This document shows positions 1-64,000 of a DNA stretch of 64,000 nucleotides, piece after piece. Source of the stretch: Marivirga sericea (GTDB taxonomy: Bacteria; Bacteroidota; Bacteroidia; Cytophagales; Cyclobacteriaceae); the NCBI RefSeq assembly GCF_900177665.1, contig NZ_FXAW01000008.1:1-64000 (forward strand), given 5' to 3'. The notes below the pieces were generated by a model. That model saw only the letters and a program-made list of their open reading frames with translations. It searched no databases and had not been told where the DNA came from. How positions within the stretch are numbered: the first letter of the stretch is position 1; every line of letters starts with the position of its first letter. The position numbers were made by a program, and so were the translations under genes.

Positions 1-40
1 GCATGCCGAATACGATAAAATTGATGCCAACAACATTTAA
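1..40 (+). CDS. higB: HigB-type toxin, last 12 codons only (cut by window edge)
   Basis: Bases 2-40 read in one frame as HAEYDKIDANNI followed by TAA. This is the usual C-terminal signature of HigB mRNA interferases of the RelE/ParE fold, where a 'GTHAEYDKID' block ends the protein. The next gene, 10 bases downstream, is a HigA-type antitoxin, which is the order expected for higBA (toxin first). The catalytic part lies outside the window, so activity cannot be judged. The call rests on a short peptide plus the neighbour. Confidence 0.75.
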   Translation, partial: HAEYDKIDANNI

Positions 41-50
41 ATAGATAATT

Positions 51-419
51 ATGATACTAAAGCTTATAAAAACAGATGTCGAATATCAAGAGGCCCTCAA
101 CAGACTTGAAGAAATCTTTGATGCTAAAATTGGAACTCCAGAAAGTGATGAAGCTGATATTCTAGGTCTTCTAATTGATGAATACGAAAAAAAGCATTAC
201 CCGATAGATGCCCCAGACCCCATTGAAGCAATTAAAATTAGAATGGAGGAGATGGATTTGAAACAGAAGGATTTGGTCGGTGTAATTGGTGGAAAAAGTA
301 GGGTTTCTGAGATTCTTAATCGAAAGAAAAAGTTAACTGTTGATATGGTTCGCAGCTTGGCTTTAAGATTAAATCTATCAGCGCAAATTCTAATAAACGA
401 CTACAAGCTAATAAAATAA
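51..419 (+). CDS. higA: HigA-type antitoxin, XRE-family HTH protein
   Basis: A 122-residue protein. The first half (residues 1-60) is the acidic HigA N-terminal region that binds the toxin. Residues about 62-115 form a lambda-repressor-like helix-turn-helix with the segment LKQKDLVGVIGGKSRVSEIL, typical of COG5499 antitoxins. It should neutralise the HigB toxin encoded just upstream and repress the shared operon. It starts 10 bases after the higB stop, so the two are co-transcribed. The gene ends directly before an inverted-repeat boundary at 424-555, as if higBA were itself one of the cassette-like units in this region. Confidence 0.88.
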   Translation: MILKLIKTDVEYQEALNRLEEIFDAKIGTPESDEADILGLLIDEYEKKHYPIDAPDPIEAIKIRMEEMDLKQKDLVGVIGGKSRVSEILNRKKKLTVDMVRSLALRLNLSAQILINDYKLIK

Positions 420-423
420 TAAA

Positions 424-555
424 GTTGGCAACATTAGCTAAAAACAATGGCGGTTAGATGGTACTTTAACATATTCTCACTATTTTCTACCTTTATCTGA
501 GATTGAATGTGAGGGCTTTTAATTCGCCAAAGTTTTTAGCCATATCGTTGGCGGT
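424..555 (+). other. attC-like inverted-repeat boundary 1 (after higA)
   Basis: Left box TTGGCAAC (425-432) faces right box GTTGGCGG (547-554). Inside them, 434-452 pairs imperfectly with 525-543 (tagctaaaaacaatggcg against cgccaaagtttttagcca), leaving a loop of about 70 bases. The right box sits 2 bases before an in-frame ATG of the S41 gene. The layout (R''-arm-loop-arm-R') resembles an integron attC recombination site. No integrase is visible, and recombination is inferred. Confidence 0.5.
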
Positions 556-577
556 CATGAAATATGAAGACAGTCTA

Positions 578-1981
578 ATGAGAAAATTAATAACTTTGCT
601 ATTTATGGTGCTCGTTGAGACGTTGTCTTCATTTGGACAGTCTGACAGCGCGGGATTTAAAAGTGACTTAAGAATTTTTCAAAAAGCACTTGAGGAAACA
701 CATCCTAATCTTTACAGATTTACTGCCAAAGCCAAATTTGATACAGTTTTTGACTCTATCGATCAAAAAATCACTCCAAAAACAACGGAACTAGAGTTTT
801 TTCGGCTTTTATCAAAAATTGAATCTTTAGTTAGAGAAGGTCATACATATCTACTGCCTTCGGAAAGTTTAACTCAACAACTGCAGACGAAAAAACTTTT
901 CCCCTTTGAAGTCACAATATCCGATAGCATCATTGTTGTAAAAGAGAGTTTTGATAAAAAACATTCTAGCTACAAAAACCGAGAAATAAATGCTATCAAT
1001 GGAGAAAAGTCAGAGGATATAATTAATCAGATTGCTAATTCCACAGGATTAAAATCAGGATATAATAACTCCGCATTACTTAATATTTTATCATTTGAAA
1101 ATAACTTTGCATTTTCCTATTATTATTTTATCGACACAACCAGTACATTTCAGATACATTTTGAAAACGAAATTGTAGCAATTCCAGGGATTGATAACTT
1201 CAAAGGAGAAATTTATCCCAAGTTCCCTAAAGAATGCGACCCTCCTTTTGCTTTACAAATAGATTCATTAAAAAGGATAGCAATAATTAAAATAACAACA
1301 TTTGCTTATTGGACAGTCTCTTCTAGTAAGAAAGAATACGCTGAAACATTTTCAAAATATTTTAGCGAAATTGAGAAAGCAGGAATTAAATATCTGATTA
1401 TAGATGTGCGAGATAATAGAGGGGGTGAAGAGATGTTAGCAGCGGAACTACTGACATACTTAGTCAAGAAAGACTTTAGAATCTATAAGAGTGCGAAAGC
1501 AAACACTTTGGATTTTAAATATGATTTACCAAACAGTTCCAAATTTAGCTTTCGTAAAAAAGACTATATTAAGACTGATTCGGGATACTTTAAAATTCAA
1601 GATAAAGTCCTAAAAACATTCTCTCCTAAGTCTAAAAACCATTTTGATGGCCAAGTTTATGTCCTTTCAAATGGTGGATCTCGTTCTGCAGCATCTATAT
1701 TGTTATCCCTTATTCGTTTTCATAACATCGGCATTATTGTTGGTCAAGAATCAGGAGGAGTCTTTGAAGACGTTGACGGGCGAAAAAAAATCAAAATTAC
1801 TTTACCTTACTCAAAAATACAGTTAAGCTTCCCCGCATGGAGTTTTAAAATAGATGTAGAAGGTGGTGATAGATTTAGAGGTGTCATGCCCGACTATATC
1901 GTAAAGAGAAATATACGCGACACCCAAAGTAATAAGGACCCTGAATTAGATTTAGTGTACAAATTAATAAGCGATGAATGA
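578..1981 (+). CDS. S41-family (C-terminal processing peptidase-like) exported protein
   Basis: A protein of about 467 residues with a signal peptide starting at this ATG (RKLITLLFMVLVETLSSFGQ). An ATG at 557 is in frame and also possible. The N-terminal helical region ends in LVREGHTYL, a hallmark of Bacteroidota S41 proteins. The catalytic core has the strand IIDVRDNRGG and the nucleophile loop LSNGGSRSAASILL, in which a Ser of the SRSAAS segment is the expected active residue, followed by GQESGG. No PDZ domain is obvious. It probably cleaves periplasmic or surface peptides; the substrate is unknown. It occupies a cassette-like unit whose first bases TTGGCGGT (548-555) are exactly complementary to ACCGCCAA (1990-1997) just after its stop codon. 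The two-residue catalytic machinery is inferred from the family. Confidence 0.82.
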   Translation: MRKLITLLFMVLVETLSSFGQSDSAGFKSDLRIFQKALEETHPNLYRFTAKAKFDTVFDSIDQKITPKTTELEFFRLLSKIESLVREGHTYLLPSESLTQQLQTKKLFPFEVTISDSIIVVKESFDKKHSSYKNREINAINGEKSEDIINQIANSTGLKSGYNNSALLNILSFENNFAFSYYYFIDTTSTFQIHFENEIVAIPGIDNFKGEIYPKFPKECDPPFALQIDSLKRIAIIKITTFAYWTVSSSKKEYAETFSKYFSEIEKAGIKYLIIDVRDNRGGEEMLAAELLTYLVKKDFRIYKSAKANTLDFKYDLPNSSKFSFRKKDYIKTDSGYFKIQDKVLKTFSPKSKNHFDGQVYVLSNGGSRSAASILLSLIRFHNIGIIVGQESGGVFEDVDGRKKIKITLPYSKIQLSFPAWSFKIDVEGGDRFRGVMPDYIVKRNIRDTQSNKDPELDLVYKLISDE

Positions 1982-1989
1982 ATACACGA

Positions 1990-2131
1990 ACCGCCAAAAC
2001 TAAAATATAGGTCATTGGGCATATAGCGCTAAAATTGAAAATGATTACATTTAAGAAAACATGAGGGTAATTGGTAGTTTGGAGTCTTGAAGTGTCCAGC
2101 GCCCATCTTCTAAACCTTCACAATGTCGTGC
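1990..2131 (+). other. attC-like boundary 2, containing copy 1 of a dispersed 112-bp repeat
   Basis: It begins with ACCGCCAA (1990-1997), the complement of the start of the S41 unit, and ends with AATGTCGTGC (2122-2131), the start of the UPF0158 unit. Bases about 2001-2114 (from 'tataggtcattgggca' to 'cccatcttcta') are about 85% identical by eye to 51667-51778 near the other accessory cluster. Inside, TGGGC/GCGCT pair with AGCGCCCA. There is no convincing gene; an antisense 91-codon frame here overlaps UPF0158 and is spurious. Confidence 0.5.
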
Positions 2132-2169
2132 TAAGTTAAAGGCACATCCTTTACACTTACTTTGAGTAA

Positions 2170-2577
2170 ATGAAAATATCGGAAAAACATATAGCCGAAA
2201 TAGCTGACCTACTTGACATGGGGCAGGTATGCTACGTCCATAAGCAGACAGATGAATTGTTGCATCACACAGACCCAGATTCACTCCACTTTGATCCCGA
2301 CCAGTGGAAAGATATAATTTTATCAATTAAAAAAGATAGAGAAGCTTTTATCAAGTTTGACCCATTGGACAGTCGTGATAGTTATAATGTCATGTCTAAT
2401 TTTGCTCACTCAATAAAAGACATGTCAATATCTGAAAAGCTGTTGGACACATTAGCTAGGCCAAAACCATTTCAGAATTTTAAACATCAAATTCAGTACT
2501 TAAATTATACGGACGATTGGCACCAATTTAAGCAGGCAGCTATGATTGACTGGGTCAGACAGCAAATAGAAGAATAG
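2170..2577 (+). CDS. UPF0158 family protein
   Basis: A 135-residue soluble protein. It matches the UPF0158 pattern: an N-terminal 'DMGQVCYVHKQTDEL' block (usually G-x-E-x-Y-y-N), a central FIKFDPLDSRDSYNVMSNF block, and the C-terminal RPKPFQNFKHQI...W..F motif that defines the family. The family has no established biochemical role. The unit is bounded by AATGTCGTGC (2122-2131) and its near-perfect complement GCACAACATT (2589-2598; 9 of 10 positions), so it looks like a self-contained gene cassette. It has no signal peptide or membrane segment. The function remains unknown. Confidence 0.8.
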   Translation: MKISEKHIAEIADLLDMGQVCYVHKQTDELLHHTDPDSLHFDPDQWKDIILSIKKDREAFIKFDPLDSRDSYNVMSNFAHSIKDMSISEKLLDTLARPKPFQNFKHQIQYLNYTDDWHQFKQAAMIDWVRQQIEE

Positions 2578-2588
2578 TAAATCACTGT

Positions 2589-2675
2589 GCACAACATTCC
2601 ATAAAACCAATTTGCTCAGCACCCTGTTGCAAATTCAGCAGTAGATAGCCAGCAATTTATGCTTTCACTTCGTGG
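2589..2675 (+). other. attC-like boundary 3 (weak)
   Basis: It starts with GCACAACATT (2589-2598), complementary at 9 of 10 positions to the start of the UPF0158 unit. An internal arm 2599-2616 pairs imperfectly with 2651-2664. The right-hand box is probably around TTCGTGGCAG (2669-2678) but is not certain. Confidence 0.35.
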
Positions 2676-2903
2676 CAGTTTCATCAACGGAGGACGGAGC
2701 ATTGCAGGGCTCATCAGCTTTTAAAGTAATTCAATTAAGTCTAATACTTGCCATCATCGGGCGGACAAGTTTTTACAGATCCACTGGATATACTGTAATA
2801 AGACAACATCAATTTAATCTGACATTCTACCTTGGTGGAAACCGCATAAATTGTTTAGATTCGTTTTTCATAGCCCACATAGGCAAACAGGTTTTATGTA
2901 GGC
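2676..2903 (+). other. Intergenic stretch, no convincing gene
   Basis: A 78-codon frame exists (2672-2908, GTG start) but has no recognisable domain, an unlikely composition and no clean start. On the opposite strand the frames are broken by stops. It may be the remains of a cassette. The right end, GTTAGTC (2904-2910), is the likely start box of the next unit; ACATA/TATGT around 2879-2900 form a small hairpin next to it. Confidence 0.4.
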
Positions 2904-2926
2904 GTTAGTCATTTAGAAAAATAAGT

Positions 2927-4081
2927 ATGTTGAATAAAAAGATCATAATACTACTATTTTTAATAGCGATAGTTTCTTTGTTTTTAGTAACAAATAGAAA
3001 CAAAATAGTGAGGCACTTTTATCCTAGAGTCGCAATCGCAGAAAAACACATCAATAATATATCTGTAGAAACTCCAAAAACTTACGAACTTCTACAAATT
3101 GCCTGTAGCCTAACACCAACATTTCAGAATGACCCCAATTTACTTAATAAGAAAAGCGAATATTACTCCGATGTTGAGAAGTACTTTGGGTCCTTCTCAA
3201 ACCACCCGCTGATTCAAAAATTAGAGAATCATCTTGATTTTAAGTCCAACCTAGCTATTAGACTACATTCAATTAGCTATGATGTAAATAACAGCAATGA
3301 ACTTGAACAAAATAACACCATAAGATTCAATCCTATTGTTAAAAAAATCTTCTATTGGAATTCTTTTCTCATTTCAGAAAACCAAAAATTGATCAACGAC
3401 TTTGCCAAGCAGACTGATTTCGCATCCTTTTATGAAAAACATGAACATTATTACCAAGATCTAGCTGAAAACTATCAAAAACGTTGTGACTTTGAAGGAA
3501 TGAAGCTCTGGTTAGAAACGAAATTTGACAATGAGCACCAATCCTATAGGGTCGTTTTCTCACCTCTTACAGGGGGACTCCACTTTACATTAGCCCTAAA
3601 AAACAATCAAGAAATGAGTCAAACTTTTATGTTTGTAAGTTCTAATTTGAGACCTATTGACACATTAGATATTGACAAGGCAGAAATCAGCAATGGTCTT
3701 CAATCAAGAGTTGTTTTTACCGAAATTGATCACAATTATGTCAATCCTTTAACCGACCAATTTATTTCAGAACTTGAAAAATCAATGAAGAATTATAAGG
3801 ATTGGAATATTCAATCTAAATCAAACTATAAATCAAAGTACAAAACATTCAATGAGTACATGACCTGGGGAGTATTTAGCCTTTATGCATTAGATACTTA
3901 CACACCCAAAAACAGCAAAAAAATAATTGAGCGAACGACTAGACTCATAAATGATCGGAGAAAATTTCATAGATTCGAAGATTTCAACAATGAGTTAATC
4001 CGACAATATAAATTGAAAGGTAAACCTAAAATTGAAACTCTTTATCCAATAATGCTGAAATGGATGAGAGAATATGCCTAA
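2927..4081 (+). CDS. DUF4932-type membrane-anchored protein, probably a degenerate metallopeptidase
   Basis: A 384-residue protein with one N-terminal membrane anchor (residues 5-22, IIILLFLIAIVSLFLV), so most of it faces the periplasm. The segment FTEIDHNYVNP (about residues 265-275) resembles the HExxH...VNP zinc motif of DUF4932 proteins, but the first histidine is replaced by threonine (TEIDH), so peptidase activity is doubtful. The rest is rich in charged helices. The unit starts at GTTAGTC (2904-2910), and its stop codon is part of CCTAAC (4077-4082), the near complement. There is no partner gene. Family assignment is from motif memory, hence moderate confidence. Confidence 0.6.
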   Translation: MLNKKIIILLFLIAIVSLFLVTNRNKIVRHFYPRVAIAEKHINNISVETPKTYELLQIACSLTPTFQNDPNLLNKKSEYYSDVEKYFGSFSNHPLIQKLENHLDFKSNLAIRLHSISYDVNNSNELEQNNTIRFNPIVKKIFYWNSFLISENQKLINDFAKQTDFASFYEKHEHYYQDLAENYQKRCDFEGMKLWLETKFDNEHQSYRVVFSPLTGGLHFTLALKNNQEMSQTFMFVSSNLRPIDTLDIDKAEISNGLQSRVVFTEIDHNYVNPLTDQFISELEKSMKNYKDWNIQSKSNYKSKYKTFNEYMTWGVFSLYALDTYTPKNSKKIIERTTRLINDRRKFHRFEDFNNELIRQYKLKGKPKIETLYPIMLKWMREYA

Positions 4082-4175
4082 CACTGAATATGAAATCGTA
4101 GCAGCCTGCGGGATGCTACGCTTCGTACACTAAAAGTCCTGGTGAATGTGACAAAACATTCGTAATCTGAACTAA
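4077..4175 (+). other. attC-like boundary 4 with a perfect 7-bp hairpin
   Basis: CCTAAC overlaps the preceding stop codon. A hairpin CGTAGCA (4097-4103) / TGCTACG (4114-4120) with a 10-base loop lies inside, extended by mismatched pairs on the outside. No T-run follows, so it is unlikely to be a rho-independent terminator. The right-hand box before the VOC gene is not resolved. Confidence 0.35.
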
Positions 4176-4186
4176 AAGTGAAAATA

Positions 4187-4576
4187 ATGAAGAAACTAAA
4201 TAGAATAATGACGAACATCTGCTCAGACAATTTAGCAGAAAGTCGAGATTTTTACACCAAACTGTTCGATTTCAAGGTGGATTATGATAGTGATTGGTTC
4301 ATCCATCTCATTTCGAAGGACAAAAAACTGGAATTGGGAATAATCGACAGAACAAATGAAATGGTGCCAAAAGGATTTCAGAATAATCCGCAAGGATTTT
4401 ATGTAACTTTTGTAGTTGATAGTGCGGACGAAATATTTAAGATTGCGGAATCGGAAAAATTTGAAATTGTTAACGAACCAACTAACACGTTTTACGGCCA
4501 GAGACGTTTATTGCTTAAAGACCCGAATGGAACTTTAGTTGATATTTCTTCACCAATTAAGGATTTTGAATTTTAA
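4187..4576 (+). CDS. VOC (glyoxalase/bleomycin-resistance) family protein
   Basis: About 129 residues from the ATG at 4187; a GTG at 4178 would add three residues and is less likely. It has the paired beta-alpha-beta-beta-beta modules of the VOC fold: an N-terminal CSDNLAESRDFYTKLFDFKV block, the central FYVTFVVDSADEIF block, and the C-terminal LLLKDPNGTLVDISSP strand that carries the usual metal-site acid. VOC proteins act on small electrophiles or bind drugs; the substrate cannot be predicted. It is a stand-alone gene in the cassette-like region and is followed by a clear inverted-repeat boundary. Confidence 0.8.
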   Translation: MKKLNRIMTNICSDNLAESRDFYTKLFDFKVDYDSDWFIHLISKDKKLELGIIDRTNEMVPKGFQNNPQGFYVTFVVDSADEIFKIAESEKFEIVNEPTNTFYGQRRLLLKDPNGTLVDISSPIKDFEF

Positions 4577-4580
4577 AATA

Positions 4581-4765
4581 GCTGGAGGATTTGAGTGGGC
4601 AAAAAATCAATTTCAAAGAAAAAAAGTGAAGTAGTACAGCAATGAATAAGCACATAGGCATGGTGGTAGTAAATTCAGTGCTTGCAGCCTACTATAAGTT
4701 CGTAAGGGTTTGAAAGTTTGAAGTCTGCAGTCGCCTGCATTGCCTAAACTAATCCGTTGTAGGGC
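4581..4765 (+). other. attC-like boundary 5 (after the VOC gene)
   Basis: Left arm 4587-4602 (ggatttgagtgggcaa) and right arm 4740-4755 (ttgcctaaactaatcc) pair at 12 of 16 positions. A GTTGTAGGGC box (4756-4765) follows directly. The loop of about 140 bases holds no gene. The geometry is the same as at 424-555 and 53527-53744. Confidence 0.4.
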
Positions 4766-5179
4766 GTTCCAAAATACCAAAGTATCACCAGAATGGATAG
4801 AACTTTACAAAAAGTGTGGCAAATAGACCTCAAAATTGAGTCTATAATTGATATTGACTTATTGGAAAATTAAAAATTGCTAAACAGCCTCGAGTTTTGG
4901 TACTTTCTTTCCCTGTCTTTATAAGCAGGCAGGCTTGCCAAAAGTTCATTAAAAAGATCAAACTTACACCTCACCTATTAGTAAACTATTTTACAGAAGT
5001 GCAACAGGAGCATCATACAAGGTAACAAAGCTGGTCCATAAAAAGCATCCTTGGGTGTTCTCACAGAAATCAATTAATTTTTAAGCCAATTATTTACCTT
5101 AAAACTCGTAATTTTTAGTACATTCGACATTTAATGCTCATGCTATCACTTCGTAAAAGATTAATGAGGTAATCAAATT
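4766..5179 (+). other. Long intergenic region without a gene
   Basis: Over 400 bases with frequent stops in all frames. It may be an emptied cassette after the GTTGTAGGGC box. The last 60 bases before the OmpA-type gene are AT-rich and include TAATTTTTAG (about 5109-5118), a poor match to the Bacteroidota -7 box. No terminator or RNA gene was recognised. Confidence 0.4.
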
Positions 5180-7180
5180 ATGTTACGGGTAAAAGTTTTT
5201 TTGTTAATAATCATTTGTAGTTCGGCTCTTCATGCGCAAAATTTTAGAAAAAGTCTTAGAAAGGCCGATCAATACCTAAGCTTTAATGACTATGATAGAG
5301 CCATAAGTTATTATAAAAAGGCCCTGAAACATAAGCCTGGGAATGTAGAAGCCACTTATGGGCTGGGAATCGCCTATTTGTTCGATTTTAGCAATGATGA
5401 GGCACTCAAACAGCTTACATTAGTCAAACAACTTGATCCTAAAGTTGGAAATAACATAGACTATTATTTAGGACTTGCTCATCAATACGATTATAACTTT
5501 GATGAGGCTATCAGGTATTTCGAAATTTACGGTGATAAAAAAAGGAAAAACCGTTATCAAGCCGACCTATTGATTACAGAGTGCTTAACGGCCGATTCGC
5601 TATACAGTACTCCTAAGTCGATGGTTGTTGAAAACCTAGGGCCAATGGTCAATTCACAAGAGCATGATTACACACCCGCATTAATGGCTGACGGCAAAAC
5701 ACTGTATTTTACTTCAAACAGACCGGGTTCTACTGGTGGCAGGAAAGGACAGGACGGTAGTTTTTATGAAGATATTTACATTTCTTCCCTACAAGACGGG
5801 CAATGGAGCAAGGCCCAAAAACTGGGTAAGAAATTAAACGGTGATTATCATGACGCTGTAGCTTCTATCGCTCCTGATGGGAAAACGCTTTTTGTATATT
5901 CTGAGAAAGGTAATGGCGATATTTACTTTTCAAATTTTAAAGATTCAACGTGGACTTATCCTCAACCGCTTAGCAATAAGATCAACTCAACTTTTTGGGA
6001 AACATCAGTCTCGATAACTGCTGATGGACAAACTTTATATTTCTCAAGCGCGCGTCCGGGTGGTTACGGTGGTTTAGATATTTACAAAACTACCAAAGGA
6101 GAGGATGGCGAATGGGGTTCTGCCCAAAACCTTGGCCCTATAGTTAACACCCAAGCCTCGGAGGACGCACCGATGATACACCCGGATGGACATACCTTAT
6201 ATTTTAGTTCTACTGGTCATCAAGGAATGGGCGGTTATGATATCTATTATAGTAAAATAGAAGGTCAGGAGTTTCAGTTGCCCGTTAATTTAGGGTACCC
6301 GATCAATACTGTTTATGATGATAATTATTTTGTGATCACGGCCGATCTTAAGCATGCATATTATGCTTCCAGAAAACCAGGTGGTTTAGGGATGGTAGAT
6401 ATCTATCATGTAGACATGGAAGAAAAAATAGAAGAGGAAGAAATCGTGCAGCCTGAGCCTGTTTTAGTAGAAAATACTGTGATAGTTTCTGAAAATGACA
6501 AAGAAGTAGAGGTTAAAATTGAGGAGCCAGATACTAAAGCTATGATTACCGTATTTAAAGGTAAAGTGCTTGATGCCAGCACGGGCTTACCAGTTGGTGC
6601 TGAAATTAAGATGGTTGATAACAAGAATAATACCTTGACTGCAGAAGCATTTGCTGACCCAGAAACAGGTGAATTCGAATTGATTGTACCGGAAGGAGGC
6701 AATTACGGAATATCTACGAGCAAAAAAGGCTATCTCTTTAATTCAATGAATTTTAGGCTACCCGAATTTTCTGAGTATCAGGAAATAGATGTTTCAATAT
6801 TGTTGGATAAGGCTGAAGTAGGTACTAAAATGGTACTTAAGAATATTTTCTTCGACAGCGGCAGCTCAGATTTAAGAACGGAGTCCTTAGGTGAGCTTCA
6901 AGTGATTAAAAACCTTCTAATGAACTCACCTGGCCTAAGAGTGCAAATAAATGGGCATACTGATAATGTCGGAAATTCAGTTTACAATAAGTTGCTTTCT
7001 AAAAAAAGAGCTCAATCTGTGATAGATTTCCTGATTGCAAATGGTATTAAAGCCGATCGTTTAGAAGCTAAAGGCTTTGGAGAGGAAAAGCCCCTAGTAT
7101 CAAATGATGATGAAATTGGTGGAAGAGAGATCAACAGAAGAACCGAAATAGAAATCTTAGGTGAAAGTCAAAATGGTTAA
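5180..7180 (+). CDS. PorE-like OmpA protein: TPR, PD40 propeller, carboxypeptidase-regulatory-like and OmpA domains
   Basis: A 666-residue exported protein with a signal peptide (LLIIICSSALHAQ). Domains in order: TPR repeats (about 30-130), a PD40/WD40-like propeller (about 150-415) with blades reading LYFTSNRPGS, LYFSSARPGG and LYFSSTGHQG, a carboxypeptidase-regulatory-like beta domain (about 448-545), and a C-terminal OmpA peptidoglycan-binding domain with NGHTDNVGN and the NRRTEIEI end. This architecture is that of PorE, the periplasmic type IX secretion component, and of related envelope proteins. It differs from PorE in lacking an obvious lipobox. It anchors to peptidoglycan and may help organise the outer membrane; a T9SS role is inference. 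It is preceded by a long gap and appears monocistronic. Confidence 0.85.
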   Translation: MLRVKVFLLIIICSSALHAQNFRKSLRKADQYLSFNDYDRAISYYKKALKHKPGNVEATYGLGIAYLFDFSNDEALKQLTLVKQLDPKVGNNIDYYLGLAHQYDYNFDEAIRYFEIYGDKKRKNRYQADLLITECLTADSLYSTPKSMVVENLGPMVNSQEHDYTPALMADGKTLYFTSNRPGSTGGRKGQDGSFYEDIYISSLQDGQWSKAQKLGKKLNGDYHDAVASIAPDGKTLFVYSEKGNGDIYFSNFKDSTWTYPQPLSNKINSTFWETSVSITADGQTLYFSSARPGGYGGLDIYKTTKGEDGEWGSAQNLGPIVNTQASEDAPMIHPDGHTLYFSSTGHQGMGGYDIYYSKIEGQEFQLPVNLGYPINTVYDDNYFVITADLKHAYYASRKPGGLGMVDIYHVDMEEKIEEEEIVQPEPVLVENTVIVSENDKEVEVKIEEPDTKAMITVFKGKVLDASTGLPVGAEIKMVDNKNNTLTAEAFADPETGEFELIVPEGGNYGISTSKKGYLFNSMNFRLPEFSEYQEIDVSILLDKAEVGTKMVLKNIFFDSGSSDLRTESLGELQVIKNLLMNSPGLRVQINGHTDNVGNSVYNKLLSKKRAQSVIDFLIANGIKADRLEAKGFGEEKPLVSNDDEIGGREINRRTEIEILGESQNG

Positions 7181-7285
7181 TTTTAGGAAGTTAACTTTAA
7201 GTTAAGGGTTTTCTGTCAAATGCTGTTCTTGAAATAATGATATGGAGCAATCTACAGCTAAGATAAAATAAAACCTAAGTAAGAG

Positions 7286-7813
7286 ATGAGAAAAATTATA
7301 GTAGGCATTGTAATTCTAGCCTTAACTTTTTTGACAAGTAATATTTATGCTCAAAAGACTATTAAAGCACAAAAGCGATTAATAGGTGGTAAGATTGAAA
7401 AAATTGAATTTACCGATTATATAGAAAACACACCTGATAGTAAGGAATTTAATAAAAAATTTAAGGTACTTGAATTTTGGGCAACTTGGTGTAAACCCTG
7501 CTTAGAAGCTGTTCCTCATTTGAATGAACTAAAGTCTGCATTTAATGATGAAGATGATTTGGTATTCTTGTCAGTAACTTACGAGGCACCAGAAAAAACT
7601 CAAAAGGTATTAGAAAGAATAAAATTTGAAACAATTGTTGTTTCAGATCAAACTAAGAAAATTCACAATGACCTAAATATTGAATATAAGGGAATGATGA
7701 TTTTGCCACGAACAGTTTTAATTGATAATTCCAACAAAATTATTTGGTATGGAACACCAACTGAATTAAGTGCTGAAATAATAAGGAAGTTTCTAAAAAA
7801 TGAGAAAATATAA
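7286..7813 (+). CDS. TlpA-like thioredoxin-fold protein, exported
   Basis: 175 residues with a signal peptide (VGIVILALTFLTSNIYAQ). The active-site motif is WATWCKPC (Cys-Lys-Pro-Cys, about residues 66-73), followed by a cis-proline segment near 'MMILPRTVLID'. It is a periplasmic TlpA/ResA-type thiol-disulfide oxidoreductase or a peroxiredoxin-like relative. The substrate is unknown; no cytochrome-maturation genes are near. It starts 105 bases after the OmpA-type gene and is probably expressed on its own or with the next gene (35-base gap). Confidence 0.85.
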   Translation: MRKIIVGIVILALTFLTSNIYAQKTIKAQKRLIGGKIEKIEFTDYIENTPDSKEFNKKFKVLEFWATWCKPCLEAVPHLNELKSAFNDEDDLVFLSVTYEAPEKTQKVLERIKFETIVVSDQTKKIHNDLNIEYKGMMILPRTVLIDNSNKIIWYGTPTELSAEIIRKFLKNEKI

Positions 7814-7848
7814 CTCTTGCCGACATCAGGCTAGAAGTAAGAATATAG

Positions 7849-8427
7849 ATGGTCAAAACAGAAAACTTCGATAAAGTTGAAATTTCTTCGCAGGAAGAAC
7901 TACGATCATGGTTGGTGAAAAATCATCTTCAATCTGAAAGTGTGTGGCTTGTCACCTTTAAGAAAGATGTACCTGATAAATATGTTTCTAGATGGGCAGT
8001 TCTTGATGAACTTATATGTTTTGGATGGATTGATGGAATCAGAAGGAAATTAGATGATCGAAGAACTATGCAATTAATATCCCAAAGAAAAGTAGAACAT
8101 TGGGCGAAAACGTATAAGGAAAGAGCGGCAAAGTTAATAGACGAAAAGAAAATGCACCAAGCTGGTTTGAGTGCCATTGCAGCTTCAAAAGCTAATGGAC
8201 TTTGGAACTTCATGGATGAGGTTGATAATCTAATTGTGCCCAAAGACTTATCTGATGAGCTTTCAAAATTTAATGGGGCAGCACTTTTTTTTGATTCAAT
8301 TAATAGCTCAAGTAAGCGGTTTGTTCTTAGGTGGATCAAACTAGCTAAAACAGAAAAGACCAGACAAAAAAGAATAGCAGAGCTGGCTCAGCTGTCCTTT
8401 CAAGAAAAAAAATTACCTGGAAGTTAA
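7849..8427 (+). CDS. YdeI/OmpD-associated (OmdA) family protein
   Basis: 192 residues, soluble. It shows the family blocks: SWLVKNHLQSESVWLVTFKK at the N-terminus, the ELICFGWIDGIRRKLDDRR signature, the RKVEHWAKTYKERAAKLI helix, and the C-terminal RFVLRWIKLAKTEKTRQKRI helix. This is the 'bacteriocin-protection / YdeI' family of unknown mechanism. It has no signal peptide. It follows the thioredoxin gene closely on the same strand but the two have no obvious functional link. Confidence 0.8.
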   Translation: MVKTENFDKVEISSQEELRSWLVKNHLQSESVWLVTFKKDVPDKYVSRWAVLDELICFGWIDGIRRKLDDRRTMQLISQRKVEHWAKTYKERAAKLIDEKKMHQAGLSAIAASKANGLWNFMDEVDNLIVPKDLSDELSKFNGAALFFDSINSSSKRFVLRWIKLAKTEKTRQKRIAELAQLSFQEKKLPGS

Positions 8428-8698
8428 ATTCACCATCCTCAAAATCCAACGAATACTAAAGAACTAGGGAAGAGTATTTATCCATAAAATGTAGACTATT
8501 TGAGGTATTAATTTTAATTTCTACTTAGCACGATCTTTAATAGGAAGGTATGCTTAATTTACTCTCCATAATAAGTACATTTAATAAAAGACAAAAGAAA
8601 CAGGGTTAAGCATTCCCTTAGCATAAGGGACAGCCGAGAATTTTGAGGAAAACTTTTCATTTTTCAAAAACTAATGGTCCTAAAAAACCTGATACGAC

Positions 8699-10294
8699 TT
8701 ACTCCAATCGATAGATTACTTTAGTATTAAGTGCTTTTTCTACCTCTGAATACGTTATCTGAACATTTTCACCCTTTCCGCTTGTGCTGAACATAGTTGA
8801 TGGCACGCCTTTGCCCTGCAAGTAAGCTCTGATCGCATCGGCCCGTTTTTGAGTTAAATCATTGTGGTAGATGGTCACAATTTCTTCTATAGGTTCTCCC
8901 GCTATGGCTGTGCTATCTTGCTGGGTCATAACGCTTGCTGCTGTGGAGAGAGTATCGTACTGATTCGGTGATACTAAAAGTGTGTCATATCGAATCTCAG
9001 GTAAACTATCTGCATTTTGTTCCGACTCGGTGATGCTTTGCTGATATACTTCGAGCTGAAAATGGTAGTCGCGGTTTTGCTTCATAAGTGTGATCAAGCG
9101 GGCAAATTCTTCCTCAGCACCAGCAGCAAAAGCTGCAGAATGCTCTTTAAATCTAATGGAAACTGGATATTTCGCACCTTTTCGCAATGTTGGAAGCATA
9201 ATATCCGTTACCACCTTTTTAGAGGAGGCCAGATCTTCCAGATCAAAAAAATCACTATAGTAGCCAAAGCCTGTTTCTTTCGTTTCAATGTAAAAATCCA
9301 CTTTATGGCCTTCTGGTAAATAGATTCCAAAAGTTTTTTCCTCCGGATCGAGAATTAAACGAGCTAATTCTGCACCTGACTCAACATCGGTAGCTTTAAC
9401 CAACGCCTTAGCAGGTAGGTTTGTAACTGTTCCTTCCAGATAATATACGCTGGCCGGCTGAAACTCCTCCGGTACTTTCACCATGTATAGATCGTAGCTG
9501 CGCTCATCTTTTTCATGGATGTAGGCCACATCCCCTAAAGCGGTAACGCCTATATAACGATCATGTGCTTCCGTATTAAGAAAGTCCATTGCGACAGGTT
9601 TGCTCCAGCTATCCCCTTCTTTTCGGCTCATATAAAAATCGTAATTTTCACTGCTATTTAATGCTGCAAAATAAAGGGTTTTATTATCAGGTAAAATCAC
9701 TGGATTAACGAAGGATGATGAAGTTAAATCTAACTGTATCTCTTCTGGTTCTTTCCAGTATACATCACCCAAATATTCAGATGCAAAGATTTTGCAGTTT
9801 CCGCCAGAGGGATCCAGCGTTTCGCAGCGGCTAAAGTATAAGGTTTTGCCATCTGCCGAAAGGGTGGGGTCCATCTCATGTAAGGTGGAATTTAAAGGCT
9901 TACCAGGGTTGATAGGCGTAGCCCAGTTCTTGCCCTGTTTTTGTTGAAAGCGGATATCGTAGCCGCCAATTTTTGGTGCTTTTCGAGTGGCATATATCAA
10001 TTGTTCACCATCATACGATAGGTTAAAGGCACCAAAAGGAATCATATCTTTATTAGGGATGTCGATTGGAAGCCCTCTTTGCCAGTCATTACCGATTGCG
10101 GTGCTTATAAAAATTTCGGGCTCTCCTGAATCTGTATAATCAGACATATATACAATGGTGCGACCGTCAGCCGACAATTTTGGTGCATATTCGTTGTCGC
10201 TCCAGCTAGAAATAGTGCTTGGGAGCTTCCGCTTTTGCGCCTGAGCTACAGTGGTGAAGCTTAGTAACAACAAGCCGATTAATATTTTTTGCAT
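8699..10294 (-). CDS. PD40-propeller protein with a degenerate OmpA-like C-terminus
   Basis: 531 residues from the ATG at 10294 (signal peptide QKILIGLLLLSFTTVAQAQ); a start further upstream would add nine residues before the signal. Residues about 35-270 are PD40 blades (IVYMSDYTDSGEPEIF, LYFSRCE, LYFAALNSSENYDFYMSR). After a linker beta domain, the last 150 residues resemble an OmpA domain (SIRFKEHSAAFAAGAEEEF; LTQKRADAIRAYLQGKGV). However, the HTD aspartate and the final NRR arginine that hold peptidoglycan are missing, and about 50 extra residues are inserted in the loop. It is likely an envelope scaffold that no longer binds peptidoglycan. It is monocistronic. Confidence 0.8.
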   Translation of the reverse strand: MQKILIGLLLLSFTTVAQAQKRKLPSTISSWSDNEYAPKLSADGRTIVYMSDYTDSGEPEIFISTAIGNDWQRGLPIDIPNKDMIPFGAFNLSYDGEQLIYATRKAPKIGGYDIRFQQKQGKNWATPINPGKPLNSTLHEMDPTLSADGKTLYFSRCETLDPSGGNCKIFASEYLGDVYWKEPEEIQLDLTSSSFVNPVILPDNKTLYFAALNSSENYDFYMSRKEGDSWSKPVAMDFLNTEAHDRYIGVTALGDVAYIHEKDERSYDLYMVKVPEEFQPASVYYLEGTVTNLPAKALVKATDVESGAELARLILDPEEKTFGIYLPEGHKVDFYIETKETGFGYYSDFFDLEDLASSKKVVTDIMLPTLRKGAKYPVSIRFKEHSAAFAAGAEEEFARLITLMKQNRDYHFQLEVYQQSITESEQNADSLPEIRYDTLLVSPNQYDTLSTAASVMTQQDSTAIAGEPIEEIVTIYHNDLTQKRADAIRAYLQGKGVPSTMFSTSGKGENVQITYSEVEKALNTKVIYRLE

Positions 10295-10622
10295 AATCTT
10301 GATTTTAAACTGAATATACATAAAAATGGCATTAACAGAAATAATCCTGATGCTTATCTAGAGAAGTTAAACAGAGTTGCTAAGAGGAGCTGTAAAAGAG
10401 CGAAAGAAATGACTCTTAGCTTCAACTAGTAAAGGATAATCCGAATAATTAATTTCTACAGTGAATTACTTTATGCACAAGTTCAATCTGTTTAGGGTTT
10501 ACTAGACTAATGATTATGGGAAAGTCAAGCTAGCAGATATCAACTTCTTTAGCGATTATTTCTACAATAACTGTTTTGGTTTATCCATTTTTGTATTACT
10601 ATTTTGATATAAAATCCAAATC

Positions 10623-10730
10623 CTATTTTTCACTAAACAAGGATTCCAGGACTATAGTGTACTCTTTTGAGAGATCCCATATTTCTCCATCTTTTAGGCC
10701 TTCATCAATCAGTTCCGAAAGCTTAAATGA
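10623..10730 (-). pseudogene. C-terminal remnant of a TetR-like regulator or similar protein
   Basis: On the minus strand about 35 codons are open and read like protein (LSELIDEGLKDGEIWDL, then EYTIVLESLFSEK and TAG). The pattern resembles the last helices of TetR-family regulators, where an 'eG...G.i' turn precedes the terminal helix. Stops lie directly upstream at 10731-10733, so only a fragment remains. The rest of the 10295-10769 gap holds nothing I can recognise. The family assignment is tentative. Confidence 0.35.
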
Positions 10731-10769
10731 TTACATTTAGGCAATGATAGTTTTTTAAAGGCTGAACAC

Positions 10770-11231
10770 TTGAAAAGAATCAAAGTAAAAAAGGGAGAAA
10801 TTCTACAAAGGAAAGGCGACCTCAATAGTAAAGTTTACCAAGTAGAGTCAGGTTTATTGCGTAGCTATGCGATCAGCGAAAAAGGGAAAGAACACATCTA
10901 TATGTTTGCGCCAGAGGGGTGGATTATTGCCGACAATGTTGCCCCAGATGAATCCTGTGATTTATATATTGATGCACTAGAGGACTCCGTTATTATAAGG
11001 AAAGAAAAGGAGGTTCAGAGAGGACACGATATGCAAAAGTTGCTAAAACGCTTAAGTGTTTTACAAAAGAGAGTGATAAGACTGATGTCTGCATCGGCTG
11101 CTGCTCGATATGACCACTTTGTTGAAACCTACCCTGATATTGTGCAAAGGGTTCCTCAAAAAATGATTGCTTCTTATTTAGGTATTACTCCTGAAGCTTT
11201 GTCTACTGTTCGCAGCAAGCGAAAACAGTAA
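10770..11231 (+). CDS. Crp/Fnr-family transcriptional regulator, short N-terminus
   Basis: 154 residues from a TTG start. The cyclic-nucleotide-binding beta-roll is present (KKGEILQRKGDLNSKVYQVE, then SGLLRSY, FAPEGWI). The C-terminal winged helix reads VPQKMIASYLGITPEALSTV. The usual first 30 residues are absent. The frame stays open and protein-like back to 10731 but has no ATG before a TGA at 10728, so either an unusual start is used or the 5' end has been damaged. Bacteroidota Crp proteins of this type usually do not bind cAMP strongly. It probably controls the yceI-doxX genes that follow 93 bases downstream. Confidence 0.75.
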   Translation: MKRIKVKKGEILQRKGDLNSKVYQVESGLLRSYAISEKGKEHIYMFAPEGWIIADNVAPDESCDLYIDALEDSVIIRKEKEVQRGHDMQKLLKRLSVLQKRVIRLMSASAAARYDHFVETYPDIVQRVPQKMIASYLGITPEALSTVRSKRKQ

Positions 11232-11324
11232 CATTAATATCGAATTATTTTCACTTCTTAATGTAGATTAATGCATGGGGCTAACGCCCGACCTACATTT
11301 GAGTTATATTAAATAGAATTTTAT

Positions 11325-11807
11325 TTGACTTCAAAAGCATTAGCTATTGACACTTCCAATTCAGCGGTGTCCTTCAAAGTGAAAAAATTATTGTTTTTAA
11401 CCATTGCGGGAACACTAACTGATTTTTCAGGAGAAATTACTTTTGACAGTGATGACTTGGATCAGGCTAAAATCGATGTGAGTGTAGGTGCATCTACTAT
11501 TGATACCGGCAGCTCAAAGAGAGATGAGCATCTTAGGAGTAAAGACTTTTTCCATGTAAATGAGTATCCTAAAATAAAATTCCAATCTACTTCTATAAAG
11601 TCCCATGCTCAAGCATATCATGCGATAGGTAAACTCTCAATGCTTGGTGTTGAGAGAGAAGTAAGTATTCCTTTTTCATTTGATCAAGGTCGATTTAAAG
11701 GAGCATTTTCTCTGAACCGATTAGACTACAAGCTTGGTGAAAAATTCCCAGCATTTTTTATTGGGAAGAACATTCAAATTTCAATCGATTGTAAAATCAA
11801 AAACTAA
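11325..11807 (+). CDS. YceI-family lipocalin-like protein (cytosolic form, TTG start)
   Basis: 160 residues. It has the YceI pattern: an N-terminal 'IDTSNSAVSFKVKKLLFLTIAG' strand pair, the middle SSKRDEHLRSKDFFHVNEYP signature and the closing LNRLDYKLGE strand. YceI proteins form a barrel that binds isoprenoid-type lipids. No signal peptide is visible, and the best start is TTG at 11325 (a stop lies at 11310), so the protein may be cytosolic. It is followed after 7 bases by doxX, as part of a Crp-YceI-DoxX-reductase operon of the kind seen in stress or respiration contexts. Confidence 0.82.
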   Translation: MTSKALAIDTSNSAVSFKVKKLLFLTIAGTLTDFSGEITFDSDDLDQAKIDVSVGASTIDTGSSKRDEHLRSKDFFHVNEYPKIKFQSTSIKSHAQAYHAIGKLSMLGVEREVSIPFSFDQGRFKGAFSLNRLDYKLGEKFPAFFIGKNIQISIDCKIKN

Positions 11808-11814
11808 TAAGAAA

Positions 11815-12168
11815 ATGAACTCAAAAACAAAAAATATAATAGGATGGATTTTAGCGGTGGTGTTGGCCCTTGCTTTTGTAATGGCTGGAGGTGTGAAACT
11901 TTCAGGACAAGCTGAAATGATACAGAATTTTGAAAAATGGGGCTTACCTATAAGGGCAATGTACTTAATAGGTGGGGCTGAAATTTTGGGAGCGATCGGC
12001 ATCTTAATTCCGAAAACGCGATTTTTAGCTGTATTGGGATTACTGGGTTTAATGTTAGGAGCTATAGGAACTCATTTATTAAATGGAGAAGCTTTTATTC
12101 CACCTTTGGTATTGCTCATTTTATTAGGGGCATTAACATGGATCAGAAAACCCTTAAATAGTAATTGA
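11815..12168 (+). CDS. DoxX-family membrane protein
   Basis: 118 residues from the ATG at 11815. Four hydrophobic segments (IIGWILAVVLALAFVMAG, MYLIGGAEILGAIGILI, FLAVLGLLGLMLGAIG, PPLVLLILLGALTWI) and the motif GGVKLSGQAEMIQNFEKWGLP are typical of DoxX/DoxD-like proteins. These are inner-membrane proteins linked to thiosulfate-quinone reductase or to oxidative-stress complexes; here the exact partner is probably the reductase 3 bases downstream. A longer frame from 11734 overlaps yceI and is not the real start. Confidence 0.85.
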   Translation: MNSKTKNIIGWILAVVLALAFVMAGGVKLSGQAEMIQNFEKWGLPIRAMYLIGGAEILGAIGILIPKTRFLAVLGLLGLMLGAIGTHLLNGEAFIPPLVLLILLGALTWIRKPLNSN

Positions 12169-12171
12169 AAA

Positions 12172-12714
12172 ATGCAGAAGATACTTGCTTTTGGAGCTTC
12201 TAATAGCCCAGCCTCCATCAATAAAAGGCTGGCAATTTTTGCGGCTAATCAACTAAAAAATGTAGAGGTTACCGTGCTAGATTTGAACGATTTTGAGCTT
12301 CCGATTTATAGTCCTGTCATTGAAAAGACAGCTGGTATTCCAGCAAATGCTCAGTCTTTTTCAAAATATATTCAGAATGCTGATGGAGTAATAGTGTCTT
12401 TAGCCGAACATAATGGTTTACATACTGCAGCATTTAAAAATCTATGGGATTGGATGTCTAGACTGGGAACTCAGAACATTTGGAATGATACACCTATGTT
12501 TCTTTTAGCTACGAGCCCGAGTAGGCGTCCGGAATCAAATGTAATGAAGGTTTCGAAATTTCTGTTCCCTCATTTCGGAGCAAAAATCATTTCGAGCTTT
12601 AGTCTGCCCTCATTCAATCATTTTTTTAAAGATGATAAAATAGTAGATCCTGAAGCACAGGCTGAATTCCAAGTACAATTAAATCAATTTCAATCTTTTA
12701 TAAATAAACTCTAA
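12172..12714 (+). CDS. NADPH-dependent FMN reductase family protein
   Basis: 180 residues, flavodoxin-like fold. The phosphate loop of FMN is in FGASNSPASINKRLA (residues 7-21). The second FMN contact, SLAEHNGLHTAAFKNLWDW (about 78-96), matches the 'pEYN.s.pg.LKna.DW' block of the family, with H in place of the usual Y. It transfers electrons from NAD(P)H to flavin or quinones. It sits 3 bases after doxX and 11 bases before the next membrane gene, so it is in the same operon. Association with DoxX suggests a redox-stress role, which is inference. Confidence 0.87.
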   Translation: MQKILAFGASNSPASINKRLAIFAANQLKNVEVTVLDLNDFELPIYSPVIEKTAGIPANAQSFSKYIQNADGVIVSLAEHNGLHTAAFKNLWDWMSRLGTQNIWNDTPMFLLATSPSRRPESNVMKVSKFLFPHFGAKIISSFSLPSFNHFFKDDKIVDPEAQAEFQVQLNQFQSFINKL

Positions 12715-12725
12715 ATCAATTAACT

Positions 12726-13172
12726 ATGAAAAAATTAAACTTTTTATTCAAAACAAGCGCAGTACTTTGGATCCTTTGGGGCTTTGTACACATCTTCGCT
12801 GGTATAATGACTATGAAAGGTATTCTCACTGATGAAATAAGTGCCTCTATTAGTGGTATTGCCGATGCTGTGGATCCCTCAAGTCTCACAATGGATTACC
12901 CCGAAGCGGCAGGAGCAGTAATTGGACAACACGGGTTTAATTTATTTTGGATAGGGCTTATTACCTTCATCTGTGCTTTTTTCATTTGGAAAGGAAATAA
13001 GAACGCCATCTTTTTAGCTGCACTTACAGGGGGGCTGGCAGATCTTGGTTATTTTCTATTCCTCGACTTAGGAGGATTTGTCAACTTCGTACCAGGTACC
13101 ATCATGACCTTGATATCAAGTGCTGCTATTTTGACAAGTTTCTACGGCTATTTCAAAGCGAAGAAATCCTAA
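12726..13172 (+). CDS. Small four-helix membrane protein of unknown function
   Basis: 148 residues with four hydrophobic segments (about 10-30, 70-90, 97-112, 117-140). No known motif was recognised; GQHGFNLFWIGL in the second segment and the Asp/Gly-rich turn LGYFLFLDLGGFVNFVPG are conserved-looking. It lies inside the yceI-doxX-reductase operon, with 11- and 5-base gaps to its neighbours, and may act with DoxX. No signal peptide cleavage site is apparent. Confidence 0.75.
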   Translation: MKKLNFLFKTSAVLWILWGFVHIFAGIMTMKGILTDEISASISGIADAVDPSSLTMDYPEAAGAVIGQHGFNLFWIGLITFICAFFIWKGNKNAIFLAALTGGLADLGYFLFLDLGGFVNFVPGTIMTLISSAAILTSFYGYFKAKKS

Positions 13173-13177
13173 AAGCA

Positions 13178-14578
13178 ATGATGAAATTTATTATTCTGCT
13201 GGGGTGTATTTTTTCGATAGGCTGTTTGCCAACGCTCTATGCTCAAGAGGAAAGATCAGCTGCTGATGTTCCTCCAATTAAGCAAATGCGCGCAGAAGAA
13301 AACTATTCTTTTCTTGAGGGGAGAGATTCAGCTCGGCTATTGCTAAAATCCTTAAAGTGGATGCCCATCAGCCGAAAAAAGAATGTTTTTCTATCCGTAG
13401 GTGGTCAATACAGGCCAAGATTTGAACATTTTAGTAACGTAAATTATACAAGCGAAAATCAAAGCTATTTTTCGCAGCGTCTTGCCTTGAATGCAAACCT
13501 CACTTTGGGGAAATATTTTAGGGTTTTTGGCGAACTCTATCATGGAGCCACCAGTGCGGGAGAAATAATGCTACAATCCGATGTAGCAGACTGGCATCAA
13601 GCATTTGTGGAAATTAAACTTCCGCTAAAAGAAAGGAACAGTCTTTCTTTTAGGTTTGGACGACAAGAAATGGATTTAGGTGGAAGTCGACTCATTGGTT
13701 TAAGAGAAGGTCCAAACATTCGGCAGAGCTTTGACTTGGCAAAGTTTAGAGCGCTACTTAATGATATTCAAATTCTCGCTTTTTATGGGACCTATGTAAA
13801 ACCAAATTTCGAGGCCTTCGATAACTGTTTTGATTTATTTAATTCTAGTCGTGCTGATCCGATCGTTTGGAGTTTAGGAGCGAGACTTCCATTGGCAGAA
13901 AAACATTCATTTGATGTGTACTATATCGGTTTTCAATCGGATCGTACGAAATTGAATGATGTAGTAGGAAAAGAAAATAGGCATAGCCTTGGCGTGAGAA
14001 GTTTTGGAAATGCTGGAAAGCGGTGGATGTATAATACGGAAGTGATTTACCAATTTGGAGATTTGGAAGGGAGTAGGATCACGGCCTTCAATGTGGAGAC
14101 CGATTGGAAATATAAATTGAGAACTAAAATAGGGACACTTTTAGGGCTTAAGCTTGACATCTCTTCAGGTGATCGAGAGCAGGGAGATGATTATATTCAA
14201 ACCTTTAACCCACTTTTTGTAAATCCTGCTATTTATAGCCTGGCTGGTTTAAATACACCAGCTAACTTAACTAGCCTTCACCCTAATATCACTTTTATTT
14301 TTGATAAAATGACGGTTTTTATCGATTATGCTTTTTTCTACCGAACTTCCCTTAATGACGGATTGTATGCTCCTCCCAGATTTCTAATCCGAGAAGGCAG
14401 CGGACAGTCTGATCGAAATATTGGCGACACTTTTGGACTGATGATGAGCTACCAACTCAATCGTAATACCTCTTTCGACCTGAGAACGACCTATTTTATC
14501 GCCGGTAATTTTATTGAAGCTTCAGGACCCGCTGAGAACACTTTTTATATAGCTCCTACCTTCAATTTTCGATTTTAA
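13178..14578 (+). CDS. Alginate-export family outer-membrane beta-barrel
   Basis: 466 residues with a signal peptide (FIILLGCIFSIGCLPTLYAQ). The body is alternating beta strands ending in a C-terminal aromatic strand (FYIAPTFNFRF), typical of outer-membrane barrels. The block SFRFGRQEMDLGGSRLIGLR and the 'GPNIRQSFD' turn are the signature of Alginate_exp/AlgE-like porins in Bacteroidota. It probably moves an anionic polymer or small anions across the outer membrane. It is the last gene of the operon that starts at the Crp-like regulator; the substrate is not shown by context. Confidence 0.82.
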   Translation: MMKFIILLGCIFSIGCLPTLYAQEERSAADVPPIKQMRAEENYSFLEGRDSARLLLKSLKWMPISRKKNVFLSVGGQYRPRFEHFSNVNYTSENQSYFSQRLALNANLTLGKYFRVFGELYHGATSAGEIMLQSDVADWHQAFVEIKLPLKERNSLSFRFGRQEMDLGGSRLIGLREGPNIRQSFDLAKFRALLNDIQILAFYGTYVKPNFEAFDNCFDLFNSSRADPIVWSLGARLPLAEKHSFDVYYIGFQSDRTKLNDVVGKENRHSLGVRSFGNAGKRWMYNTEVIYQFGDLEGSRITAFNVETDWKYKLRTKIGTLLGLKLDISSGDREQGDDYIQTFNPLFVNPAIYSLAGLNTPANLTSLHPNITFIFDKMTVFIDYAFFYRTSLNDGLYAPPRFLIREGSGQSDRNIGDTFGLMMSYQLNRNTSFDLRTTYFIAGNFIEASGPAENTFYIAPTFNFRF

Positions 14579-14892
14579 GATTACTAAGGATAACCAGCTA
14601 GAAACAAATCCTTTAGTTTTTACTAACTTCATAGAAGATTGAAAGTTAAAGGTCTAGGGCGTTACATCAGTTTTTGAATTTTATTAGGAACTGATTTCTT
14701 AAGAGATAGCCTGAGCTATCATCATATGAATTTATGAATATGTAATTCTTGTAATAGAGGGTTTTAATTTAAATAAGCTAGAGAAGCTTCTAGTGCCATA
14801 TATTTGAAATTAAGGGTCAGATGCTAATTGTATTTTACTTTTATATCGGTAATTTGATTGCCTGTGCTTTCAACAGCTTTGTAGTAAAGTGG
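14579..14892 (+). other. Intergenic region with two hairpins and a -7 box
   Basis: It contains ATCAGTT/AACTGAT (about 14666-14696) and GATAG/CTATC (about 14704-14720), either of which could end the upstream transcript, though no strong T-run follows. A perfect TAnnTTTG box (TATATTTG) lies at 14799-14806. No gene is visible. Confidence 0.4.
14799..14806 (+). promoter_or_regulatory. Bacteroidota -7 promoter box TATATTTG
   Basis: It matches TAnnTTTG exactly and lies about 87 bases before the ATG chosen for the PagL-like gene. No clear -33 TTG is visible at the expected spacing, so this is a candidate only. Confidence 0.35.
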
Positions 14893-16035
14893 ATGGATTT
14901 CAGGTTGTTGTTATTGATGATTTTTGCTTCATGCTTGGCGAATGCTGCTTATGCTCAGACAGCATCAACGGTAACAAGTGAAAGCTCAACTAGTAATAAG
15001 TCACTTTTTTCCATTGGTGTTGGCGCTCAACATGGTTTTATTTTTCCCCACTCTGTAGATGTGCAAAATACAAGTGGGGCAAGACCAACAGGTATCGAAA
15101 CTATATTCAGCTGGCAGCGCATCGATTCAGCCAGTTTTGCTCTTTGTCATTGTAATCCTCGCCAAGGTTTATTGCTGTCCTACTATGATTATGATGTTGA
15201 TTTGTTAGGCAAGAGTGCGACTGCAGCTTATTTGTTGGAACCTACTTATGGGATTAGTAAGACTGTGCTATTCTCAGTGAAAGCTGCTGCTGGTCTTTCG
15301 TATTTAAGCAATCCATATGATAGTATCCTTAACCCTGGAAACCAATCTTACAGTACTCCAATAAGTATCTATTTGCTGGTGGGTGTGGGAGTATGGATAA
15401 AATTGTCGGATAATTGGTGGTTGAACCCGTCCATAAACTATCAACATATTTCTAATGGAGGTATGCGTCAGCCGAATAAAGGTATTAATTGGCCTACTGC
15501 AGGTATTGGAGTAAGTTATCAACCGATTCCTCGTCCTCTGTATAAGGGAGTTCGGACCAAAGAAAAGTTTTGGAAAAATTACTCCGCTCGCTATGATTTT
15601 GCAGTATTGGGCACATTGAGTAGGGGGTATAATGCAGCTGGTGAGCGCCAGAGGTTTTTTGTTGGTGGTTTAGCTTTTCAGGCAGCTAGGCAAGTGGGTA
15701 GCTTAAGTATGCTTACAATCGGAACAGAAGTTTACTTTGATGAGAAACTTCAAGATCAGCTTAGCAGAGATGGTTTTGAAGCAAGTCCGGTGAAATCTGG
15801 CTTACTATTGGGGCATGAATTTTTGCTGGGTAGGTTTCAATTTAGTCAGCGCCTTGGTCTGTATATATTTGACCAAACGCCTTATTATGATCGTATTTTT
15901 CACCGTTGGGGCATTCAGTACCGATTAAATCGATATTTGAGTACAGGAATTAATCTATTGGCACATCGGCATGTGGCAGAGTTTATAGACTTTCGACTGG
16001 CTTATACTTTTCAGAACAGGAAGGAATCGAAGTAA
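14893..16035 (+). CDS. PagL-type acyloxyacyl hydrolase (lipid A 3-O-deacylase family) with extra C-terminal barrel part
   Basis: 380 residues from the ATG at 14893, which begins a good signal peptide (FRLLLLMIFASCLANAAYAQ). An in-frame start at 14821 would place 24 residues before it. The segment INYQHISNGGMRQPNKGINW holds the His-Ser pair expected of PagL active sites, followed by the strand AGIGVSY. PagL proteins are about 170-190 residues; here about 180 residues more follow, with further beta strands (RFQFSQRLGLYIF, YRLNRYLSTGINL). It would trim acyl chains from lipid A in the outer membrane. It stands alone. Confidence 0.78.
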   Translation: MDFRLLLLMIFASCLANAAYAQTASTVTSESSTSNKSLFSIGVGAQHGFIFPHSVDVQNTSGARPTGIETIFSWQRIDSASFALCHCNPRQGLLLSYYDYDVDLLGKSATAAYLLEPTYGISKTVLFSVKAAAGLSYLSNPYDSILNPGNQSYSTPISIYLLVGVGVWIKLSDNWWLNPSINYQHISNGGMRQPNKGINWPTAGIGVSYQPIPRPLYKGVRTKEKFWKNYSARYDFAVLGTLSRGYNAAGERQRFFVGGLAFQAARQVGSLSMLTIGTEVYFDEKLQDQLSRDGFEASPVKSGLLLGHEFLLGRFQFSQRLGLYIFDQTPYYDRIFHRWGIQYRLNRYLSTGINLLAHRHVAEFIDFRLAYTFQNRKESK

Positions 16036-16148
16036 ATAAGCTCCTTCAACTCTAAAGCATAGATTCTTACAACTTTTGAATTAAACGTAAGAATAGGTCG
16101 AGTTAAAGAATAATAGCAAATTGCAGCAATTGAAAATTTTAATTAGTA

Positions 16149-16508
16149 ATGGATAAAGTAAATCTCAATCAAAAATTCTCTTTGTTTTCAGAACAGTGGT
16201 CACCCAAAATTGTGGGAGAATTAAACGGGCAACATGTAAAACTTGCTAAACTTAAAGGAGAATTTGTTTGGCATAAGCATGAGCAAGAAGACGAACTCTT
16301 TTATGTGGTAAAAGGAAGCTTTAAAATGGAATACCGAGACCGGACTGTGGAGGTTCGTGAAAACGAATTTTTGATAGTCCCAAAAGGAGTAGAGCACAAG
16401 CCCGTAGCAGAAGAGGAAGTCTGGGTGATGTTGTTTGAACCTGCCTCTACTTTAAATACAGGAAATACTGAAAATGCAATGACCAAGAAAGATCTGGATC
16501 GGCTATAA
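16149..16508 (+). CDS. Small cupin-domain protein (copy 1)
   Basis: 119 residues forming one cupin barrel. Metal ligands fit the two cupin motifs: FVWHKHEQEDELFYVVKG (H, H, E) and the second-motif histidine in PKGVEHKPVA. It is soluble with no signal peptide. It is about 84% identical by eye to the protein encoded at 25800-26159, so one arose by duplication. The substrate is unknown; single-domain cupins of this sort often bind mannose-6-phosphate-like sugars or act as small-molecule isomerases. It is monocistronic and convergent with the SAM hydrolase gene. Confidence 0.85.
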   Translation: MDKVNLNQKFSLFSEQWSPKIVGELNGQHVKLAKLKGEFVWHKHEQEDELFYVVKGSFKMEYRDRTVEVRENEFLIVPKGVEHKPVAEEEVWVMLFEPASTLNTGNTENAMTKKDLDRL

Positions 16509-16568
16509 AGCCATTGATGACTGTATTAAGAGGCGGGCCTACTAGTGGTTTTTTGGACGCGGACTATC

Positions 16569-17348
16569 CTAATAATCTTCGAACTTAACGCTCACCATGC
16601 TGTTGTACTCCATGCCGAGTAGTTCTGCTGCATTTCCTTGCTTAATCCCTATTTCTAAAACACCCTGATCATTAAAAATGGCAAAAGCTTCGCCACCTTG
16701 GCTCTCGTAATAGTGCTGTTGAACTCCTGTTAAGGAGTAATTTCTAAACTTGATCTGTACGCTTTTTCCTTTGCTTAAGATGTCATAATCGTACTTAAGA
16801 ATATCTGTTATTAGATTTCCGTAGTCATCTATATGGACTACATGTCCTTGAATAATCTCCCGCGTAGCTTTCACTTTTGGAGTAATAAATCTTTTAAATG
16901 ATTCAGCGCTTAGCTCTTCCCCGATCTCATCTAAATTACCAGCTTTCAGGATTTTTACGGCTGCAGGAGCCAAAACGTCTTTTGTCGAAAAATTTCCAAC
17001 TATGCCTTCCGAATTGATTTTAACTATTTTATCAGGGTTCTTTTCTCTGAGTAGGCTTAGCAAACCATTATTACTGGCCAGAAAAAAATGTTTTTTAACT
17101 TCAATGGCAATCATAGCTTCATCTGGTTCAGAACAGGAATTCACAGCCACTAAATGCACGCTACCTTCTGGGAAATCTTTATAAACGGACTTTAAAACAT
17201 ATGCTGCATGAATGATATCGTGCTTAGTAATGTTATGGGAGATGTCAACCACTTGAAGACTAATATCTTCGCTCAGTATTTTGGCTTTCACCGCTGCCAC
17301 ATAATGGTCGCGCCAACCGAAATCTGATAGAAAAGTGATCAAAGGCAT
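16569..17348 (-). CDS. S-adenosyl-L-methionine hydrolase (SAM hydroxide adenosyltransferase, DUF62)
   Basis: 259 residues. The N-terminal domain carries the family's TFLSDFGWRDHYVAAVKA start and the NSCSEP / ASNNGLLSLL blocks that build the SAM pocket; the C-terminal beta domain includes HVVHIDDYGNLITDI. Enzymes of this family convert SAM and water to adenosine and methionine and are related to fluorinase/chlorinase, but no halogenase-specific residues can be claimed here. It is divergent from phoH, with about 90 bases between the two starts. Confidence 0.87.
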   Translation of the reverse strand: MPLITFLSDFGWRDHYVAAVKAKILSEDISLQVVDISHNITKHDIIHAAYVLKSVYKDFPEGSVHLVAVNSCSEPDEAMIAIEVKKHFFLASNNGLLSLLREKNPDKIVKINSEGIVGNFSTKDVLAPAAVKILKAGNLDEIGEELSAESFKRFITPKVKATREIIQGHVVHIDDYGNLITDILKYDYDILSKGKSVQIKFRNYSLTGVQQHYYESQGGEAFAIFNDQGVLEIGIKQGNAAELLGMEYNSMVSVKFEDY

Positions 17349-17440
17349 ACAAAAAATTGAATTATTGTTAAATTTGTTAAAAACAAAACTACATAAATTT
17401 CAGTACTAACACATTGAGACATCATAAATAAGAAAATCAT

Positions 17441-18412
17441 TTGGTAGAAAAAGTTATTACTTTAGAAAATGTATCCCTTGTGGATTTTTTAGGCGTAGAG
17501 AACCGCAATATCAACGAGCTCTCGTCCGCTTTTCCTAAATCTAAAATTATCTCACGAGGAAACGAAATAAGAATACAAGGAAGCACTCCGGAAATTATCC
17601 GTATCAATCAAATTGTGCATTCACTGGTTACGCACTATCATAAATTTGGCAAAATCACCGAAGAAAGTGTGAAAACCTATTTGAATGAAGAGCATGAAGA
17701 GAGCCAGAAGAAGCTGGACGTTAACGCAGATGAAACCTTGGTTTTTGGCACTAAGGGTTATGCCATAAAAGCGAAAACACCTAATCAAATAAAATTGGTG
17801 GAAGCAGTGAGAAGAAACGATCTTGTCTTTGCGATTGGTCCGGCAGGAACGGGTAAAACTTATGTGTCTGTTGCTATGGCAGTACAGGCTTTGAAAAATA
17901 AAGAAGTCAGAAAAATTATCATTACGCGACCGGCTGTAGAGGCAGGTGAAAATTTAGGCTTTTTGCCAGGCGATTTGAAAGAAAAAATTGATCCTTATTT
18001 ACGTCCGATTTATGATGCATTAGACGATATGGTGCCGGCAGAGAAACTAAAGTACTACCAAGAAAATCGTGTTATAGAAATTGCTCCATTAGCTTACATG
18101 CGCGGAAGGACTTTGCATAATGCTTTTATTTTGTTGGATGAAGCGCAAAATACTACCCCCATGCAAATCAAGATGTTCCTGACACGTATGGGGCCTCATT
18201 CTAAAGCGATTATTACAGGCGACATGAGTCAGGTTGATCTGCCGAAGAGGCAAAAATCTGGATTAATCGAATCTACTCAGATCCTCAAGGATATTAAAGG
18301 AATTGGTATAGTACATTTGAAGGCAGAAGATGTGGTAAGACATAGATTAGTTAAACATATTATTGAGGCCTACGATAAGAATGATGCATTGATCGAAAAA
18401 AAGGACAAATGA
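17441..18412 (+). CDS. phoH: PhoH-like ATPase
   Basis: 323 residues from a TTG start. An N-terminal KH-like region (about 1-100) precedes a P-loop ATPase: Walker A GPAGTGKT (about 133-140), Walker B FILLDEAQN (about 229-237), and the TGDMSQVDLP block. This is the PhoH/YbeZ family, associated with YbeY and 16S rRNA maturation or RNA quality control. A downstream GNAT gene overlaps by 4 bases (ATGA), so the two are translationally coupled. No ybeY is next to it here. Confidence 0.9.
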   Translation: MVEKVITLENVSLVDFLGVENRNINELSSAFPKSKIISRGNEIRIQGSTPEIIRINQIVHSLVTHYHKFGKITEESVKTYLNEEHEESQKKLDVNADETLVFGTKGYAIKAKTPNQIKLVEAVRRNDLVFAIGPAGTGKTYVSVAMAVQALKNKEVRKIIITRPAVEAGENLGFLPGDLKEKIDPYLRPIYDALDDMVPAEKLKYYQENRVIEIAPLAYMRGRTLHNAFILLDEAQNTTPMQIKMFLTRMGPHSKAIITGDMSQVDLPKRQKSGLIESTQILKDIKGIGIVHLKAEDVVRHRLVKHIIEAYDKNDALIEKKDK

Positions 18413-18846
18413 TTACAGTAAAAGTAGTTGAAACCCAAGACGAACTGAAACAGATATTTGCTATTAGAGAAGAGGTATTTGTTAAAGAACAAAAAGTGGC
18501 TCCTGAGGAGGAATATGATGAGTTTGAAGAAGTTGCCACACATTTTATTGCTGTAGATGAAGAAGGGGTGCCTTGTGGTACAGCACGCTGGAGATTTACG
18601 CAGAATGGAATGAAATTAGAGCGATTTGCTGTTTTGAAATCTCATAGAGGTAAGGGAGTAGGGCAGGCCTTAGTGAAGGAAGTGATTGATAATATTGCGC
18701 TTAATCCTGAATCAAGGGGTAAGAAAATGTATATGCATGCGCAACTTACTGCTGTAAATTTGTATGATCGATTCGGATTTCAAAAAATTGGCGATCAATT
18801 CGAGGAATGCAACATTATGCACTATCACATGGAAAAGATGATGTAA
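18409..18846 (+). CDS. GNAT-family N-acetyltransferase (ElaA-like)
   Basis: 145 residues. The motifs of the GNAT fold are clear: an N-terminal IFAIREEVFVKEQKV helix, the ARWRFTQNGMKLERFAV strands, the acetyl-CoA pyrophosphate loop SHRGKGVGQALV (Q/RxxGxG/A form), and the closing LYDRFGFQKIGDQFEE block typical of ElaA/YjcF relatives. It acetylates an unknown amine substrate. Its ATG overlaps the phoH stop (ATGA), so translation is coupled to phoH. Confidence 0.88.
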   Translation: MITVKVVETQDELKQIFAIREEVFVKEQKVAPEEEYDEFEEVATHFIAVDEEGVPCGTARWRFTQNGMKLERFAVLKSHRGKGVGQALVKEVIDNIALNPESRGKKMYMHAQLTAVNLYDRFGFQKIGDQFEECNIMHYHMEKMM

Positions 18847-18966
18847 ACTCCGCTGCTTACTACTGAAACATAAAAAGACGGTGGTTAGTCTGATTTGTAA
18901 CCGAAAGGTGAAAAATCAACTTTGGATTGCTTTTATGAAAATGGTAAGAGGAGAAGCTTCTTTATT

Positions 18967-20127
18967 TTAATCCTGATCTAATCGAGCCTCTAAATAATGC
19001 TCAGCAACTCCATAATCCTTTTTTAGGCTGGCTATTTTAGCATCAATTGCTTCTATTTTAGGTCTTTTACTGGCCTTCGTCCCTACTAACATCACATTTT
19101 TTCTTGTATGTTCATTAGAGATGAATTCGAATACTTTGGTGTTATATTGGTTTTTTTCCAATAGCAGCGCGCGTATAGTATCAGTTACCATCTCAAACTG
19201 ACGCTCTTGAAAAATGCCATATTTAAGAATAGGGTTCTCTTGAGGAATTCCTTTCGCACTTTGGCGAACTTGCTTATGACAGCATGGTGCACATATAATC
19301 AGTGAAGAATTGGACATCAATCCTTTATAAATAGCATCGTCCGTAGCGGTATCGCAAGCATGAAGCGCAATCAATACGTCAATTTTTTCCTTATTATAAT
19401 TTTCTATCCGTTCTGAAACAAACGACAGATTAGTATATCCACATTTTGTAGCAACCTCATTGCAGTAGCTTACGAGCTCTTCTCTAAGTTCTATCCCGGT
19501 CACTTGTACATCCAAATTCCGCGTATTGCGCAAGAAATCATAAAGTGCAAAGGTTAAATAGCCTTTACCCGAGCCCATGTCTACAATATTGATTTGTTTA
19601 GGAAGAGGGGTAGATTTAAGCAAACCATCTATGATCTCTAAGTATTTGTTAATTTGCTTATACTTGTCGGCCATTTTAGGGATAATTTTTCCCTGCTTAT
19701 CTTTTATTCCTAAATGGAACAAATACTCACTATCAGAAGCGCGCTTTTCTTTCTGATTATCATGATGTGCCGGAAGCTTATCGCTGAAGGTAGGGGGATT
19801 ATTTGTAATAGTAGCTTTACCCTTTTTATTGAATCTAATGGCAACATCTTTCTCCAGAGTAAATAAAGTAGCGATGCGGAAAGAATTCTGCAATAGGTGC
19901 TCTAATTCCTTTATAGCTTCTTCAAAAGCATAGTTTTTTACTTGATCATTCGTTTTGAAGCGATAGGTGAAAGAAATCATTTTTTCTTTTTTAAGCTCCA
20001 CTTCACGCAGGTAAACGTTTTCTAAATCTTCCGACTTTCGAATGGGTTTACTTAAGGTAAGCTTGACAAAGGAATCCTGCTTAATAGAATCTTCTATTTC
20101 CTGGAAAAATTGTTGCGTTTCATTCAT
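18967..20127 (-). CDS. SAM-dependent methyltransferase, Methyltransf_32/GSTCD-like
   Basis: 386 residues. The C-terminal half has the class I motif I VDMGSGKGYLTFALYDFL (about 187-205), motif II GIELREELV, and the motif-IV-like IDVLIALHACDTATD. Next comes APCCHKQVR, a cysteine pair and histidine typical of the COG0500 group containing GSTCD-like proteins and Methyltransf_32. The N-terminal 150 residues are basic and might bind RNA. The substrate is unknown, probably RNA. It is monocistronic on the minus strand and convergent with the GNAT gene. Confidence 0.82.
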   Translation of the reverse strand: MNETQQFFQEIEDSIKQDSFVKLTLSKPIRKSEDLENVYLREVELKKEKMISFTYRFKTNDQVKNYAFEEAIKELEHLLQNSFRIATLFTLEKDVAIRFNKKGKATITNNPPTFSDKLPAHHDNQKEKRASDSEYLFHLGIKDKQGKIIPKMADKYKQINKYLEIIDGLLKSTPLPKQINIVDMGSGKGYLTFALYDFLRNTRNLDVQVTGIELREELVSYCNEVATKCGYTNLSFVSERIENYNKEKIDVLIALHACDTATDDAIYKGLMSNSSLIICAPCCHKQVRQSAKGIPQENPILKYGIFQERQFEMVTDTIRALLLEKNQYNTKVFEFISNEHTRKNVMLVGTKASKRPKIEAIDAKIASLKKDYGVAEHYLEARLDQD

Positions 20128-20260
20128 ATTAACTGCAAATCTAAGGAAGCTTAGTAAATAAACCGCACTGAAATTAGGTAAAGGATCAGATAACTAGTTT
20201 TAGCAGAGCTTAGTTCCTTGCAGCGTTTCACGCTTTACAATTTCGAATGAGAATAAAAAA

Positions 20261-20280
20261 AGCAGGCCTTTCAGCCTGCT
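20261..20280 (-). terminator. Rho-independent terminator for the SnoaL-like gene
   Basis: Perfect stem AGCAGGC (20261-20267) / GCCTGCT (20274-20280) with a 6-base loop; read on the minus strand it ends in a run of seven T. It lies 27 bases after the stop of the gene at 20307-20657. On the plus strand it is flanked by TTTTG, so it may act weakly in that direction too. Confidence 0.85.
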
Positions 20281-20306
20281 TTTGAAATCATTGTGAAAGG
20301 GTGATA

Positions 20307-20657
20307 CTATTGGTAATAAAATCTTTCGTGAACGATTTTACCATCTTCCCATTTTTGAACACCAACTTGTTCCATGTTTACTCTGTTACCGTCTTGGAAG
20401 GTAACATCCATAGCAGTCTCATGCATTACAATTCCAGCTTCTTCATCAGAAGTGATAGCTGTTACTTCCATTCCATGAAATTCTTTAATCATACCTAAGA
20501 ACTCTTCTTCATGCTTTCTGCACTCTGCTTTACCTTTCCAGGTTCCTCTTGGCTCAGTGATTACTACACTCTCGCCATAGTACTTATCAAATGCATCTAA
20601 TAATTTTCCTTCGCCTATTAAGTTGTAAATGTCTTGTGTTTTTTCTCTTAGTGTCAT
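20307..20657 (-). CDS. SnoaL-like (NTF2-fold) protein
   Basis: 116 residues, soluble. The helix-rich start (REKTQDIYNLIGEGKLLDAF), the YYGESVVITEPRGTWKGKAE core and the C-terminal VQKWEDGKIVHERFYY strand fit the NTF2/SnoaL fold, where KIVHERFYY is a conserved end. The function is unknown; such proteins bind small ligands or are detoxifying enzymes. It is followed by a strong terminator. The upstream region contains an AT-rich promoter-like stretch. Confidence 0.85.
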   Translation of the reverse strand: MTLREKTQDIYNLIGEGKLLDAFDKYYGESVVITEPRGTWKGKAECRKHEEEFLGMIKEFHGMEVTAITSDEEAGIVMHETAMDVTFQDGNRVNMEQVGVQKWEDGKIVHERFYYQ

Positions 20658-20963
20658 AATGTTTTTATTTAATGTCGATACAATATATGTATATACATGG
20701 AAATACCAAAAAGGTTTGAATTTTATCAGAATATTTTGAAAGTATTTCCATACTTAAACCTGCAGACTCAGATGGCGAAAGTGAAAAATCAGTTACATAT
20801 CATATTACCTTGCTGTTTATATAGAAAAAAAATTGAAGTATGAGGCTCTTTAAGAGACTAAAGTCCTTCTTTAAATAAAAAAACGAGCGAAGCAAATTAA
20901 AAAATTAATGTCTAGGTGTAAGATTATCTTTTAGCAGCCACTAATAAAGAAAAAGATAAAATT
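20658..20963 (-). other. Divergent intergenic region with a 12-bp palindrome
   Basis: ATGTATATACAT (20687-20698) is a perfect palindrome about 30 bases upstream of the SnoaL start; on the minus strand TTTTTG lies about 18 bases further up and TATATTG just below, which looks like a promoter under operator control. The rest holds no gene. The regulator cannot be named. Confidence 0.35.
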
Positions 20964-22349
20964 ATGAGAAGGATCAAATTATTATTTCTAGTGTTAGTGG
21001 TGCCATTTCTAGCCTCTGCACAGCAAATTAGTGGAGACTGGTATGGTCTCTTAAAAGTCCAGGGTATGGAGCTTCCACTTATTTTCCATATTACGGAAAC
21101 AGAAGGCAACTATTCTGCAACAATGGACAGCCCAGCACAAAAAGCCTTTGGTATGCCGGTTAGTTCGGTAACATTTATTGACGGTCAATTACATTTGCAG
21201 ATCGCCAATATTGGAGCACAGTACAAAGGAGCACTTTCGGATAGCAAGATCAAAGGAAAATTTTATCAGGCTAACCAGTCTTTCCAGCTCGACCTCTCTA
21301 CTGAACCTATAGCCGCGAAGGAGCTTGTTAGACCTCAAGAGCCGACCAAACCCTATCCTTATGATACAGAGGAAGTAAGCTTTAAAAGTGAAGAAGGGAC
21401 AGTGACACTGGCCGGGACACTGAGTTTGCCAAAAAATAAAAAGAATTTTCCTACAGCCATCCTGATTTCTGGTTCAGGACCACAAAACAGGGATGAGGAA
21501 TTTATGACCCATAAGCCCTTCCTGGTGCTGGCAGATCATTTAACGCGAAATGGCATTGCAGTTTTACGCTATGATGATCGAGGCTTTGGAGCATCTACTG
21601 GTGATCATAATGCGGCTACAAGTGCCGATTTTGCCACCGATGTTAAAGCGGCTATCAAGTACTTACAGAGTCGAAAAGACATAGATCCGGAGAAGATTGG
21701 TTTGATTGGTCATAGTGAAGGAGGCCTAATAGCGCCCATTGTGGCCGCTGATGTACCAACGAGTTTCATGGTGTTACTGGCAGGCCCTGGCGTCCCCGGA
21801 GAGCAAATATCTATACAGCAAATCGAGCTATTAGGGAAGTTGCAAGATGCAAACCAACAAGATATCAAAAATGAAATAGCGATCATGAAAGGTATATTTG
21901 AGCTAATAAAAAATAATGAGGAGGATATCGAAGTTTTAAGAAATAAGCTTGAAGTTTACATTAGCCATCAGATGGAGAAGAATAAGGTGGTTATAGAAGG
22001 AATGAGCACCGAAGAATATAAAGAAAAGCAGATAGCTCAGTTGACCAGACCTTGGTTGCGGTATTTTATAAGCTATGACCCAAGACCGACCTTGGCAAAA
22101 GTGACATGCCCAGTGCTTGCACTTAACGGAGAAAAGGATGTGCAGGTAGCTGCGGAAAATCTTACAGCAATAGAAAAAGCCTTGCACAAAGGAGGGAATA
22201 AAGAAGTGACCATTAAAGAATTTGACAGCATGAATCACCTTTTCCAGCTCTGTGAAAAGGGCGCAATGGAGGAATATGCTACAATAGAGACCACCATGGA
22301 ACCTATAGTACTGGAAACGGTCTCAACTTGGATCAATAAGCAGAACTAA
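20964..22349 (+). CDS. Exported alpha/beta hydrolase with N-terminal accessory domain
   Basis: 461 residues, signal peptide LLFLVLVVPFLASAQ. Residues about 20-110 form a small beta domain (GDWYGLLKVQGMELPLIFHI) that normally precedes this hydrolase type. The catalytic part has YDDRGFGAS, the nucleophile elbow GHSEGG (Ser about 250), the acid in NGEKDVQV, and His in SMNHLFQ. It belongs to the serine aminopeptidase / esterase group of S9/S33-like hydrolases. It overlaps the sigma factor gene by one base (TAATG), so it is coupled to it. It is a paralogue of the gene at 56543-57619. Confidence 0.85.
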   Translation: MRRIKLLFLVLVVPFLASAQQISGDWYGLLKVQGMELPLIFHITETEGNYSATMDSPAQKAFGMPVSSVTFIDGQLHLQIANIGAQYKGALSDSKIKGKFYQANQSFQLDLSTEPIAAKELVRPQEPTKPYPYDTEEVSFKSEEGTVTLAGTLSLPKNKKNFPTAILISGSGPQNRDEEFMTHKPFLVLADHLTRNGIAVLRYDDRGFGASTGDHNAATSADFATDVKAAIKYLQSRKDIDPEKIGLIGHSEGGLIAPIVAADVPTSFMVLLAGPGVPGEQISIQQIELLGKLQDANQQDIKNEIAIMKGIFELIKNNEEDIEVLRNKLEVYISHQMEKNKVVIEGMSTEEYKEKQIAQLTRPWLRYFISYDPRPTLAKVTCPVLALNGEKDVQVAAENLTAIEKALHKGGNKEVTIKEFDSMNHLFQLCEKGAMEEYATIETTMEPIVLETVSTWINKQN

Positions 22350-22843
22350 TGAGTAGCGATTTTTATCATTCTTCTATTGTGCCTTATGCAGCCATCATTG
22401 TCAAGATCTGCAGGGCGTATACCAATTCTCAGGAAGATTTTGAGGACTACTATCAGGAAGTTTGTCTACAAATCTGGAGAAGTAGAGAAGGTTTTAAAGA
22501 GCAATCTGCCTGGTCAACCTGGATCTATAAGATATCCTTGAATGTATGCCTAACGCTCTTGAAGAAAAGGAAAAATAACGAGACCATTCATTTCACCTCC
22601 GATGTATTGCCAGATTCAGTTACAGTAAGCAATAAGGCTTTTGAAAATGAAGCGCTTAACCAATTATACACAGCCATCAAGCATTTATCGGAAGTAGATA
22701 GAGCAGTGATTCTCCTCTATTTAGAGGAAAAGCCGCAACAGGAGATTGCAGAAATTTTAGGTACTAATCCAAATAATATTGGAGTACGAATAAAAAGAAT
22801 AAAAGAACGACTTAAAAAAATTATAGATGAAAAATTCAATTGA
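22349..22843 (+). CDS. ECF-type RNA polymerase sigma factor
   Basis: 164 residues. Region 2 is visible as DFEDYYQEVCLQIWRSREGF ... WSTWIYKISLNVCL. Region 4 is a helix-turn-helix: VDRAVILLYLEEKPQQEIAE followed by LGTNPNNIGVRIKRIKERLK. It will direct RNA polymerase to a small stress or envelope regulon. It starts on the last base of the hydrolase stop and its own end overlaps the next membrane gene by 17 bases, giving a tightly coupled three-gene unit. No anti-sigma with a standard FecR or ZAS signature is present. Confidence 0.88.
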   Translation: MSSDFYHSSIVPYAAIIVKICRAYTNSQEDFEDYYQEVCLQIWRSREGFKEQSAWSTWIYKISLNVCLTLLKKRKNNETIHFTSDVLPDSVTVSNKAFENEALNQLYTAIKHLSEVDRAVILLYLEEKPQQEIAEILGTNPNNIGVRIKRIKERLKKIIDEKFN

Positions 22844-23471
22844 AAATATATGGAAAGAAGGCTTCCTTGAAGAGGGCACCTTAGATTTACCGAAGATTAA
22901 CAGATTATACGAGCAGAAATCACAACACATTGTGGATAAAATAAAAAGTAGATTGAAGTTCAACCTGAGGTTAATTATTGGGATGGCTATTGCTATACCT
23001 CTTATTTATTTCCTACTCGATGCTGTATGGGAAGGGCTGGCAATATCTGTCCTAATGTTGGCAACAGCATGGTTCAGTAAAAGACAAATTGAGCAAATAG
23101 AACCAGTAGAAACAGGACAAAATAGTTACGATTATTTAAAGTCATTTCAGGAATGGTTGGATACCGTTTTACTAAAAAATGGTCGTGTGATCCGTTTTAC
23201 GTACCCAATTTATTTTTTGATCGTCATAAATATGATTTTTTCTAGCTGGTCCAGTCAGGAAGAGCTAGTCAATGAAGTAGTACAGAAATTTCCGGATGTC
23301 ACTTTTATAGGAGATGTTCCGCTTATGGCATGGGTCTTCACTGCTGTGGTAACAGTATTGATGCTGCTGTTTTCTAAGCAGATTTACAATTTTGATGTGA
23401 GGCTTATGTATGGGCGCATCTTCGATAAATTAGACGCTACTATTGAAGAGATGGAAAGTCTAAGAGCATAG
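22827..23471 (+). CDS. Membrane protein, probable anti-sigma factor
   Basis: 214 residues: a soluble N-terminal 45 residues (NIWKEGFLEEGTLDLP) followed by four hydrophobic segments (about 47-65, 68-82, 130-146, 168-187) and a soluble tail. It has no zinc-finger HxxxCxxC motif, so it is not a classical ZAS protein. The overlap with the sigma gene (17 bases), and the terminator directly after it, argue that it is the regulator of that sigma factor. The role rests on context. Confidence 0.65.
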   Translation: MKNSIENIWKEGFLEEGTLDLPKINRLYEQKSQHIVDKIKSRLKFNLRLIIGMAIAIPLIYFLLDAVWEGLAISVLMLATAWFSKRQIEQIEPVETGQNSYDYLKSFQEWLDTVLLKNGRVIRFTYPIYFLIVINMIFSSWSSQEELVNEVVQKFPDVTFIGDVPLMAWVFTAVVTVLMLLFSKQIYNFDVRLMYGRIFDKLDATIEEMESLRA

Positions 23472-23492
23472 AGCTTTTTATAATAAGGTATA

Positions 23493-23525
23493 ATAGCGAT
23501 GGGTGTGGGCTCATCGCTATTTTTA
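23493..23525 (+). terminator. Rho-independent terminator of the hydrolase-sigma-membrane operon
   Basis: Perfect 9-bp stem ATAGCGATG (23493-23501) / CATCGCTAT (23512-23520), 10-base loop, followed by TTTTT. It starts 22 bases after the stop codon. Confidence 0.9.
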
Positions 23526-23750
23526 TGTTTTAGAAATTATTTTCTCATCGACCTCATCTTTCCTGCTTTCTTAACTTATTAGCTTTCTGACAAGGGGTCC
23601 TAATTTTTAAATATCAATAGCGCTCTATCCTTGGAAATCTACACTCCATCATCAAGAATCTTCCTTTCGGTAATAAAAAATAAGAGATGAATGTTAAAAG
23701 TTCGACTTTTACCCTTGTCAAATAAATAAAACACTATCAAATCTAAGCTT

Positions 23751-25088
23751 ATGAAGTTAACCACATTAAATAAAATCGGATTAATATTTACACTTTTATT
23801 TTTACTGCAGGGATGCGTTGATAATCATGCTGCAAACAGCAGTTCAGAAAAATCACGAAATCAAAAATGGCTTGAAGACATTACCTATTTTCAGAATGAA
23901 TATCTAACTGGTTCGGAAACATTCCCTAATGATTCCTTAGCTAGTTGTAAGTTAATATTATCCAGCTTAAAGTCGAAGATTGATTCGCTCTCTGATCCTC
24001 AAATCATCTTGCAATTGTCTAAATGCGTAGCAATGGCTAATAACGGGCACACGCTTATTCCGCTCGGTTTTATGGATAAAATACCACTGCGTTTCTATCG
24101 ATTTTCCGATGGTCTTCATATTATAAAAACCGACAGTGCTTCAAAAGAGTACTTAGGTTCAAAAATTTTAGAAATCAATTCAATTGATATTGAGGAAGTC
24201 GAAAAAAAGCTCAAGCCGTATTTACCAGGAGTCGACCGGTGGAAAGAATTTAAAATGACCGATTATCTGAACAGTCCAGAGACTTTGAACGGAATTGGTT
24301 TGTCCAATCCTGATGAAATGACACTCACTTTACTGAAAGGGAAAGACACATTAGTGTCTACTTTCAGAACAAAGGAATTGAAAGATATTTATTACGGTAA
24401 TTGGGCAGACTTATATCCAAGTGAAGCTGATTCTGACTGGGAACATATCTTAGAAGCAAGTAGCAATAAACCTCTTTACCTCAACCGCATGAGGGAGGGA
24501 GTTTTCTTTGAGTTTAACGATTCTGAGCAGATAGCTTACTTTAGCATAAATGGTTATTGGGATACGGCCGATGATTTTAAGGGTCAAATCAAAGAATTTG
24601 TCAAGGAGCTAAAAACGAAAACTGACTACGATGTAGTTTGCGATTTAAGATACTTTACTGGTGGGAATTATATAATTCCTGTTGACCTGGCAACGGAACC
24701 TCCCAAAATCATTAAGAGCGATAAAAATATATATATGATCACAAGCAATATGACATTTTCCGCAGGACTTGTTACCGCAGCCCGCATCAAGTATTACGCG
24801 GGCGATAAAATTGTTGTAGTGGGAGAAGAAGTGGGCGACAATTTAAAGTTTTGGGCCGAGAGAGATATGTACAGACTGCCCAATTCAGAAATTAGAATAG
24901 CAGATGCTAGTGCTGAGCACGATTGGCAAGACGATAGTTTTACATTTGGAAAAACTTTCTGGGTCAACTCGTTTTACGGAGTTGCAGCAAAAGATTTACA
25001 TCTTGACAAAGAAATAAAATTAAGTTTTGAAGATTACCTGAATGGAAAAGATCCTATTCTAGACTGGATTTTGGCGGATGCTAAATAA
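23751..25088 (+). CDS. S41-family-like lipoprotein
   Basis: 445 residues. The N-terminus is a lipoprotein signal (LIFTLLFLLQGC) giving a Cys at about residue 22. The S41-like core includes CVAMANNGHTLIPLG, a DLRYFTGGN strand-turn, and the nucleophile loop SNMTFSAGLVTAARI with a Ser in the FSAG position. The lysine/glutamate partner is not certain. It is probably anchored to the periplasmic face of a membrane and cleaves or binds peptides. It is monocistronic. It shares the S41 superfamily with the gene at 578-1981 but sequence similarity is low. Confidence 0.75.
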   Translation: MKLTTLNKIGLIFTLLFLLQGCVDNHAANSSSEKSRNQKWLEDITYFQNEYLTGSETFPNDSLASCKLILSSLKSKIDSLSDPQIILQLSKCVAMANNGHTLIPLGFMDKIPLRFYRFSDGLHIIKTDSASKEYLGSKILEINSIDIEEVEKKLKPYLPGVDRWKEFKMTDYLNSPETLNGIGLSNPDEMTLTLLKGKDTLVSTFRTKELKDIYYGNWADLYPSEADSDWEHILEASSNKPLYLNRMREGVFFEFNDSEQIAYFSINGYWDTADDFKGQIKEFVKELKTKTDYDVVCDLRYFTGGNYIIPVDLATEPPKIIKSDKNIYMITSNMTFSAGLVTAARIKYYAGDKIVVVGEEVGDNLKFWAERDMYRLPNSEIRIADASAEHDWQDDSFTFGKTFWVNSFYGVAAKDLHLDKEIKLSFEDYLNGKDPILDWILADAK

Positions 25089-25369
25089 AGATTTTAGTAC
25101 GGCTGTGGTAATTTTTTATGGCTCCTATTCTGTTGCTATAGTACATACATTTTCATATAAAACAGAGCCATCTTTATATTCTAAGGCAGCTTTTTAAGAT
25201 AAAATGCTTATGTTTTCAATGATGGTGACTTCTAGCGGTAAGGTATTAGATCGGGTGGTATTCCTTTCTAACTGTGAAAGCCAAAAGCTTTCTTACGTTA
25301 ATTTTCTTAACTTTATAAAGGGATAAATTCCTTCTAGCTTGATGTATTTGAACTTGAAAATTTTTTAAT

Positions 25370-25786
25370 ATGAGTGAGAATCACAGTAATCCGTTTGAAA
25401 ATTCGGAATTGACCACCATATTGGTGGTGTCTAATATGGCTAAATCCAAGGCCTTTTATGTAGATGTATTGGGAGCTGACATCTTTCGAGAATACGGGGG
25501 AGACTCTCTGGTATTAAAATTTTTAGGGGATTGGATTTTGCTAGTTACTCCCGGTGGACCCACAGCAGATAAACCCAATACTCATTTTGTTTCACCCATA
25601 AATAGAGATTCAGTCAGTCACTCATTTACAATCAGAGTTCAAGATTGCAATAAGTCTTATGAAATTTTAAAGGGCAGAGGTGCTGAGTTTATAACACCTC
25701 CTGTAGTAAATGGTGCTGAAACCAGATGCTTTTTTAGAGATCCGGATGGTCATTTGTTTGAAATAAGTGAATACCGAGCAACTTAA
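25370..25786 (+). CDS. VOC-family protein
   Basis: 138 residues. Two VOC modules are visible: LTTILVVSNMAKSKAFYVDV, then the SLVLKFLGDWILLVTPG strands and the C-terminal RCFFRDPDGHLFEISEY, whose Glu is a usual metal ligand. No substrate can be assigned. It lies 13 bases upstream of the second cupin gene, so the two are likely one transcript. Confidence 0.83.
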   Translation: MSENHSNPFENSELTTILVVSNMAKSKAFYVDVLGADIFREYGGDSLVLKFLGDWILLVTPGGPTADKPNTHFVSPINRDSVSHSFTIRVQDCNKSYEILKGRGAEFITPPVVNGAETRCFFRDPDGHLFEISEYRAT

Positions 25787-25799
25787 TAAATGATACAAA

Positions 25800-26159
25800 A
25801 TGGATAAAGTAAACCTTCAACAGAAATTCTCTCTATTTTCAGATCATTGGTCACCAAAGATTGTGGGTGAACTGAATGGGCAGCATGTAAAACTTGCGAA
25901 GCTGAAAGGGGAGTTTGTTTGGCATAAACACGATGAGGAGGACGAACTCTTTTTTGTGGTGAAAGGTAGCTTTAAAATGGAATATCGAGATCGGACAGTG
26001 GAAGTGAATGAAAACGAATTCTTGGTTGTACCCAGAGGTGTTGAACACAAACCCGTTGCTGAAGAAGAAGTTTGGGTGATGCTTTTTGAACCCACTTCTA
26101 CTTTAAATACAGGAGATGCAAAAAGCGACTTAACCAAAAATGATTTGGATAGCATCTAG
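25800..26159 (+). CDS. Small cupin-domain protein (copy 2)
   Basis: 119 residues, nearly a copy of the protein at 16149-16508 (about 84% identical by eye). Cupin ligands again fit: FVWHKHDEEDELFFVVKG and PRGVEHKPVA. Differences cluster in the last 20 residues. Here it follows a VOC gene by 13 bases, while copy 1 stands alone, so the copies probably differ in regulation. It is convergent with the export locus that ends at 26222. Confidence 0.85.
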   Translation: MDKVNLQQKFSLFSDHWSPKIVGELNGQHVKLAKLKGEFVWHKHDEEDELFFVVKGSFKMEYRDRTVEVNENEFLVVPRGVEHKPVAEEEVWVMLFEPTSTLNTGDAKSDLTKNDLDSI

Positions 26160-26221
26160 CATCAACTTTTTAACAACAGAAATCTTTGCTCCGTTATAAG
26201 CCAAAGAATAATCTATCTCAT

Positions 26222-26923
26222 TTAAACAAACTTCTCCCGAAACTGCAAATTAAACATTCCATAAAGTAAGCACAATGCACTGGCTACTATCAAGTACAAT
26301 CGGTTTTTGAAAATAATGCTGTGCCAGATGAACTCGCTCATTTCTCTTGGTTCTGAAAATGGGTTAAGAAAGACATTGTATACATTGAATCTTAGAGGTT
26401 CCGAAAACACAAAAAAGATAAAGGAGACAATTACAAGCACAATTGCAGTTCCGTTTCCATTTTTGATTAAGGTAGATAGCATAAATGCTAATGAGGACAG
26501 GAACATGATAGGGAACAGCACTTGCCCCATCATTGGGAGTAAATTAAAACGATAAAGTGTGAAATTTGCAATGCTGCCTAGGACCAGCAGGATAACAAAT
26601 GCCACTCCAACTGCCAATATAAAACGAACTAACCATACTTTATACCGATAGTTCGGGATACCAAAAATGGTCTCCAGCATCTTGGAATCATCATCATTCT
26701 GAATTCCATAGGCCATAGGGTAAAAGATCAGTAGCAAGCCAGGAAATACCAGAAATCCGTACATAACCGCCTCATTAAAATCAGGATCATCAAAAATGGC
26801 AATTGTGATGATAAATGCAAAAAACAAAAAGGACGCCACCACAAAGTAGACGAACTTGTTTGCGAATATCACCTTCACATTGTAGGTGATTAGTTTATAT
26901 AGTAGCAATAGATAGCTTTTCAT
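26222..26923 (-). CDS. ABC-2 type permease-like membrane protein, last gene of the export locus
   Basis: 233 residues with six hydrophobic segments (about 24-43, 52-70, 95-117, 124-147, 155-172, 208-225). The layout, with a cytosolic N-terminus and YGIQNDDDSKMLETIFGIPNYRYK between helices 2 and 3, matches ABC-2 permeases that pair with a separate ATPase. It is the distal gene in the minus-strand locus, 114 bases after the RND-ABC fusion, and is the best candidate membrane partner for the fused ATPase domain. This pairing is inference from gene order. Confidence 0.72.
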   Translation of the reverse strand: MKSYLLLLYKLITYNVKVIFANKFVYFVVASFLFFAFIITIAIFDDPDFNEAVMYGFLVFPGLLLIFYPMAYGIQNDDDSKMLETIFGIPNYRYKVWLVRFILAVGVAFVILLVLGSIANFTLYRFNLLPMMGQVLFPIMFLSSLAFMLSTLIKNGNGTAIVLVIVSFIFFVFSEPLRFNVYNVFLNPFSEPREMSEFIWHSIIFKNRLYLIVASALCLLYGMFNLQFREKFV

Positions 26924-26973
26924 TTTTTTGGTATTTTATGTTTCATTTTTGCAAGCAAGGTAACACCCCTATT

Positions 26974-26995
26974 ATCCCCGCCAGCTGGCGGGGAT
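26974..26995. repeat. Perfect 22-bp palindrome (REP-like)
   Basis: Two 11-base halves, ATCCCCGCCAG and CTGGCGGGGAT, are exact inverted complements. A related imperfect element, CCCGCCAATTGGCAGGG, lies at 44724-44740 at the other end of the export locus. They are probably dispersed palindromic repeats, not operators. Confidence 0.6.
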
Positions 26996-27024
26996 AGCCG
27001 CACTGATCTTATTCTGTGCGTATT

Positions 27025-27037
27025 CCCCCTTTGGGGG
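27025..27037 (-). terminator. GC hairpin directly after the RND-ABC stop
   Basis: CCCCC-TTT-GGGGG touches the stop codon of the gene ending at 27038. Read on the minus strand it is followed by 'aata', without a T-run, so it would attenuate, not terminate, transcription into the 26222-26923 gene. Confidence 0.35.
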
Positions 27038-30000
27038 CTAGGGGGCTTTCTTTGCGGCCTGGGGGCTTTTACTCTTCATCAACCACAAATAAGCATCCTC
27101 CAGCTGGGCCCGAACTTGAACGGCATCTTCCCTTGGTTGCGCGCCTGCCAAACATTTCACTCTAATCTGATCTCCTTCACGCATGTGATGTACAATCAGA
27201 TAGTTTTCCTTCTCACTTTCAAATTCTTCAGGAGAAAGATGAAATTCCCAGACCTTATCATTGGCTAGCTCTGCCATGGTCGTAGGACTACCGATATATT
27301 CAATATTTCCTGAAATAAGTACTGCCAAATTATTACAGCTACTAGCGATATCCTCTATGATATGCGTAGAGAAAACCACAATTCGTTCCCGACTTAATTC
27401 TACCAAAAGATTCCTGAATCGGATTCTTTCTAAGGGATCCAGACCTGCAGTAGGTTCATCCACCACTAATATTTTAGGCAGGTGAAGCAAAATTTGAGCA
27501 ATCCCAATTCGCTGCTTCATTCCTCCGGAAAAAGAGCCAATTTTCTTATGCTGATGCTCATCCATATGCACCGCTTTCAGTACATATTGCACTCTTTCTT
27601 CTCGGACATCTTTTTGGCTGATTTTACGCAGTATCGCCTGATAATCGAGAAATTCATAAGGCGTCATATTTTCATAAGTCCCAAAAGCTTGAGGTAAGTA
27701 GCCAATCAACCCCTGAAGCTCTTCTCTTCTCATGTTTGTATCATGTCCATTGATCCAGATTTTACCATAACTCTGATCCATAATTCCGCATAGTATTCGC
27801 ATTAGGGTAGTTTTACCAGCACCATTAGGCCCTAAAAGTCCGAACATGCCTTGTTCAATCGTCAGGCTAACTCCCTTAAGGGCTTTGAATTGTGACTTCT
27901 TTGGTTTTACAAAAGGGATAGCCAAGAGTAATTTGTAATACAGTCTTCTGATTTTTGCAAAACGCCCTTTAATCTCATCAATTATGACAGGCTTTTCTTT
28001 AAGCTTTCTAGCTATTCGCGCCAAAAACAAACCTGTAAACCATACAATAATCAGGAAGACACCAACTCCTTTTGTCTGGATATCGCTATAGAGATAGGCT
28101 GCACTCACGATAGGGAAGGCCCAGTACAATAGCGAATAGATGAATCGTATTAACCTTTTCCCCTTTTGCGCTAGCAGGGCTACTTCCTTAAAAATAGATA
28201 GCAATAAGGCATGAAGCGAAATCATAAATAGTAGTTGCCAGAACGCTTTGTCCAGGAAGAAATAGATAAAATATAATAGGAAGGCGATTAATGCTCCTTG
28301 CCATATCGCATTTTGCAATACTGCCTTGACGGTAACCGGTTCCTCATTACGTTTTTCAAACAATCGCCTATTGCCTTTCCATTCTCTGATCCATCGCTTA
28401 TCTCTTCCATAAATTTTGGTCAGGCTTTGGATTTCAATATGCATGGCCTCATCAGAAGCTACCATTTTGGCATTCGCTTGTCGTAAGGAAGTCATGATGA
28501 AATAGGTGCCTCCCGGAATTAAAATCACGGCTGCCAAAAACCAAATGATTTGCCATAATGCACCTTCTATTTGGAAATAGATGAGAGCTGCAAATCCAAT
28601 TAAAAGCACGATTTGCACCAGCTTCGTACTAGTTTTAAGATTTCTAAACCAGTGTAATACGCTTTCAAGCCCTGCACTCATGGTAGGAATGTAGATCAAG
28701 GTAAGCACGGTAGCAAAAGCCAGTCCGCCCATTACGGTGACAGCAAAAGGTTGTCCTATGCTGGTCACATATTCAGCATCACCCATTGCCAAGGGCAACA
28801 TGGCCACAAAAGTGGTTATGGAAGTAATGAGAATCGGCCTAATCCGAGAAATTCCGCTCATCATCAGGGCTCGATATTTATTGAAACCTCTTCTTCTAAG
28901 AATTCGGGAATAATCAATTAATATAATGCCGTTGTTAACTACAACACCCAATAATATCATGAGTCCAATTAAAGTATTAGCATTAAGTAAAGAATTACCT
29001 GTAAATGTAAGACCTAGGAACGCACCTATACCTGCCAGCGGGATTGAAAACATAATTACCAGTGGTAGGTATAGCGATTCAAAAACAGCTGCCAGAATCA
29101 TGAAAATGATCATTATGGCGGCAAAAATGAAGAAGTATAGCTCATCATACATTCCTTCATCATGGATCACATCCACGACCATGCCTTTAGGAATATTTAC
29201 ACTGCGCACGATCTGGTCAACCTCCATTCTGGAAGATTCAAGCAGGGATTCAGATTTTAATACTTCATCAATAAAGCTATAAGTGATTTCAATCCTTTTT
29301 TCCTGGTTTAATCGGGTAATGGTACTTTCTCCTGAGGAGTAAATTACCGAGCCAATGTCGTCTAGAGAATGCGCTACTCCTGAGGTGCTGGTAACCGGCA
29401 TCTCTCGAAGGTCTTTCATTTCTTTGGCTTTTCGAACCTGGTTTTGAGTGTGAATGGTAATCTCGAATTCTTCACCTCCGCTCACAAAATTAGAGCCTGA
29501 AGCAAAGGATGGTTGAAAATCATTCAATCCAATAGCCACATTTTGCAGGGTGATATTATTGTCACTCATGCGCTTTTGATTAAACAAAATATGTGCTTCA
29601 GGCCGTTCTGGGCTAATATTTACATTACTTCTTTTGATGGATTGTAAGCCCGTGACATAATTGTTGATATCACTGGCGATAATTTTCATCAGCTCAAAAT
29701 CCTGACCTTTGACGATGATTCGTTCTGAGGGAGAGCCAATTCCCAACATGCGCTCAAAGTCAGAAGAAGCTGAGCTGCCCACTCCACTTTGCCCGCCTCT
29801 AGCACGAGGGGGTTCATCCAAAGAAATATCCATATCTTCAAAGTTGTTGCTGATGCTTCTTAATTTGTTTTGAACATCTTTAACTGAGACGGTATCTAAA
29901 TCTTTAAATCCTTCAACCAGCATTACGGTAAGCACCGCTTCACCTTCCGAAACCTGACTGATTAATTTATCCACCACTGGAATTTCCATCACTTTCTCTT

Positions 30001-31756
30001 CCAATTTTCTGGTTTTAATGTCAGTAGTTGGCAGAGTGGCGCCTTCCGGCATTGTGACAAATAAATTCATTTGCGAATCATTCACTTCTGATGGTCCTGA
30101 CATGCTCACCAAAAAACTTAGACCAATAGTTACGAAGAATAATACTAAACCTCCAATGACGGTGAGCAAGGGTTTTCTGAAGCATGATTTTAAAATCACC
30201 ATATACTTCTGAATCAGACGCTGGCGGATAGAAGCATTTTTTATCAAAGGAGCTTTTTCCTCATCATCTTTATTAATGGCAGCATGTGCCAACATCGGGA
30301 TTAATACCAGTGCCACTACCAATGAAACCAATAGGGTTGAAATAATGGAAATTCCGATATGTGTTCCGATTTTCGTAATCAGGAAATTGGAAGAAAATAT
30401 AAAGGGAAGAAAAACGGTTACGGTGGTTAAAGTAGCTGCAATGACTGATCGCATCACTTCTTTGGTGCCATCTACCACAGCATCTTCTTTTTTCTTTTTA
30501 TTGACTACATGGCGGTAGATGTTCTCCAATACCACCACACTGTTATCCAAAAGCATCCCGATGGCAAGAGCCATACCAATTAGGGTCAGGCTGTTGACGG
30601 AAATACCAGCTGCATAAAAGAAGTTGAAAGCAGTATAGACTGAAATAGGAATGGCTAAGGCAATGCTCAAAATAAACTTTAATCTTCTGAGAAATACCCA
30701 TAAAACAAATATAGCGAGAAGACCACCAGTCACTGCCAAATTTTTGATCTGGTCAATGTTTTTAGTCATCAGCTCCGCTTGATTATTTTGTACTACCATT
30801 TCTACCCCCATTGATTCCAAATCTTGATTGATGCCATCAATAGTTTCAAGTGTTGCATCAGAAAGTGCAATGAGATTAGCTTGAGTTCCTTTAGATAATC
30901 GAATAGAAACCGCATCTTTACCATTGATACGACTGAGGGAAGTTTGTTCTTTTACCCCAAAGAATACTTCGGCTACATCGCTAAGCAGCAGGGGACCTTT
31001 TTCCGAAACTACCAGATTCTGGATGTTTTTGATATCCTTTAATTCAGCTGTTATATTGACAAAAATCTGCTGTCCGTTTCGTTCTATCTGACCTGCAAAA
31101 GCACTTTTATTGGAGTTTTGGGAGAGTACATTGCTTATGGTGTTGGGAGTAATGCCGTTAGCTTCACAAATTTCATCATTCATGATGATCTCTATTGTTT
31201 TTTGACGACCACCAAATACTTCTACTCCTCCTATACCGTCAATGTCATTGAGTCGATCGGTTATATACTGATCAGTGACATTTCTAACACGATCTACTCC
31301 GCCACTTCCCAACACCTGCAAATCCATAAAAGCATTGGTAAACTGATCCGTATCAATTTTTACAATATTTACTATAAACTCAGAGCCAAGCTCAGATTTG
31401 ATGGCACTTACCTTTTGTTCCAGCTTTAAGTAAGCATATTTTATATTCACGCCTTGGCGGAAAGAGATAAAGATCATGCCTTGCTGACTGTCCGCATTGG
31501 CGGTGATTTCTTCTATGCCTTCCATAGTACTGATGGCACTTTCCAGTGGAATAATAGCTTCTCGTTCCATATAATTTGGATCCACTTCTGAAGTAGCCCC
31601 TACCTGCACAATCAATACTGGTAGTTCCACATTAGGGAAAAGCTCAACTGGTAATTTGTTGTAGGATATATAGCCCATCACCGTGAAGCCAATGAAGAGC
31701 ATGGAAACCAATACTTTCCTTCTAATGATCGTATGTAATAGTCCGTTCTTACCCAT
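27038..31756 (-). CDS. RND efflux permease fused to an ABC ATPase that is interrupted by membrane segments
   Basis: 1572 residues in one frame. Residues 1-1045 form a complete HAE1-like RND permease: TM1, LPVELFPN, GMLLDNSVVVLEN in TM4 and the second TM bundle. Two extra hydrophobic segments follow (about 1050-1095). At about 1105-1115 IEIQSLTKIYG aligns with the first strand of an ABC nucleotide-binding domain, but then about 170 residues with four or five hydrophobic stretches intervene before the domain resumes at FKALKGVSLTIEQG. Walker A GPNGAGKT (1309-1316), signature FSGGMKQR, Walker B LVVDEPTAG and an H-loop FSTHI are all intact. The C-terminal tail KSPQAAKKAP comes from a GC-rich element. 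It overlaps the upstream RND gene by 8 bases. I know of no described transporter with this layout. Confidence 0.87.
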   Translation of the reverse strand: MGKNGLLHTIIRRKVLVSMLFIGFTVMGYISYNKLPVELFPNVELPVLIVQVGATSEVDPNYMEREAIIPLESAISTMEGIEEITANADSQQGMIFISFRQGVNIKYAYLKLEQKVSAIKSELGSEFIVNIVKIDTDQFTNAFMDLQVLGSGGVDRVRNVTDQYITDRLNDIDGIGGVEVFGGRQKTIEIIMNDEICEANGITPNTISNVLSQNSNKSAFAGQIERNGQQIFVNITAELKDIKNIQNLVVSEKGPLLLSDVAEVFFGVKEQTSLSRINGKDAVSIRLSKGTQANLIALSDATLETIDGINQDLESMGVEMVVQNNQAELMTKNIDQIKNLAVTGGLLAIFVLWVFLRRLKFILSIALAIPISVYTAFNFFYAAGISVNSLTLIGMALAIGMLLDNSVVVLENIYRHVVNKKKKEDAVVDGTKEVMRSVIAATLTTVTVFLPFIFSSNFLITKIGTHIGISIISTLLVSLVVALVLIPMLAHAAINKDDEEKAPLIKNASIRQRLIQKYMVILKSCFRKPLLTVIGGLVLFFVTIGLSFLVSMSGPSEVNDSQMNLFVTMPEGATLPTTDIKTRKLEEKVMEIPVVDKLISQVSEGEAVLTVMLVEGFKDLDTVSVKDVQNKLRSISNNFEDMDISLDEPPRARGGQSGVGSSASSDFERMLGIGSPSERIIVKGQDFELMKIIASDINNYVTGLQSIKRSNVNISPERPEAHILFNQKRMSDNNITLQNVAIGLNDFQPSFASGSNFVSGGEEFEITIHTQNQVRKAKEMKDLREMPVTSTSGVAHSLDDIGSVIYSSGESTITRLNQEKRIEITYSFIDEVLKSESLLESSRMEVDQIVRSVNIPKGMVVDVIHDEGMYDELYFFIFAAIMIIFMILAAVFESLYLPLVIMFSIPLAGIGAFLGLTFTGNSLLNANTLIGLMILLGVVVNNGIILIDYSRILRRRGFNKYRALMMSGISRIRPILITSITTFVAMLPLAMGDAEYVTSIGQPFAVTVMGGLAFATVLTLIYIPTMSAGLESVLHWFRNLKTSTKLVQIVLLIGFAALIYFQIEGALWQIIWFLAAVILIPGGTYFIMTSLRQANAKMVASDEAMHIEIQSLTKIYGRDKRWIREWKGNRRLFEKRNEEPVTVKAVLQNAIWQGALIAFLLYFIYFFLDKAFWQLLFMISLHALLLSIFKEVALLAQKGKRLIRFIYSLLYWAFPIVSAAYLYSDIQTKGVGVFLIIVWFTGLFLARIARKLKEKPVIIDEIKGRFAKIRRLYYKLLLAIPFVKPKKSQFKALKGVSLTIEQGMFGLLGPNGAGKTTLMRILCGIMDQSYGKIWINGHDTNMRREELQGLIGYLPQAFGTYENMTPYEFLDYQAILRKISQKDVREERVQYVLKAVHMDEHQHKKIGSFSGGMKQRIGIAQILLHLPKILVVDEPTAGLDPLERIRFRNLLVELSRERIVVFSTHIIEDIASSCNNLAVLISGNIEYIGSPTTMAELANDKVWEFHLSPEEFESEKENYLIVHHMREGDQIRVKCLAGAQPREDAVQVRAQLEDAYLWLMKSKSPQAAKKAP

Positions 31757-34700
31757 TGGAAGCTTCTTTTTTGGCGCTAGATGTCCCTTTAATCTTGCTG
31801 ATTAAATTTTCTATACTTTCATAGAAGCATGGAATCACAATGAGGGTTAATAAAGTGGAAGAAAGCAATCCACCGATTACCGCTACAGCCATTGGGGCAC
31901 GTAACGCAGCGCTTTCCCCAAAACCAATGGTTAAAGGCAACAAAGCAAGGATAGTGGTAAGACTTGTCATGATGATAGGTCTGAATCTCCTTTGTGCAGC
32001 ATCCAGTATGGAGTCTCTTAAATCCATGCCGCTCCTTTTGTTTCGATTAATGCTATCCACCAGAATAATTGAATTATTAACCGCTATTCCGGCTAGCATG
32101 ATGATACCAATAAAAGCCATCATATTTAATGACATTCCGAGGATCCAAAAGGAGGCGAGTGCTCCAACACAAGCTAATGGAATGGTAAGCAATATCGTGA
32201 ACGGATGTAAAAGGGACTCAAACTGAGAAGCCAAAACCATATACACCAACAACACAGAAAGAAGCAGTGAAAATAATAAGTTATTCATCGACTCCTGTCT
32301 TTTTACTTCCTGACCGGCTACACTTATTTTGTATTGTGGAGGAACGGACATTTCTGCGAAAGCGTCATCAACTGATTTTACAATTTGATTGTATGCTTTG
32401 TCTTGATTGACTCTAGCACCCACGGTTACCATTCGGCTTTGATTTTTGCGGTAAATGGAATTGGCAGCATATTGTATACTGATATCGGCAATTTCGCTCA
32501 ATGGAAATTCTCTGCTGCTGCTTTTAATGCGCATATTTTCGAGTCCGTTCAGCGAGATTTTAGGGACTTTCACAAGGATATCCTGCATTTCCCCGCCTCG
32601 TTCCAAGCTTCCAGCCTTCTTGCCTTCCAGTTGATCCTTTATTTGGACGATAACATCTTCAATGGATAAGCTCAATAAGCCCGCTCTGTATTTATCTACA
32701 TCTACTTTGATCTGCGGAACCCCTTCTTCCAGATTGGAAACAGGTTCATAAATGTCTTCATTGCTGTTCAATATCACCATCACTGAATCGGAAAGTGCAC
32801 TAAGTGCTTCGAATTCAGCACCACTTACTTCTACTAGCAATGGCATCTGCTCTTCACCTAAAATTGCATTAAGTGCGCTTTCATCATTGCTAAAACTAGC
32901 AGTAAGACCTGGGATGCCTTCGAAATAAGTAGAAAGGGCAGAAGTGACTTCATTAATGTCCAATTCTACATCCTCTTTGAAGATTAATTTTAAACTGGCT
33001 TTATTCTCATCATATACATTTTCATTATCAATCCCCGACTGGCTTTTTTCAGGCCCGATATGAGAATACACATGCTCCAGCTGCTCTTCAAACAAGATCG
33101 ATAGTTGACCTTCAATTTGGTCAACAGTAGAAGAAGTCCTTGAAAGTGGTGTTCCATTTGCTAATTTTAAATCAACTGCAATCGCTTTGGTGCCCGCCTG
33201 TGGCATGTATTCGCTGCCAATAATTTCAATTAATTGATAGGAACCCAAGACTAACAAAAAGGATAAGACAATAAAAGCAATTCTGTAATGAAGTACCTTA
33301 TTCAGGAAGTCTCGGTAGACTTTATATTTCAGAGGCTTTTCCATTTGCTTGGTATTATCCTTGCGGAAAATTTGAGAAAAGAGCATTGGGATAACCAAGA
33401 TGGCAACAGCCAAAGAAGAAATTAAAGAGAAAGCCACAGTCCAGGCCTGATCTTTAAACAACTCACCGGATGGTCCTTGCAAGTAAACAATCGGCAAGAA
33501 AACCACAATAGTGGTCAGTGTGGAGGCGGTAATGGCACCACTGACATCACTGGTTCCTTTTATTGCTGCATCGATTACACTCATTCCTTCTTCCCGTCTT
33601 CTGAAAATGGCTTCAACTACCACAATAGCATTATCTACCAACATTCCAGCGCCTAAAGCCAGACCACCTAGGGTCATCACGTTTAAGGTAAGCCCGTTAA
33701 AATACATCAGATTGAAAGTGGCGATAATAGAAACTGGAATCGCGACACTGATGATAAGGGTAGATCCTATTCTGCGAAGGAAAACAAATAAGATGATTAC
33801 AGCGAAAAGTGCCCCGTAGAGTCCTGATTCTTTTACTTCATCGATAGCGCCTTGTATAAATCTGCCTTGATTCTGAATGATGACAAACTCATAACCCGGA
33901 ACAGATTTTTTCAACTCATCCAGAACTTCGGTTAATTCATTTACGGCATTCACCGTATTGTATTTTGTTTCCTTAAAGATTGAAAGCCCAAGACTTCTTT
34001 GTTGGTTCACTCTAACAATGCTGTTAGCTTCCTTATCCATGATTTTTAAAGTGGCTACTTCACGCAACAAAACCGGAACCTGACCAGAAGTGGAAGTCTG
34101 AGGATTTGTAGCTGATTGTGCCATTTCAGCATTCACATTAGTGGAATTAGGATTGCTGCTTGTGCTTTCACGATTGGTATATCCGACTACCAATTCCTCT
34201 AAATCTTCCGAGTCTTCAATAATGCCAAGGCCTTTAATCACATATTTTCGACCTAGTTCTTCAATAAAACCACCCGATACATTGCGGTTATAGTTTTCAA
34301 TTTTGGCTACTAAATCGTTTACTGTTAGTCCGTAAGAAGCGAGTAGATTTGGATCTGTTTCTAAAACCACTTCTTTTTCCTGCTCTCCTGAAAGTCGAAC
34401 CTCAGCTATGCCTGGCAAACGGATGATCTCATTTCTAAAGTTATTTTCCGCCACTTTTCTGAGGGCCTCCGTATCATTAGAATTGGGATTGTAGATGCCC
34501 AAGATCATAATGGGAGTAGCATTTGGATCAAACTGAGAGATTACAAATTCTTCAATTTCCTCATCTAAAGAAAAGCTAGAGAGCGACTTTTGTAGGTCCA
34601 GGAATGCCTCATCCATGTCTTTGCCCCAGTCGTATTGAACTGTAACACGACCATAACCTGTTTGGCTAATGGAACTTACTTCTACCGCGCCATTTTGCCT

Positions 34701-34919
34701 GATGGCAACCGACTCTATAGACTCTACAAATTGCTTTTCAATTTCTGATGGAGGTTTTATTCCCGCTTTAAGCTCCACAAATAAAGTGGGATTCTTCAGA
34801 TCGGGGAACAATTCAATTGGTAATTTACCAAATGAAATGGTGCCTAATAAAATGACGGCCAGCACCAACATCAGAATGGAAATGGGGTAGGAAACGGCCA
34901 ATGAAACTATCTTTTTCAA
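31749..34919 (-). CDS. RND-family efflux permease (AcrB/MdtB-like), first of a tandem pair
   Basis: 1056 residues, full-length RND protein. TM1 is near residues 10-30; LPIELFPDLKNPTLFVEL opens the porter domain. TM4 carries GMLVDNAIVVVEAI, where the Asp is the expected proton-relay residue. The second half repeats the pattern, with GIAVNNSIILVDSI in place of the Asp box, as is usual. Tandem RND genes can form heterotrimers (as in MdtBC). It lies 52 bases after the membrane-fusion gene and overlaps the RND-ABC fusion by 8 bases, so all three should be coexpressed. Confidence 0.9.
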   Translation of the reverse strand: MKKIVSLAVSYPISILMLVLAVILLGTISFGKLPIELFPDLKNPTLFVELKAGIKPPSEIEKQFVESIESVAIRQNGAVEVSSISQTGYGRVTVQYDWGKDMDEAFLDLQKSLSSFSLDEEIEEFVISQFDPNATPIMILGIYNPNSNDTEALRKVAENNFRNEIIRLPGIAEVRLSGEQEKEVVLETDPNLLASYGLTVNDLVAKIENYNRNVSGGFIEELGRKYVIKGLGIIEDSEDLEELVVGYTNRESTSSNPNSTNVNAEMAQSATNPQTSTSGQVPVLLREVATLKIMDKEANSIVRVNQQRSLGLSIFKETKYNTVNAVNELTEVLDELKKSVPGYEFVIIQNQGRFIQGAIDEVKESGLYGALFAVIILFVFLRRIGSTLIISVAIPVSIIATFNLMYFNGLTLNVMTLGGLALGAGMLVDNAIVVVEAIFRRREEGMSVIDAAIKGTSDVSGAITASTLTTIVVFLPIVYLQGPSGELFKDQAWTVAFSLISSLAVAILVIPMLFSQIFRKDNTKQMEKPLKYKVYRDFLNKVLHYRIAFIVLSFLLVLGSYQLIEIIGSEYMPQAGTKAIAVDLKLANGTPLSRTSSTVDQIEGQLSILFEEQLEHVYSHIGPEKSQSGIDNENVYDENKASLKLIFKEDVELDINEVTSALSTYFEGIPGLTASFSNDESALNAILGEEQMPLLVEVSGAEFEALSALSDSVMVILNSNEDIYEPVSNLEEGVPQIKVDVDKYRAGLLSLSIEDVIVQIKDQLEGKKAGSLERGGEMQDILVKVPKISLNGLENMRIKSSSREFPLSEIADISIQYAANSIYRKNQSRMVTVGARVNQDKAYNQIVKSVDDAFAEMSVPPQYKISVAGQEVKRQESMNNLLFSLLLSVLLVYMVLASQFESLLHPFTILLTIPLACVGALASFWILGMSLNMMAFIGIIMLAGIAVNNSIILVDSINRNKRSGMDLRDSILDAAQRRFRPIIMTSLTTILALLPLTIGFGESAALRAPMAVAVIGGLLSSTLLTLIVIPCFYESIENLISKIKGTSSAKKEASNG

Positions 34920-34971
34920 ATCACTTGGGGTTAAATATTGAAAACATTACAAACTGACTACTCATCAGTGC

Positions 34972-36030
34972 TTATTGTAATACACTTACCTTCGATTTAT
35001 TTCTCAAGGTCTCAAATCCACTCACAACCAATCTATCGTTGATTTTGAGTCCACTAATCACTTCAATGTCATCCATGGTTTCTAATCCGGTTGTGATTTG
35101 CTTTTCAGTAGCAATACCGTTTTCCACTATAAAAACCACTTTAGCATCTTGTCTAGAAATCACGGTTTCTTTTGGAATCACAATAGTGCTATCACGCTGC
35201 TCAGAAAGAATGGCCGCTTTAATAAACATGCCCGGACGAAGAGAATGCTTATCATTATTGATTTGCAAAACACTTTGGAATGTTCGGGTTTCCGGGTCGA
35301 TGATGGGTGAAATCTGGCTAATCTTACCTTTGATAGTGTCATTACCCATATTGTAATTGGTGATTTGGACTAATTGATCAAGCGTCACTTCCGGTAAATG
35401 CTTTTCTGGTAACTTAACATCCATCAAGAGATTGTTGTATTCCATCACCTTGAAAAGTGCTGTACCCTGATCGATTTTAATTCCATTGGTGTGATAAGGC
35501 AGTTCTACAATTACACCATCAAACGGAACTCTAACCGCCATTTTGGCCAATTGAATTTCCGCATTTTCGTAAGAGTACTTTGCGTTTACGTATGAAATGG
35601 AGGCATTTTTTAGTTCAGTTTGGGTAACCCCACCTTTGTCATATAGAGATTTTTGCTTTTGTAGATTATTGTCGGCCAACTCCAGGTTGAGCTTTTTTCC
35701 CTCAACTTGCAATCCGTTGACGAACTCTTCATTTTCAAGTCTGACCAACACCTGACCTGATTTCACGACATCACCTAGCGCAAAGGGTCTTCCTGTAACT
35801 GGATTTCTTTGAAGCCGATAAAGACCACTCATTTCGGATTTCATTTCTCCTTCTTTGGAAGAATAGACCGTACCAGTGGTTTCGATAAACCTGGAGATGC
35901 TTCTGGGCTTGATGGTTTCAACTGATACCGGAATTTTTATTTCTGTTTGAATATTATTCTCTTGGTTACTGCATGACCATAAAACAATCATTATTAGTAG
36001 GGGCGTGAACCCTTTTAATAGCTTTTTCAT
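34972..36030 (-). CDS. Membrane-fusion (periplasmic adaptor) lipoprotein of the RND pump
   Basis: 352 residues. The signal ends in a lipobox (MIVLWSC). Residues 35-75 and 150-180 form the split lipoyl domain (GDVVKSGQVLVRLENEEFVN, MAVRVPFDGVIVELPYH). The hairpin lies between them (coiled coil, about 90-140), followed by a beta-barrel domain (TLDQLVQITNYNMG) and a C-terminal membrane-proximal domain (ISGLKINDRLVVSGF). It bridges the inner-membrane pump to the TolC-family channel encoded 83 bases upstream. It is usual in length. Confidence 0.9.
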   Translation of the reverse strand: MKKLLKGFTPLLIMIVLWSCSNQENNIQTEIKIPVSVETIKPRSISRFIETTGTVYSSKEGEMKSEMSGLYRLQRNPVTGRPFALGDVVKSGQVLVRLENEEFVNGLQVEGKKLNLELADNNLQKQKSLYDKGGVTQTELKNASISYVNAKYSYENAEIQLAKMAVRVPFDGVIVELPYHTNGIKIDQGTALFKVMEYNNLLMDVKLPEKHLPEVTLDQLVQITNYNMGNDTIKGKISQISPIIDPETRTFQSVLQINNDKHSLRPGMFIKAAILSEQRDSTIVIPKETVISRQDAKVVFIVENGIATEKQITTGLETMDDIEVISGLKINDRLVVSGFETLRNKSKVSVLQ

Positions 36031-36113
36031 ATCGTTATTGTTAAATATTGACTTCTAAGTTGTAAGTGTTTTGTAATAGGTTTTCGAGCTCATTTAAAAC
36101 TTAAAATCTATCA

Positions 36114-37616
36114 CTAGTATCTGTTAATCATTACGGGTTCGTTTTTCTCAAAATCGTAAAGTGACTGCACCTTTAAATTCAGTAATTCCATTCTGTAATT
36201 GATCAATGCATCAGCCAGTGCGCCTTTTTTCTCCGAAAGCTGGCTTTGAAATCTATTGAGATCGATACTAGTCAGATCACCGTTTTTGTATCGCTCTAGG
36301 TTAATGTCATAGGTAAGTTTGGCATTTTTTACATTTTGCTCCGCAATGGAGATTTGGTTTTCCAGGTTCTGCAGATTTCTGTAAATTTTTCTAATGCCGA
36401 TAATGATATTATTTTCTTCCACCTGTAGGTCCACCCGATTGATTTCCAGATTAGCATTGGCGGCATCCATTCTGGCTCTGTTTTCACCCCAATCCCATAT
36501 CGGAATGTTGAAAGTGATGGCTACTCGAGGGTTCAAATTGGGCTGTTCATAAACTTCAGGCGCTTGTTCGTTATCACCGAATACGCCCAATGATAAAGCA
36601 ACAGATCCTTTAAACTCATTTAATGCTTTGGTTCGGGTTAATTCAAATTGCGATCTTTCGATAGCCATTCCACGCTGTCTCAACTCCATTCTGTGCTCTA
36701 GTCCATGCTCTATAGCTTTTGCCAAATCCACCTTTCTAGTAATGAAATCAATATCAACCGCTACTTCTATATCCTCATCTAAATTGAGTCCGAGGAGGAG
36801 CTTAAAGTCATCCGCGGCATTGTTGAGTAATACTTCGTTGTTTTCTAGGGTGGATTTGGAAGAAGCAAGGTTCAATTCCGCTTGATACAATTCCTCTTTC
36901 GCTAAAAGGTCAGCTTCAACTTTATTCAAGGTGATTTCATAGCTGACTTTTTGATTTTCATATTCATCCGTAGCAATTTCTAAATTATTTTGACGCTGAT
37001 AGAAATTGTAAAAAGAACGGGTTACATCCTGTTCCAAACTAAGTAGTTGGATGCTATTACTGATCTGAGCATTCTCAAGATTCAGTTCTAATTCCTTCAG
37101 TTGCAGCTTCGTTCTGTTATATGTGAAAATGGGCTGCTCCAGCTGTAGGTATAGGTTGTTGCTAAAAGTTTTTGTTCTCACATCTTGAAATTCAGAATAG
37201 TTATCTCTATAGCCGAATTGGTTGATCAAAGAGATGCTACCGTCAGTCGCTACGATGGGCTGAGTTACCGAAAAATTAGCAAAGGAATTATAATCTTCAT
37301 TGGTGTTCCATTGTGAAAATAGTTCGTTGAAATTACGATTTCGATTATAGTCGAAGGGCGTGACATCCAATGAAAACCTTGATTTTAAGGAGGCACGTTG
37401 AGCATCCAGACTACGCTGATTCCCGTAGAGATTTAATTTAGATTTCTTGATATTTGGGCTTTTTTGCTGAGCAACTTTAATGGCCTCTTGGAGTGTGAGC
37501 GTCTGTTGTCCCATTAAATTTTGAGACATTAAGCTACATCCCAAAATGATGAGTACCAGCACTAATGGGCTGATTCTCATTGGTTTTCTGCTTGAGTTTT
37601 CTGTAGTTCTGTTCAT
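36114..37616 (-). CDS. TolC-family outer-membrane channel
   Basis: 500 residues with an N-terminal signal (start perhaps at the second Met, residue 13). Two TolC repeats follow, with long helices: TLTLQEAIKVAQQKSPNIK opens repeat 1, and FELTRTKALNEFKGSVALSL with FNIPIWDWGENRARMDAA marks repeat 2. The C-terminal INLERYKNGDLTSIDLNRFQ is typical. It forms the exit duct of the tripartite pump. It lies 4 bases after the giant permease gene and 83 bases before the adaptor gene. Confidence 0.9.
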   Translation of the reverse strand: MNRTTENSSRKPMRISPLVLVLIILGCSLMSQNLMGQQTLTLQEAIKVAQQKSPNIKKSKLNLYGNQRSLDAQRASLKSRFSLDVTPFDYNRNRNFNELFSQWNTNEDYNSFANFSVTQPIVATDGSISLINQFGYRDNYSEFQDVRTKTFSNNLYLQLEQPIFTYNRTKLQLKELELNLENAQISNSIQLLSLEQDVTRSFYNFYQRQNNLEIATDEYENQKVSYEITLNKVEADLLAKEELYQAELNLASSKSTLENNEVLLNNAADDFKLLLGLNLDEDIEVAVDIDFITRKVDLAKAIEHGLEHRMELRQRGMAIERSQFELTRTKALNEFKGSVALSLGVFGDNEQAPEVYEQPNLNPRVAITFNIPIWDWGENRARMDAANANLEINRVDLQVEENNIIIGIRKIYRNLQNLENQISIAEQNVKNAKLTYDINLERYKNGDLTSIDLNRFQSQLSEKKGALADALINYRMELLNLKVQSLYDFEKNEPVMINRY

Positions 37617-37620
37617 AGTT

Positions 37621-40600
37621 TTATTGCTTAACCCATTTTATCGCATCTGCATAAACTGTTCGAAGGTCACATTCATCTGTTAATGAAATACTTCCTCCTT
37701 CTTCGTTGAAATAATAGGACCCCAGGTAATTCCAGCCGGGTTCCGCATTGGATATATTGTAATTGATATTGTCTTCGCCATCGGCATGCTTGATGATGTA
37801 GTGATAGAAATACTGCTTTCCATTGCTATCATTACCACTATATGCGTCTTGATTTTTTCCTTTCATATAGGTGTAGAGATCATAGAATCCTGCTTCCTTT
37901 ATTTCTGGTGTCCAGCTAGCCACTTTTTCACCACTGCCCGAGCGGGTAAAGTGTGCCGATCGTATGACAGTCCCGAAATACTCAGAACCCGTTGTGGCTA
38001 ACCATTTGGAATAAGGCCGATCCCATTCCCCATAGTATTTTTGTTCAGTAGTTTTTCGACTGTCCAGATAGGCTTTTAAATAAGTAGGTTTTATGGGACT
38101 GAAGCTGCTGAAATTTTCATCTTCATTATCCACAATGACTTCTGTAAATGCCAACTCTTTATCTTCTGTAGCCAGCCTTTCACCCTCAAACATAGTAGCA
38201 TTTTCACGCTTGCTTAATGTCCCGAATGGCATGGTGATTTTAGAAGGTATGTTTCGGGAGATTAAAGTGTTAATGGTGATATTATTCGGTTTTTCATCCA
38301 AAATGAAGCCTAACTCTTTTGTTTCTCCCTTTTTAATTAAGGAAAGCTGTCCTTCAACTTCAGTTTCCGTTTCCTCATTCACTTTCCCTCTATAAAATTC
38401 GCCATCGCTATTATCTTTATTGTCAAAGATTATCTCAATCACTCCATCATTATCACCACTGTTTTTAATTTTGGTCAATATTTGATAACGCTTTCTATCC
38501 CCATCCAAAATTTCATATTTCTGAAGTTCTAAAATCTCAAATGCTGGCTGCGATGTCTCAGAATAGACTTTTTGAATAATTGGATCAATATCCAAATTGA
38601 ATTCATTCAAAAGTGCTGTTCTGAGATCCTCATAATGGGTCAACTGGTGGTTATGTGCACTGATCCATTCATAGAGAAAAGCTTTTAAATTGGGTTCTCC
38701 CACTAGTTGTCCAAGATAAGAGAAGAGGTATTCGCTCTTCAATTCAATAGACTTCTGGATTTTATTGAATTCTGCCTCTGATACAATCTCGTTCAGGGAG
38801 GATTCTCGCATCAAGTCGTTGCATTCTTCCGTAAAGGAAATCCCATTTCTGTTTCTGGAGAAATCTCTTTGAGCCTGCTTTTCATTCACCAGATAGTTAG
38901 CAATGCTCCGGTTTAGCAGTCCCCATTCTTCACTGACAAAACCAGTATTGTAGGTATAGTAATTGGGAAAAATCGAGTAGTCAGCATCATCTTGGTTATA
39001 GCCGTCAAAAGTGTAGTTGGCTCCAATCTGCTTGGTGATTACTCTTTTAATGAGATCATTGAATACGTTGGCCTGCTTCTGTTTATCTGTTAAAGTCTGA
39101 TTTTGGGACTTTGCCTGATTATTCATATCCCGCAATTGCATTCTGAGATCTAACTGCCGGATATCACCTCCTTTTTCGGGCCAAAAGACGGTTTCCGGCT
39201 GTAAATAGGCCTGATGTGTTTCGTACACTTTTGTGTAGGCTGAAAATTGAAGTGGAGTTTCTACAAATTGTAGCCTTTTGAAAGGGTAGGAAATTTTTTG
39301 TGCATCTTCATATTCATTGGAAAGATCGGTAATGAGTGAACTCAAAGTATCTGGAAGTTGATCAAGGTGATCCGCAAAAAAATCATGGTCACGGTAATGA
39401 TATATCGCATACTCAATGGAATCTACCATGATTTCTTTTTTCACATAATCGCCTACTGCAAGGGAAATTTGCGAAAGGGGATATTCTGGCTGGAATTCAT
39501 AAGTATTGTCCTTTACTACTGATTCACCTTGAGAAATGGCCATCTGCCCCTCATGTGTTTTCACTTTCAATTGAAAATCTATGAAGGATAATCTTTCTTG
39601 CTTAGGAGTTTTAGGACTATATCCAATTTGAGTATCAGGATACCACATGACGTCTTTGGTGAGCAGCACATAGTCAGATTGCAGAAAGGCATATTTCTTT
39701 TGCAGAGAGAAAGTGAAATATTCTAAAGGCGATTCATATCGTTCTTCATCAACTTCCAAATGTGCAGCTGATTCCTGAATAGTACCGCTATACTTCAGCT
39801 CTACATTCATTTCCTGTGCTGGTGCCAGGCTAAATCCTTTTGTGATAGAAACAATATGCAGAGTTTTTTCTGCTGAAACAGATTGTCCATTCACTAGCAC
39901 CTCATCGATTTTTAGCCCCGGATTTAGGCTGAAGTAGATTTGATTGAGGGTTTCAGTCGTATTGTTTTTTACGAGCATTGCTGAATTCCCCATGATTTCA
40001 TTTTCTGAGAGCTCCAAATCGATGGAATGGGAAAGAATGCTAATGTTGGGTTCCTCTGCCCACTGTCCGTTGAGGCTAACCATTTGCGCTCTTAATTCTA
40101 TCGGATCTTGACGCATATCCCATAATCTTAGCATGATAATGGAAGAAAATGCCAAAACTGCTAATCCAATTGCTCCTGTTAAAATCTTGGTCGTTTTGTG
40201 GCTTGAAAGTCGATCCAATAAAAAGGCAGTCATAAATAAAAAGGCAATGCCCAAGATGAAATAAAATGACCGTTGGATTAGCGCAAATTCCATGTCTTGG
40301 AAACCGGCAATATCAGAAGTGAACATGGGCAATCGGAACCCCACGAAATCCAAAATATTGGAAAACTGATCGAAATAGTAGATCAACTGCACCCCGGCTA
40401 GTCCTAATAGCAATACAATGCTAATGGGCTGGTTCTTTAAAATGGTCACCAGTAGGAACGATATTCCCGTGGTAAACATAATGGTGGGCATGCTGGTCAG
40501 CAAAGGATACAGAACGTAAGTCAGTGGCTCGAATGTGGTGTAGGGGCTGGTAATATTGAAGATCAGCGAAATCGAAACGAAAATCAGGTTTAACAGAAAG

Positions 40601-40953
40601 AAAAGCTTAAATAATGCTAGTGCTTTCCCTAACACATAATCTAAATTGCTAATGGGGCGCACAAAAAAGACCTCATTGGTATCCACTTTTTTATCTTTCT
40701 TAATCAAGCCAGTGGCCAAAAACACCACAGCCGCTGCTTGTGGAATGCTGATCAGCACCAAACTGGCATAAGGCATCATCCAACTATTGGATAGGAAGGC
40801 CCATCTTGGTACATCTGCCTCAGAAAAAACGGCAATATTAAAAATAGTCAAGAAGCCTATACCGGCTATGGCTAATATTCTGAAAAACCAATTTCTCCAA
40901 AGCACTTTCGCCTCAAATCGGGAGATGGTCAAAATGTTTTTGATTGAAATCAT
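37621..40953 (-). CDS. ABC-2 permease with degenerate M1-aminopeptidase-like domain and golvesin-like C-terminus
   Basis: 1110 residues. Residues 1-270 contain six to eight membrane segments of an ABC-2 permease (NWFFRILAIAGIGFL, SLVLISIPQAAAVVFLATGL). A periplasmic part (about 285-830) resembles the M1 peptidase fold of 'ABC permease/M1' proteins, but no HExxH zinc motif is present, so it should be inactive and may be a binding domain. The last 110 residues (GFYDLYTYMKGKNQD, AEPGWNYLGSYYFNEEGG, YADAIKWVK) look like a golvesin/xanthan-lyase type carbohydrate or surface-binding domain. The upstream ATPase gene overlaps by 4 bases (ATGA), so the two form one transporter. Confidence 0.8.
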   Translation of the reverse strand: MISIKNILTISRFEAKVLWRNWFFRILAIAGIGFLTIFNIAVFSEADVPRWAFLSNSWMMPYASLVLISIPQAAAVVFLATGLIKKDKKVDTNEVFFVRPISNLDYVLGKALALFKLFFLLNLIFVSISLIFNITSPYTTFEPLTYVLYPLLTSMPTIMFTTGISFLLVTILKNQPISIVLLLGLAGVQLIYYFDQFSNILDFVGFRLPMFTSDIAGFQDMEFALIQRSFYFILGIAFLFMTAFLLDRLSSHKTTKILTGAIGLAVLAFSSIIMLRLWDMRQDPIELRAQMVSLNGQWAEEPNISILSHSIDLELSENEIMGNSAMLVKNNTTETLNQIYFSLNPGLKIDEVLVNGQSVSAEKTLHIVSITKGFSLAPAQEMNVELKYSGTIQESAAHLEVDEERYESPLEYFTFSLQKKYAFLQSDYVLLTKDVMWYPDTQIGYSPKTPKQERLSFIDFQLKVKTHEGQMAISQGESVVKDNTYEFQPEYPLSQISLAVGDYVKKEIMVDSIEYAIYHYRDHDFFADHLDQLPDTLSSLITDLSNEYEDAQKISYPFKRLQFVETPLQFSAYTKVYETHQAYLQPETVFWPEKGGDIRQLDLRMQLRDMNNQAKSQNQTLTDKQKQANVFNDLIKRVITKQIGANYTFDGYNQDDADYSIFPNYYTYNTGFVSEEWGLLNRSIANYLVNEKQAQRDFSRNRNGISFTEECNDLMRESSLNEIVSEAEFNKIQKSIELKSEYLFSYLGQLVGEPNLKAFLYEWISAHNHQLTHYEDLRTALLNEFNLDIDPIIQKVYSETSQPAFEILELQKYEILDGDRKRYQILTKIKNSGDNDGVIEIIFDNKDNSDGEFYRGKVNEETETEVEGQLSLIKKGETKELGFILDEKPNNITINTLISRNIPSKITMPFGTLSKRENATMFEGERLATEDKELAFTEVIVDNEDENFSSFSPIKPTYLKAYLDSRKTTEQKYYGEWDRPYSKWLATTGSEYFGTVIRSAHFTRSGSGEKVASWTPEIKEAGFYDLYTYMKGKNQDAYSGNDSNGKQYFYHYIIKHADGEDNINYNISNAEPGWNYLGSYYFNEEGGSISLTDECDLRTVYADAIKWVKQ

Positions 40954-41840
40954 ACCAGTGATACGCCTAGTTGGTTTTCCATAAAATATACATAAGCATG
41001 CTCCAGGTTAGGATTCGCATGAGTCGCTTTAGGATGCGGTGAATTTTCAGCAATCAGTTGCACTTCCCACTTTCCATCGATAGGAATGGTAGAAACCACG
41101 GAATATTCCGTTTTGATTTTGTTGAATTCTTCATCGTTTAGATTGACTTGCCATACATGCCCTCGAACTTTTTCTATCATCCCTTCTGGAGATCCTTTAA
41201 AAGCCACTTCTCCCTTATTGAGCATGGCCATATTATGGCAGGTACTGCTGATATCGCCCACAATATGAGTGGAAAGAATAATGGTCACATCTTTTTGACT
41301 TAAATCAGATAAGATGTTTCGAAAACGAATTCTTTCTTCCGGATCTAGGCCAGTGGTAGGTTCATCAATCACCAATAACCTCGGTTCGCCAATTAGTGCC
41401 TGGGCTATTCCCAGCCTGCGTTTCATCCCTCCGGAAAGTTTGTTGGCCAATCTTTCACGCACATCCAAGAGGCCAACCTGGTCCAACAGTTGATCTACTT
41501 TGATGATTCGCTCCTTCTTTTTGAGCGAGGTGGATAATTGGGCAGCATAATCCAGGAACTCCCAGGTCTTAAGCTTTGAGAAAAAGGTAAAATCCTGAGG
41601 AAGATAGCCTATGCGAGTACGGATTTTTTGTCGGTGCTCATTAATATCCATACCGTCCATTAGGATGGTGCCGGATGTAGCTTGCTGTGCGGTCACCAAA
41701 ATGCGCATAAAGCTAGATTTACCAGCGCCATTAGGGCCTAGCAAACCGAACATTCCGCTGCCGATTTCCAGATTTACATCTTTTATAGCAGTATAGCCAT
41801 TCGGATAGGTCTTCGTGAGTCCTGTAATTTGTATATTCAT
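40950..41840 (-). CDS. ABC transporter ATP-binding protein (partner of the giant permease)
   Basis: 296 residues. Walker A GPNGAGKS (about 36-43), signature LSGGMKRR, Walker B LLVIDEPTTGLD, H-loop STHIVGD. The N-terminal ITGLTKTYPNGYTAIKDVNL is the undisturbed form of what is split in the RND-ABC fusion; the two proteins are clearly related (LLGPNGAGK, IGYLPQ, GLDPEERIRFRN in both). About 65 extra C-terminal residues follow the ATPase core. It overlaps the 1110-residue permease by 4 bases. Confidence 0.9.
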   Translation of the reverse strand: MNIQITGLTKTYPNGYTAIKDVNLEIGSGMFGLLGPNGAGKSSFMRILVTAQQATSGTILMDGMDINEHRQKIRTRIGYLPQDFTFFSKLKTWEFLDYAAQLSTSLKKKERIIKVDQLLDQVGLLDVRERLANKLSGGMKRRLGIAQALIGEPRLLVIDEPTTGLDPEERIRFRNILSDLSQKDVTIILSTHIVGDISSTCHNMAMLNKGEVAFKGSPEGMIEKVRGHVWQVNLNDEEFNKIKTEYSVVSTIPIDGKWEVQLIAENSPHPKATHANPNLEHAYVYFMENQLGVSLV

Positions 41841-41948
41841 AGGGCTTGAAAGTTGATAGCTTTAGGTTGTAGCCGGTATTTCGTTTTAATGGATATCAGT
41901 AAGAAGCTGCAACTGCTTTTTTGTTGCAGCTCCTATTAATTTGTAGGT

Positions 41949-42647
41949 TTAATGCACAATTAGTCTACCGCTTGACAACCTGCTACTTTCATCTTTTTTG
42001 ATTTGAATTTCACTTGTGCCAATTAAGTGCAAATAGGAGTCATTGGTCATAGACGCTTTCACAATTTTGATGGGCTCATTTGTCACTACTTCTGCTTCGT
42101 CAATTATTGCATTGAGCGTGTCAACCTCAACATCTTGTAAATTGAAATAAGCAGAATTCTGGATATTTAGATTAATCGTAGCTATTTCATTGCTTGCATT
42201 CACCCTAATCCAGCCAGCATTCTGCTGAATATCTAAGCTTTCCTGTTGCAGGTCATATATGTATAGGCTAGCATTATCAACTCTCAAGCCTTTAAAGTTC
42301 GATTTTGACACATAAATCGATATATCTAAGGCTTGTTTTTTCTCCAAATCCATGGATTTTATACTTAGTGTATCACCCTCTAGATCATATTTCAGATATT
42401 GAAGTACATCTCCCGAAACACTTTTTATTTCTATTCCTGGTTTATTGGAGCCGTGAAGCGCAATTCGATGGCCAATATCCACAAGTTTAAGGTACTGCAC
42501 CGATTTAATGTCAACAGTTTCCGAAATACTATTGCTATCATCTAAGCGGTTCAAATCCCCTTTCAAGCGCATTTCAGTAAATGCCACAATCATATAAAGG
42601 AATAAGAAACCGAAGAGGCCGATCAATATTTTATTGCTTAGTTTCAT
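41949..42647 (-). CDS. DUF2807-like (GIN-domain) single-pass protein
   Basis: 232 residues with an N-terminal membrane segment (IGLFGFLFLYMIVAF). The remainder is repetitive short beta strands (LRVDNASLYIYDL, INLNIQNSAYFNLQDVEVDTL) of the right-handed beta-helix type seen in DUF2807 proteins. These often sit next to ABC or GntR genes in Bacteroidota. It is probably a periplasmic sensor or adhesin-like accessory; the role is unknown. It starts 5 bases after the GntR gene. Confidence 0.65.
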   Translation of the reverse strand: MKLSNKILIGLFGFLFLYMIVAFTEMRLKGDLNRLDDSNSISETVDIKSVQYLKLVDIGHRIALHGSNKPGIEIKSVSGDVLQYLKYDLEGDTLSIKSMDLEKKQALDISIYVSKSNFKGLRVDNASLYIYDLQQESLDIQQNAGWIRVNASNEIATINLNIQNSAYFNLQDVEVDTLNAIIDEAEVVTNEPIKIVKASMTNDSYLHLIGTSEIQIKKDESSRLSSGRLIVH

Positions 42648-42652
42648 AACGA

Positions 42653-43009
42653 TCAGTTAATTTTTTCAATATGTTTTTTCAATTCAGTGGCGCTAATGCC
42701 TAATAGCTGCGCTTGCTTCAAGAATTCAGGCAATATCTGCTTAAAGAATTCTTCTCTTTTGCTCTCCAAAATAATTTTAGGGGCATTTTCATTGACGAAA
42801 TAGCCAATGCCTCTTTGGTTTTCGATAATATTCATAGCTTGTAGTTCACTGTAAGTTCTCATAATCGTATTCGGATTTACCCCCATTTCAGCTGCTAATT
42901 CTCGCACTGAGGGGATTTTCTTGCCTGCAGGAAATTCACCATTCACCACCTTGTCGGTAATGCTGTCCGCTATCTGCAGAAATATGCTTTTGCCGTTTTG
43001 AAATTCCAT
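42653..43009 (-). CDS. GntR/YtrA-subfamily transcriptional regulator
   Basis: 118 residues. The N-terminal winged helix carries GKKIPSVRELAAEMGVNPNT and the IIENQRGIGYFVNEN wing. The C-terminal about 40 residues form only the short helical dimerisation part of the YtrA type. Such regulators repress their own ABC-transporter operon and are relieved by envelope stress or antibiotics. It is the third gene of the locus, just after the permease (1-base gap). It likely binds the palindrome at 44640-44659 upstream of the first ATPase gene. Confidence 0.88.
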   Translation of the reverse strand: MEFQNGKSIFLQIADSITDKVVNGEFPAGKKIPSVRELAAEMGVNPNTIMRTYSELQAMNIIENQRGIGYFVNENAPKIILESKREEFFKQILPEFLKQAQLLGISATELKKHIEKIN

Positions 43010-43010
43010 T

Positions 43011-43805
43011 TTATACCTCCCTTTCTTTTAATTTTCTGTAGGCCACAAATAGTATCACCAGATTGGCGATGATGGCAAAAGTGCCAAAAAATTGCATTGC
43101 GCCCTTTTCACTACTCGGTATCAACCACATGCTCTCATTAGGTTGGTATTTTCCTACCCCAAAAGGCTCCACTATGATATAGAGACAAGCCGCATAAAAA
43201 ATGACAATTATAGCCACTGCAAAAAGTGTTTTAACCAATGGTTGTTTGCTGAACATGGCCCCGCCCGTAAAAGGCAAAACAAAGCCTAACATCACCAATG
43301 CTATGATCATGGTCATAAACCAGGATTGAAATTCCTGTATGGAATCAGGGAATTCCAAATCTGTAGCCATTCCAAATCCAATGCTTTCAAATTTTTCAGG
43401 GCTGAACAGATTGAAGAAATAGCCTTGAAAGTGAAAAGTCAGCCAAAATAGCCCCGGGAGCAGAATGACGACTATGCTTAATCTGGTGATCAATTCAAAT
43501 AGAAACTTTTCCAGCACCGAGCTGGGCAGCATCAAATAATTGATGGTGCTTTCTTTACTTCTAAAGGCCGGGAAAGAATAACCGGTATAGAGAATACCAA
43601 ATACGGCTACAAAACCGATAATAAACCCTCTGAACATTTCCAGATCATGTGGTTCCCGGTCATTGCCCATTTGCACAATAGTAAGCAGTAGGAATATAAC
43701 CCCTACATAAGCGATGGACGCAAAGAACAACAGCTTCTGGTTTTGGATATAATGCTGTTTGGCCAACATTATAAACCTTTTGAGATTGAATATATTATTG
43801 GACAT
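43011..43805 (-). CDS. ABC-type permease, YtrA-operon membrane component
   Basis: 264 residues with six hydrophobic segments (about 26-44, 62-81, 104-125, 168-184, 192-213, 243-259). LKRFIMLAKQHYIQNQKLLF at the N-terminus and the VFGILYTGYSFPAFRSKEST loop are like permeases encoded next to YtrA-type regulators. It overlaps the ATPase gene upstream by 11 bases and the GntR gene follows directly. With the ATPase it likely forms a small antibiotic-sensing or exporting ABC unit. Confidence 0.75.
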   Translation of the reverse strand: MSNNIFNLKRFIMLAKQHYIQNQKLLFFASIAYVGVIFLLLTIVQMGNDREPHDLEMFRGFIIGFVAVFGILYTGYSFPAFRSKESTINYLMLPSSVLEKFLFELITRLSIVVILLPGLFWLTFHFQGYFFNLFSPEKFESIGFGMATDLEFPDSIQEFQSWFMTMIIALVMLGFVLPFTGGAMFSKQPLVKTLFAVAIIVIFYAACLYIIVEPFGVGKYQPNESMWLIPSSEKGAMQFFGTFAIIANLVILFVAYRKLKEREV

Positions 43806-44625
43806 ATTTTTTCAGTTTTTCGTGGCCATTGGCAATGGCGTTAAACAATAACTCTATATCAACATTGGAATTTCCGTTTTCCTGTGGAGTAATGACCCGA
43901 AAACCGCCCGGCACCATTTCGCTATACAAAATATGCTCGCCTTCAGCGGATGAAACCGTGGAGAAATTCAGCTGTGAGCCAATTTCATAAAGGTCTTTCT
44001 GCATAATGAATTTGCCATTATCCAGCATCAATACCTTATCAATCAAATTTTCTACATCTTTCACCTGATGAGTAGAAATGATGACCAACTGATCTTCATC
44101 CAAAGAACCCGCCAATACTTTACGGAAAATAGATTTTGAAGGAATATCCAGTCCGTTTGTAGGCTCATCGAGCACCAACAAGTGGCATTTGGTAGCCAGC
44201 GCAAAAGAAATCAAGAATTTTTTCTTCTGCCCGTAAGAAAGCTTTTGCAAGCTTTTGGTTTCCGGTAGTTCAAAATCCTTGATCAAGCGAAGGAGCAAAT
44301 CCTTATCAAATCGAGGATAAAAACCAGCATTGGCTTTCACATAATTATTGATGGAAATAGGAGGGAGATGAAACTCCTCCGAAACAAAAAAGACATCCTG
44401 TAAAAGAGAAGGCTGCCTCTTTGAAGGTTCGTGCCCCAAAATAGAAATATCACCCTTGTCAGGAAATAACAAACCGATCATGAGCTTGAGCAAGGTGGTT
44501 TTCCCTGCTCCGTTTTTACCCAAAAGGCCGACTATGCTGCCCGTTTGCAACTCGCAGTCCAGCTCATTAAAGAGCGGTTGCTGCTTTTTAGCGTAATTAA
44601 AAGTTAGATTTTTTATTGCAATCAT
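43795..44625 (-). CDS. ABC transporter ATP-binding protein, first gene of the export locus
   Basis: 276 residues: Walker A GLLGKNGAGKTT (about 34-45), signature KLSYGQKKKFLI, Walker B LLVLDEPTNGLD, H-loop STHQVKD. The YtrB-like sequence fits pairing with the permease just downstream (11-base overlap) and the GntR gene. It starts 14 bases from the palindromic operator at 44640-44659, so it should be the promoter-proximal, repressed gene of the locus. Confidence 0.9.
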   Translation of the reverse strand: MIAIKNLTFNYAKKQQPLFNELDCELQTGSIVGLLGKNGAGKTTLLKLMIGLLFPDKGDISILGHEPSKRQPSLLQDVFFVSEEFHLPPISINNYVKANAGFYPRFDKDLLLRLIKDFELPETKSLQKLSYGQKKKFLISFALATKCHLLVLDEPTNGLDIPSKSIFRKVLAGSLDEDQLVIISTHQVKDVENLIDKVLMLDNGKFIMQKDLYEIGSQLNFSTVSSAEGEHILYSEMVPGGFRVITPQENGNSNVDIELLFNAIANGHEKLKKYVQ

Positions 44626-44639
44626 TATTACTGATTTAG

Positions 44640-44659
44640 TGTACTACTTAACTAATACA
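44640..44659 (-). promoter_or_regulatory. Palindromic operator and promoter before the export locus (probable GntR/YtrA site)
   Basis: TGTACTACTTAACTAATACA matches its own reverse complement at 16 of 20 positions. On the minus strand TTG (about 44689) and TACTATTG (about 44663-44670) precede it, close to a TTG/TAnnTTTG promoter, so the operator lies on the transcription start. It is 15-34 bases before the ATG at 44625. Confidence 0.6.
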
Positions 44660-44700
44660 GTACAATAGTAAAGCATTGATTTTAAATATGCAAGAGAAAG

Positions 44701-44962
44701 GGGGAAAAAGTTGAGCCCCCTAACCCGCCAATTGGCAGGGAGTTGGAAGTAGGAAGTTGGAAGTGAAGATACCACTTAGGTCAGTACCGAAGGTCAGACC
44801 GGCAATAGATTAAGGTTGGAAGTAGGATGATGGATGTTGGGTGAGGGTGCGTCAGGCTATGTCAGTACCGAAGGTCGGACATTGAGCATTGTGAGGAGTT
44901 CGAAGATTACAGTTAGAGGTACAAAGCCAGAAGTTGGAACTAGGATGATGGGTGAGGGATGT
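44701..44962. repeat. G-rich repeat patch between the export locus and the next gene
   Basis: A 20-base unit GTCAGTACCGAAGGTCRGAC occurs at 44780-44799 and 44861-44880 (19 of 20 identical). GTTGGAA[G/C]TAGGATGATGG occurs at 44815-44834 and 44933-44952, with shorter GTTGGAAGTAGGA copies near 44742. A REP-like imperfect palindrome is at 44724-44740. No gene is visible on either strand. Confidence 0.6.
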
Positions 44963-45055
44963 GCGGTGTGAGTCATTAGGCATTGGTGTTTTCTAGAAGG
45001 GCTGACTGATGGCGTATCTATAAGTTTATTCTTTTCATTTTCTATAGGGAGTAAG

Positions 45056-45063
45056 TACCTTTG
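45056..45063 (+). promoter_or_regulatory. -7 promoter box TACCTTTG for the lipoprotein gene
   Basis: An exact TAnnTTTG match 50 bases before the ATG at 45113. The sequence about 20 bases upstream lacks a clear TTG, so the -33 half is weak. Confidence 0.45.
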
Positions 45064-45112
45064 CTCTCCGCTATAGTAAAATAATTTGCAGCTTACAATT
45101 TCAAGTGCGGTC

Positions 45113-46132
45113 ATGAAAAACTTTATATCTATTGTATTCCTTCTATTGTTCATAAATGCAAGTTGCACAGACAAAGAGGTCAATCCCAAGGAGCTAAATT
45201 CTTATGCGCTATTGCGTTCTACAACAAGTACAACCAAAGAAGTGGTTTCTTTAGACGAAGAGGAGAAATCGGTCACTTTAAGGTCTAAGTTTGTTGGCAC
45301 CACTACTCGTGTTGGAAATTTACTTTATGTATTTGATTATTGGAATCTTGAGGTCATTGATTTAAATAAGATGGAATCTATAGACTTTAAAGAGTATACC
45401 TCAATTCCTGATAGTGTTGACCAGCTTAGGCAAATTGTAGCCACCAGCGATCACCTGATTGTAGCTTTTCAAAATTTTTCTACTGCTGTTATTTCTTTAG
45501 TGGTTCTTGATATCAATTCGCTTGAGCAAACCCAAATAATAAATCTTGATCTGGAAACAGAGTTCTACAGCATGGCTTCTATTGGCAATAGAGTGTTTTT
45601 TTCTTCACCATCAGGCCTATATTCTATTGATGTTAGGGAAGAAACTTCGGCTACTCTGGTATCAGATGACTTCTTTGGTTTTCCTGTTTTCAAGGTACTG
45701 GATGATGATAATTTGTTGATGGTAACTTCTGATAAGCTATACGAGCTTTCTGCATCAAATGATAATATCACAGAAATCGGCACTTTTAGTAACGGCCTTT
45801 TTATTTCGGATCCTCAAAACTCTTCTGTAGCTTTTGATAATAAAAATGCTACCGTATATCATGCAATTAGTGTTCCACAACCCTCACCCTATTCTTACTA
45901 TCTGTCGCAATATGATATCAGCACGCAAGAAAGCACAGCATTAGTTGAATCAACTTTTTCTGAAGAGTTAGAGGTCTATGCGGATGGCTTACGATCATTA
46001 ATTTTTGATATGCAGATGAATCAAATTGTCTTAGCTGGCCGAACGAAGGTTCAAGTATTCAATACTGATGGCAGTTTGTCTCAAGAATTTGATTTTAGTG
46101 ATCGCTCTGTAGAGGTCGTCACTGTGTTTTGA
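45113..46132 (+). CDS. Lipoprotein, probably a beta-propeller; function unknown
   Basis: 339 residues from the ATG at 45113; a longer frame from 45086 is unlikely because the lipoprotein signal (FISIVFLLLFINASC) starts here. After the lipidated Cys the sequence is a run of short beta strands repeating every 40-45 residues (LLYVFDYWNLEVIDLNKM, FFSSPSGLYSIDV, KLYELSASNDNI), which suggests a six- or seven-bladed propeller. No catalytic residues were recognised. It is alone on the plus strand. Confidence 0.7.
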   Translation: MKNFISIVFLLLFINASCTDKEVNPKELNSYALLRSTTSTTKEVVSLDEEEKSVTLRSKFVGTTTRVGNLLYVFDYWNLEVIDLNKMESIDFKEYTSIPDSVDQLRQIVATSDHLIVAFQNFSTAVISLVVLDINSLEQTQIINLDLETEFYSMASIGNRVFFSSPSGLYSIDVREETSATLVSDDFFGFPVFKVLDDDNLLMVTSDKLYELSASNDNITEIGTFSNGLFISDPQNSSVAFDNKNATVYHAISVPQPSPYSYYLSQYDISTQESTALVESTFSEELEVYADGLRSLIFDMQMNQIVLAGRTKVQVFNTDGSLSQEFDFSDRSVEVVTVF

Positions 46133-46870
46133 AATAGTTATTATAGAACTGCAATGGCTTCGGATAGTCTTGTTTGCTCAGCTACAGGAATGAAATTCCT
46201 AGCGCCTGAGCTATGGAAATTTTATCACTTACATAACTTATTCAAGCAACATTCTTTTTTCTTGCAATCTAGAAGCTTTACCTATAATTAGGGAACTTAT
46301 GAAAAATACTACAAATCCATTGATCCAAATAAAATTTTGATCTGTGAGTGTGGGAAGGAGGACAAAAATGCGGGCCAGACGAGGATGTGGGAGGAAGCAT
46401 ATTTTTGTCTTGAATTTTTATTTCTTTTTGTTCAAGCAAAAAGGAAAAAATAGAAACTACAAAATTTAATTTGGTTTTTGATTTTAATAAATAGATTCTA
46501 AAACCTCGAAATTTGTAAAAAGCCTTTTAATTGAGGGTTTTTTAGATGATAGTATTCTATGAAAAGACCACCTAATTCAGATTAGATCCTATTTTGAAGG
46601 TGTTTTTTATTTATCAAAAGAAGCTTAATTAATCTGCGATGTAAATAGAGGTGATTGCTTTTAGCTAGAAAAGCATCAATTCCAATGAACAAACTGTTCT
46701 AAACGCTTTCCTACGTTCAATATTTACCAAAAACTGGACATAGTACCGAATTCTGTCCCGTGTTTGAACATGTTTTTACCTTATGTTCAATATTTTGAAA
46801 AATCTGGACATTAAATCGATTCTCAAGAAAGAAAATTTTAAATTTAGTATGCTTAAAGCTATTACTAAAC
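46133..46870. other. Long intergenic region with paired repeats, no gene
   Basis: Apart from the direct and inverted repeats at 46715-46823 it contains only AT-rich sequence. A short imperfect hairpin CACCT/AGGTG (about 46568-46604) is followed by a T-run and could end a transcript. No RNA gene or small protein could be supported. Confidence 0.4.
46715..46823. repeat. Two 40-bp direct repeats flanking an inverted TGAACAT/ATGTTCA pair
   Basis: Copy 1, 46715-46754 (starting GTTCAATATTTACCAAAAAC), and copy 2, 46785-46823 (GTTCAATATTTTGAAAAATC), agree over most positions, including CTGGACAT and CGA(A/T)TCT. Between them TGAACAT (46765-46771) and ATGTTCA (46783-46789) are perfect complements. Such half-site arrays suggest a regulator binding region. 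The GNAT pseudogene starts 48 bases downstream. Confidence 0.45.
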
Positions 46871-47317
46871 TTGAAAATAAGAGCCTACATACCTTCAGAC
46901 CAAGCAGCCGTCCTTCAACTATTTAATTGGAATACACCGTAATATTTTGATGAAACGGAAAGAGCAGGATTAGTTCATTACCTGGATAATGAAACGGAAG
47001 ATTACTTTGTAGTAGAGGATGATGGAGAAATAGTAGGAGCGGGCGGTATTAACTACGAACCGCAATCCAAAGCAGCTGTAATTTCCTGGGATATAATCAA
47101 ACCCACTGAACACGGCAAAGGAATAGGCAGGAAATTAACCCAACATAGAATTCAGCATATCAATACAAAGCCTGATATTAAAAAGATCATTGTTAGAACC
47201 TCCCAGCATACTGACAAATTTTACGAAAAGATGGGCTTTAAACTCCTTAAGGTTAAAAAAGACTATTGGGCTGAGGGTTTTGATTTGTATTGGATGGAGC
47301 TACTTAATAAAAAATAG
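46871..47317 (+). pseudogene. GNAT acetyltransferase gene broken by one in-frame stop
   Basis: From a TTG at 46871 the frame reads as a complete GNAT protein of about 148 codons (SDQAAVLQLFNWNTP, then EDYFVVEDDGEIVGAGGINY, HGKGIGRKLTQHR, FYEKMGFKLLKV) except for TAA at 46940-46942. Other GNAT relatives have a lysine there ('NTPKYF'), so an AAA-to-TAA change is the simplest explanation. No start codon follows the stop before the last third. The acetyl-CoA loop HGKGIGRKL is intact. It therefore decayed recently, or the stop is a sequencing error. Confidence 0.75.
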
Positions 47318-47336
47318 AATCATATAGGGATTTACA

Positions 47337-48602
47337 TCATAAATTTGATTGGAATGCAGGGGATTTTATTTCCTGTTCGCTTCTGGGAATACCATAATTT
47401 GAAGCAATAGTACTCCAATTTTCAACTGCATTTTTTACCTGATTTATAATAGTTGTTGCTGTTTTTCTATCTAACCGAAAATACTCATGGACTTCCATAG
47501 CCAAATCGGTATCTAAAGCATTATCATCTTCGGAAATATTTAATTTTAAACCTGTTCCGGTTTCCACGGGATTAATATCGAATGCTGGAGATAAATGCCA
47601 ACCTTCATTAGATAATAGGAATCCATGATTTCTTAAATGGTCATCGGTATTGGAAATACAAATATTGAAAACAATTCTTCTCCAAAGTTCCTGTAGATCT
47701 TCTGACACATTAGCACCATGAGTTGTGATAAAGTCAACCAACTCCAAATAGCTTGCTCCTGTAGAGGCATCGGCTCCATCCGTATAGCCTAATTGCGTCA
47801 TGGCCGAGGTGAAATGAATTCGTTCTCCCGTACTGCTTCTGTCAAATCTTTTTGTCAAAAATGTATGATGATGACTGGAGAATTTTTGGGCTTTACATTC
47901 CGACATATTGATACCTGCAGTCTTGGCCAAATCATAGGTTACCATTTCCCATGCGCCTAGATTGTGATCATCATTTTTGCTAGGAAATTTAGCAATCCAT
48001 AGATGATGATTTGTATCTAACACACTTGCTTTAGGTCTTGCACCACCTAAGGAAGAGCCAGGATTAACGAGCATGTTTAACCATTTCAAATATTCTGGGT
48101 CGTTAATAGCGTCCTCTTTTTCAAGCTTTAAGCTTACTTCCTCTAACTCTCGGATAGAAGTCCATGGAGGACTGGCCTGCCTTTCGTCATCATTTAAAAA
48201 TGGGCCGCTTGGATCAAGTTTAAATCGAAGTCCACCCATACGGTGTTCATCATAAACTCCTAATAAATAATCGGTTTCGAATAATTTAGTTGCTTTTCTA
48301 TTTTCTGATCTTGCTTTGGCAGCCTCTCTTCTTTGTATTAATACTCTTCCCCATCGGTCAGGCGAAGAATCAAGAAATAAGCCGAAATTAAATTTTTCTT
48401 CATCATTCAAATATTGAGGACCTGAATACAGTTGCAGATCAGGATCTAAATTGTGCGCAAAGCCTGATGACAACCATTCCTTGTGATATTCGAAAAAGAA
48501 GATTTCTTTCCCTCTTAATAGTTCAGCGGTTAAAACACCCATTAGCTTTGGACCTTTTACCTCTTTCCAGTCTGCATATACATATAAGTCTCTTTTTGAC
48601 AT
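47337..48602 (-). CDS. hipA: HipA-type serine/threonine kinase toxin
   Basis: 421 residues from ATG 48602 (the preceding GTG at 48605 is less likely). The HipA fold is marked by LGGARPKASV (P-loop-like, about residue 190), the catalytic loop NTDDHLRNHGFL (HxxDxxxxN-type, with Asp as base), and the metal-binding DINPVET. HipA phosphorylates a tRNA synthetase or another target and causes growth arrest. The antitoxin gene hipB overlaps by one base (TGATG), as in other hipBA pairs. Length and motifs suggest an active kinase. Confidence 0.9.
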   Translation of the reverse strand: MSKRDLYVYADWKEVKGPKLMGVLTAELLRGKEIFFFEYHKEWLSSGFAHNLDPDLQLYSGPQYLNDEEKFNFGLFLDSSPDRWGRVLIQRREAAKARSENRKATKLFETDYLLGVYDEHRMGGLRFKLDPSGPFLNDDERQASPPWTSIRELEEVSLKLEKEDAINDPEYLKWLNMLVNPGSSLGGARPKASVLDTNHHLWIAKFPSKNDDHNLGAWEMVTYDLAKTAGINMSECKAQKFSSHHHTFLTKRFDRSSTGERIHFTSAMTQLGYTDGADASTGASYLELVDFITTHGANVSEDLQELWRRIVFNICISNTDDHLRNHGFLLSNEGWHLSPAFDINPVETGTGLKLNISEDDNALDTDLAMEVHEYFRLDRKTATTIINQVKNAVENWSTIASNYGIPRSEQEIKSPAFQSNL

Positions 48603-48919
48603 CACGCTTTCTTTTTAGGGGCTCTTTCTTTGGTTGACAAACCAGCATCTTGTAGTTTTCTTCCCAGTATATCATCTTTAGCAAGCATTAAGAAATCCTT
48701 TTCAAGACCTAGAACTTTTAAAACATTAAGGTAATGCCCTATACTAACCGATGCTTTGCCCTTTTCAATTGAAATAAGTGTATTCCTCCCAATGCCAGCC
48801 CGTTCTGCGACCATTTGCCCGCTAAGCTTTCGTCTTAGCCTTGCTAGCTTTATTTGCTCGCCTACATTAGCTAGAATTTCCTGATTTTTTGGAAGTAATA
48901 TAGCTTTCTTATTATTCAT
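48602..48919 (-). CDS. hipB: HipB-type antitoxin, XRE-family regulator
   Basis: 105 residues from ATG 48919; upstream frame residues lie in the operator region. An HTH (LARLRRKLSGQMVAERAGIG then RNTLISIEKG) sits at about residues 25-65, followed by a short tail. It neutralises HipA and represses the operon by binding the two operators just upstream. Its stop overlaps the hipA start. The gene lies downstream of the divergent 49144 gene. Confidence 0.88.
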   Translation of the reverse strand: MNNKKAILLPKNQEILANVGEQIKLARLRRKLSGQMVAERAGIGRNTLISIEKGKASVSIGHYLNVLKVLGLEKDFLMLAKDDILGRKLQDAGLSTKERAPKKKA

Positions 48920-48921
48920 AA

Positions 48922-48971
48922 TGTTTAATATAATAAACAATTATACTATATTTTGTTTGAAATAACAAACA
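48922..48971 (-). promoter_or_regulatory. hipBA promoter with two matched operators TGTTTR-N6-YAAACA
   Basis: Site 1 at 48922-48939 (TGTTTA-N6-TAAACA) and site 2 at 48954-48971 (TGTTTG-N6-CAAACA) are perfect 6-bp inverted repeats with centres 32 bases apart (about three helical turns). On the minus strand TTTG in site 2 is separated by about 20 bases from TATAATTG (48938-48945), close to the Bacteroidota TTTG/TAnnTTTG promoter; site 1 overlaps its end. HipB would thus block both promoter elements. Confidence 0.7.
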
Positions 48972-49034
48972 TTATGATTTACTGTGTTTTAGTTTAATGC
49001 ATTTTATTCGTTTATTTGACTTATTGAAAGACTG

Positions 49035-49097
49035 CGCATTTTCGACCAAGACCTAGATGCTAAAGACGTTTTTAAAATTAAATTCTATATTTACGTC
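49035..49097 (+). repeat. Direct repeat, left copy, probably carrying a promoter
   Basis: It is similar over about 63 bases to 50311-50377, including the shared core TTTAAAATTAAAT. The core is followed by TATATTTAC here and TACATTTAC in the other copy, both close to TAnnTTTG. This copy is 47 bases before the ATG of the DUF2007/TPR gene. Confidence 0.55.
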
Positions 49098-49143
49098 TTC
49101 GGTTAGTATTGTCCTTTTCACCCTATTGTCAGACTCATTTTTT

Positions 49144-50079
49144 ATGGACCAATTTATCACCATTGCCACCTTTCAATATCCGCATGAGGCGCACATTATC
49201 CAATCCAAATTAGAAGCTGCGGACATCAAAGTATTTCTGAAAGATGAGTTAACAGTACAGTCTCATAATTTCCTGTCGAATGCAGTAGGAGGGATAAAAC
49301 TACAAGTGAGAGCAGCCGATGTACCCTTGGCGGTAGCTTTGCTGCGTGAAATGGGGGTAAATGTTGAGCCACAAGAAGAATCCGGAGGGTACTATAATTG
49401 GATAGATGCGAAAACGAATAAAATCCCTATTCTAAAGCATTGGGCGGTTGAGTTGCGAGCAATTTTTATCATTGCCTTCATTCTGATCAGTATAGTAGTG
49501 ATTGGTGGAATAATCATCTCAATTGCTCAAGCTCCTACAGAAGCGGAAAAGCAGCAAATGGCGCAACAAAGGGAAGAAGAAAGAATGGAGCATTTGCTTT
49601 ACGACTATCATTATCCTAAAGTAGATAGTTTACTAGAAAGCAACCCACAGCAGGCAATTAATTACAGTAAACGCCTATTAAGAACGGATTATCCTAAAAA
49701 CGCTCAATTATATTCCGACATAGGATACGGATATATAGCACTGGATTCTTTTGATTTGGCCATTCGCTATATGAAAGCATCGAAAAGCTATGGTTATTCG
49801 AGGGAGGACAGATCAAGTGCAATAGCCTATTGCCATATTCAGCTGAAGGAGTATGAGGAGGCGATAGAACTATACAAGGAAAGGGCTAGTTCAAATTATA
49901 AGGCTTACTTAGCAGTTTCGGACGTATATTTGCTTCAAAAAGATTATAAGAATGCAGCAAAATATCTGACTACCTATCTTGAGAAAAGAGAAGATGCTTA
50001 TTTACTAGCCTACACGGAGAAAGACTTTCAGTTACTGAAATTGAAAAGAGACAGTATTAAAAGCTTAATCAAAGAGTAA
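49144..50079 (+). CDS. DUF2007 protein with TPR domain
   Basis: 311 residues from ATG 49144 (an upstream frame from 49057 adds 29 improbable residues). Residues 1-72 are the DUF2007 domain (FITIATFQYPHEAHIIQSKL, then EAADIKVFLKDE, IKLQVRAADVPLAVALL), thought to be a signal-transducing ferredoxin-like unit. One membrane segment follows (about 100-125), then TPR repeats (about 145-290: YSDIGYGYIALDSFDLAIRY and YLAVSDVYLLQKDYKNAAKY). It is linked to the zinc-ribbon gene directly after it (adjacent stop/start). Confidence 0.8.
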   Translation: MDQFITIATFQYPHEAHIIQSKLEAADIKVFLKDELTVQSHNFLSNAVGGIKLQVRAADVPLAVALLREMGVNVEPQEESGGYYNWIDAKTNKIPILKHWAVELRAIFIIAFILISIVVIGGIIISIAQAPTEAEKQQMAQQREEERMEHLLYDYHYPKVDSLLESNPQQAINYSKRLLRTDYPKNAQLYSDIGYGYIALDSFDLAIRYMKASKSYGYSREDRSSAIAYCHIQLKEYEEAIELYKERASSNYKAYLAVSDVYLLQKDYKNAAKYLTTYLEKREDAYLLAYTEKDFQLLKLKRDSIKSLIKE

Positions 50080-50268
50080 ATGGAAAATGCAGAAGCCTTA
50101 GTCTGTCCTTATTGCCATTCCGATCATGTAGGGAAAAGCAAAAAGCCTTCTTCCGTCTTTGTGATCTTATTACTCTTTGTAGGCCTGCCGGTATTGAAAT
50201 ACAAAAAGGAATACCATTGCTACGATTGCTATCAGGATTTTAAGCTAGACTCAAAGGCCAAGAATTAA
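50080..50268 (+). CDS. Small membrane protein with two Cys pairs (zinc-ribbon-like)
   Basis: 62 residues. CPYC (9-12) and CYDC (47-50) form the two knuckles of a treble-clef/zinc-ribbon, with a hydrophobic stretch VFVILLLFVGLPVL between them. It begins on the base after the DUF2007/TPR stop, so it is translated with it. DUF2007 proteins are often found with zinc-ribbon partners. Function unknown. Confidence 0.75.
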   Translation: MENAEALVCPYCHSDHVGKSKKPSSVFVILLLFVGLPVLKYKKEYHCYDCYQDFKLDSKAKN

Positions 50269-50669
50269 AGATCATACCTCCTAGAAATATTCTATTAAAA
50301 CTACCGAATATACATTTTTCGACTAAGCCCTAAATTCTTAGGATGTATTTAAAATTAAATCCTATACATTTACAGTCCATCATTAACCAAAACCCCAAAG
50401 TCGAATTTCAAATTGTTTTTCTGGGTTTAGGTTGAAGGTGTATTGCGGATGAAGTAGCTTTTGTTGTTTTAGGCGCAGTGAATTAGGGTGTAAAGTGCAT
50501 TAATGTTCTTTATACGGTTGTTAGCTGCAATTCCGTGTATAGCTAAGCCATTGACTTCGCAAGCTAATGGAACAGCAGAGAAATTAAAATATTTAACTAA
50601 CAGACAATAACTGTAAAGCACTTATTTTAAACATTATAAGTAAGAGTTCATCCGAATTAAGATTAAAAA
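50269..50669 (+). other. Intergenic region: direct-repeat right copy and start box of the HEPN unit
   Basis: It contains the right copy of the 63-base repeat (50311-50377), a TATACGG/CCGTGTATA hairpin around 50511-50536 and the cassette-start box GTTAGCTGC (50520-50528). From 50528 to the start at 50670, no small gene is supported. Confidence 0.5.
50311..50377 (+). repeat. Direct repeat, right copy
   Basis: The partner of 49035-49097, 1.28 kb away; together they flank the DUF2007/TPR and zinc-ribbon genes. No gene follows this copy within about 290 bases, so it is either a leftover promoter or a repeat end. Confidence 0.5.
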
Positions 50670-51662
50670 ATGTCAAAGTTCACCATTGATAAATTACAGA
50701 ATGTGATTGTTCAAATGAAGCTACCTGTTTCATTTGATGTTCTGGATTCTCTAACAAAAGAGAATAAGGGTAAACCTTATATGATGCAAATTGATAATAT
50801 TCCAGCTAAAATTCATTTCAAAAGGATTTATGATTTCAGATATAAGGATGATTTTGAAATGGCTCCTTTTTCAAAAATGGAAGAGGATAGATCTGCCTTA
50901 TTATCATATATGCAGGTCCAAGTTTGGTTTGATAAACAAATGATTGAGTCAAGTAGAATTAATAAAAAAATCATTACGATTATACCTGATCAATTTGTGG
51001 ATATTGCAATTGAGTATCTAAATAAGTTTATTAATATTTATCGCAGCATAACAAATTCATTTTGGATAAGAAACGTAGTTCTTAAAGATGTTTTCAACTA
51101 TCAGTATCTTTTGTTAGATACCGAAGGTCAACACCAGACAGTAACTACCTTGATCCCTAAACATCATATGATAAGATTTAATGGTGGAAAGGAATTTGAA
51201 CTTGAAGAAAAACAGGAGGACATTTTACGTCACTATTTGCTTGAAGATTACTATGGTTTTAAAGACGATATAGTTTCTTCGATGTTGGACAATTTTAATT
51301 TAGGGAGATATAATTTTGCGCTAATTCAGTCCGCTACACTTTTTGAAAATTTTATATATACAGAGCTTAAGAAGAAACTAAGTAATACCAAACTTGACAA
51401 GATTAAGAAAAAACCAGAATGTGGATGTTTGGCAGGCATTTCTGAAGTATGTAGCAGAGGTATAAAGGAATATTTCGAATTTGACTTTGGTGCCACCAAA
51501 GAATGGGAAGATGTAAAAAATTATATGCTAAAGCTAAGAAATAGAATTGTTCATGGAGAGTTAATTAAAAGCATATCAAAAAATGAATGTGAAAAAGCAC
51601 TGGTGGCAGTAAAAGCTAGTCAAGAGTTATTAATTGAAAAGGTATTTAATAAAAGCAGCTAA
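50670..51662 (+). CDS. HEPN-like domain protein of unknown function
   Basis: 330 residues, soluble. The first 200 residues are unrecognised. The last about 120 contain YNFALIQSATLFENFIYTEL, a helix pair typical of HEPN/Apea proteins, and the motif RNRIVHG (R290-x4-H295), matching the R-x4-6-H active site of HEPN RNases. HEPN RNases are common in toxin, defence and stress systems. The gene lies between complementary boxes GTTAGCTGC (50520-50528) and GCAGCTAAC (51655-51663), the second overlapping its own stop codon. It is followed by the OLD-type nuclease gene. An RNase role is inference. Confidence 0.65.
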   Translation: MSKFTIDKLQNVIVQMKLPVSFDVLDSLTKENKGKPYMMQIDNIPAKIHFKRIYDFRYKDDFEMAPFSKMEEDRSALLSYMQVQVWFDKQMIESSRINKKIITIIPDQFVDIAIEYLNKFINIYRSITNSFWIRNVVLKDVFNYQYLLLDTEGQHQTVTTLIPKHHMIRFNGGKEFELEEKQEDILRHYLLEDYYGFKDDIVSSMLDNFNLGRYNFALIQSATLFENFIYTELKKKLSNTKLDKIKKKPECGCLAGISEVCSRGIKEYFEFDFGATKEWEDVKNYMLKLRNRIVHGELIKSISKNECEKALVAVKASQELLIEKVFNKSS

Positions 51663-51789
51663 CACTAAATATAGGTCATTGGGCAGATAGTGCTAAAGTT
51701 GATAATGATTACATTTAAGGAAATATGTAGGGTATTGATAGTTTGGAGTCTTGAAGTCCCCAACTCCCCATATTCTTAACGTTAAAGTC
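51655..51789 (+). other. attC-like boundary 6, containing copy 2 of the dispersed 112-bp repeat
   Basis: GCAGCTAAC (51655-51663) is the exact complement of the start of the HEPN unit. TAACACTAAATATAGG pairs imperfectly with CCCATATTCTTAACGTTA near the right end, and GTTAAAGTC (51781-51789) starts the OLD unit. About 112 bases (51667-51778) match 2001-2114. The next ATG is 9 bases away. Confidence 0.6.
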
Positions 51790-51797
51790 AATTTCAA

Positions 51798-53534
51798 ATG
51801 ATTAAAAAAATAATATTAAATAATTATCGCTGCTATAATAGTCATGAAATTGATTTTAAAAACCTTTCAATAGTCGTTGGTAAGAATAATGCAGGAAAAT
51901 CTACTTTAATAGAATCTCTTCGTCTAATATCACTGGTAACAACTAGGTATTCAAACCTTCCATTTAAAAGTCCTCCTTCATGGACGGAGTTACCTAGAGA
52001 CCATAAAGGAGTATCTCCATCTTTAAAAGGTATAGAATTTTCAAAAGAGAATCTTTTTCATCTATATAGTAACCCTCCTGCAAAAATTGAAGCTATTTTT
52101 AAAAACGAATTCAAAATCACTCTCTACATTGGCAGTGATGGTGAATTCCATGCCGTGTTATTCGATAAGCAGGGGAAAGTGATTCAATCTAAAGGTGAAG
52201 CGCGAAATGTAAAATTTCCACAGATTAATATATTGCCACAGATTGCTCCACTACAAACAAATGAAGAAACGTTAAGAGGTGATTATGTTCTTTCCAATTT
52301 GTCATCATCATTAGCTTCCAGACATTTTCGAAATCAACTAAATCAATTGAATTCTAAATACACTGAATTTAAACGAATGGCAGAAGAAACTTGGCCAGGG
52401 TTGAGAATTAGAGAGCTTCAAGGAAAAGGTCCTTTAACTGGAAACAAACTATCTCTTATGGTTCAGGATGAAACATTTGTAGCAGAAGTTGGCTGGATGG
52501 GTCACGGACTACAAATGTGGCTACAAACAGTTTGGTTTCTTGCAAGAAGTCATAAGTCATCAACTATCATATTAGATGAGCCGGATGTTTACATGCACGC
52601 TGATTTGCAAAGAAAACTTATTCGTTACCTTCGTAATAGATTTGCTCAAGTTATTGTTGCAACACATTCCATAGAAATAATGGCAGAAGTTGAACCAGAT
52701 GAGATCTTAGTTATTGATCGTAATAAAGATAAATCTTCATTTGCATCTAATCTGCCAGCAGTACAAAGTATTATTCATAACATTGGAAGCATTCAGAATA
52801 TTGAATTAGCAAGACTCTGGAATGCAAAGAAATTCTTAATTGTTGAAGGAAAAGATGTTTCTATTTTAAAAAGATTTCAAAACACTTTATTTCCCTTTAG
52901 TAATGAACCTCTTGATTCAATTCCTAATATGCCTTGTGGTGGATGGGGAGGATGGAATTATGTTGTTGGTTCTCAAATGTTACTAAAAAACGCAGGTGAT
53001 TCCAAGATAACTGTTTATTCAATATTTGATTCGGATTACCATTCTGAAGAAGAAAAAATTAAAAGGATTAATGAAGCAAAAGCTCACAAAATTGAATTAA
53101 AAATATGGAGAAAAAAGGAGATTGAAAACTATCTCATTTCAGACTCAGCTATTTACAGATTGATTCGGAAAAGTAAATCTGTTTCTAAGACTATTACTAA
53201 AGACGATGTTACAAGAAAAATTGAAGAGTTAGTTGATTCTCTTAAAGATGATGTTATAGATGCCGTAGCAACAGAAATTAATCACAAAAAACGAAATTAC
53301 ACTGCGGGTAAGGCACATTCAGAAGCTCGTAACCAAATTAACCCTAAATGGGATTTAGAAAAGAGAGAACTCGTTTCTGGCAAGAAAATCTTAAAGAGAC
53401 TAAATATTTGGTCACTTACTGAGTGGAAAACATCATTCAGTGCTTTAGCTATAGCTAAAGAAATAAAATTGGATGAAATTCCTGAAGAGATTAAAACAGT
53501 AATTACAAAAATAGAACAAAATAAAAGACTCTAG
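51798..53534 (+). CDS. OLD-family ATPase with TOPRIM-like nuclease domain
   Basis: 578 residues. N-terminal SMC/ABC-like ATPase: Walker A GKNNAGKST (about 28-36), signature-like region VGWMGHGLQMW, Walker B IILDEPDVYMHADLQ (about 255), and switch His in ATHSIEIMAEV. The C-terminal half has TOPRIM hallmarks: LIVEGKDVSIL (Glu) and SIFDSDYHS (DxD). OLD proteins degrade or nick DNA; many act in phage defence, alone or with a partner. The neighbouring HEPN gene is in its own cassette, so partnership is uncertain. Start box GTTAAAGTC and end box GACTCTAGC (53527-53535) agree at 7 of 9 positions. Confidence 0.87.
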   Translation: MIKKIILNNYRCYNSHEIDFKNLSIVVGKNNAGKSTLIESLRLISLVTTRYSNLPFKSPPSWTELPRDHKGVSPSLKGIEFSKENLFHLYSNPPAKIEAIFKNEFKITLYIGSDGEFHAVLFDKQGKVIQSKGEARNVKFPQINILPQIAPLQTNEETLRGDYVLSNLSSSLASRHFRNQLNQLNSKYTEFKRMAEETWPGLRIRELQGKGPLTGNKLSLMVQDETFVAEVGWMGHGLQMWLQTVWFLARSHKSSTIILDEPDVYMHADLQRKLIRYLRNRFAQVIVATHSIEIMAEVEPDEILVIDRNKDKSSFASNLPAVQSIIHNIGSIQNIELARLWNAKKFLIVEGKDVSILKRFQNTLFPFSNEPLDSIPNMPCGGWGGWNYVVGSQMLLKNAGDSKITVYSIFDSDYHSEEEKIKRINEAKAHKIELKIWRKKEIENYLISDSAIYRLIRKSKSVSKTITKDDVTRKIEELVDSLKDDVIDAVATEINHKKRNYTAGKAHSEARNQINPKWDLEKRELVSGKKILKRLNIWSLTEWKTSFSALAIAKEIKLDEIPEEIKTVITKIEQNKRL

Positions 53535-53744
53535 CAAGCTGTATAAATCATGACTGGTTGTTGGTCTATGAAGCTTTAGTGCTACTTAGTTAACCGGTCA
53601 ATCCGCACCTTGATTTACGATATTGTATCATAATAAGAAAGGAGGTATAATAGTAAACCAGTCAATCCTGCGGATTGCCTCGGTAGTTAACTGAAATTTT
53701 TATACTTTTAATCAGCCACGAATTTATACAGTGGCGTTACCAGC
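53527..53744 (+). other. attC-like boundary 7 (long, about 200 bp)
   Basis: Left arm CTGTATAAATCATGACTGGTT (53539-53559, split by its box) and right arm AATCAGCCACGAATTTATACAG (53710-53731) pair over most of their length. The right box GTTACCAGC (53736-53744) is 10 bases before the ATG at 53755. The loop contains GGTCAATCCGC and CAGTCAATCCTGCGGATTG, itself partly palindromic. Confidence 0.6.
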
Positions 53745-53754
53745 AATTATCTGC

Positions 53755-54534
53755 ATGACGAAGACAGTAATATCAATACTTATCTTTCTTGCTAACATCT
53801 TAATTCCGATTTGGGTGTTAAGCTTATTCCCAACACCCTGCGGATATGGACTTTGTTTGCTAATCTACTACCCGATCATTTTTACAACTGGTGGACTCAG
53901 TGCATTTCTTTATTACAAGTTTAGCAACCGACTTAAAATCAACAAGACTATATTAATTTCAATTCTCTTGGTGGTTGACGCATCAATTCTTGCTGTAGCC
54001 TATCCAAAGGGTGAGTACCACCCAATAAATCAATGGAAATCGGCACAAGTCGCATACGAACGATATGACGAACTTTTACCCGAAGATCTGTTTGAGTCTA
54101 TTGAAAGCAGGAATTTCCTTTTGACTGCTGCTATTGACCATAAATTCACTATTCCTGATCATGTATTTGAACTTCACTGTTGCACCGTGGACAGTACTGG
54201 AAGCTGCGATCTAACTGTTAGCCGACTTCAATTTTACGTACTCAACGACTCAATGATAACCTCAAAACCCGATACAGTTTTGCAACTATCAAACGGTATC
54301 GTTTCAGTACATGGGACATTTGACTCGACATCACTAAACCTTCGATTTTCCACGGACAACTTCGGAACATTCAAGAAAGAATATGACAACTTTTCTTCTA
54401 ATCTAGGTGAACGAGGAACTGGCATAACTGGACTATCAAAAGACACGGCTAACATCCGACTAATGATATGGAAGCAACCTGCAAAATTTGAATACAAATT
54501 CACGAAGAAATTCCAAAAATGGCTAACGGACTAA
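53755..54534 (+). CDS. Three-helix membrane protein with a beta-rich soluble domain, unknown function
   Basis: 260 residues from ATG 53755. Hydrophobic segments at about 6-25, 33-50 and 63-80 are followed by a domain of about 170 residues rich in beta strands, with two Cys pairs (ELHCCTVDSTGSCDLTV). No family was recognised. GTTACCAGC (53736-53744) before it and GCTGGTAAC (54538-54546) just after its stop are exact 9-base complements, the best cassette-end pair in the window. It may be a defence- or stress-related effector given the neighbours, but nothing in the sequence proves this. Confidence 0.65.
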   Translation: MTKTVISILIFLANILIPIWVLSLFPTPCGYGLCLLIYYPIIFTTGGLSAFLYYKFSNRLKINKTILISILLVVDASILAVAYPKGEYHPINQWKSAQVAYERYDELLPEDLFESIESRNFLLTAAIDHKFTIPDHVFELHCCTVDSTGSCDLTVSRLQFYVLNDSMITSKPDTVLQLSNGIVSVHGTFDSTSLNLRFSTDNFGTFKKEYDNFSSNLGERGTGITGLSKDTANIRLMIWKQPAKFEYKFTKKFQKWLTD

Positions 54535-54537
54535 AAA

Positions 54538-54699
54538 GCTGGTAACAAATGCTATGAATGAATGGGGTTTTATCAGTCAGGAAATATTCGTGGGGCTTGG
54601 AAAGTCCGCCACAAGTTTTAAATTTAAATCAAGGCGTGGCTATGTGCGAGACGAGAGGTTAGTGCTTTTTAATCCCCACTCATCATAGCTGGTCGTTCC
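54538..54699 (+). other. attC-like boundary 8 with long complementary arms
   Basis: GCTGGTAAC (54538-54546) followed by GCTATGAATGAATGGGGTTT (54551-54570) pairs with ATCCCCACTCATCATAGC (54672-54689). The right box GTCGTTCC is at 54692-54699. This is the clearest two-arm structure. The loop holds no gene. Confidence 0.6.
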
Positions 54700-54722
54700 A
54701 AATCATCCCCTAAAAATCATTA

Positions 54723-55295
54723 ATGAGGAATTTTATATTTTTATTACTTATTCTCTTCACAAGTTGCAACAGGCCTTTATACATTAAAGACCGACACTTT
54801 AAATCCGCAGAAAAAGAGTATAAAATGGATACTGATTTAAAAGTATTAGTATACAAATCTTTAGAAAGGGCATTCGTAACCGAAAAGGATATCGCTGATT
54901 ACAAATTGATGTGGAAAAAACATAGGATCTACGTGTCGAACGAATATCAAGCTGAGAAAGACGACTTTAAAAGTCAAGAAGATTGGGACGAAACCGTATC
55001 CTATTTAAAACCAAATGAAGTCCCGAATGCTATTGGGGAGGTTAAGTTTTCACTGAAAAGTAAAGAAGCGCTTCAAAAAATATCAGACAGGACCTGGGAA
55101 GATTTTTTGCATGCGTCATTTAGTTTAATAAAAATCGAAGGAAATATAGCGACCATAAAAATCAATAACAGCTGGATTGTAAGTAAGCACACCAAAGACA
55201 TGGCCTATTTAAGTGGGGGCGGATATACTTGCACTTATAAGAAAATTGATGACGTCTGGGAATTTCAAAGAAAAACCAGTTCATGGATTTCGTAG
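54723..55295 (+). CDS. Small lipoprotein of unknown function
   Basis: 190 residues with a lipobox (FIFLLLILFTSC), so anchored in a membrane. The soluble part ends in IATIKINNSWIVSKHTKDMA, followed by SGGGYTCTYKKIDDVWEFQR. This NTF2/cystatin-like end, where a strand plus 'w.f', is common in small Bacteroidota lipoproteins. No family can be named. The start box GTCGTTCC (54692-54699) resembles, with a one-base gap, the complement of GGGAAGAC (55295-55302) after the stop. Confidence 0.65.
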   Translation: MRNFIFLLLILFTSCNRPLYIKDRHFKSAEKEYKMDTDLKVLVYKSLERAFVTEKDIADYKLMWKKHRIYVSNEYQAEKDDFKSQEDWDETVSYLKPNEVPNAIGEVKFSLKSKEALQKISDRTWEDFLHASFSLIKIEGNIATIKINNSWIVSKHTKDMAYLSGGGYTCTYKKIDDVWEFQRKTSSWIS

Positions 55296-55444
55296 GGAAG
55301 ACTGGCTACTGCTACCACCATCCTCCAAATGCTGGATTTTTATCTATGAGCTTTTTCAAGCAAGTCCATAAAAGATGTAGTTAGATAGATGTGGAATAAT
55401 CATCCTATTATACCCATAAATGTATAAAATTACACAAGTATTAC

Positions 55445-55597
55445 TTATTTCTTCTCTTTGCTTTTGAGAATGTAGAAAGATTGTCCTTGATCAAAATTCA
55501 TTACCCTTGCGTCCATATTATTGATCATCATATTTTCTTCTTTAAATCCACAAACATCTAGTTGATCCAAAGCTATTTTAGCTGCAAATTTTAAAAT
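55445..55597 (-). pseudogene. C-terminal fragment of a decayed methyltransferase-like gene
   Basis: On the minus strand about 50 codons are open, reading KIALDQLDVCGF, then MMINNMDARVMNFDQGQSF and YILKSKEKK with TAA. 'DAR' followed by 'G..FYI' is like the motif IV/V region of some class I methyltransferases. A stop at 55598-55600 ends it upstream. The region 55296-55444 holds nothing else. Family identification is weak; that it is a decayed fragment is likely. Confidence 0.4.
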
Positions 55598-55606
55598 TTA
55601 AAATAG

Positions 55607-55628
55607 TATTTAGATATTTGTCTAAATA
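55607..55628 (+). promoter_or_regulatory. Operator palindrome in front of sdpR
   Basis: TATTTAGA (55607-55614) and TCTAAATA (55621-55628) are perfect complements with a 6-base spacer, ending 9 bases before the sdpR ATG. ArsR-type repressors bind such sites, so autorepression by the next gene product is expected. Confidence 0.65.
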
Positions 55629-55637
55629 ACTAAATAA

Positions 55638-55892
55638 ATGAATTCAATTTTTAAAGCCTTAAATGATGAAACCAGGCGTGAAATAATCGAGCTGCTCAAA
55701 GATCGGGATATGAATGCAGGACAAATTGCCGAGCGATTTAATATGAGTAAGCCTAGTATTTCGCATCATCTGGATATTCTCAAAAGGGCTGATTTAATTA
55801 CCAGTGAGAAAAAAGGACAGTTTATTGAGTATTCACTCAATACTACTATACTGGAAGATTTGGTGAACTGGATTATGACCTTAAAAAAATGA
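55638..55892 (+). CDS. sdpR: SdpR-like ArsR-family autorepressor
   Basis: 84 residues: the winged helix of the ArsR type with FKALNDETRREIIELLKDRD, then MNAGQIAERFNMSKPSISHH and the wing KKGQFIEYSL. No cysteine metal site exists, as in SdpR. In Bacillus SdpR is sequestered by SdpI when the SdpC toxin is present, turning the operon on. Here it sits 3 bases before sdpI and behind a perfect palindrome, so the same logic can be proposed. No sdpC-like toxin gene is seen in the window. Confidence 0.85.
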   Translation: MNSIFKALNDETRREIIELLKDRDMNAGQIAERFNMSKPSISHHLDILKRADLITSEKKGQFIEYSLNTTILEDLVNWIMTLKK

Positions 55893-55895
55893 ACT

Positions 55896-56546
55896 ATGAA
55901 GCTTAAAAAAGAACTACCATTAATTGCGATTGTATTATTACCGCTTGCTTATCTAGCGTTTGTATGGAATGATTTGCCTAATAGAGTACCCATGCACTGG
56001 AATTTGCAAGGGGAAGTTAACCGATATGGTGATAAAACAGAACTGGTTCTCCTTATTTTATTACTGCCTGTTCTGGTCTATTTCTTATTGTTAATTGTGC
56101 CTAAAATCGATCCTAAAAATAAGCTACAACGTATGGGAGGGAAGTATGATAGTATTCGATTTCTGGTGACCACCTTTGTTTCTATCCTTGCACTATTCAT
56201 TATTTATTCGGCAAATAATGAATCTGTCACGAACCCGAACTACATCCTGTTGGGGATAGGCCTGCTTTACTTCATACTTGGGAATTACTTTAAAACGCTA
56301 AAAGCCAATTACTTTATAGGAATTAGAACTCCCTGGACTCTGGAGAACGAAGAAGTATGGAAAGCCACTCATAAGCTTGCGGGCAAGATGTGGTTTGTAG
56401 GGGGTATATTGGTGGTGTTGTCCTGTCTTATCTTCGAAAAGCAAATGAACTTTATTGTTTTTATGTCCATCACGATCATCATCAGTCTTGTACCGGTGAT
56501 CTATTCTTATTTAAAATTTCGAAAGCTTAAAAATCAACTATCATGA
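55896..56546 (+). CDS. sdpI: SdpI/DUF1648-family membrane protein
   Basis: 216 residues with six hydrophobic segments (about 9-27, 47-66, 90-107, 115-132, 165-181, 188-205). LPNRVPMHWNLQGEVNRYGD is the DUF1648 block, and FIGIRTPWTLENEEVWKATH is the SdpI signature. It probably confers immunity to a peptide toxin and sequesters the repressor. A 4-base overlap (ATGA) ties it to the hydrolase downstream. Confidence 0.88.
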   Translation: MKLKKELPLIAIVLLPLAYLAFVWNDLPNRVPMHWNLQGEVNRYGDKTELVLLILLLPVLVYFLLLIVPKIDPKNKLQRMGGKYDSIRFLVTTFVSILALFIIYSANNESVTNPNYILLGIGLLYFILGNYFKTLKANYFIGIRTPWTLENEEVWKATHKLAGKMWFVGGILVVLSCLIFEKQMNFIVFMSITIIISLVPVIYSYLKFRKLKNQLS

Positions 56547-57619
56547 CAACGAGATGGTCATATATACTAGCAACTTTTGTTCTAAGCTTTCAAGTGAATG
56601 CTCAGGCCATTAGGCAACAAGAACCAAAAGCACCCTACAGCTATGAAGTAGAAGAAGTAGTGTTTCAAAATACGATTGACGGAATCTCACTGGCGGGCAC
56701 TTTGACTTATCCTCAAAAGGGATCTGATTTTCCAGCTGTAATTCTGATTAGTGGGAGCGGCCCACAAGACAGAAATTCTGAACTGATGAATCATAAGCCA
56801 TTTTTAGTAATAGCGGATCATCTTACGAAAATGGGTATAGCTGTCTTGCGGGTAGACGATAGAGGGGCTGGAGAATCTGAAGGTGATTATAATAAAAGTG
56901 CAATGAGTCATTTTGTAAAGGATACTAAAAGTGCCCTAGATTTTCTTAAAACATACAAAAAGATTCAAAGCAATCAAATCGGACTGATAGGTCATAGCTT
57001 AGGTGGGAATATAGCGCCTATTGTGGCTAGTGAAAGAGAAGATATTGCATTTATCGTCTTGTTGGCGGGTTCAGGGATTAGGGGAGACCAGTTGATGCTC
57101 TTACAAAAAGCGATGATTGAGCGAAAAATGGGAGTGCCAGAAGTATCAGTAGCACAAGCCCAAACAAATATGAAAGGAGCCTATGACATCATATTAAATT
57201 CGGATGGGAAGAAAGAAGAGCTGCAGAAACAGTTAAATGAATACTTTACCACCAAATTCGCTGGGATGATTCCTGAACAACAAGTGAAAACCATAGCAGA
57301 ACAAATGTCGTGGCCATGGTTTGTAGATTTTATCAAATTTGATCCCGCTCCAGTCCTTCAAAAAGTAGATTGCCCTGTGTTGGCAATAAATGGCTCGAAT
57401 GATGTGCAAGTACCAGCAGAGGAAAATTTACAGGCGATTGAAAAAGCACTAATCGCCGGAGGCAATGAAGATATTCAAACTCAGGTACTGGAAAAGCTGA
57501 ACCATTTATTTCAGGAAAGTGAAACGGGTTTGCCAAATGAATACGCTACAATTCAACAGACTTTTTCACCAGTAGCACTGGAAATCATTACCGATTGGAT
57601 TGAGGAAAGAACTAAGTAA
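56543..57619 (+). CDS. Exported alpha/beta hydrolase (serine aminopeptidase/esterase type)
   Basis: 358 residues with a signal peptide (ILATFVLSFQVNAQ). The catalytic part has VDDRGAGESEG, nucleophile GHSLGG (Ser about 153), acid in INGSNDVQV and His in KLNHLFQ. It is a paralogue of the 20964-22349 protein but lacks its N-terminal accessory domain. It overlaps sdpI by 4 bases, so it is coexpressed with an SdpI-type immunity system. Whether it attacks a peptide or an ester is unknown. Confidence 0.85.
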   Translation: MTTRWSYILATFVLSFQVNAQAIRQQEPKAPYSYEVEEVVFQNTIDGISLAGTLTYPQKGSDFPAVILISGSGPQDRNSELMNHKPFLVIADHLTKMGIAVLRVDDRGAGESEGDYNKSAMSHFVKDTKSALDFLKTYKKIQSNQIGLIGHSLGGNIAPIVASEREDIAFIVLLAGSGIRGDQLMLLQKAMIERKMGVPEVSVAQAQTNMKGAYDIILNSDGKKEELQKQLNEYFTTKFAGMIPEQQVKTIAEQMSWPWFVDFIKFDPAPVLQKVDCPVLAINGSNDVQVPAEENLQAIEKALIAGGNEDIQTQVLEKLNHLFQESETGLPNEYATIQQTFSPVALEIITDWIEERTK

Positions 57620-57999
57620 TAGTGTGAGCAGAAGCATAGTCATTGTATCTCCTGTTCCCGCCTTCTCGAGCGAGTTTCGAAGCATAAGGCGTTCTTTGCA
57701 TTGTCCTGATTTTTACATAGAAGGTTGATCCAAAAGCTGAATTTAGGACAGTATTGATCTTAAAATTCATTATTCAGAATTGTAAGACACTACGGATTTC
57801 CATATTTCTATTGCCTCGCACTAATTCCATCTGTTTGTAAGAGCTTTCTTTAGCTAAAATCCACCTCCAAGTAGCCAAGATTTTTTTATTAACATTTTAA
57901 GTCGATAGATAACCATTTTGTGTAGGTACTCTACATTGTGTTAAATAGTGCTTGTCTCTAGCTTTGTAATAAAATTATTACAATCAAATTCAGAATCTT
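57620..57999 (+). other. Intergenic region with a good promoter
   Basis: No gene is visible. TTG (57936-57938) followed 20 bases later by TAGCTTTG (57959-57966) matches the Bacteroidota promoter pattern; the ATG of the next gene is 34 bases downstream. The remainder is AT-rich. Confidence 0.5.
57936..57966 (+). promoter_or_regulatory. Promoter for the PAF-AH-like gene
   Basis: TTG at 57936 and an exact TAnnTTTG box (TAGCTTTG) at 57959-57966, spaced as in known Bacteroidota sigma-A promoters. Confidence 0.55.
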
Positions 58000-59466
58000 A
58001 TGAGAACTTTTGAAATCATTTTGCTAGTGGTGGTCACTGTGCTTCCTTTCGTCAAAAGGAAAATGCTATTACAATTTCGATCCCACTATATTTTAATTTT
58101 CCTGGGCGTTTTATTTCTTCTGCATTTACTAGTGGAAGGAGCACGTTGGCAAATGTTTCCTGCCTATTTCTTGCTGCTAATAGTAGGGTGGAGAATAAAA
58201 GCAGTAGATATTTCACAACCCCCTCGTTTGAATTTTCTACGGGTCAGTGGCTATTTTATTTTCTCTCTTTTAGCCATACTAGCTTGGGTGTTGCCTATGG
58301 TTTTACCTGTTTTTGATCTGCCAGAACCAAGAGGGAGTTATGAGGTAGGTAGCAAAATAATTCATGTAAAAACCGATCGTCCAGAGGAAATCACTGAAAA
58401 GCCAGATGATAATCGGGAATTTCTATGTAAAATTTGGTATCCAAGTAACACTGATACCGATGATTTAAAGGGAGAAAGCTATCTTGACCCAAGCGGTAGA
58501 GCTGGTTTCGCAACTAAGTACGGCTTACCGGCTACTGCATTGAACTATTTGGAGCATGTCAAAACCTTCGTTTATCCAGATATCCCAGTCGCAGTGGGCA
58601 GCTTCCCGGTTTTGCTTTTTTCACATGGTTATGGTTCAAAAGCGACAGGCTATTATGCACTGCTTACTGAGCTGGCAAGTCAAGGCTATATTATCGTCAA
58701 TATGAATCATACCTACGAAAGTCTAGGCGCCAGCTTCCCTGACGGTAGCCAGAAATTCTTTGACTATGATTATCAGCAAAAGATTTCTGAATGGAATGCC
58801 GAACTTATGGATCCTATGAGGAAAGCCTTTAAAGATGACATAACTTATGAAAAGAGACATCAGATAGCGGCTCCTGCCATTCGAAATTATTTCGAAAAAG
58901 ATATTCAGGCACGATGGGCGAACGATATGAAATCAGTATTGAATTTATTGGAGGAATGGAATGCAAAAGGTGCTTTTGCCAATAGACTTAATTTGAATAA
59001 AATTGGTGCTTTTGGGCATTCAGTAGGAGGAGGGGCAATAGGAAGGTTGGCCATACAAGACCCAAGAATAAAAGCTGCTGCTAATTTAGATGGTATTCAA
59101 TGGGGTGAGATGATCGATACGACTTATCAAATTCCTTATCTCTACATTTCTGCAGATTGGCCAGCCGATCATGAGGATATCAACTCGCATGTTTATATTA
59201 ATAAAAGTACTGACTATTTTTATGAGACAAAATTGTTAAATTCTGGGCACCCTAACTTCATGGATATTCCTTTCATGGTTCCAGTCAGTGCTTTGGCGGG
59301 AACTGGCAATATTGATCCTTACGTGGGGCTGGAAATTGTGACTAAATTAGTGGGTGCTTTTTTCGATCAGCATCTACTTGAGGCTGATCAAGTAAATACT
59401 CAAAGTGTAGGAGAGCAGTTCGATTTATTAGAGATGAAAATTTACAAGGGGGATTCCATTAAGTAG
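58000..59466 (+). CDS. Membrane-anchored PAF-acetylhydrolase-like alpha/beta hydrolase
   Basis: 488 residues. Three or four hydrophobic segments at the N-terminus (about 3-18, 27-45, 48-60, 85-105) precede an exported or cytosolic catalytic domain. The nucleophile elbow is GHSVGGGAIGRLA (about 345), followed by KAAANLDGIQWGE, typical of the PAF-AH p_II group. FSHGYGSKATGYYALLTELA is the oxyanion/lid region, and SGHPNFMDIPF may hold the catalytic His. It hydrolyses small esters or phospholipid acyl chains. It is monocistronic. Confidence 0.78.
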   Translation: MRTFEIILLVVVTVLPFVKRKMLLQFRSHYILIFLGVLFLLHLLVEGARWQMFPAYFLLLIVGWRIKAVDISQPPRLNFLRVSGYFIFSLLAILAWVLPMVLPVFDLPEPRGSYEVGSKIIHVKTDRPEEITEKPDDNREFLCKIWYPSNTDTDDLKGESYLDPSGRAGFATKYGLPATALNYLEHVKTFVYPDIPVAVGSFPVLLFSHGYGSKATGYYALLTELASQGYIIVNMNHTYESLGASFPDGSQKFFDYDYQQKISEWNAELMDPMRKAFKDDITYEKRHQIAAPAIRNYFEKDIQARWANDMKSVLNLLEEWNAKGAFANRLNLNKIGAFGHSVGGGAIGRLAIQDPRIKAAANLDGIQWGEMIDTTYQIPYLYISADWPADHEDINSHVYINKSTDYFYETKLLNSGHPNFMDIPFMVPVSALAGTGNIDPYVGLEIVTKLVGAFFDQHLLEADQVNTQSVGEQFDLLEMKIYKGDSIK

Positions 59467-59749
59467 TTATTGACTAGTCAGATTCCGGGAGGCACTAAGG
59501 TTAAGAGGTGCCTCTGGGGTCTGATTTTTTAGTGTTTTTGAACATTTTGACCTCGGAAAGGCAGTTGATTTACGAAAAAATTAAATTTTATTTAAGATAT
59601 AAATCTGCATAAAAGCATGTTTAAATAAAATTTCATTTTATAGCTCCAGTAAGTGAATTTTGGTAATAATTAAAAAGTTCGATAAATAGTTGAAATTTTA
59701 AACAGATAATTCATATTTTGGAAAACAATTTCACCAAAATATCAAGATC

Positions 59750-61684
59750 TTGAGTATATCGATAAGTAAACCGTGGCTTAAATCAGCCAGTATATGTACT
59801 GTATTATTGGTAAGCTCTTCTGTGCTTCTAGCTTGGCTAATTGGAATTGAATCTATTCTAAGCCTTATTCCCAAAGCACCTACTATGAAGTTTAATACGG
59901 CTTTGCTTTTTCTTTTTATAGGGCTGGCTATAGCCTTGGTCGGCCACCAAAATAAATATCTTCATACGTTTGCCGTACTAATATCTGGAATAGTATTTAT
60001 TATCAGTTTTTTAACGCTCTTCCAATATATTTTTTCTTTCAATTTTGGGATTGATAACCTATTCTTTGAAGATACAATTACGAGTACATATCCTGGTCGA
60101 ATGTCGCGAGCTACTGCCTTATGTTTTCTGTTGTTATCGACAACCAAAGTATTAAGAGGAGTTAAGACAACCCATGATTTGAAATTTCTTAATTATTTGG
60201 TGACGCTGGTTGCCATTATTTCACTCCTAGTTTTTTCAACTTATCTATTACAATTTGTAACAGATAATTATGTATTGATTTTTAATTCAATGGCATTGCA
60301 TACTGCCATACTATTTTTTTTAGCCTCTTTAGCTATCTCGCTCAAACATCCAGATCATAGTTATGTAGGATTCCTTACCGGTAAATATGTTGGAAATAAA
60401 CAAGCAAGGAGTTTGTTGCCTTTTGTTGTGGGCTTACCAGTAATTTTAAGTGCGGCACTACTTTATTTCTTAAATTCGGGTGTGTTGGCCACAGCCTATG
60501 GAGTAACTTTATATACGGTCTGCTTTGCCGCTATCAGCATTTTCTATTTTTCCTTTATTTTCCAGAAACTCAATATATCTGATCAGGAGCGCGTAAAGCT
60601 AGAGGAAGAATTACGAGCATCAAATCAAGAGCTTTTTCAATACAAAGCAGCATTAGATGAAAGTTCTATCGTAACGATCACTGATGTAGAAGGAGCAGTG
60701 ATCTACGTAAATAAAAAGTTTGAGGAGATTTCAGGCTACACAAAGGACGAGGTGATTGGTAAAACATTAGAAATAGTGAATTCAGGTCATCATGGTGATT
60801 CATTCTTTAAGAGCATGTGGAATACCATAAAAGCGGGTAATGTATGGGTGGGGGGACTGAAAAACAAAAAGAAATCTGGTGATTTTTATTGGGTGCATAC
60901 AGTGATAGTGCCTCTACGGAATACGAAAGGAGAAATTGAACGCTATATTAGCATAAAACAAGATATTACACAGAAAACAATTCTATCGAATCAATACAAG
61001 AATTTAAAGTTAAGAAATAAGGAAGTAGAACAGTTTACTTATCTGGCATCACATGATTTACAAGAGCCTTTAAGGACTATGAAAAGCATGAGTGCCCTTC
61101 TAAAAAAGCGCTATGGAGCAGAGGAACTCGGAGAAGATGCAAAAATTGTAGATTTTATATCAGATTCTGCAGTAAGAATGAGCACTATGGTTAAGGGATT
61201 ATTGGACTATTCGCTTATCGGTTTAGATAAAGAACCCGAAATGGTGGATACTGCAGCATTACTAGGAATAGTTAAAGAGGATATTCAAACCCTTATCGAA
61301 TCAAAGGATGCCACGATAACCTGTAGGGATTTACCAAGTTTAAAAGCCTATAAGACGGAATTGCGACTGGTTTTTCAGAATCTTTTACAAAATTCCATCA
61401 AATTCAGGTCACCCGATAGAGAACTTGAAATTTCAGTTTTTGCCCGTAAAAAGAAAGAATCCTATGAATTTTGCGTTCAAGACAATGGCCTTGGGATAGA
61501 TAAAGATCATTTGTCTTCGATTTTTGGTTTATTTAAACAATTACATAACAAACGTGCTTTTAAGGGTACGGGAATTGGGCTGGCTCATTGCGAAAAAATA
61601 ATTCATTTGCATGGAGGTAGTATTTGGGCAGAGTCAGGGCCCGCTGAAGGAACTTCAATTTATTTTACAATACCTGTTTTTTAA
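59750..61684 (+). CDS. Membrane sensor histidine kinase with PAS domain
   Basis: 644 residues from a TTG start; no ATG is in frame near it. Seven or eight hydrophobic segments (about 15-280) form the sensor, then a PAS domain (about 300-410: TDVEGAVIYVNKKFEEISGY, IVNSGHHGDSFFKSMW), and a kinase core: HisKA with His in FTYLASHDLQEPLR (about 434), N box FQNLLQNSIKFRS, G1 DNGLGIDK and G2 KGTGIGLAHCEKII. It autophosphorylates and passes phosphate to the response regulator encoded 3 bases downstream. The stimulus is unknown. Confidence 0.88.
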   Translation: MSISISKPWLKSASICTVLLVSSSVLLAWLIGIESILSLIPKAPTMKFNTALLFLFIGLAIALVGHQNKYLHTFAVLISGIVFIISFLTLFQYIFSFNFGIDNLFFEDTITSTYPGRMSRATALCFLLLSTTKVLRGVKTTHDLKFLNYLVTLVAIISLLVFSTYLLQFVTDNYVLIFNSMALHTAILFFLASLAISLKHPDHSYVGFLTGKYVGNKQARSLLPFVVGLPVILSAALLYFLNSGVLATAYGVTLYTVCFAAISIFYFSFIFQKLNISDQERVKLEEELRASNQELFQYKAALDESSIVTITDVEGAVIYVNKKFEEISGYTKDEVIGKTLEIVNSGHHGDSFFKSMWNTIKAGNVWVGGLKNKKKSGDFYWVHTVIVPLRNTKGEIERYISIKQDITQKTILSNQYKNLKLRNKEVEQFTYLASHDLQEPLRTMKSMSALLKKRYGAEELGEDAKIVDFISDSAVRMSTMVKGLLDYSLIGLDKEPEMVDTAALLGIVKEDIQTLIESKDATITCRDLPSLKAYKTELRLVFQNLLQNSIKFRSPDRELEISVFARKKKESYEFCVQDNGLGIDKDHLSSIFGLFKQLHNKRAFKGTGIGLAHCEKIIHLHGGSIWAESGPAEGTSIYFTIPVF

Positions 61685-61687
61685 TAT

Positions 61688-62107
61688 ATGAAAAAAAAAC
61701 TGAACTGTATATTGCTCATTGATGATGATGAGGCAACAAACTTTTTACATAAATCAATACTAGAAGAAGCTGACATTTCGGAAAAAATCATCGTCAGGGA
61801 AAATGGGGAAGAAGCTATTAATTTTTTGACAGCAAGGTTAGATGATCATAATTATCCTCAACCTGATTTGATCTTCTTGGATATTAATATGCCAGTATTG
61901 GATGGTTGGCAATTTCTTCAAAAATACAAGAAATTACCCCCTCAGGCAAAAGGGAAAATCGTACTTTTTATGTTGACAACATCTCTCAATCCTGCTGATA
62001 GGAAGAGGGCAGAAGGAGAATCGAACGTGAACGGATTCAAAACAAAGCCGTTGGATGAAGCTATGATTGATGAAATATTGAATGAATTCTATCCTGAATA
62101 TTTGTAA
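61688..62107 (+). CDS. Single-domain response regulator
   Basis: 139 residues, receiver domain only: acidic pocket DDD (12-14), phosphoacceptor Asp65 in LIFLDINMPVLDGWQFL, and Lys in TKPLDEAM. There is no output domain, as in chemotaxis-like or relay proteins. Its start is 3 bases after the kinase gene, so they are a two-component pair. It likely signals by protein contact with an unidentified output. Confidence 0.9.
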   Translation: MKKKLNCILLIDDDEATNFLHKSILEEADISEKIIVRENGEEAINFLTARLDDHNYPQPDLIFLDINMPVLDGWQFLQKYKKLPPQAKGKIVLFMLTTSLNPADRKRAEGESNVNGFKTKPLDEAMIDEILNEFYPEYL

Positions 62108-62490
62108 GGTACTGTCTAAAATTTACTAAAATTTTTGGTTTAAGACGATCAAGCTTGCTCTCTAGTTCTTCAATTTTAGTTTCCAGTACTTCCACTTTAT
62201 TTGCTACTTATAGTTTTTTCCTAAACCTTCTGTCGACTAGTCGTTTAAATTCGGCCCGTGTAAAGCCTATCTCTTTCCCTTGCATGATCAACTTAAATTT
62301 TTCATTTAGGCTTTCGTCCTAATTCCTGTAATTATTGCCAGAAATCTCTTGATCTCTCTCACTATTGAAAAGGCTTTAGTTTTCGTAGTCGCACAGGCTG
62401 TGCTTAGATAATCCGGTTCTTTTAGCGGCTTTAGATGGTTTACTAATTAAAATTTCTGATTTTATTATCACTCCGGTAAAATAAGAGTGT
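62108..62490 (-). pseudogene. Decayed gene with three in-frame stops
   Basis: On the minus strand one frame reads as protein throughout (SKAAKRTGLSKHSLCDYEN, DESLNEKFKLIMQGKEIGF, TRAEFKRLVDRRFRKKL, then a coiled coil NKVEVLETKIEELESKLDRL). It is cut by TAA at 62376-62378, TAG at 62319-62321 and TAA at 62208-62210. The basic start and coiled-coil end suggest a DNA-binding or regulatory protein, but no family is certain. The remaining 62491-62643 holds nothing recognised. Confidence 0.45.
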
Positions 62491-62643
62491 CCGATCCTAT
62501 TATTGCATCATGAAGTATAACACAAGAAGAAGTTGTGAGTGAAGAAGGGGGTTCTAAGCCTTGAGGGCAATGAGGCCATTTCATTATCAGTTTAATTTCA
62601 TCACTTCATAGAATAAATAGTTCATGATTTATGGTTTAAAAAG

Positions 62644-62916
62644 ATGATTAAGAACGATCAAGTTTGGCTAGTGAGTGAATCGAATCCAAAGCCGGATAAT
62701 TATATTGCAATTTTTTGCGTGGATGCCAAAAGTAAAAAGGACAGATTAGGGTTTACTGTTTATCCTAATTCTAAGGAGGCAATGGGTAGGGCAAAATATC
62801 TTCAAGTAAAATATGCAGCTAAGCAGATTAGGCTTTTTTATCCCAATAGCGTAAGTATTATTATCAAAACTAGTATTCAAACTCATCAAAAAAACCTACC
62901 AAAATCCAACTTTTAG
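62644..62916 (+). CDS. Small hypothetical protein
   Basis: 90 residues, soluble and basic. Short alternating strands and helices (DNYIAIFCVDAKSKKDRLGF, PNSKEAMGRAKYLQVKYAAK, YPNSVSIIIK) resemble a compact alpha/beta fold, but no family is recognised. Codon usage looks coding and the start is the first ATG after an AT-rich leader. It is alone, between the decayed gene and the barrel gene. Confidence 0.5.
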   Translation: MIKNDQVWLVSESNPKPDNYIAIFCVDAKSKKDRLGFTVYPNSKEAMGRAKYLQVKYAAKQIRLFYPNSVSIIIKTSIQTHQKNLPKSNF

Positions 62917-63048
62917 GACATCGACTTTAGAAGTAAGCCTAACAGTTATTTTATTGGGAAGCCACCTAAGAAAATAGGTAAGATAAAAATTTAGAAATTC
63001 CAGTAAACCAGCATAAATAATAATTAATTAACCTAAATAAAACGAAAA

Positions 63049-63663
63049 ATGAAAAACACCTTTTTATTGATTTTAGCAGCAGCATGCATATTTCTGAACA
63101 AGAAGCTGTATGCACAAGAGAGCGAAGAGGTAAATACCTTATTGGATAGTAATTCAATCAATACGGAAACTATTGGTTTTTTTATTGTACCTACTGTTGG
63201 TCTTACTCAGATGGATGGAAGTACTACCTCCTTATTGAATGTTCGAGCTGGCATAAGCCTTAAAGATGAGATCTCTTTTGGAGCTTATTTTAGTACGGCT
63301 TTAAATGAAATCAATCCTGAAAGTGAGACAATAGCAAACGTTTATATGGATTATTGGACAGTGGGAGCTTTTGCAGAATATACGCTTTTATCCAAGAAAG
63401 TTTTCCATTTAAGTTTTCCATTTTACGCGGGTTATGGAGAAGTCCAAATGGATAATGAAAATGGTGATGCAGGATTGGGTGAGGCTAATTTTTTGCAAAT
63501 TGAACCCTCAGCTCTTTTGGAAGTAAATTTGCATAAAAATGTGCGCTTCAACTTAGGCGGAGGGTATAGGTTTATAGGAGAAATGGACTACAGGAATTTT
63601 AATCAGTCCGACATTTCAGGACTTACGGCTTACATCGGCCTAAAAATTGGTCTTTTCAAATAG
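63049..63663 (+). CDS. Small outer-membrane beta-barrel protein
   Basis: 204 residues with a signal peptide (FLLILAAACIFLNKKLYAQ). Eight to ten strands follow, with aromatic girdles (VTVGAFAEYTLL, FHLSFPFYAGYGEVQM, VRFNLGGGYRFIG) and a terminal strand (LTAYIGLKIGLFK), typical of an OmpW/OmpX-size barrel in Bacteroidota. Function unknown. It is convergent with the HTH gene, and a shared terminator separates them. Confidence 0.75.
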   Translation: MKNTFLLILAAACIFLNKKLYAQESEEVNTLLDSNSINTETIGFFIVPTVGLTQMDGSTTSLLNVRAGISLKDEISFGAYFSTALNEINPESETIANVYMDYWTVGAFAEYTLLSKKVFHLSFPFYAGYGEVQMDNENGDAGLGEANFLQIEPSALLEVNLHKNVRFNLGGGYRFIGEMDYRNFNQSDISGLTAYIGLKIGLFK

Positions 63664-63682
63664 AAAAGTTGATTTGAAAAGA

Positions 63683-63716
63683 AGTGGCAAGTGTTAATCA
63701 ATTAGCACTTGCCACT
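63683..63716. terminator. Bidirectional terminator between convergent genes
   Basis: Perfect 11-bp stem AGTGGCAAGTG (63683-63693) / CACTTGCCACT (63706-63716) with a 12-base loop, flanked by T-rich sequence on the plus strand and AAAG on the other side (a T-run on the minus strand). It lies 20 bases after the barrel gene and 12 bases beyond the HTH gene's end. Confidence 0.8.
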
Positions 63717-63727
63717 TTCATTTATGA

Positions 63728-63991
63728 TTAGCCGATCCTGTTTAATTGCTGCTGGTTTTTGAAACCGATCTGCAGTTTTCCATCCTTCTCGTATACATAA
63801 GATCTCTTGATATGACAATATCTTATAGGGGCTAATAATACACTTCTCATGATTTCAATATATTCATAAAGCGTACTTGGTGAAATATCTAATCTACTTG
63901 CCAACTCATGTGGTTGACCGGTTGCTTTCATGCGGATGAGCTGATCTATCCTGTTCAGCTTATCCACCATTTTAGGGAATAATCTACTCAT
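63728..63991 (-). CDS. Small HTH-domain protein (DeoR-like)
   Basis: 87 residues. LNRIDQLIRMKATGQPHELA then SRLDISPSTLYEYIEIMRS is a winged-helix DNA-binding module of the DeoR/HTH_11 type (about 11-52), followed by RYCHIKRSYVYEKDGKLQIG. It is short for a full regulator, so it may be a free-standing DNA-binding protein. The start is 9 bases inside the window's right end; an upstream partner cannot be seen. Confidence 0.75.
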   Translation of the reverse strand: MSRLFPKMVDKLNRIDQLIRMKATGQPHELASRLDISPSTLYEYIEIMRSVLLAPIRYCHIKRSYVYEKDGKLQIGFKNQQQLNRIG

Positions 63992-64000
63992 TGGTAAAAA

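Follow-up and report, generated by a model that had tools for sequence, protein, structure and literature searches.

A putative RND-ABC hybrid protein with a split ATPase domain in a seven-gene cassette of Marivirga sericea and other Bacteroidota

The window analyzed here, a stretch of 64,000 nucleotides from Marivirga sericea, carries a cassette of seven genes on one strand (Table 1). As read from this and related genomes, its order is ABC ATPase, large permease, outer-membrane factor, adaptor, a first RND permease (RND1), a second RND permease joined to an ATPase (RND2-ABC) and a membrane protein of 233 residues. The seven-gene order was found in all 11 stretches long enough, two of which are the contigs of L006 and L011. 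Since the fusion is clustered with genes for an adaptor and an outer-membrane factor, the gene set is that of a putative tripartite exporter. RND1 and RND2-ABC overlap by 8 nt; the true start of RND1 may lie inside the annotated frame, which was taken from the first TTG. Scans for promoters and terminators gave results at chance level only. A role in anti-phage defence was considered and rejected, as PADLOC returned four ATPase models that all matched the nucleotide-binding domain (NBD) only.

Table 1. Positions of the cassette genes and of the parts of the RND2-ABC fusion in the window
Feature	Position	Strand	Basis
Membrane protein of 233 residues with about six helices; candidate partner for the ATPase of the fusion	26222..26923	-	Hydropathy, Foldseek, co-occurrence
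RND2-ABC fusion, single 1572-codon frame	27038..31756	-	Frame and Pfam; fused in 18/18 close relatives
C-terminal tail of fusion, residues 1501-1572	27041..27256	-	Last codons overlap GC-rich repeat
Remainder of ABC ATPase domain, residues 1290-1500	27257..27889	-	Pfam and motif alignment
Insert of 172 residues, predicted to hold about four membrane helices	27890..28405	-	Hydropathy profile
First ABC ATPase strand, residues 1105-1117, MHIEIQSLTKIYG	28406..28444	-	PSSM; pattern in divergent proteins
Two extra hydrophobic helices, residues ~1045-1090	28487..28624	-	Mean hydropathy, 32 sequences
RND permease domain, residues 1-1030, HAE/MdtB-like	28667..31756	-	Pfam; MdtB as top match among PDB sequences
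RND1, separate unfused RND permease	31749..34919	-	Pfam; frame from first TTG
Periplasmic adaptor (membrane fusion protein)	34972..36030	-	Above NCBIfam RND_mfp cut-off
Outer-membrane efflux factor, TolC-like	36114..37616	-	Pfam OEP; NCBIfam TolC models below cut-off
Large permease	37621..40953	-	ABC-2-like N-terminus (Pfam below cut-off)
Standalone cassette ABC ATPase (ABCup)	40950..41840	-	NCBIfam; conserved position

The initial annotation had described one uninterrupted frame of 1572 codons encoding a full RND permease followed by an ABC NBD with intact Walker A, signature and Walker B motifs, the first strand of which, IEIQSLTKIYG, was split from the rest by about 170 residues with several hydrophobic stretches. 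Each of these points was borne out. The frame runs from ATG to stop with no internal stop codon. Pfam ACR_tran matched over its full length at residues 8-1026 (511 bits against a gathering score of 28) and ABC_tran matched at residues 1293-1437 (104 bits). Domain and hydropathy predictions show the parts to be arranged as RND domain, two extra helices, NBD strand 1, about four helices and the remaining NBD, and the protein is best read as a hybrid in which an RND permease (RND2) is covalently joined to an ABC exporter's ATPase. The last codons of the C-terminal tail overlap with a GC-rich repeat, which is short and dispersed.

Within the RND domain, Asp404 of TM4 is kept in 31 of 31 aligned fused proteins and Arg973 of TM11 in 32 of 32; going by the alignment to MdtB, these two residues correspond to D407 and R971 of AcrB. 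Thr981 in TM11 is kept in RND2 as well. RND2 lacks the second TM4 aspartate and the TM10 lysine of the AcrB proton relay and has asparagine there, Asn405 being kept in 31/31 and Asn941 and Asn942 in 32/32 of the aligned fused proteins. Because of this replacement, proton coupling by RND2 is not certain.

The ATPase motifs lie at residues 1309-1317 (Walker A), 1408-1416 (signature), 1429-1440 (Walker B) and 1462-1466 (H-loop). Together with the Q-loop and the Walker B glutamate they are intact in all 32 aligned fused proteins, where changes within the motifs were limited to Thr/Ser in GK[ST] (three), two positions flanking the Q-loop (one and six), Phe/Tyr (one) and Val/Ile (three). The N-terminal ABC strand, with its motif IEIQSLTKIYG at residues 1107-1117, is present but not contiguous with the NBD body, from which it is separated by the insert at residues 1118-1289 (172 residues, and 172-175 across the 18 relatives). 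The mean hydropathy profile of 32 sequences has two peaks before strand 1 (1049 and 1070) and four in the insert (1150, 1171, 1205 and 1230), the third of which is the weakest. Counted sequence by sequence, the insert has four hydrophobic segments in 20, three in 11 and two in one of the 32 proteins at a threshold of 1.2, and four in 11, three in 16 and fewer in five at a threshold of 1.5; the number of about four helices is therefore not firm. Another count gave four segments for the insert encoded in the window and three for the relatives L005 and L022. Were the number odd, the NBD would end up on the wrong side of the membrane. The mean net charges of three predicted cytoplasmic stretches are +5.0, +2.8 and +9.1, and both predicted periplasmic loops have a mean net charge of -0.1; the exception is the predicted cytoplasmic stretch 1089-1105, which is without positive charge (-0.1). 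Most of the loop charges thus favour, without establishing it, a shared cytoplasmic location of strand 1 and the NBD.

AlphaFold2 modelling of the C-terminal part, a check that the initial annotation had proposed, was carried out on residues 1030-1572 (543 residues, 19 related sequences) and gave low confidence (pLDDT 55.5, pTM 0.31). The ABC domain was mostly below pLDDT 50-60 and strand 1 was not confidently placed, so that the model leaves the proposed pairing between strand 1 and the NBD body as a prediction. We did not use this model for any fold claim. The insert had no match in PDB sequences and none above a Pfam cut-off. We also considered the extra helices as an ABC-2 domain related to the 233-residue protein. 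This was rejected, as hhalign with the insert and then with the whole C-terminal part as queries against the 233-residue protein alignment gave a probability of about 0.1%.

The same fusion was present in 18 of 18 close relatives, complete in 17 and cut by a contig edge in one. It was further found in 31 of 245 genomes of the family and in six genomes from outside it, which belong to three families, one of these in another class. Two of 20 loci (L023 and L024, plain ABC proteins) were dropped before counting, as were two of 33 family hits and one of six hits in each of two other searches, all with weak E-values and internal stops; L074 and L075, on contigs that agree in length and gene content with those of L011 and L006, were not counted as new loci. 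Judged from these matches, the cassette is patchy yet phylum-wide in Bacteroidota. Among plasmids, none of the best 5000 matching records covers 80% of the C-terminal query. In a tree that took in 25 ABC rows of the genome from 30 loci, of which two were omitted by design and three were removed by filters, the 32 fused NBDs formed one group (support 100/99). Their closest standalone relative in this tree was GEN_L102 of the same genome, an ABC ATPase adjoining a permease/M1 aminopeptidase (locus L108) with an intact M1 motif, HEIAH. The 16-kb stretch of L108 has 10 ORFs of 150 residues or more, and by reading there is no RND, adaptor or outer-membrane gene among them. Of the NCBIfam ABC models, the one for the gliding ABC ATPase GldA scored highest with the fused NBD, at 169 bits without reaching the cut-off of 402.6.

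The gene for the 233-residue protein lies directly downstream of the fusion gene and was adjacent to it in 30 of 31 distinct loci; in locus L065 none was found within 680 nt before the contig end. The two frames overlap in 16 of 18 loci, and a gap of 114-383 nt takes the place of the overlap in the window and the relatives L005 and L006. When 59 genomes were compared, the 233-residue gene and the insert occurred in the identical nine and 50 had neither. The nine were defined by E <=1e-59 with the insert covered, as the NBD part alone matches all 59. Genome G002 carries two additional partial matches elsewhere on its contig, one of them with a stop. The AlphaFold2 model of this protein (pLDDT 66, pTM 0.61) matched the membrane chain of NosDFY in Foldseek (TM 0.67/0.64, E 0.083) as well as ABCG and PmtCD chains, none at E <=0.001. 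Its sequence scored below every Pfam ABC-2 cut-off (best ABC2_membrane_4, E 0.32), the top Pfam match being Peptidase_M50B, also below cut-off (E 0.005), and no NCBIfam or PDB sequence match was obtained. The model supports, short of demonstrating, an assignment as a type V/ABC-2-like membrane domain.

We compared the cassette with known systems. Like MdtABC and MuxABC, it has two adjacent RND genes and an adaptor, and for RND1 as well as RND2 the top match among PDB sequences is MdtB. The score with the NCBIfam equivalog models of MdtB and MdtC, however, is 253 bits, far below the cut-offs of 1584 and 1774 bits, and neither MdtB nor MdtC is known to have an ABC domain. The 233-residue model resembles the membrane chains or domains of the type V exporters NosDFY, ABCG and PmtCD, whereas the protein itself has no detectable similarity to them among PDB sequences; the ATPase of NosFY or PmtCD is not known to be part of an RND pump. 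The proposed machine would also be like MacAB-TolC, which is not known to include an RND part, in that an ATP-driven exporter is tied to an adaptor and an outer-membrane channel. A passage of PMC8277102 describes MacB as an ABC protein with the NBD fused to its own permease, and the abstract of that paper sorts tripartite exporters by their inner-membrane motor into ABC, RND or MFS types.

Given the adjacent and co-occurring 233-residue gene and the conserved cassette, the simplest reading is that the fused ATPase would power that ABC exporter while tethered to the RND pump, instead of powering or gating the RND permease itself. We consider it probable that the protein belongs, as an RND-ABC hybrid, to a tripartite exporter in which the fused ATPase drives the neighbouring ABC permease and feeds the RND conduit. 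For the complex, substrate and energetics of this exporter we infer the following. RND2 and RND1 would form a trimer joined to the adaptor and the outer-membrane factor; with two RND2 and one RND1, like MdtB2C1 (two MdtB and one MdtC, as stated in a passage of PMC7015380), each pump would contain exactly one pair of NBDs. The two fused NBDs would dimerize and drive two copies of the 233-residue protein as a type V ABC exporter, and the extra helices may serve to anchor the NBD on the RND trimer. Using ATP, the ABC part would move an amphipathic substrate out of the inner membrane, or extract it there, and hand it to the RND-adaptor-channel conduit, from which it would be expelled by the proton gradient. 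The assembly in full, (RND2-ABC)2 with RND1 and two 233-residue permeases, in which ATP and the proton gradient meet in a single covalent subunit, the ABC exporter loads a heterotrimeric RND pump and strand 1 and the NBD body stand on either side of the insert, is offered more tentatively, as a possibility that falls short of probable.

If true, it would represent a hybrid class beside the ABC-, RND- and MFS-driven tripartite pumps. The fusion hints that one pump could draw on two forms of energy; the second energy source that the initial annotation had seen in the fused ATPase is plausible, although the 233-residue partner and the cassette context had been missed. A conserved protein joining two motors would make the combination of ATP and proton energy in one pump directly testable and would bear on how RND and ABC cycles stay in step, and an insert of membrane helices that parts strand 1 from the NBD body would be an unusual topology for the ABC superfamily. 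Among the titles and abstract openings listed from open-licence PMC papers there was no description of an RND-ABC fusion or of the cassette, in agreement with the earlier remark that no characterized protein like it was known. As far as we searched, the cassette is undescribed.

Rather than exporting small molecules, the cassette could encode an ATP-driven machine for assembly or maintenance of the envelope (lipid, lipoprotein or protein), or a mechanotransmission or sensing complex. This reading, which can be compatible with the proposed architecture, appears somewhat unlikely. It would accommodate the two ABC modules and the large permease, which has a weak M1-peptidase-like region without HExxH (below cut-off) and a golvesin C-terminal domain (above cut-off), and the best PDB sequence matches of the fused NBD are ABCA phospholipid transporters. 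Yet nothing points specifically to a lipid substrate, and an adaptor above the RND_mfp cut-off and an outer-membrane factor are usual exporter parts.

Less likely still, the fused ATPase may act on the RND trimer itself, its binding or hydrolysis of ATP serving to gate, assemble or directly power RND2, with the 233-residue protein as an accessory scaffold. The NBD is indeed joined covalently through two extra helices right after the RND domain, and by sequence the 233-residue protein is not a confident ABC-2 member. Such a scaffold, however, would have to account for the perfect co-occurrence of its gene across the 59 genomes, the overlap of its frame with the fusion in 16/18 loci and its modelled resemblance to type V ABC membrane domains, and an RND2 homotrimer would by our reasoning leave an odd NBD. 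The proposed powering of the 233-residue exporter by the fused ATPase remains our preferred reading.

It is very improbable that the strand-1 motif is a look-alike, whether decaying or due to chance, and that the working NBD begins after the insert. AlphaFold did place strand 1 without confidence. However, a PSSM built from 28 of the 29 standalone ABC N-termini of the same genome ranked the motif above every other position of the chain in all 19 fused proteins scored (11.0-20.5 bits, against 10.7 or less elsewhere). These proteins are related and hence do not make 19 independent tests. The pattern was also kept in 13 of 13 divergent fusions, even though their adjacent insert is only 22-37% identical to that of the window.

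An assembly join, frameshift or pseudogene can be dismissed, since the same frame occurs in 18 separate records and in each strong genome match with a long enough contig, the ATPase motifs are conserved and nothing was found in favour of an artefact. The initial annotation had named such a join or frameshift, and homologues encoded by separate genes, as outcomes against the fusion; neither occurred, since all 18 close relatives carry the fusion and no close homologue encoded by separate genes was detected in 23 genomes at E <=1e-60. There, RND2 relatives of at least 44% identity all lay in frames of at least 1576 codons, in eight of the 23 genomes with M. sericea itself included, and the remaining matches, at most 31% identical, all lay in frames of 893-1080 codons.

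The gene had been described in the initial annotation as one uninterrupted frame of 1572 codons holding a complete RND permease followed by an ABC domain, and both statements were borne out. The frame of this protein, RND2-ABC, contains no internal stop codon, and Pfam returned one full ACR_tran domain (residues 8-1026, 511 bits) followed by one ABC_tran domain (residues 1293-1437, 104 bits), with two extra hydrophobic stretches at about 1049-1088 between them. The first strand of the ATPase domain (strand 1, MHIEIQSLTKIYG, residues 1105-1117) is separated from the remainder of the nucleotide-binding domain (NBD) by an insert of 172 residues (1118-1289) with hydrophobic stretches, in line with the separation of about 170 residues noticed earlier; the ABC domain restarts at FKALKGVSLTIEQGMFGLLGPNGAGKTT.

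Features of the fusion gene and its surroundings (positions in the window)
Feature	Coordinates	Strand	Remark
233-aa membrane protein	26222-26923		directly downstream of RND2-ABC
GC-rich dispersed repeat	26930-27075		spans the last fusion codons and the spacer before the 233-aa gene
RND2-ABC	27038-31756	minus	ATG to stop
M1perm, large permease	37621-40953	minus	M1-peptidase-like region without HExxH
Region upstream of the cassette	41949-44625	minus	GntR regulator, ABC ATPase/membrane-protein pair, 232-aa protein
GntR regulator	42653-43009	minus	
ABC ATPase/membrane-protein pair	43011-44625	minus	ATPase scores highest with the NCBIfam model PmtA, cut-off not reached
422-aa ORF	47337-48605	minus	HipA_C domain, 175 bits; HipA-type kinase-like protein

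Walker A, the signature (SFSGGMKQR) and Walker B with its Glu, which had been reported as intact motifs, were present in all 32 aligned fused proteins, as were the Q-loop and the H-loop. Only five positions vary inside the motifs: one in GK[ST] of Walker A (Thr to Ser, 3/32), two flanking the Q-loop Gln (Tyr to Phe, 1/32; Ala to Glu or Ser, 6/32), one in the signature (Phe to Tyr, 1/32) and one in Walker B (Val to Ile, 3/32). RND2 retains Asp404 in 31/31, Arg973 in 32/32 and Thr981 in 31/32 sequences. At 405 and at 941-942 it has Asn, whereas AcrB has Asp and Lys at the equivalent positions. MdtB is the best match among solved structures for both RND2 and RND1, the unfused RND permease of the same cassette.

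A scan of 84,980 species genomes, sensitive to close relatives only, yielded 20 loci, 18 of them true relatives with 72-87% identity over the best C-terminal segment; the best match was from Marivirga aurantiaca. The relatives include Cytophagales such as Marivirga, Fulvivirga, Cyclobacteriaceae and Imperialibacter, and the remaining taxa we take to be Cytophagales as well. An assembly or frameshift artefact is ruled out, since the fusion lies in a single frame in all 18 (17 complete with 1566-1585 aa, one cut by a contig edge). When the RND part alone was searched at E<=1e-60 against 23 genomes selected from both carriers and non-carriers, 21 gave a match; matches of at least 44% identity (8 genomes) all lay in frames of at least 1576 codons, and all others had at most 31% identity in frames of 893-1080 codons. 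This search thus returned no close homologue in unfused form.

A profile restricted to the insert gave strong matches in 31 of 245 genomes of the family (another two were weak, with stops), 5 of 390 sampled from the order (another one weak), 5 of 395 sampled from the class (another one weak) and, at phylum level, 6 of 395; each count includes the own genome. Outside the family, six matching genomes fall into three other families, one of them in another class. The four strong matches with frames below 1561 codons are contig-end cuts: three (1222, 1483 and 1514 codons) come from contigs about 5.1-5.3 kb long, and the 893-codon frame starts too close to a contig end for full length. Hence we conclude that the fusion is phylum-wide but patchy and uncommon.

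Does strand 1 belong to the ATPase? A position-weight matrix built from 28 standalone ABC N-termini of the own genome was slid along 19 fused proteins, and the motif at about 1107 was the top site in every one (11.0-20.5 bits; best competing site at most 10.7 bits). The pattern is retained in all 13 divergent fusions (e.g. IRIENLVKIYG), whose adjacent insert has only 22-37% identity to that of the window protein, versus 70-84% for the NBD and 44-62% for the RND part; such retention would be predicted for a strand that still functions in the NBD. The AlphaFold2 model of residues 1030-1572 (mean pLDDT 55.5, pTM 0.31) is too poor to place strand 1.

RND permeases have twelve helices and end inside. 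Mean hydropathy of the 32 sequences peaks at 1049 and 1070 and then at 1150, 1171, 1205 (the weakest, 1.29) and 1230; two helices after the twelve would bring strand 1 back into the cytoplasm, and four more would place the NBD there. Taken one sequence at a time, at a threshold of 1.2 the insert has four segments in 20 of the 32, three in another 11 and two in the last one; at 1.5 the number with four drops to 11/32. The count of four therefore comes from the mean profile, with loose backing from four long helices (pLDDT roughly 60-80) in the poor AlphaFold2 model. Stretches predicted inside carry net charges of +5.0 (1106-1148), +2.8 (1188-1203) and +9.1 (1248-1290), and both loops predicted outside -0.1; the value is also -0.1 at 1089-1105, although this stretch is predicted inside. 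In this topology, which the data support, strand 1 could reach the body of the NBD in the cytoplasm despite the intervening membrane helices.

Upstream of the fusion, on the same strand, lie RND1, whose frame overlaps RND2-ABC by 8 nt, an adaptor (MFP), an outer-membrane factor (OMF), M1perm and a standalone ABC ATPase (ABCup). The order ABCup - M1perm - OMF - MFP - RND1 - RND2-ABC - 233-aa gene was found in all 11 sufficiently long stretches (L061, L062, L064 and L068-L075, with L074 and L075 repeating the contigs of L011 and L006) and held down to 30-60% identity. Fifteen of the 18 close-relative stretches are long enough to include the end of M1perm, and they agree; the other three are shorter. 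M1perm has an ABC-2-like N-terminus and an M1-like region, both below Pfam cut-offs, and a golvesin C-terminus above cut-off. Lacking HExxH, whereas a related permease of the own genome (L108:3739-7326) has HEIAH, it looks like a pseudo-peptidase.

The 233-aa gene lies 3' of the fusion in 18/18 close relatives. In 15 of them the two frames overlap by 29 nt, at the site occupied in the window by the GC-rich repeat, and in one by 8 nt; gaps are 237 and 383 nt in the remaining two and 114 nt in the window. The repeat pattern occurs once in the window, and the genome has 10 further sites with related stretches. Of the 13 divergent loci, 12 have the 233-aa gene next to the fusion; in the thirteenth, L065, the contig ends 680 nt further on and no such gene was found in that stretch. 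Among 59 relative genomes the protein occurs in exactly the nine with the insert. Its AlphaFold2 model (pLDDT 66, pTM 0.61) resembles a 248-residue membrane chain of NosDFY, presumably NosY (TM 0.67/0.64), as well as ABCG and PmtCD, with probabilities near 1 and weak Foldseek E-values (best 0.035, none <=0.001). Pfam did not confirm ABC-2 membership (ABC2_membrane_4, E 0.32); the best Pfam match was Peptidase_M50B (E 0.005, likewise below cut-off), and neither NCBIfam nor PDB sequences gave a match. The modelled structure lends support to a putative type V fold.

The reading we favour is that the fused ATPase drives this neighbouring permease while being tethered to the RND subunit. ABC exporters work with a pair of NBDs and a pair of membrane domains. 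If two RND2-ABC and one RND1 formed a trimer, by analogy with MdtB2C1, a stoichiometry stated in PMC7015380, it would contain exactly two NBDs. The ABC part could then free an amphipathic substrate from the inner membrane using ATP, and the RND-adaptor-channel part could move it over the outer membrane on the proton gradient. The sequences show the architecture, its conservation, the gene linkage and the integrity of the motifs, from which we infer the complex with its stoichiometry, direction of transport, energy use and substrate.

The 32 fused NBDs cluster together (support 100/99) in a tree of 69 ATPase domains, with GEN_L102, a standalone ATPase of the own genome, as nearest neighbour (97/88) and ABCup next; the root is arbitrary and other genome rows carry a long-branch warning. 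GEN_L102 adjoins a 1195-aa permease whose M1 motif (HEIAH) is intact, and no RND, adaptor or outer-membrane gene was recognized by reading among the 10 ORFs listed in its stretch. A plausible history is the duplication of an ABC-permease module, followed by capture of one of the ATPase copies by an RND gene. ABC_tran matches in 1033- and 1002-codon frames occur elsewhere in the genome (L094, G000:C11:32926-33378; L098, G000:C8:336496-336948).

The component families are all known. The covalent RND-ABC union and the membrane insert behind strand 1 are, as far as found, unmatched: in agreement with the initial annotation, which knew of no characterised protein of this kind, no single Pfam or NCBIfam model and no open-licence PMC paper among the matches listed described them, which leaves absence from print unproven. 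We place the system among the tripartite exporters, with a fair chance that it forms a hybrid class of its own.

In L074, two of the genes upstream of the cassette stand ahead of the same cassette, so that regulation of the GntR/ABC-pair region and the cassette as one unit is possible. A HipA-type kinase-like ORF is also present in the window (see table).
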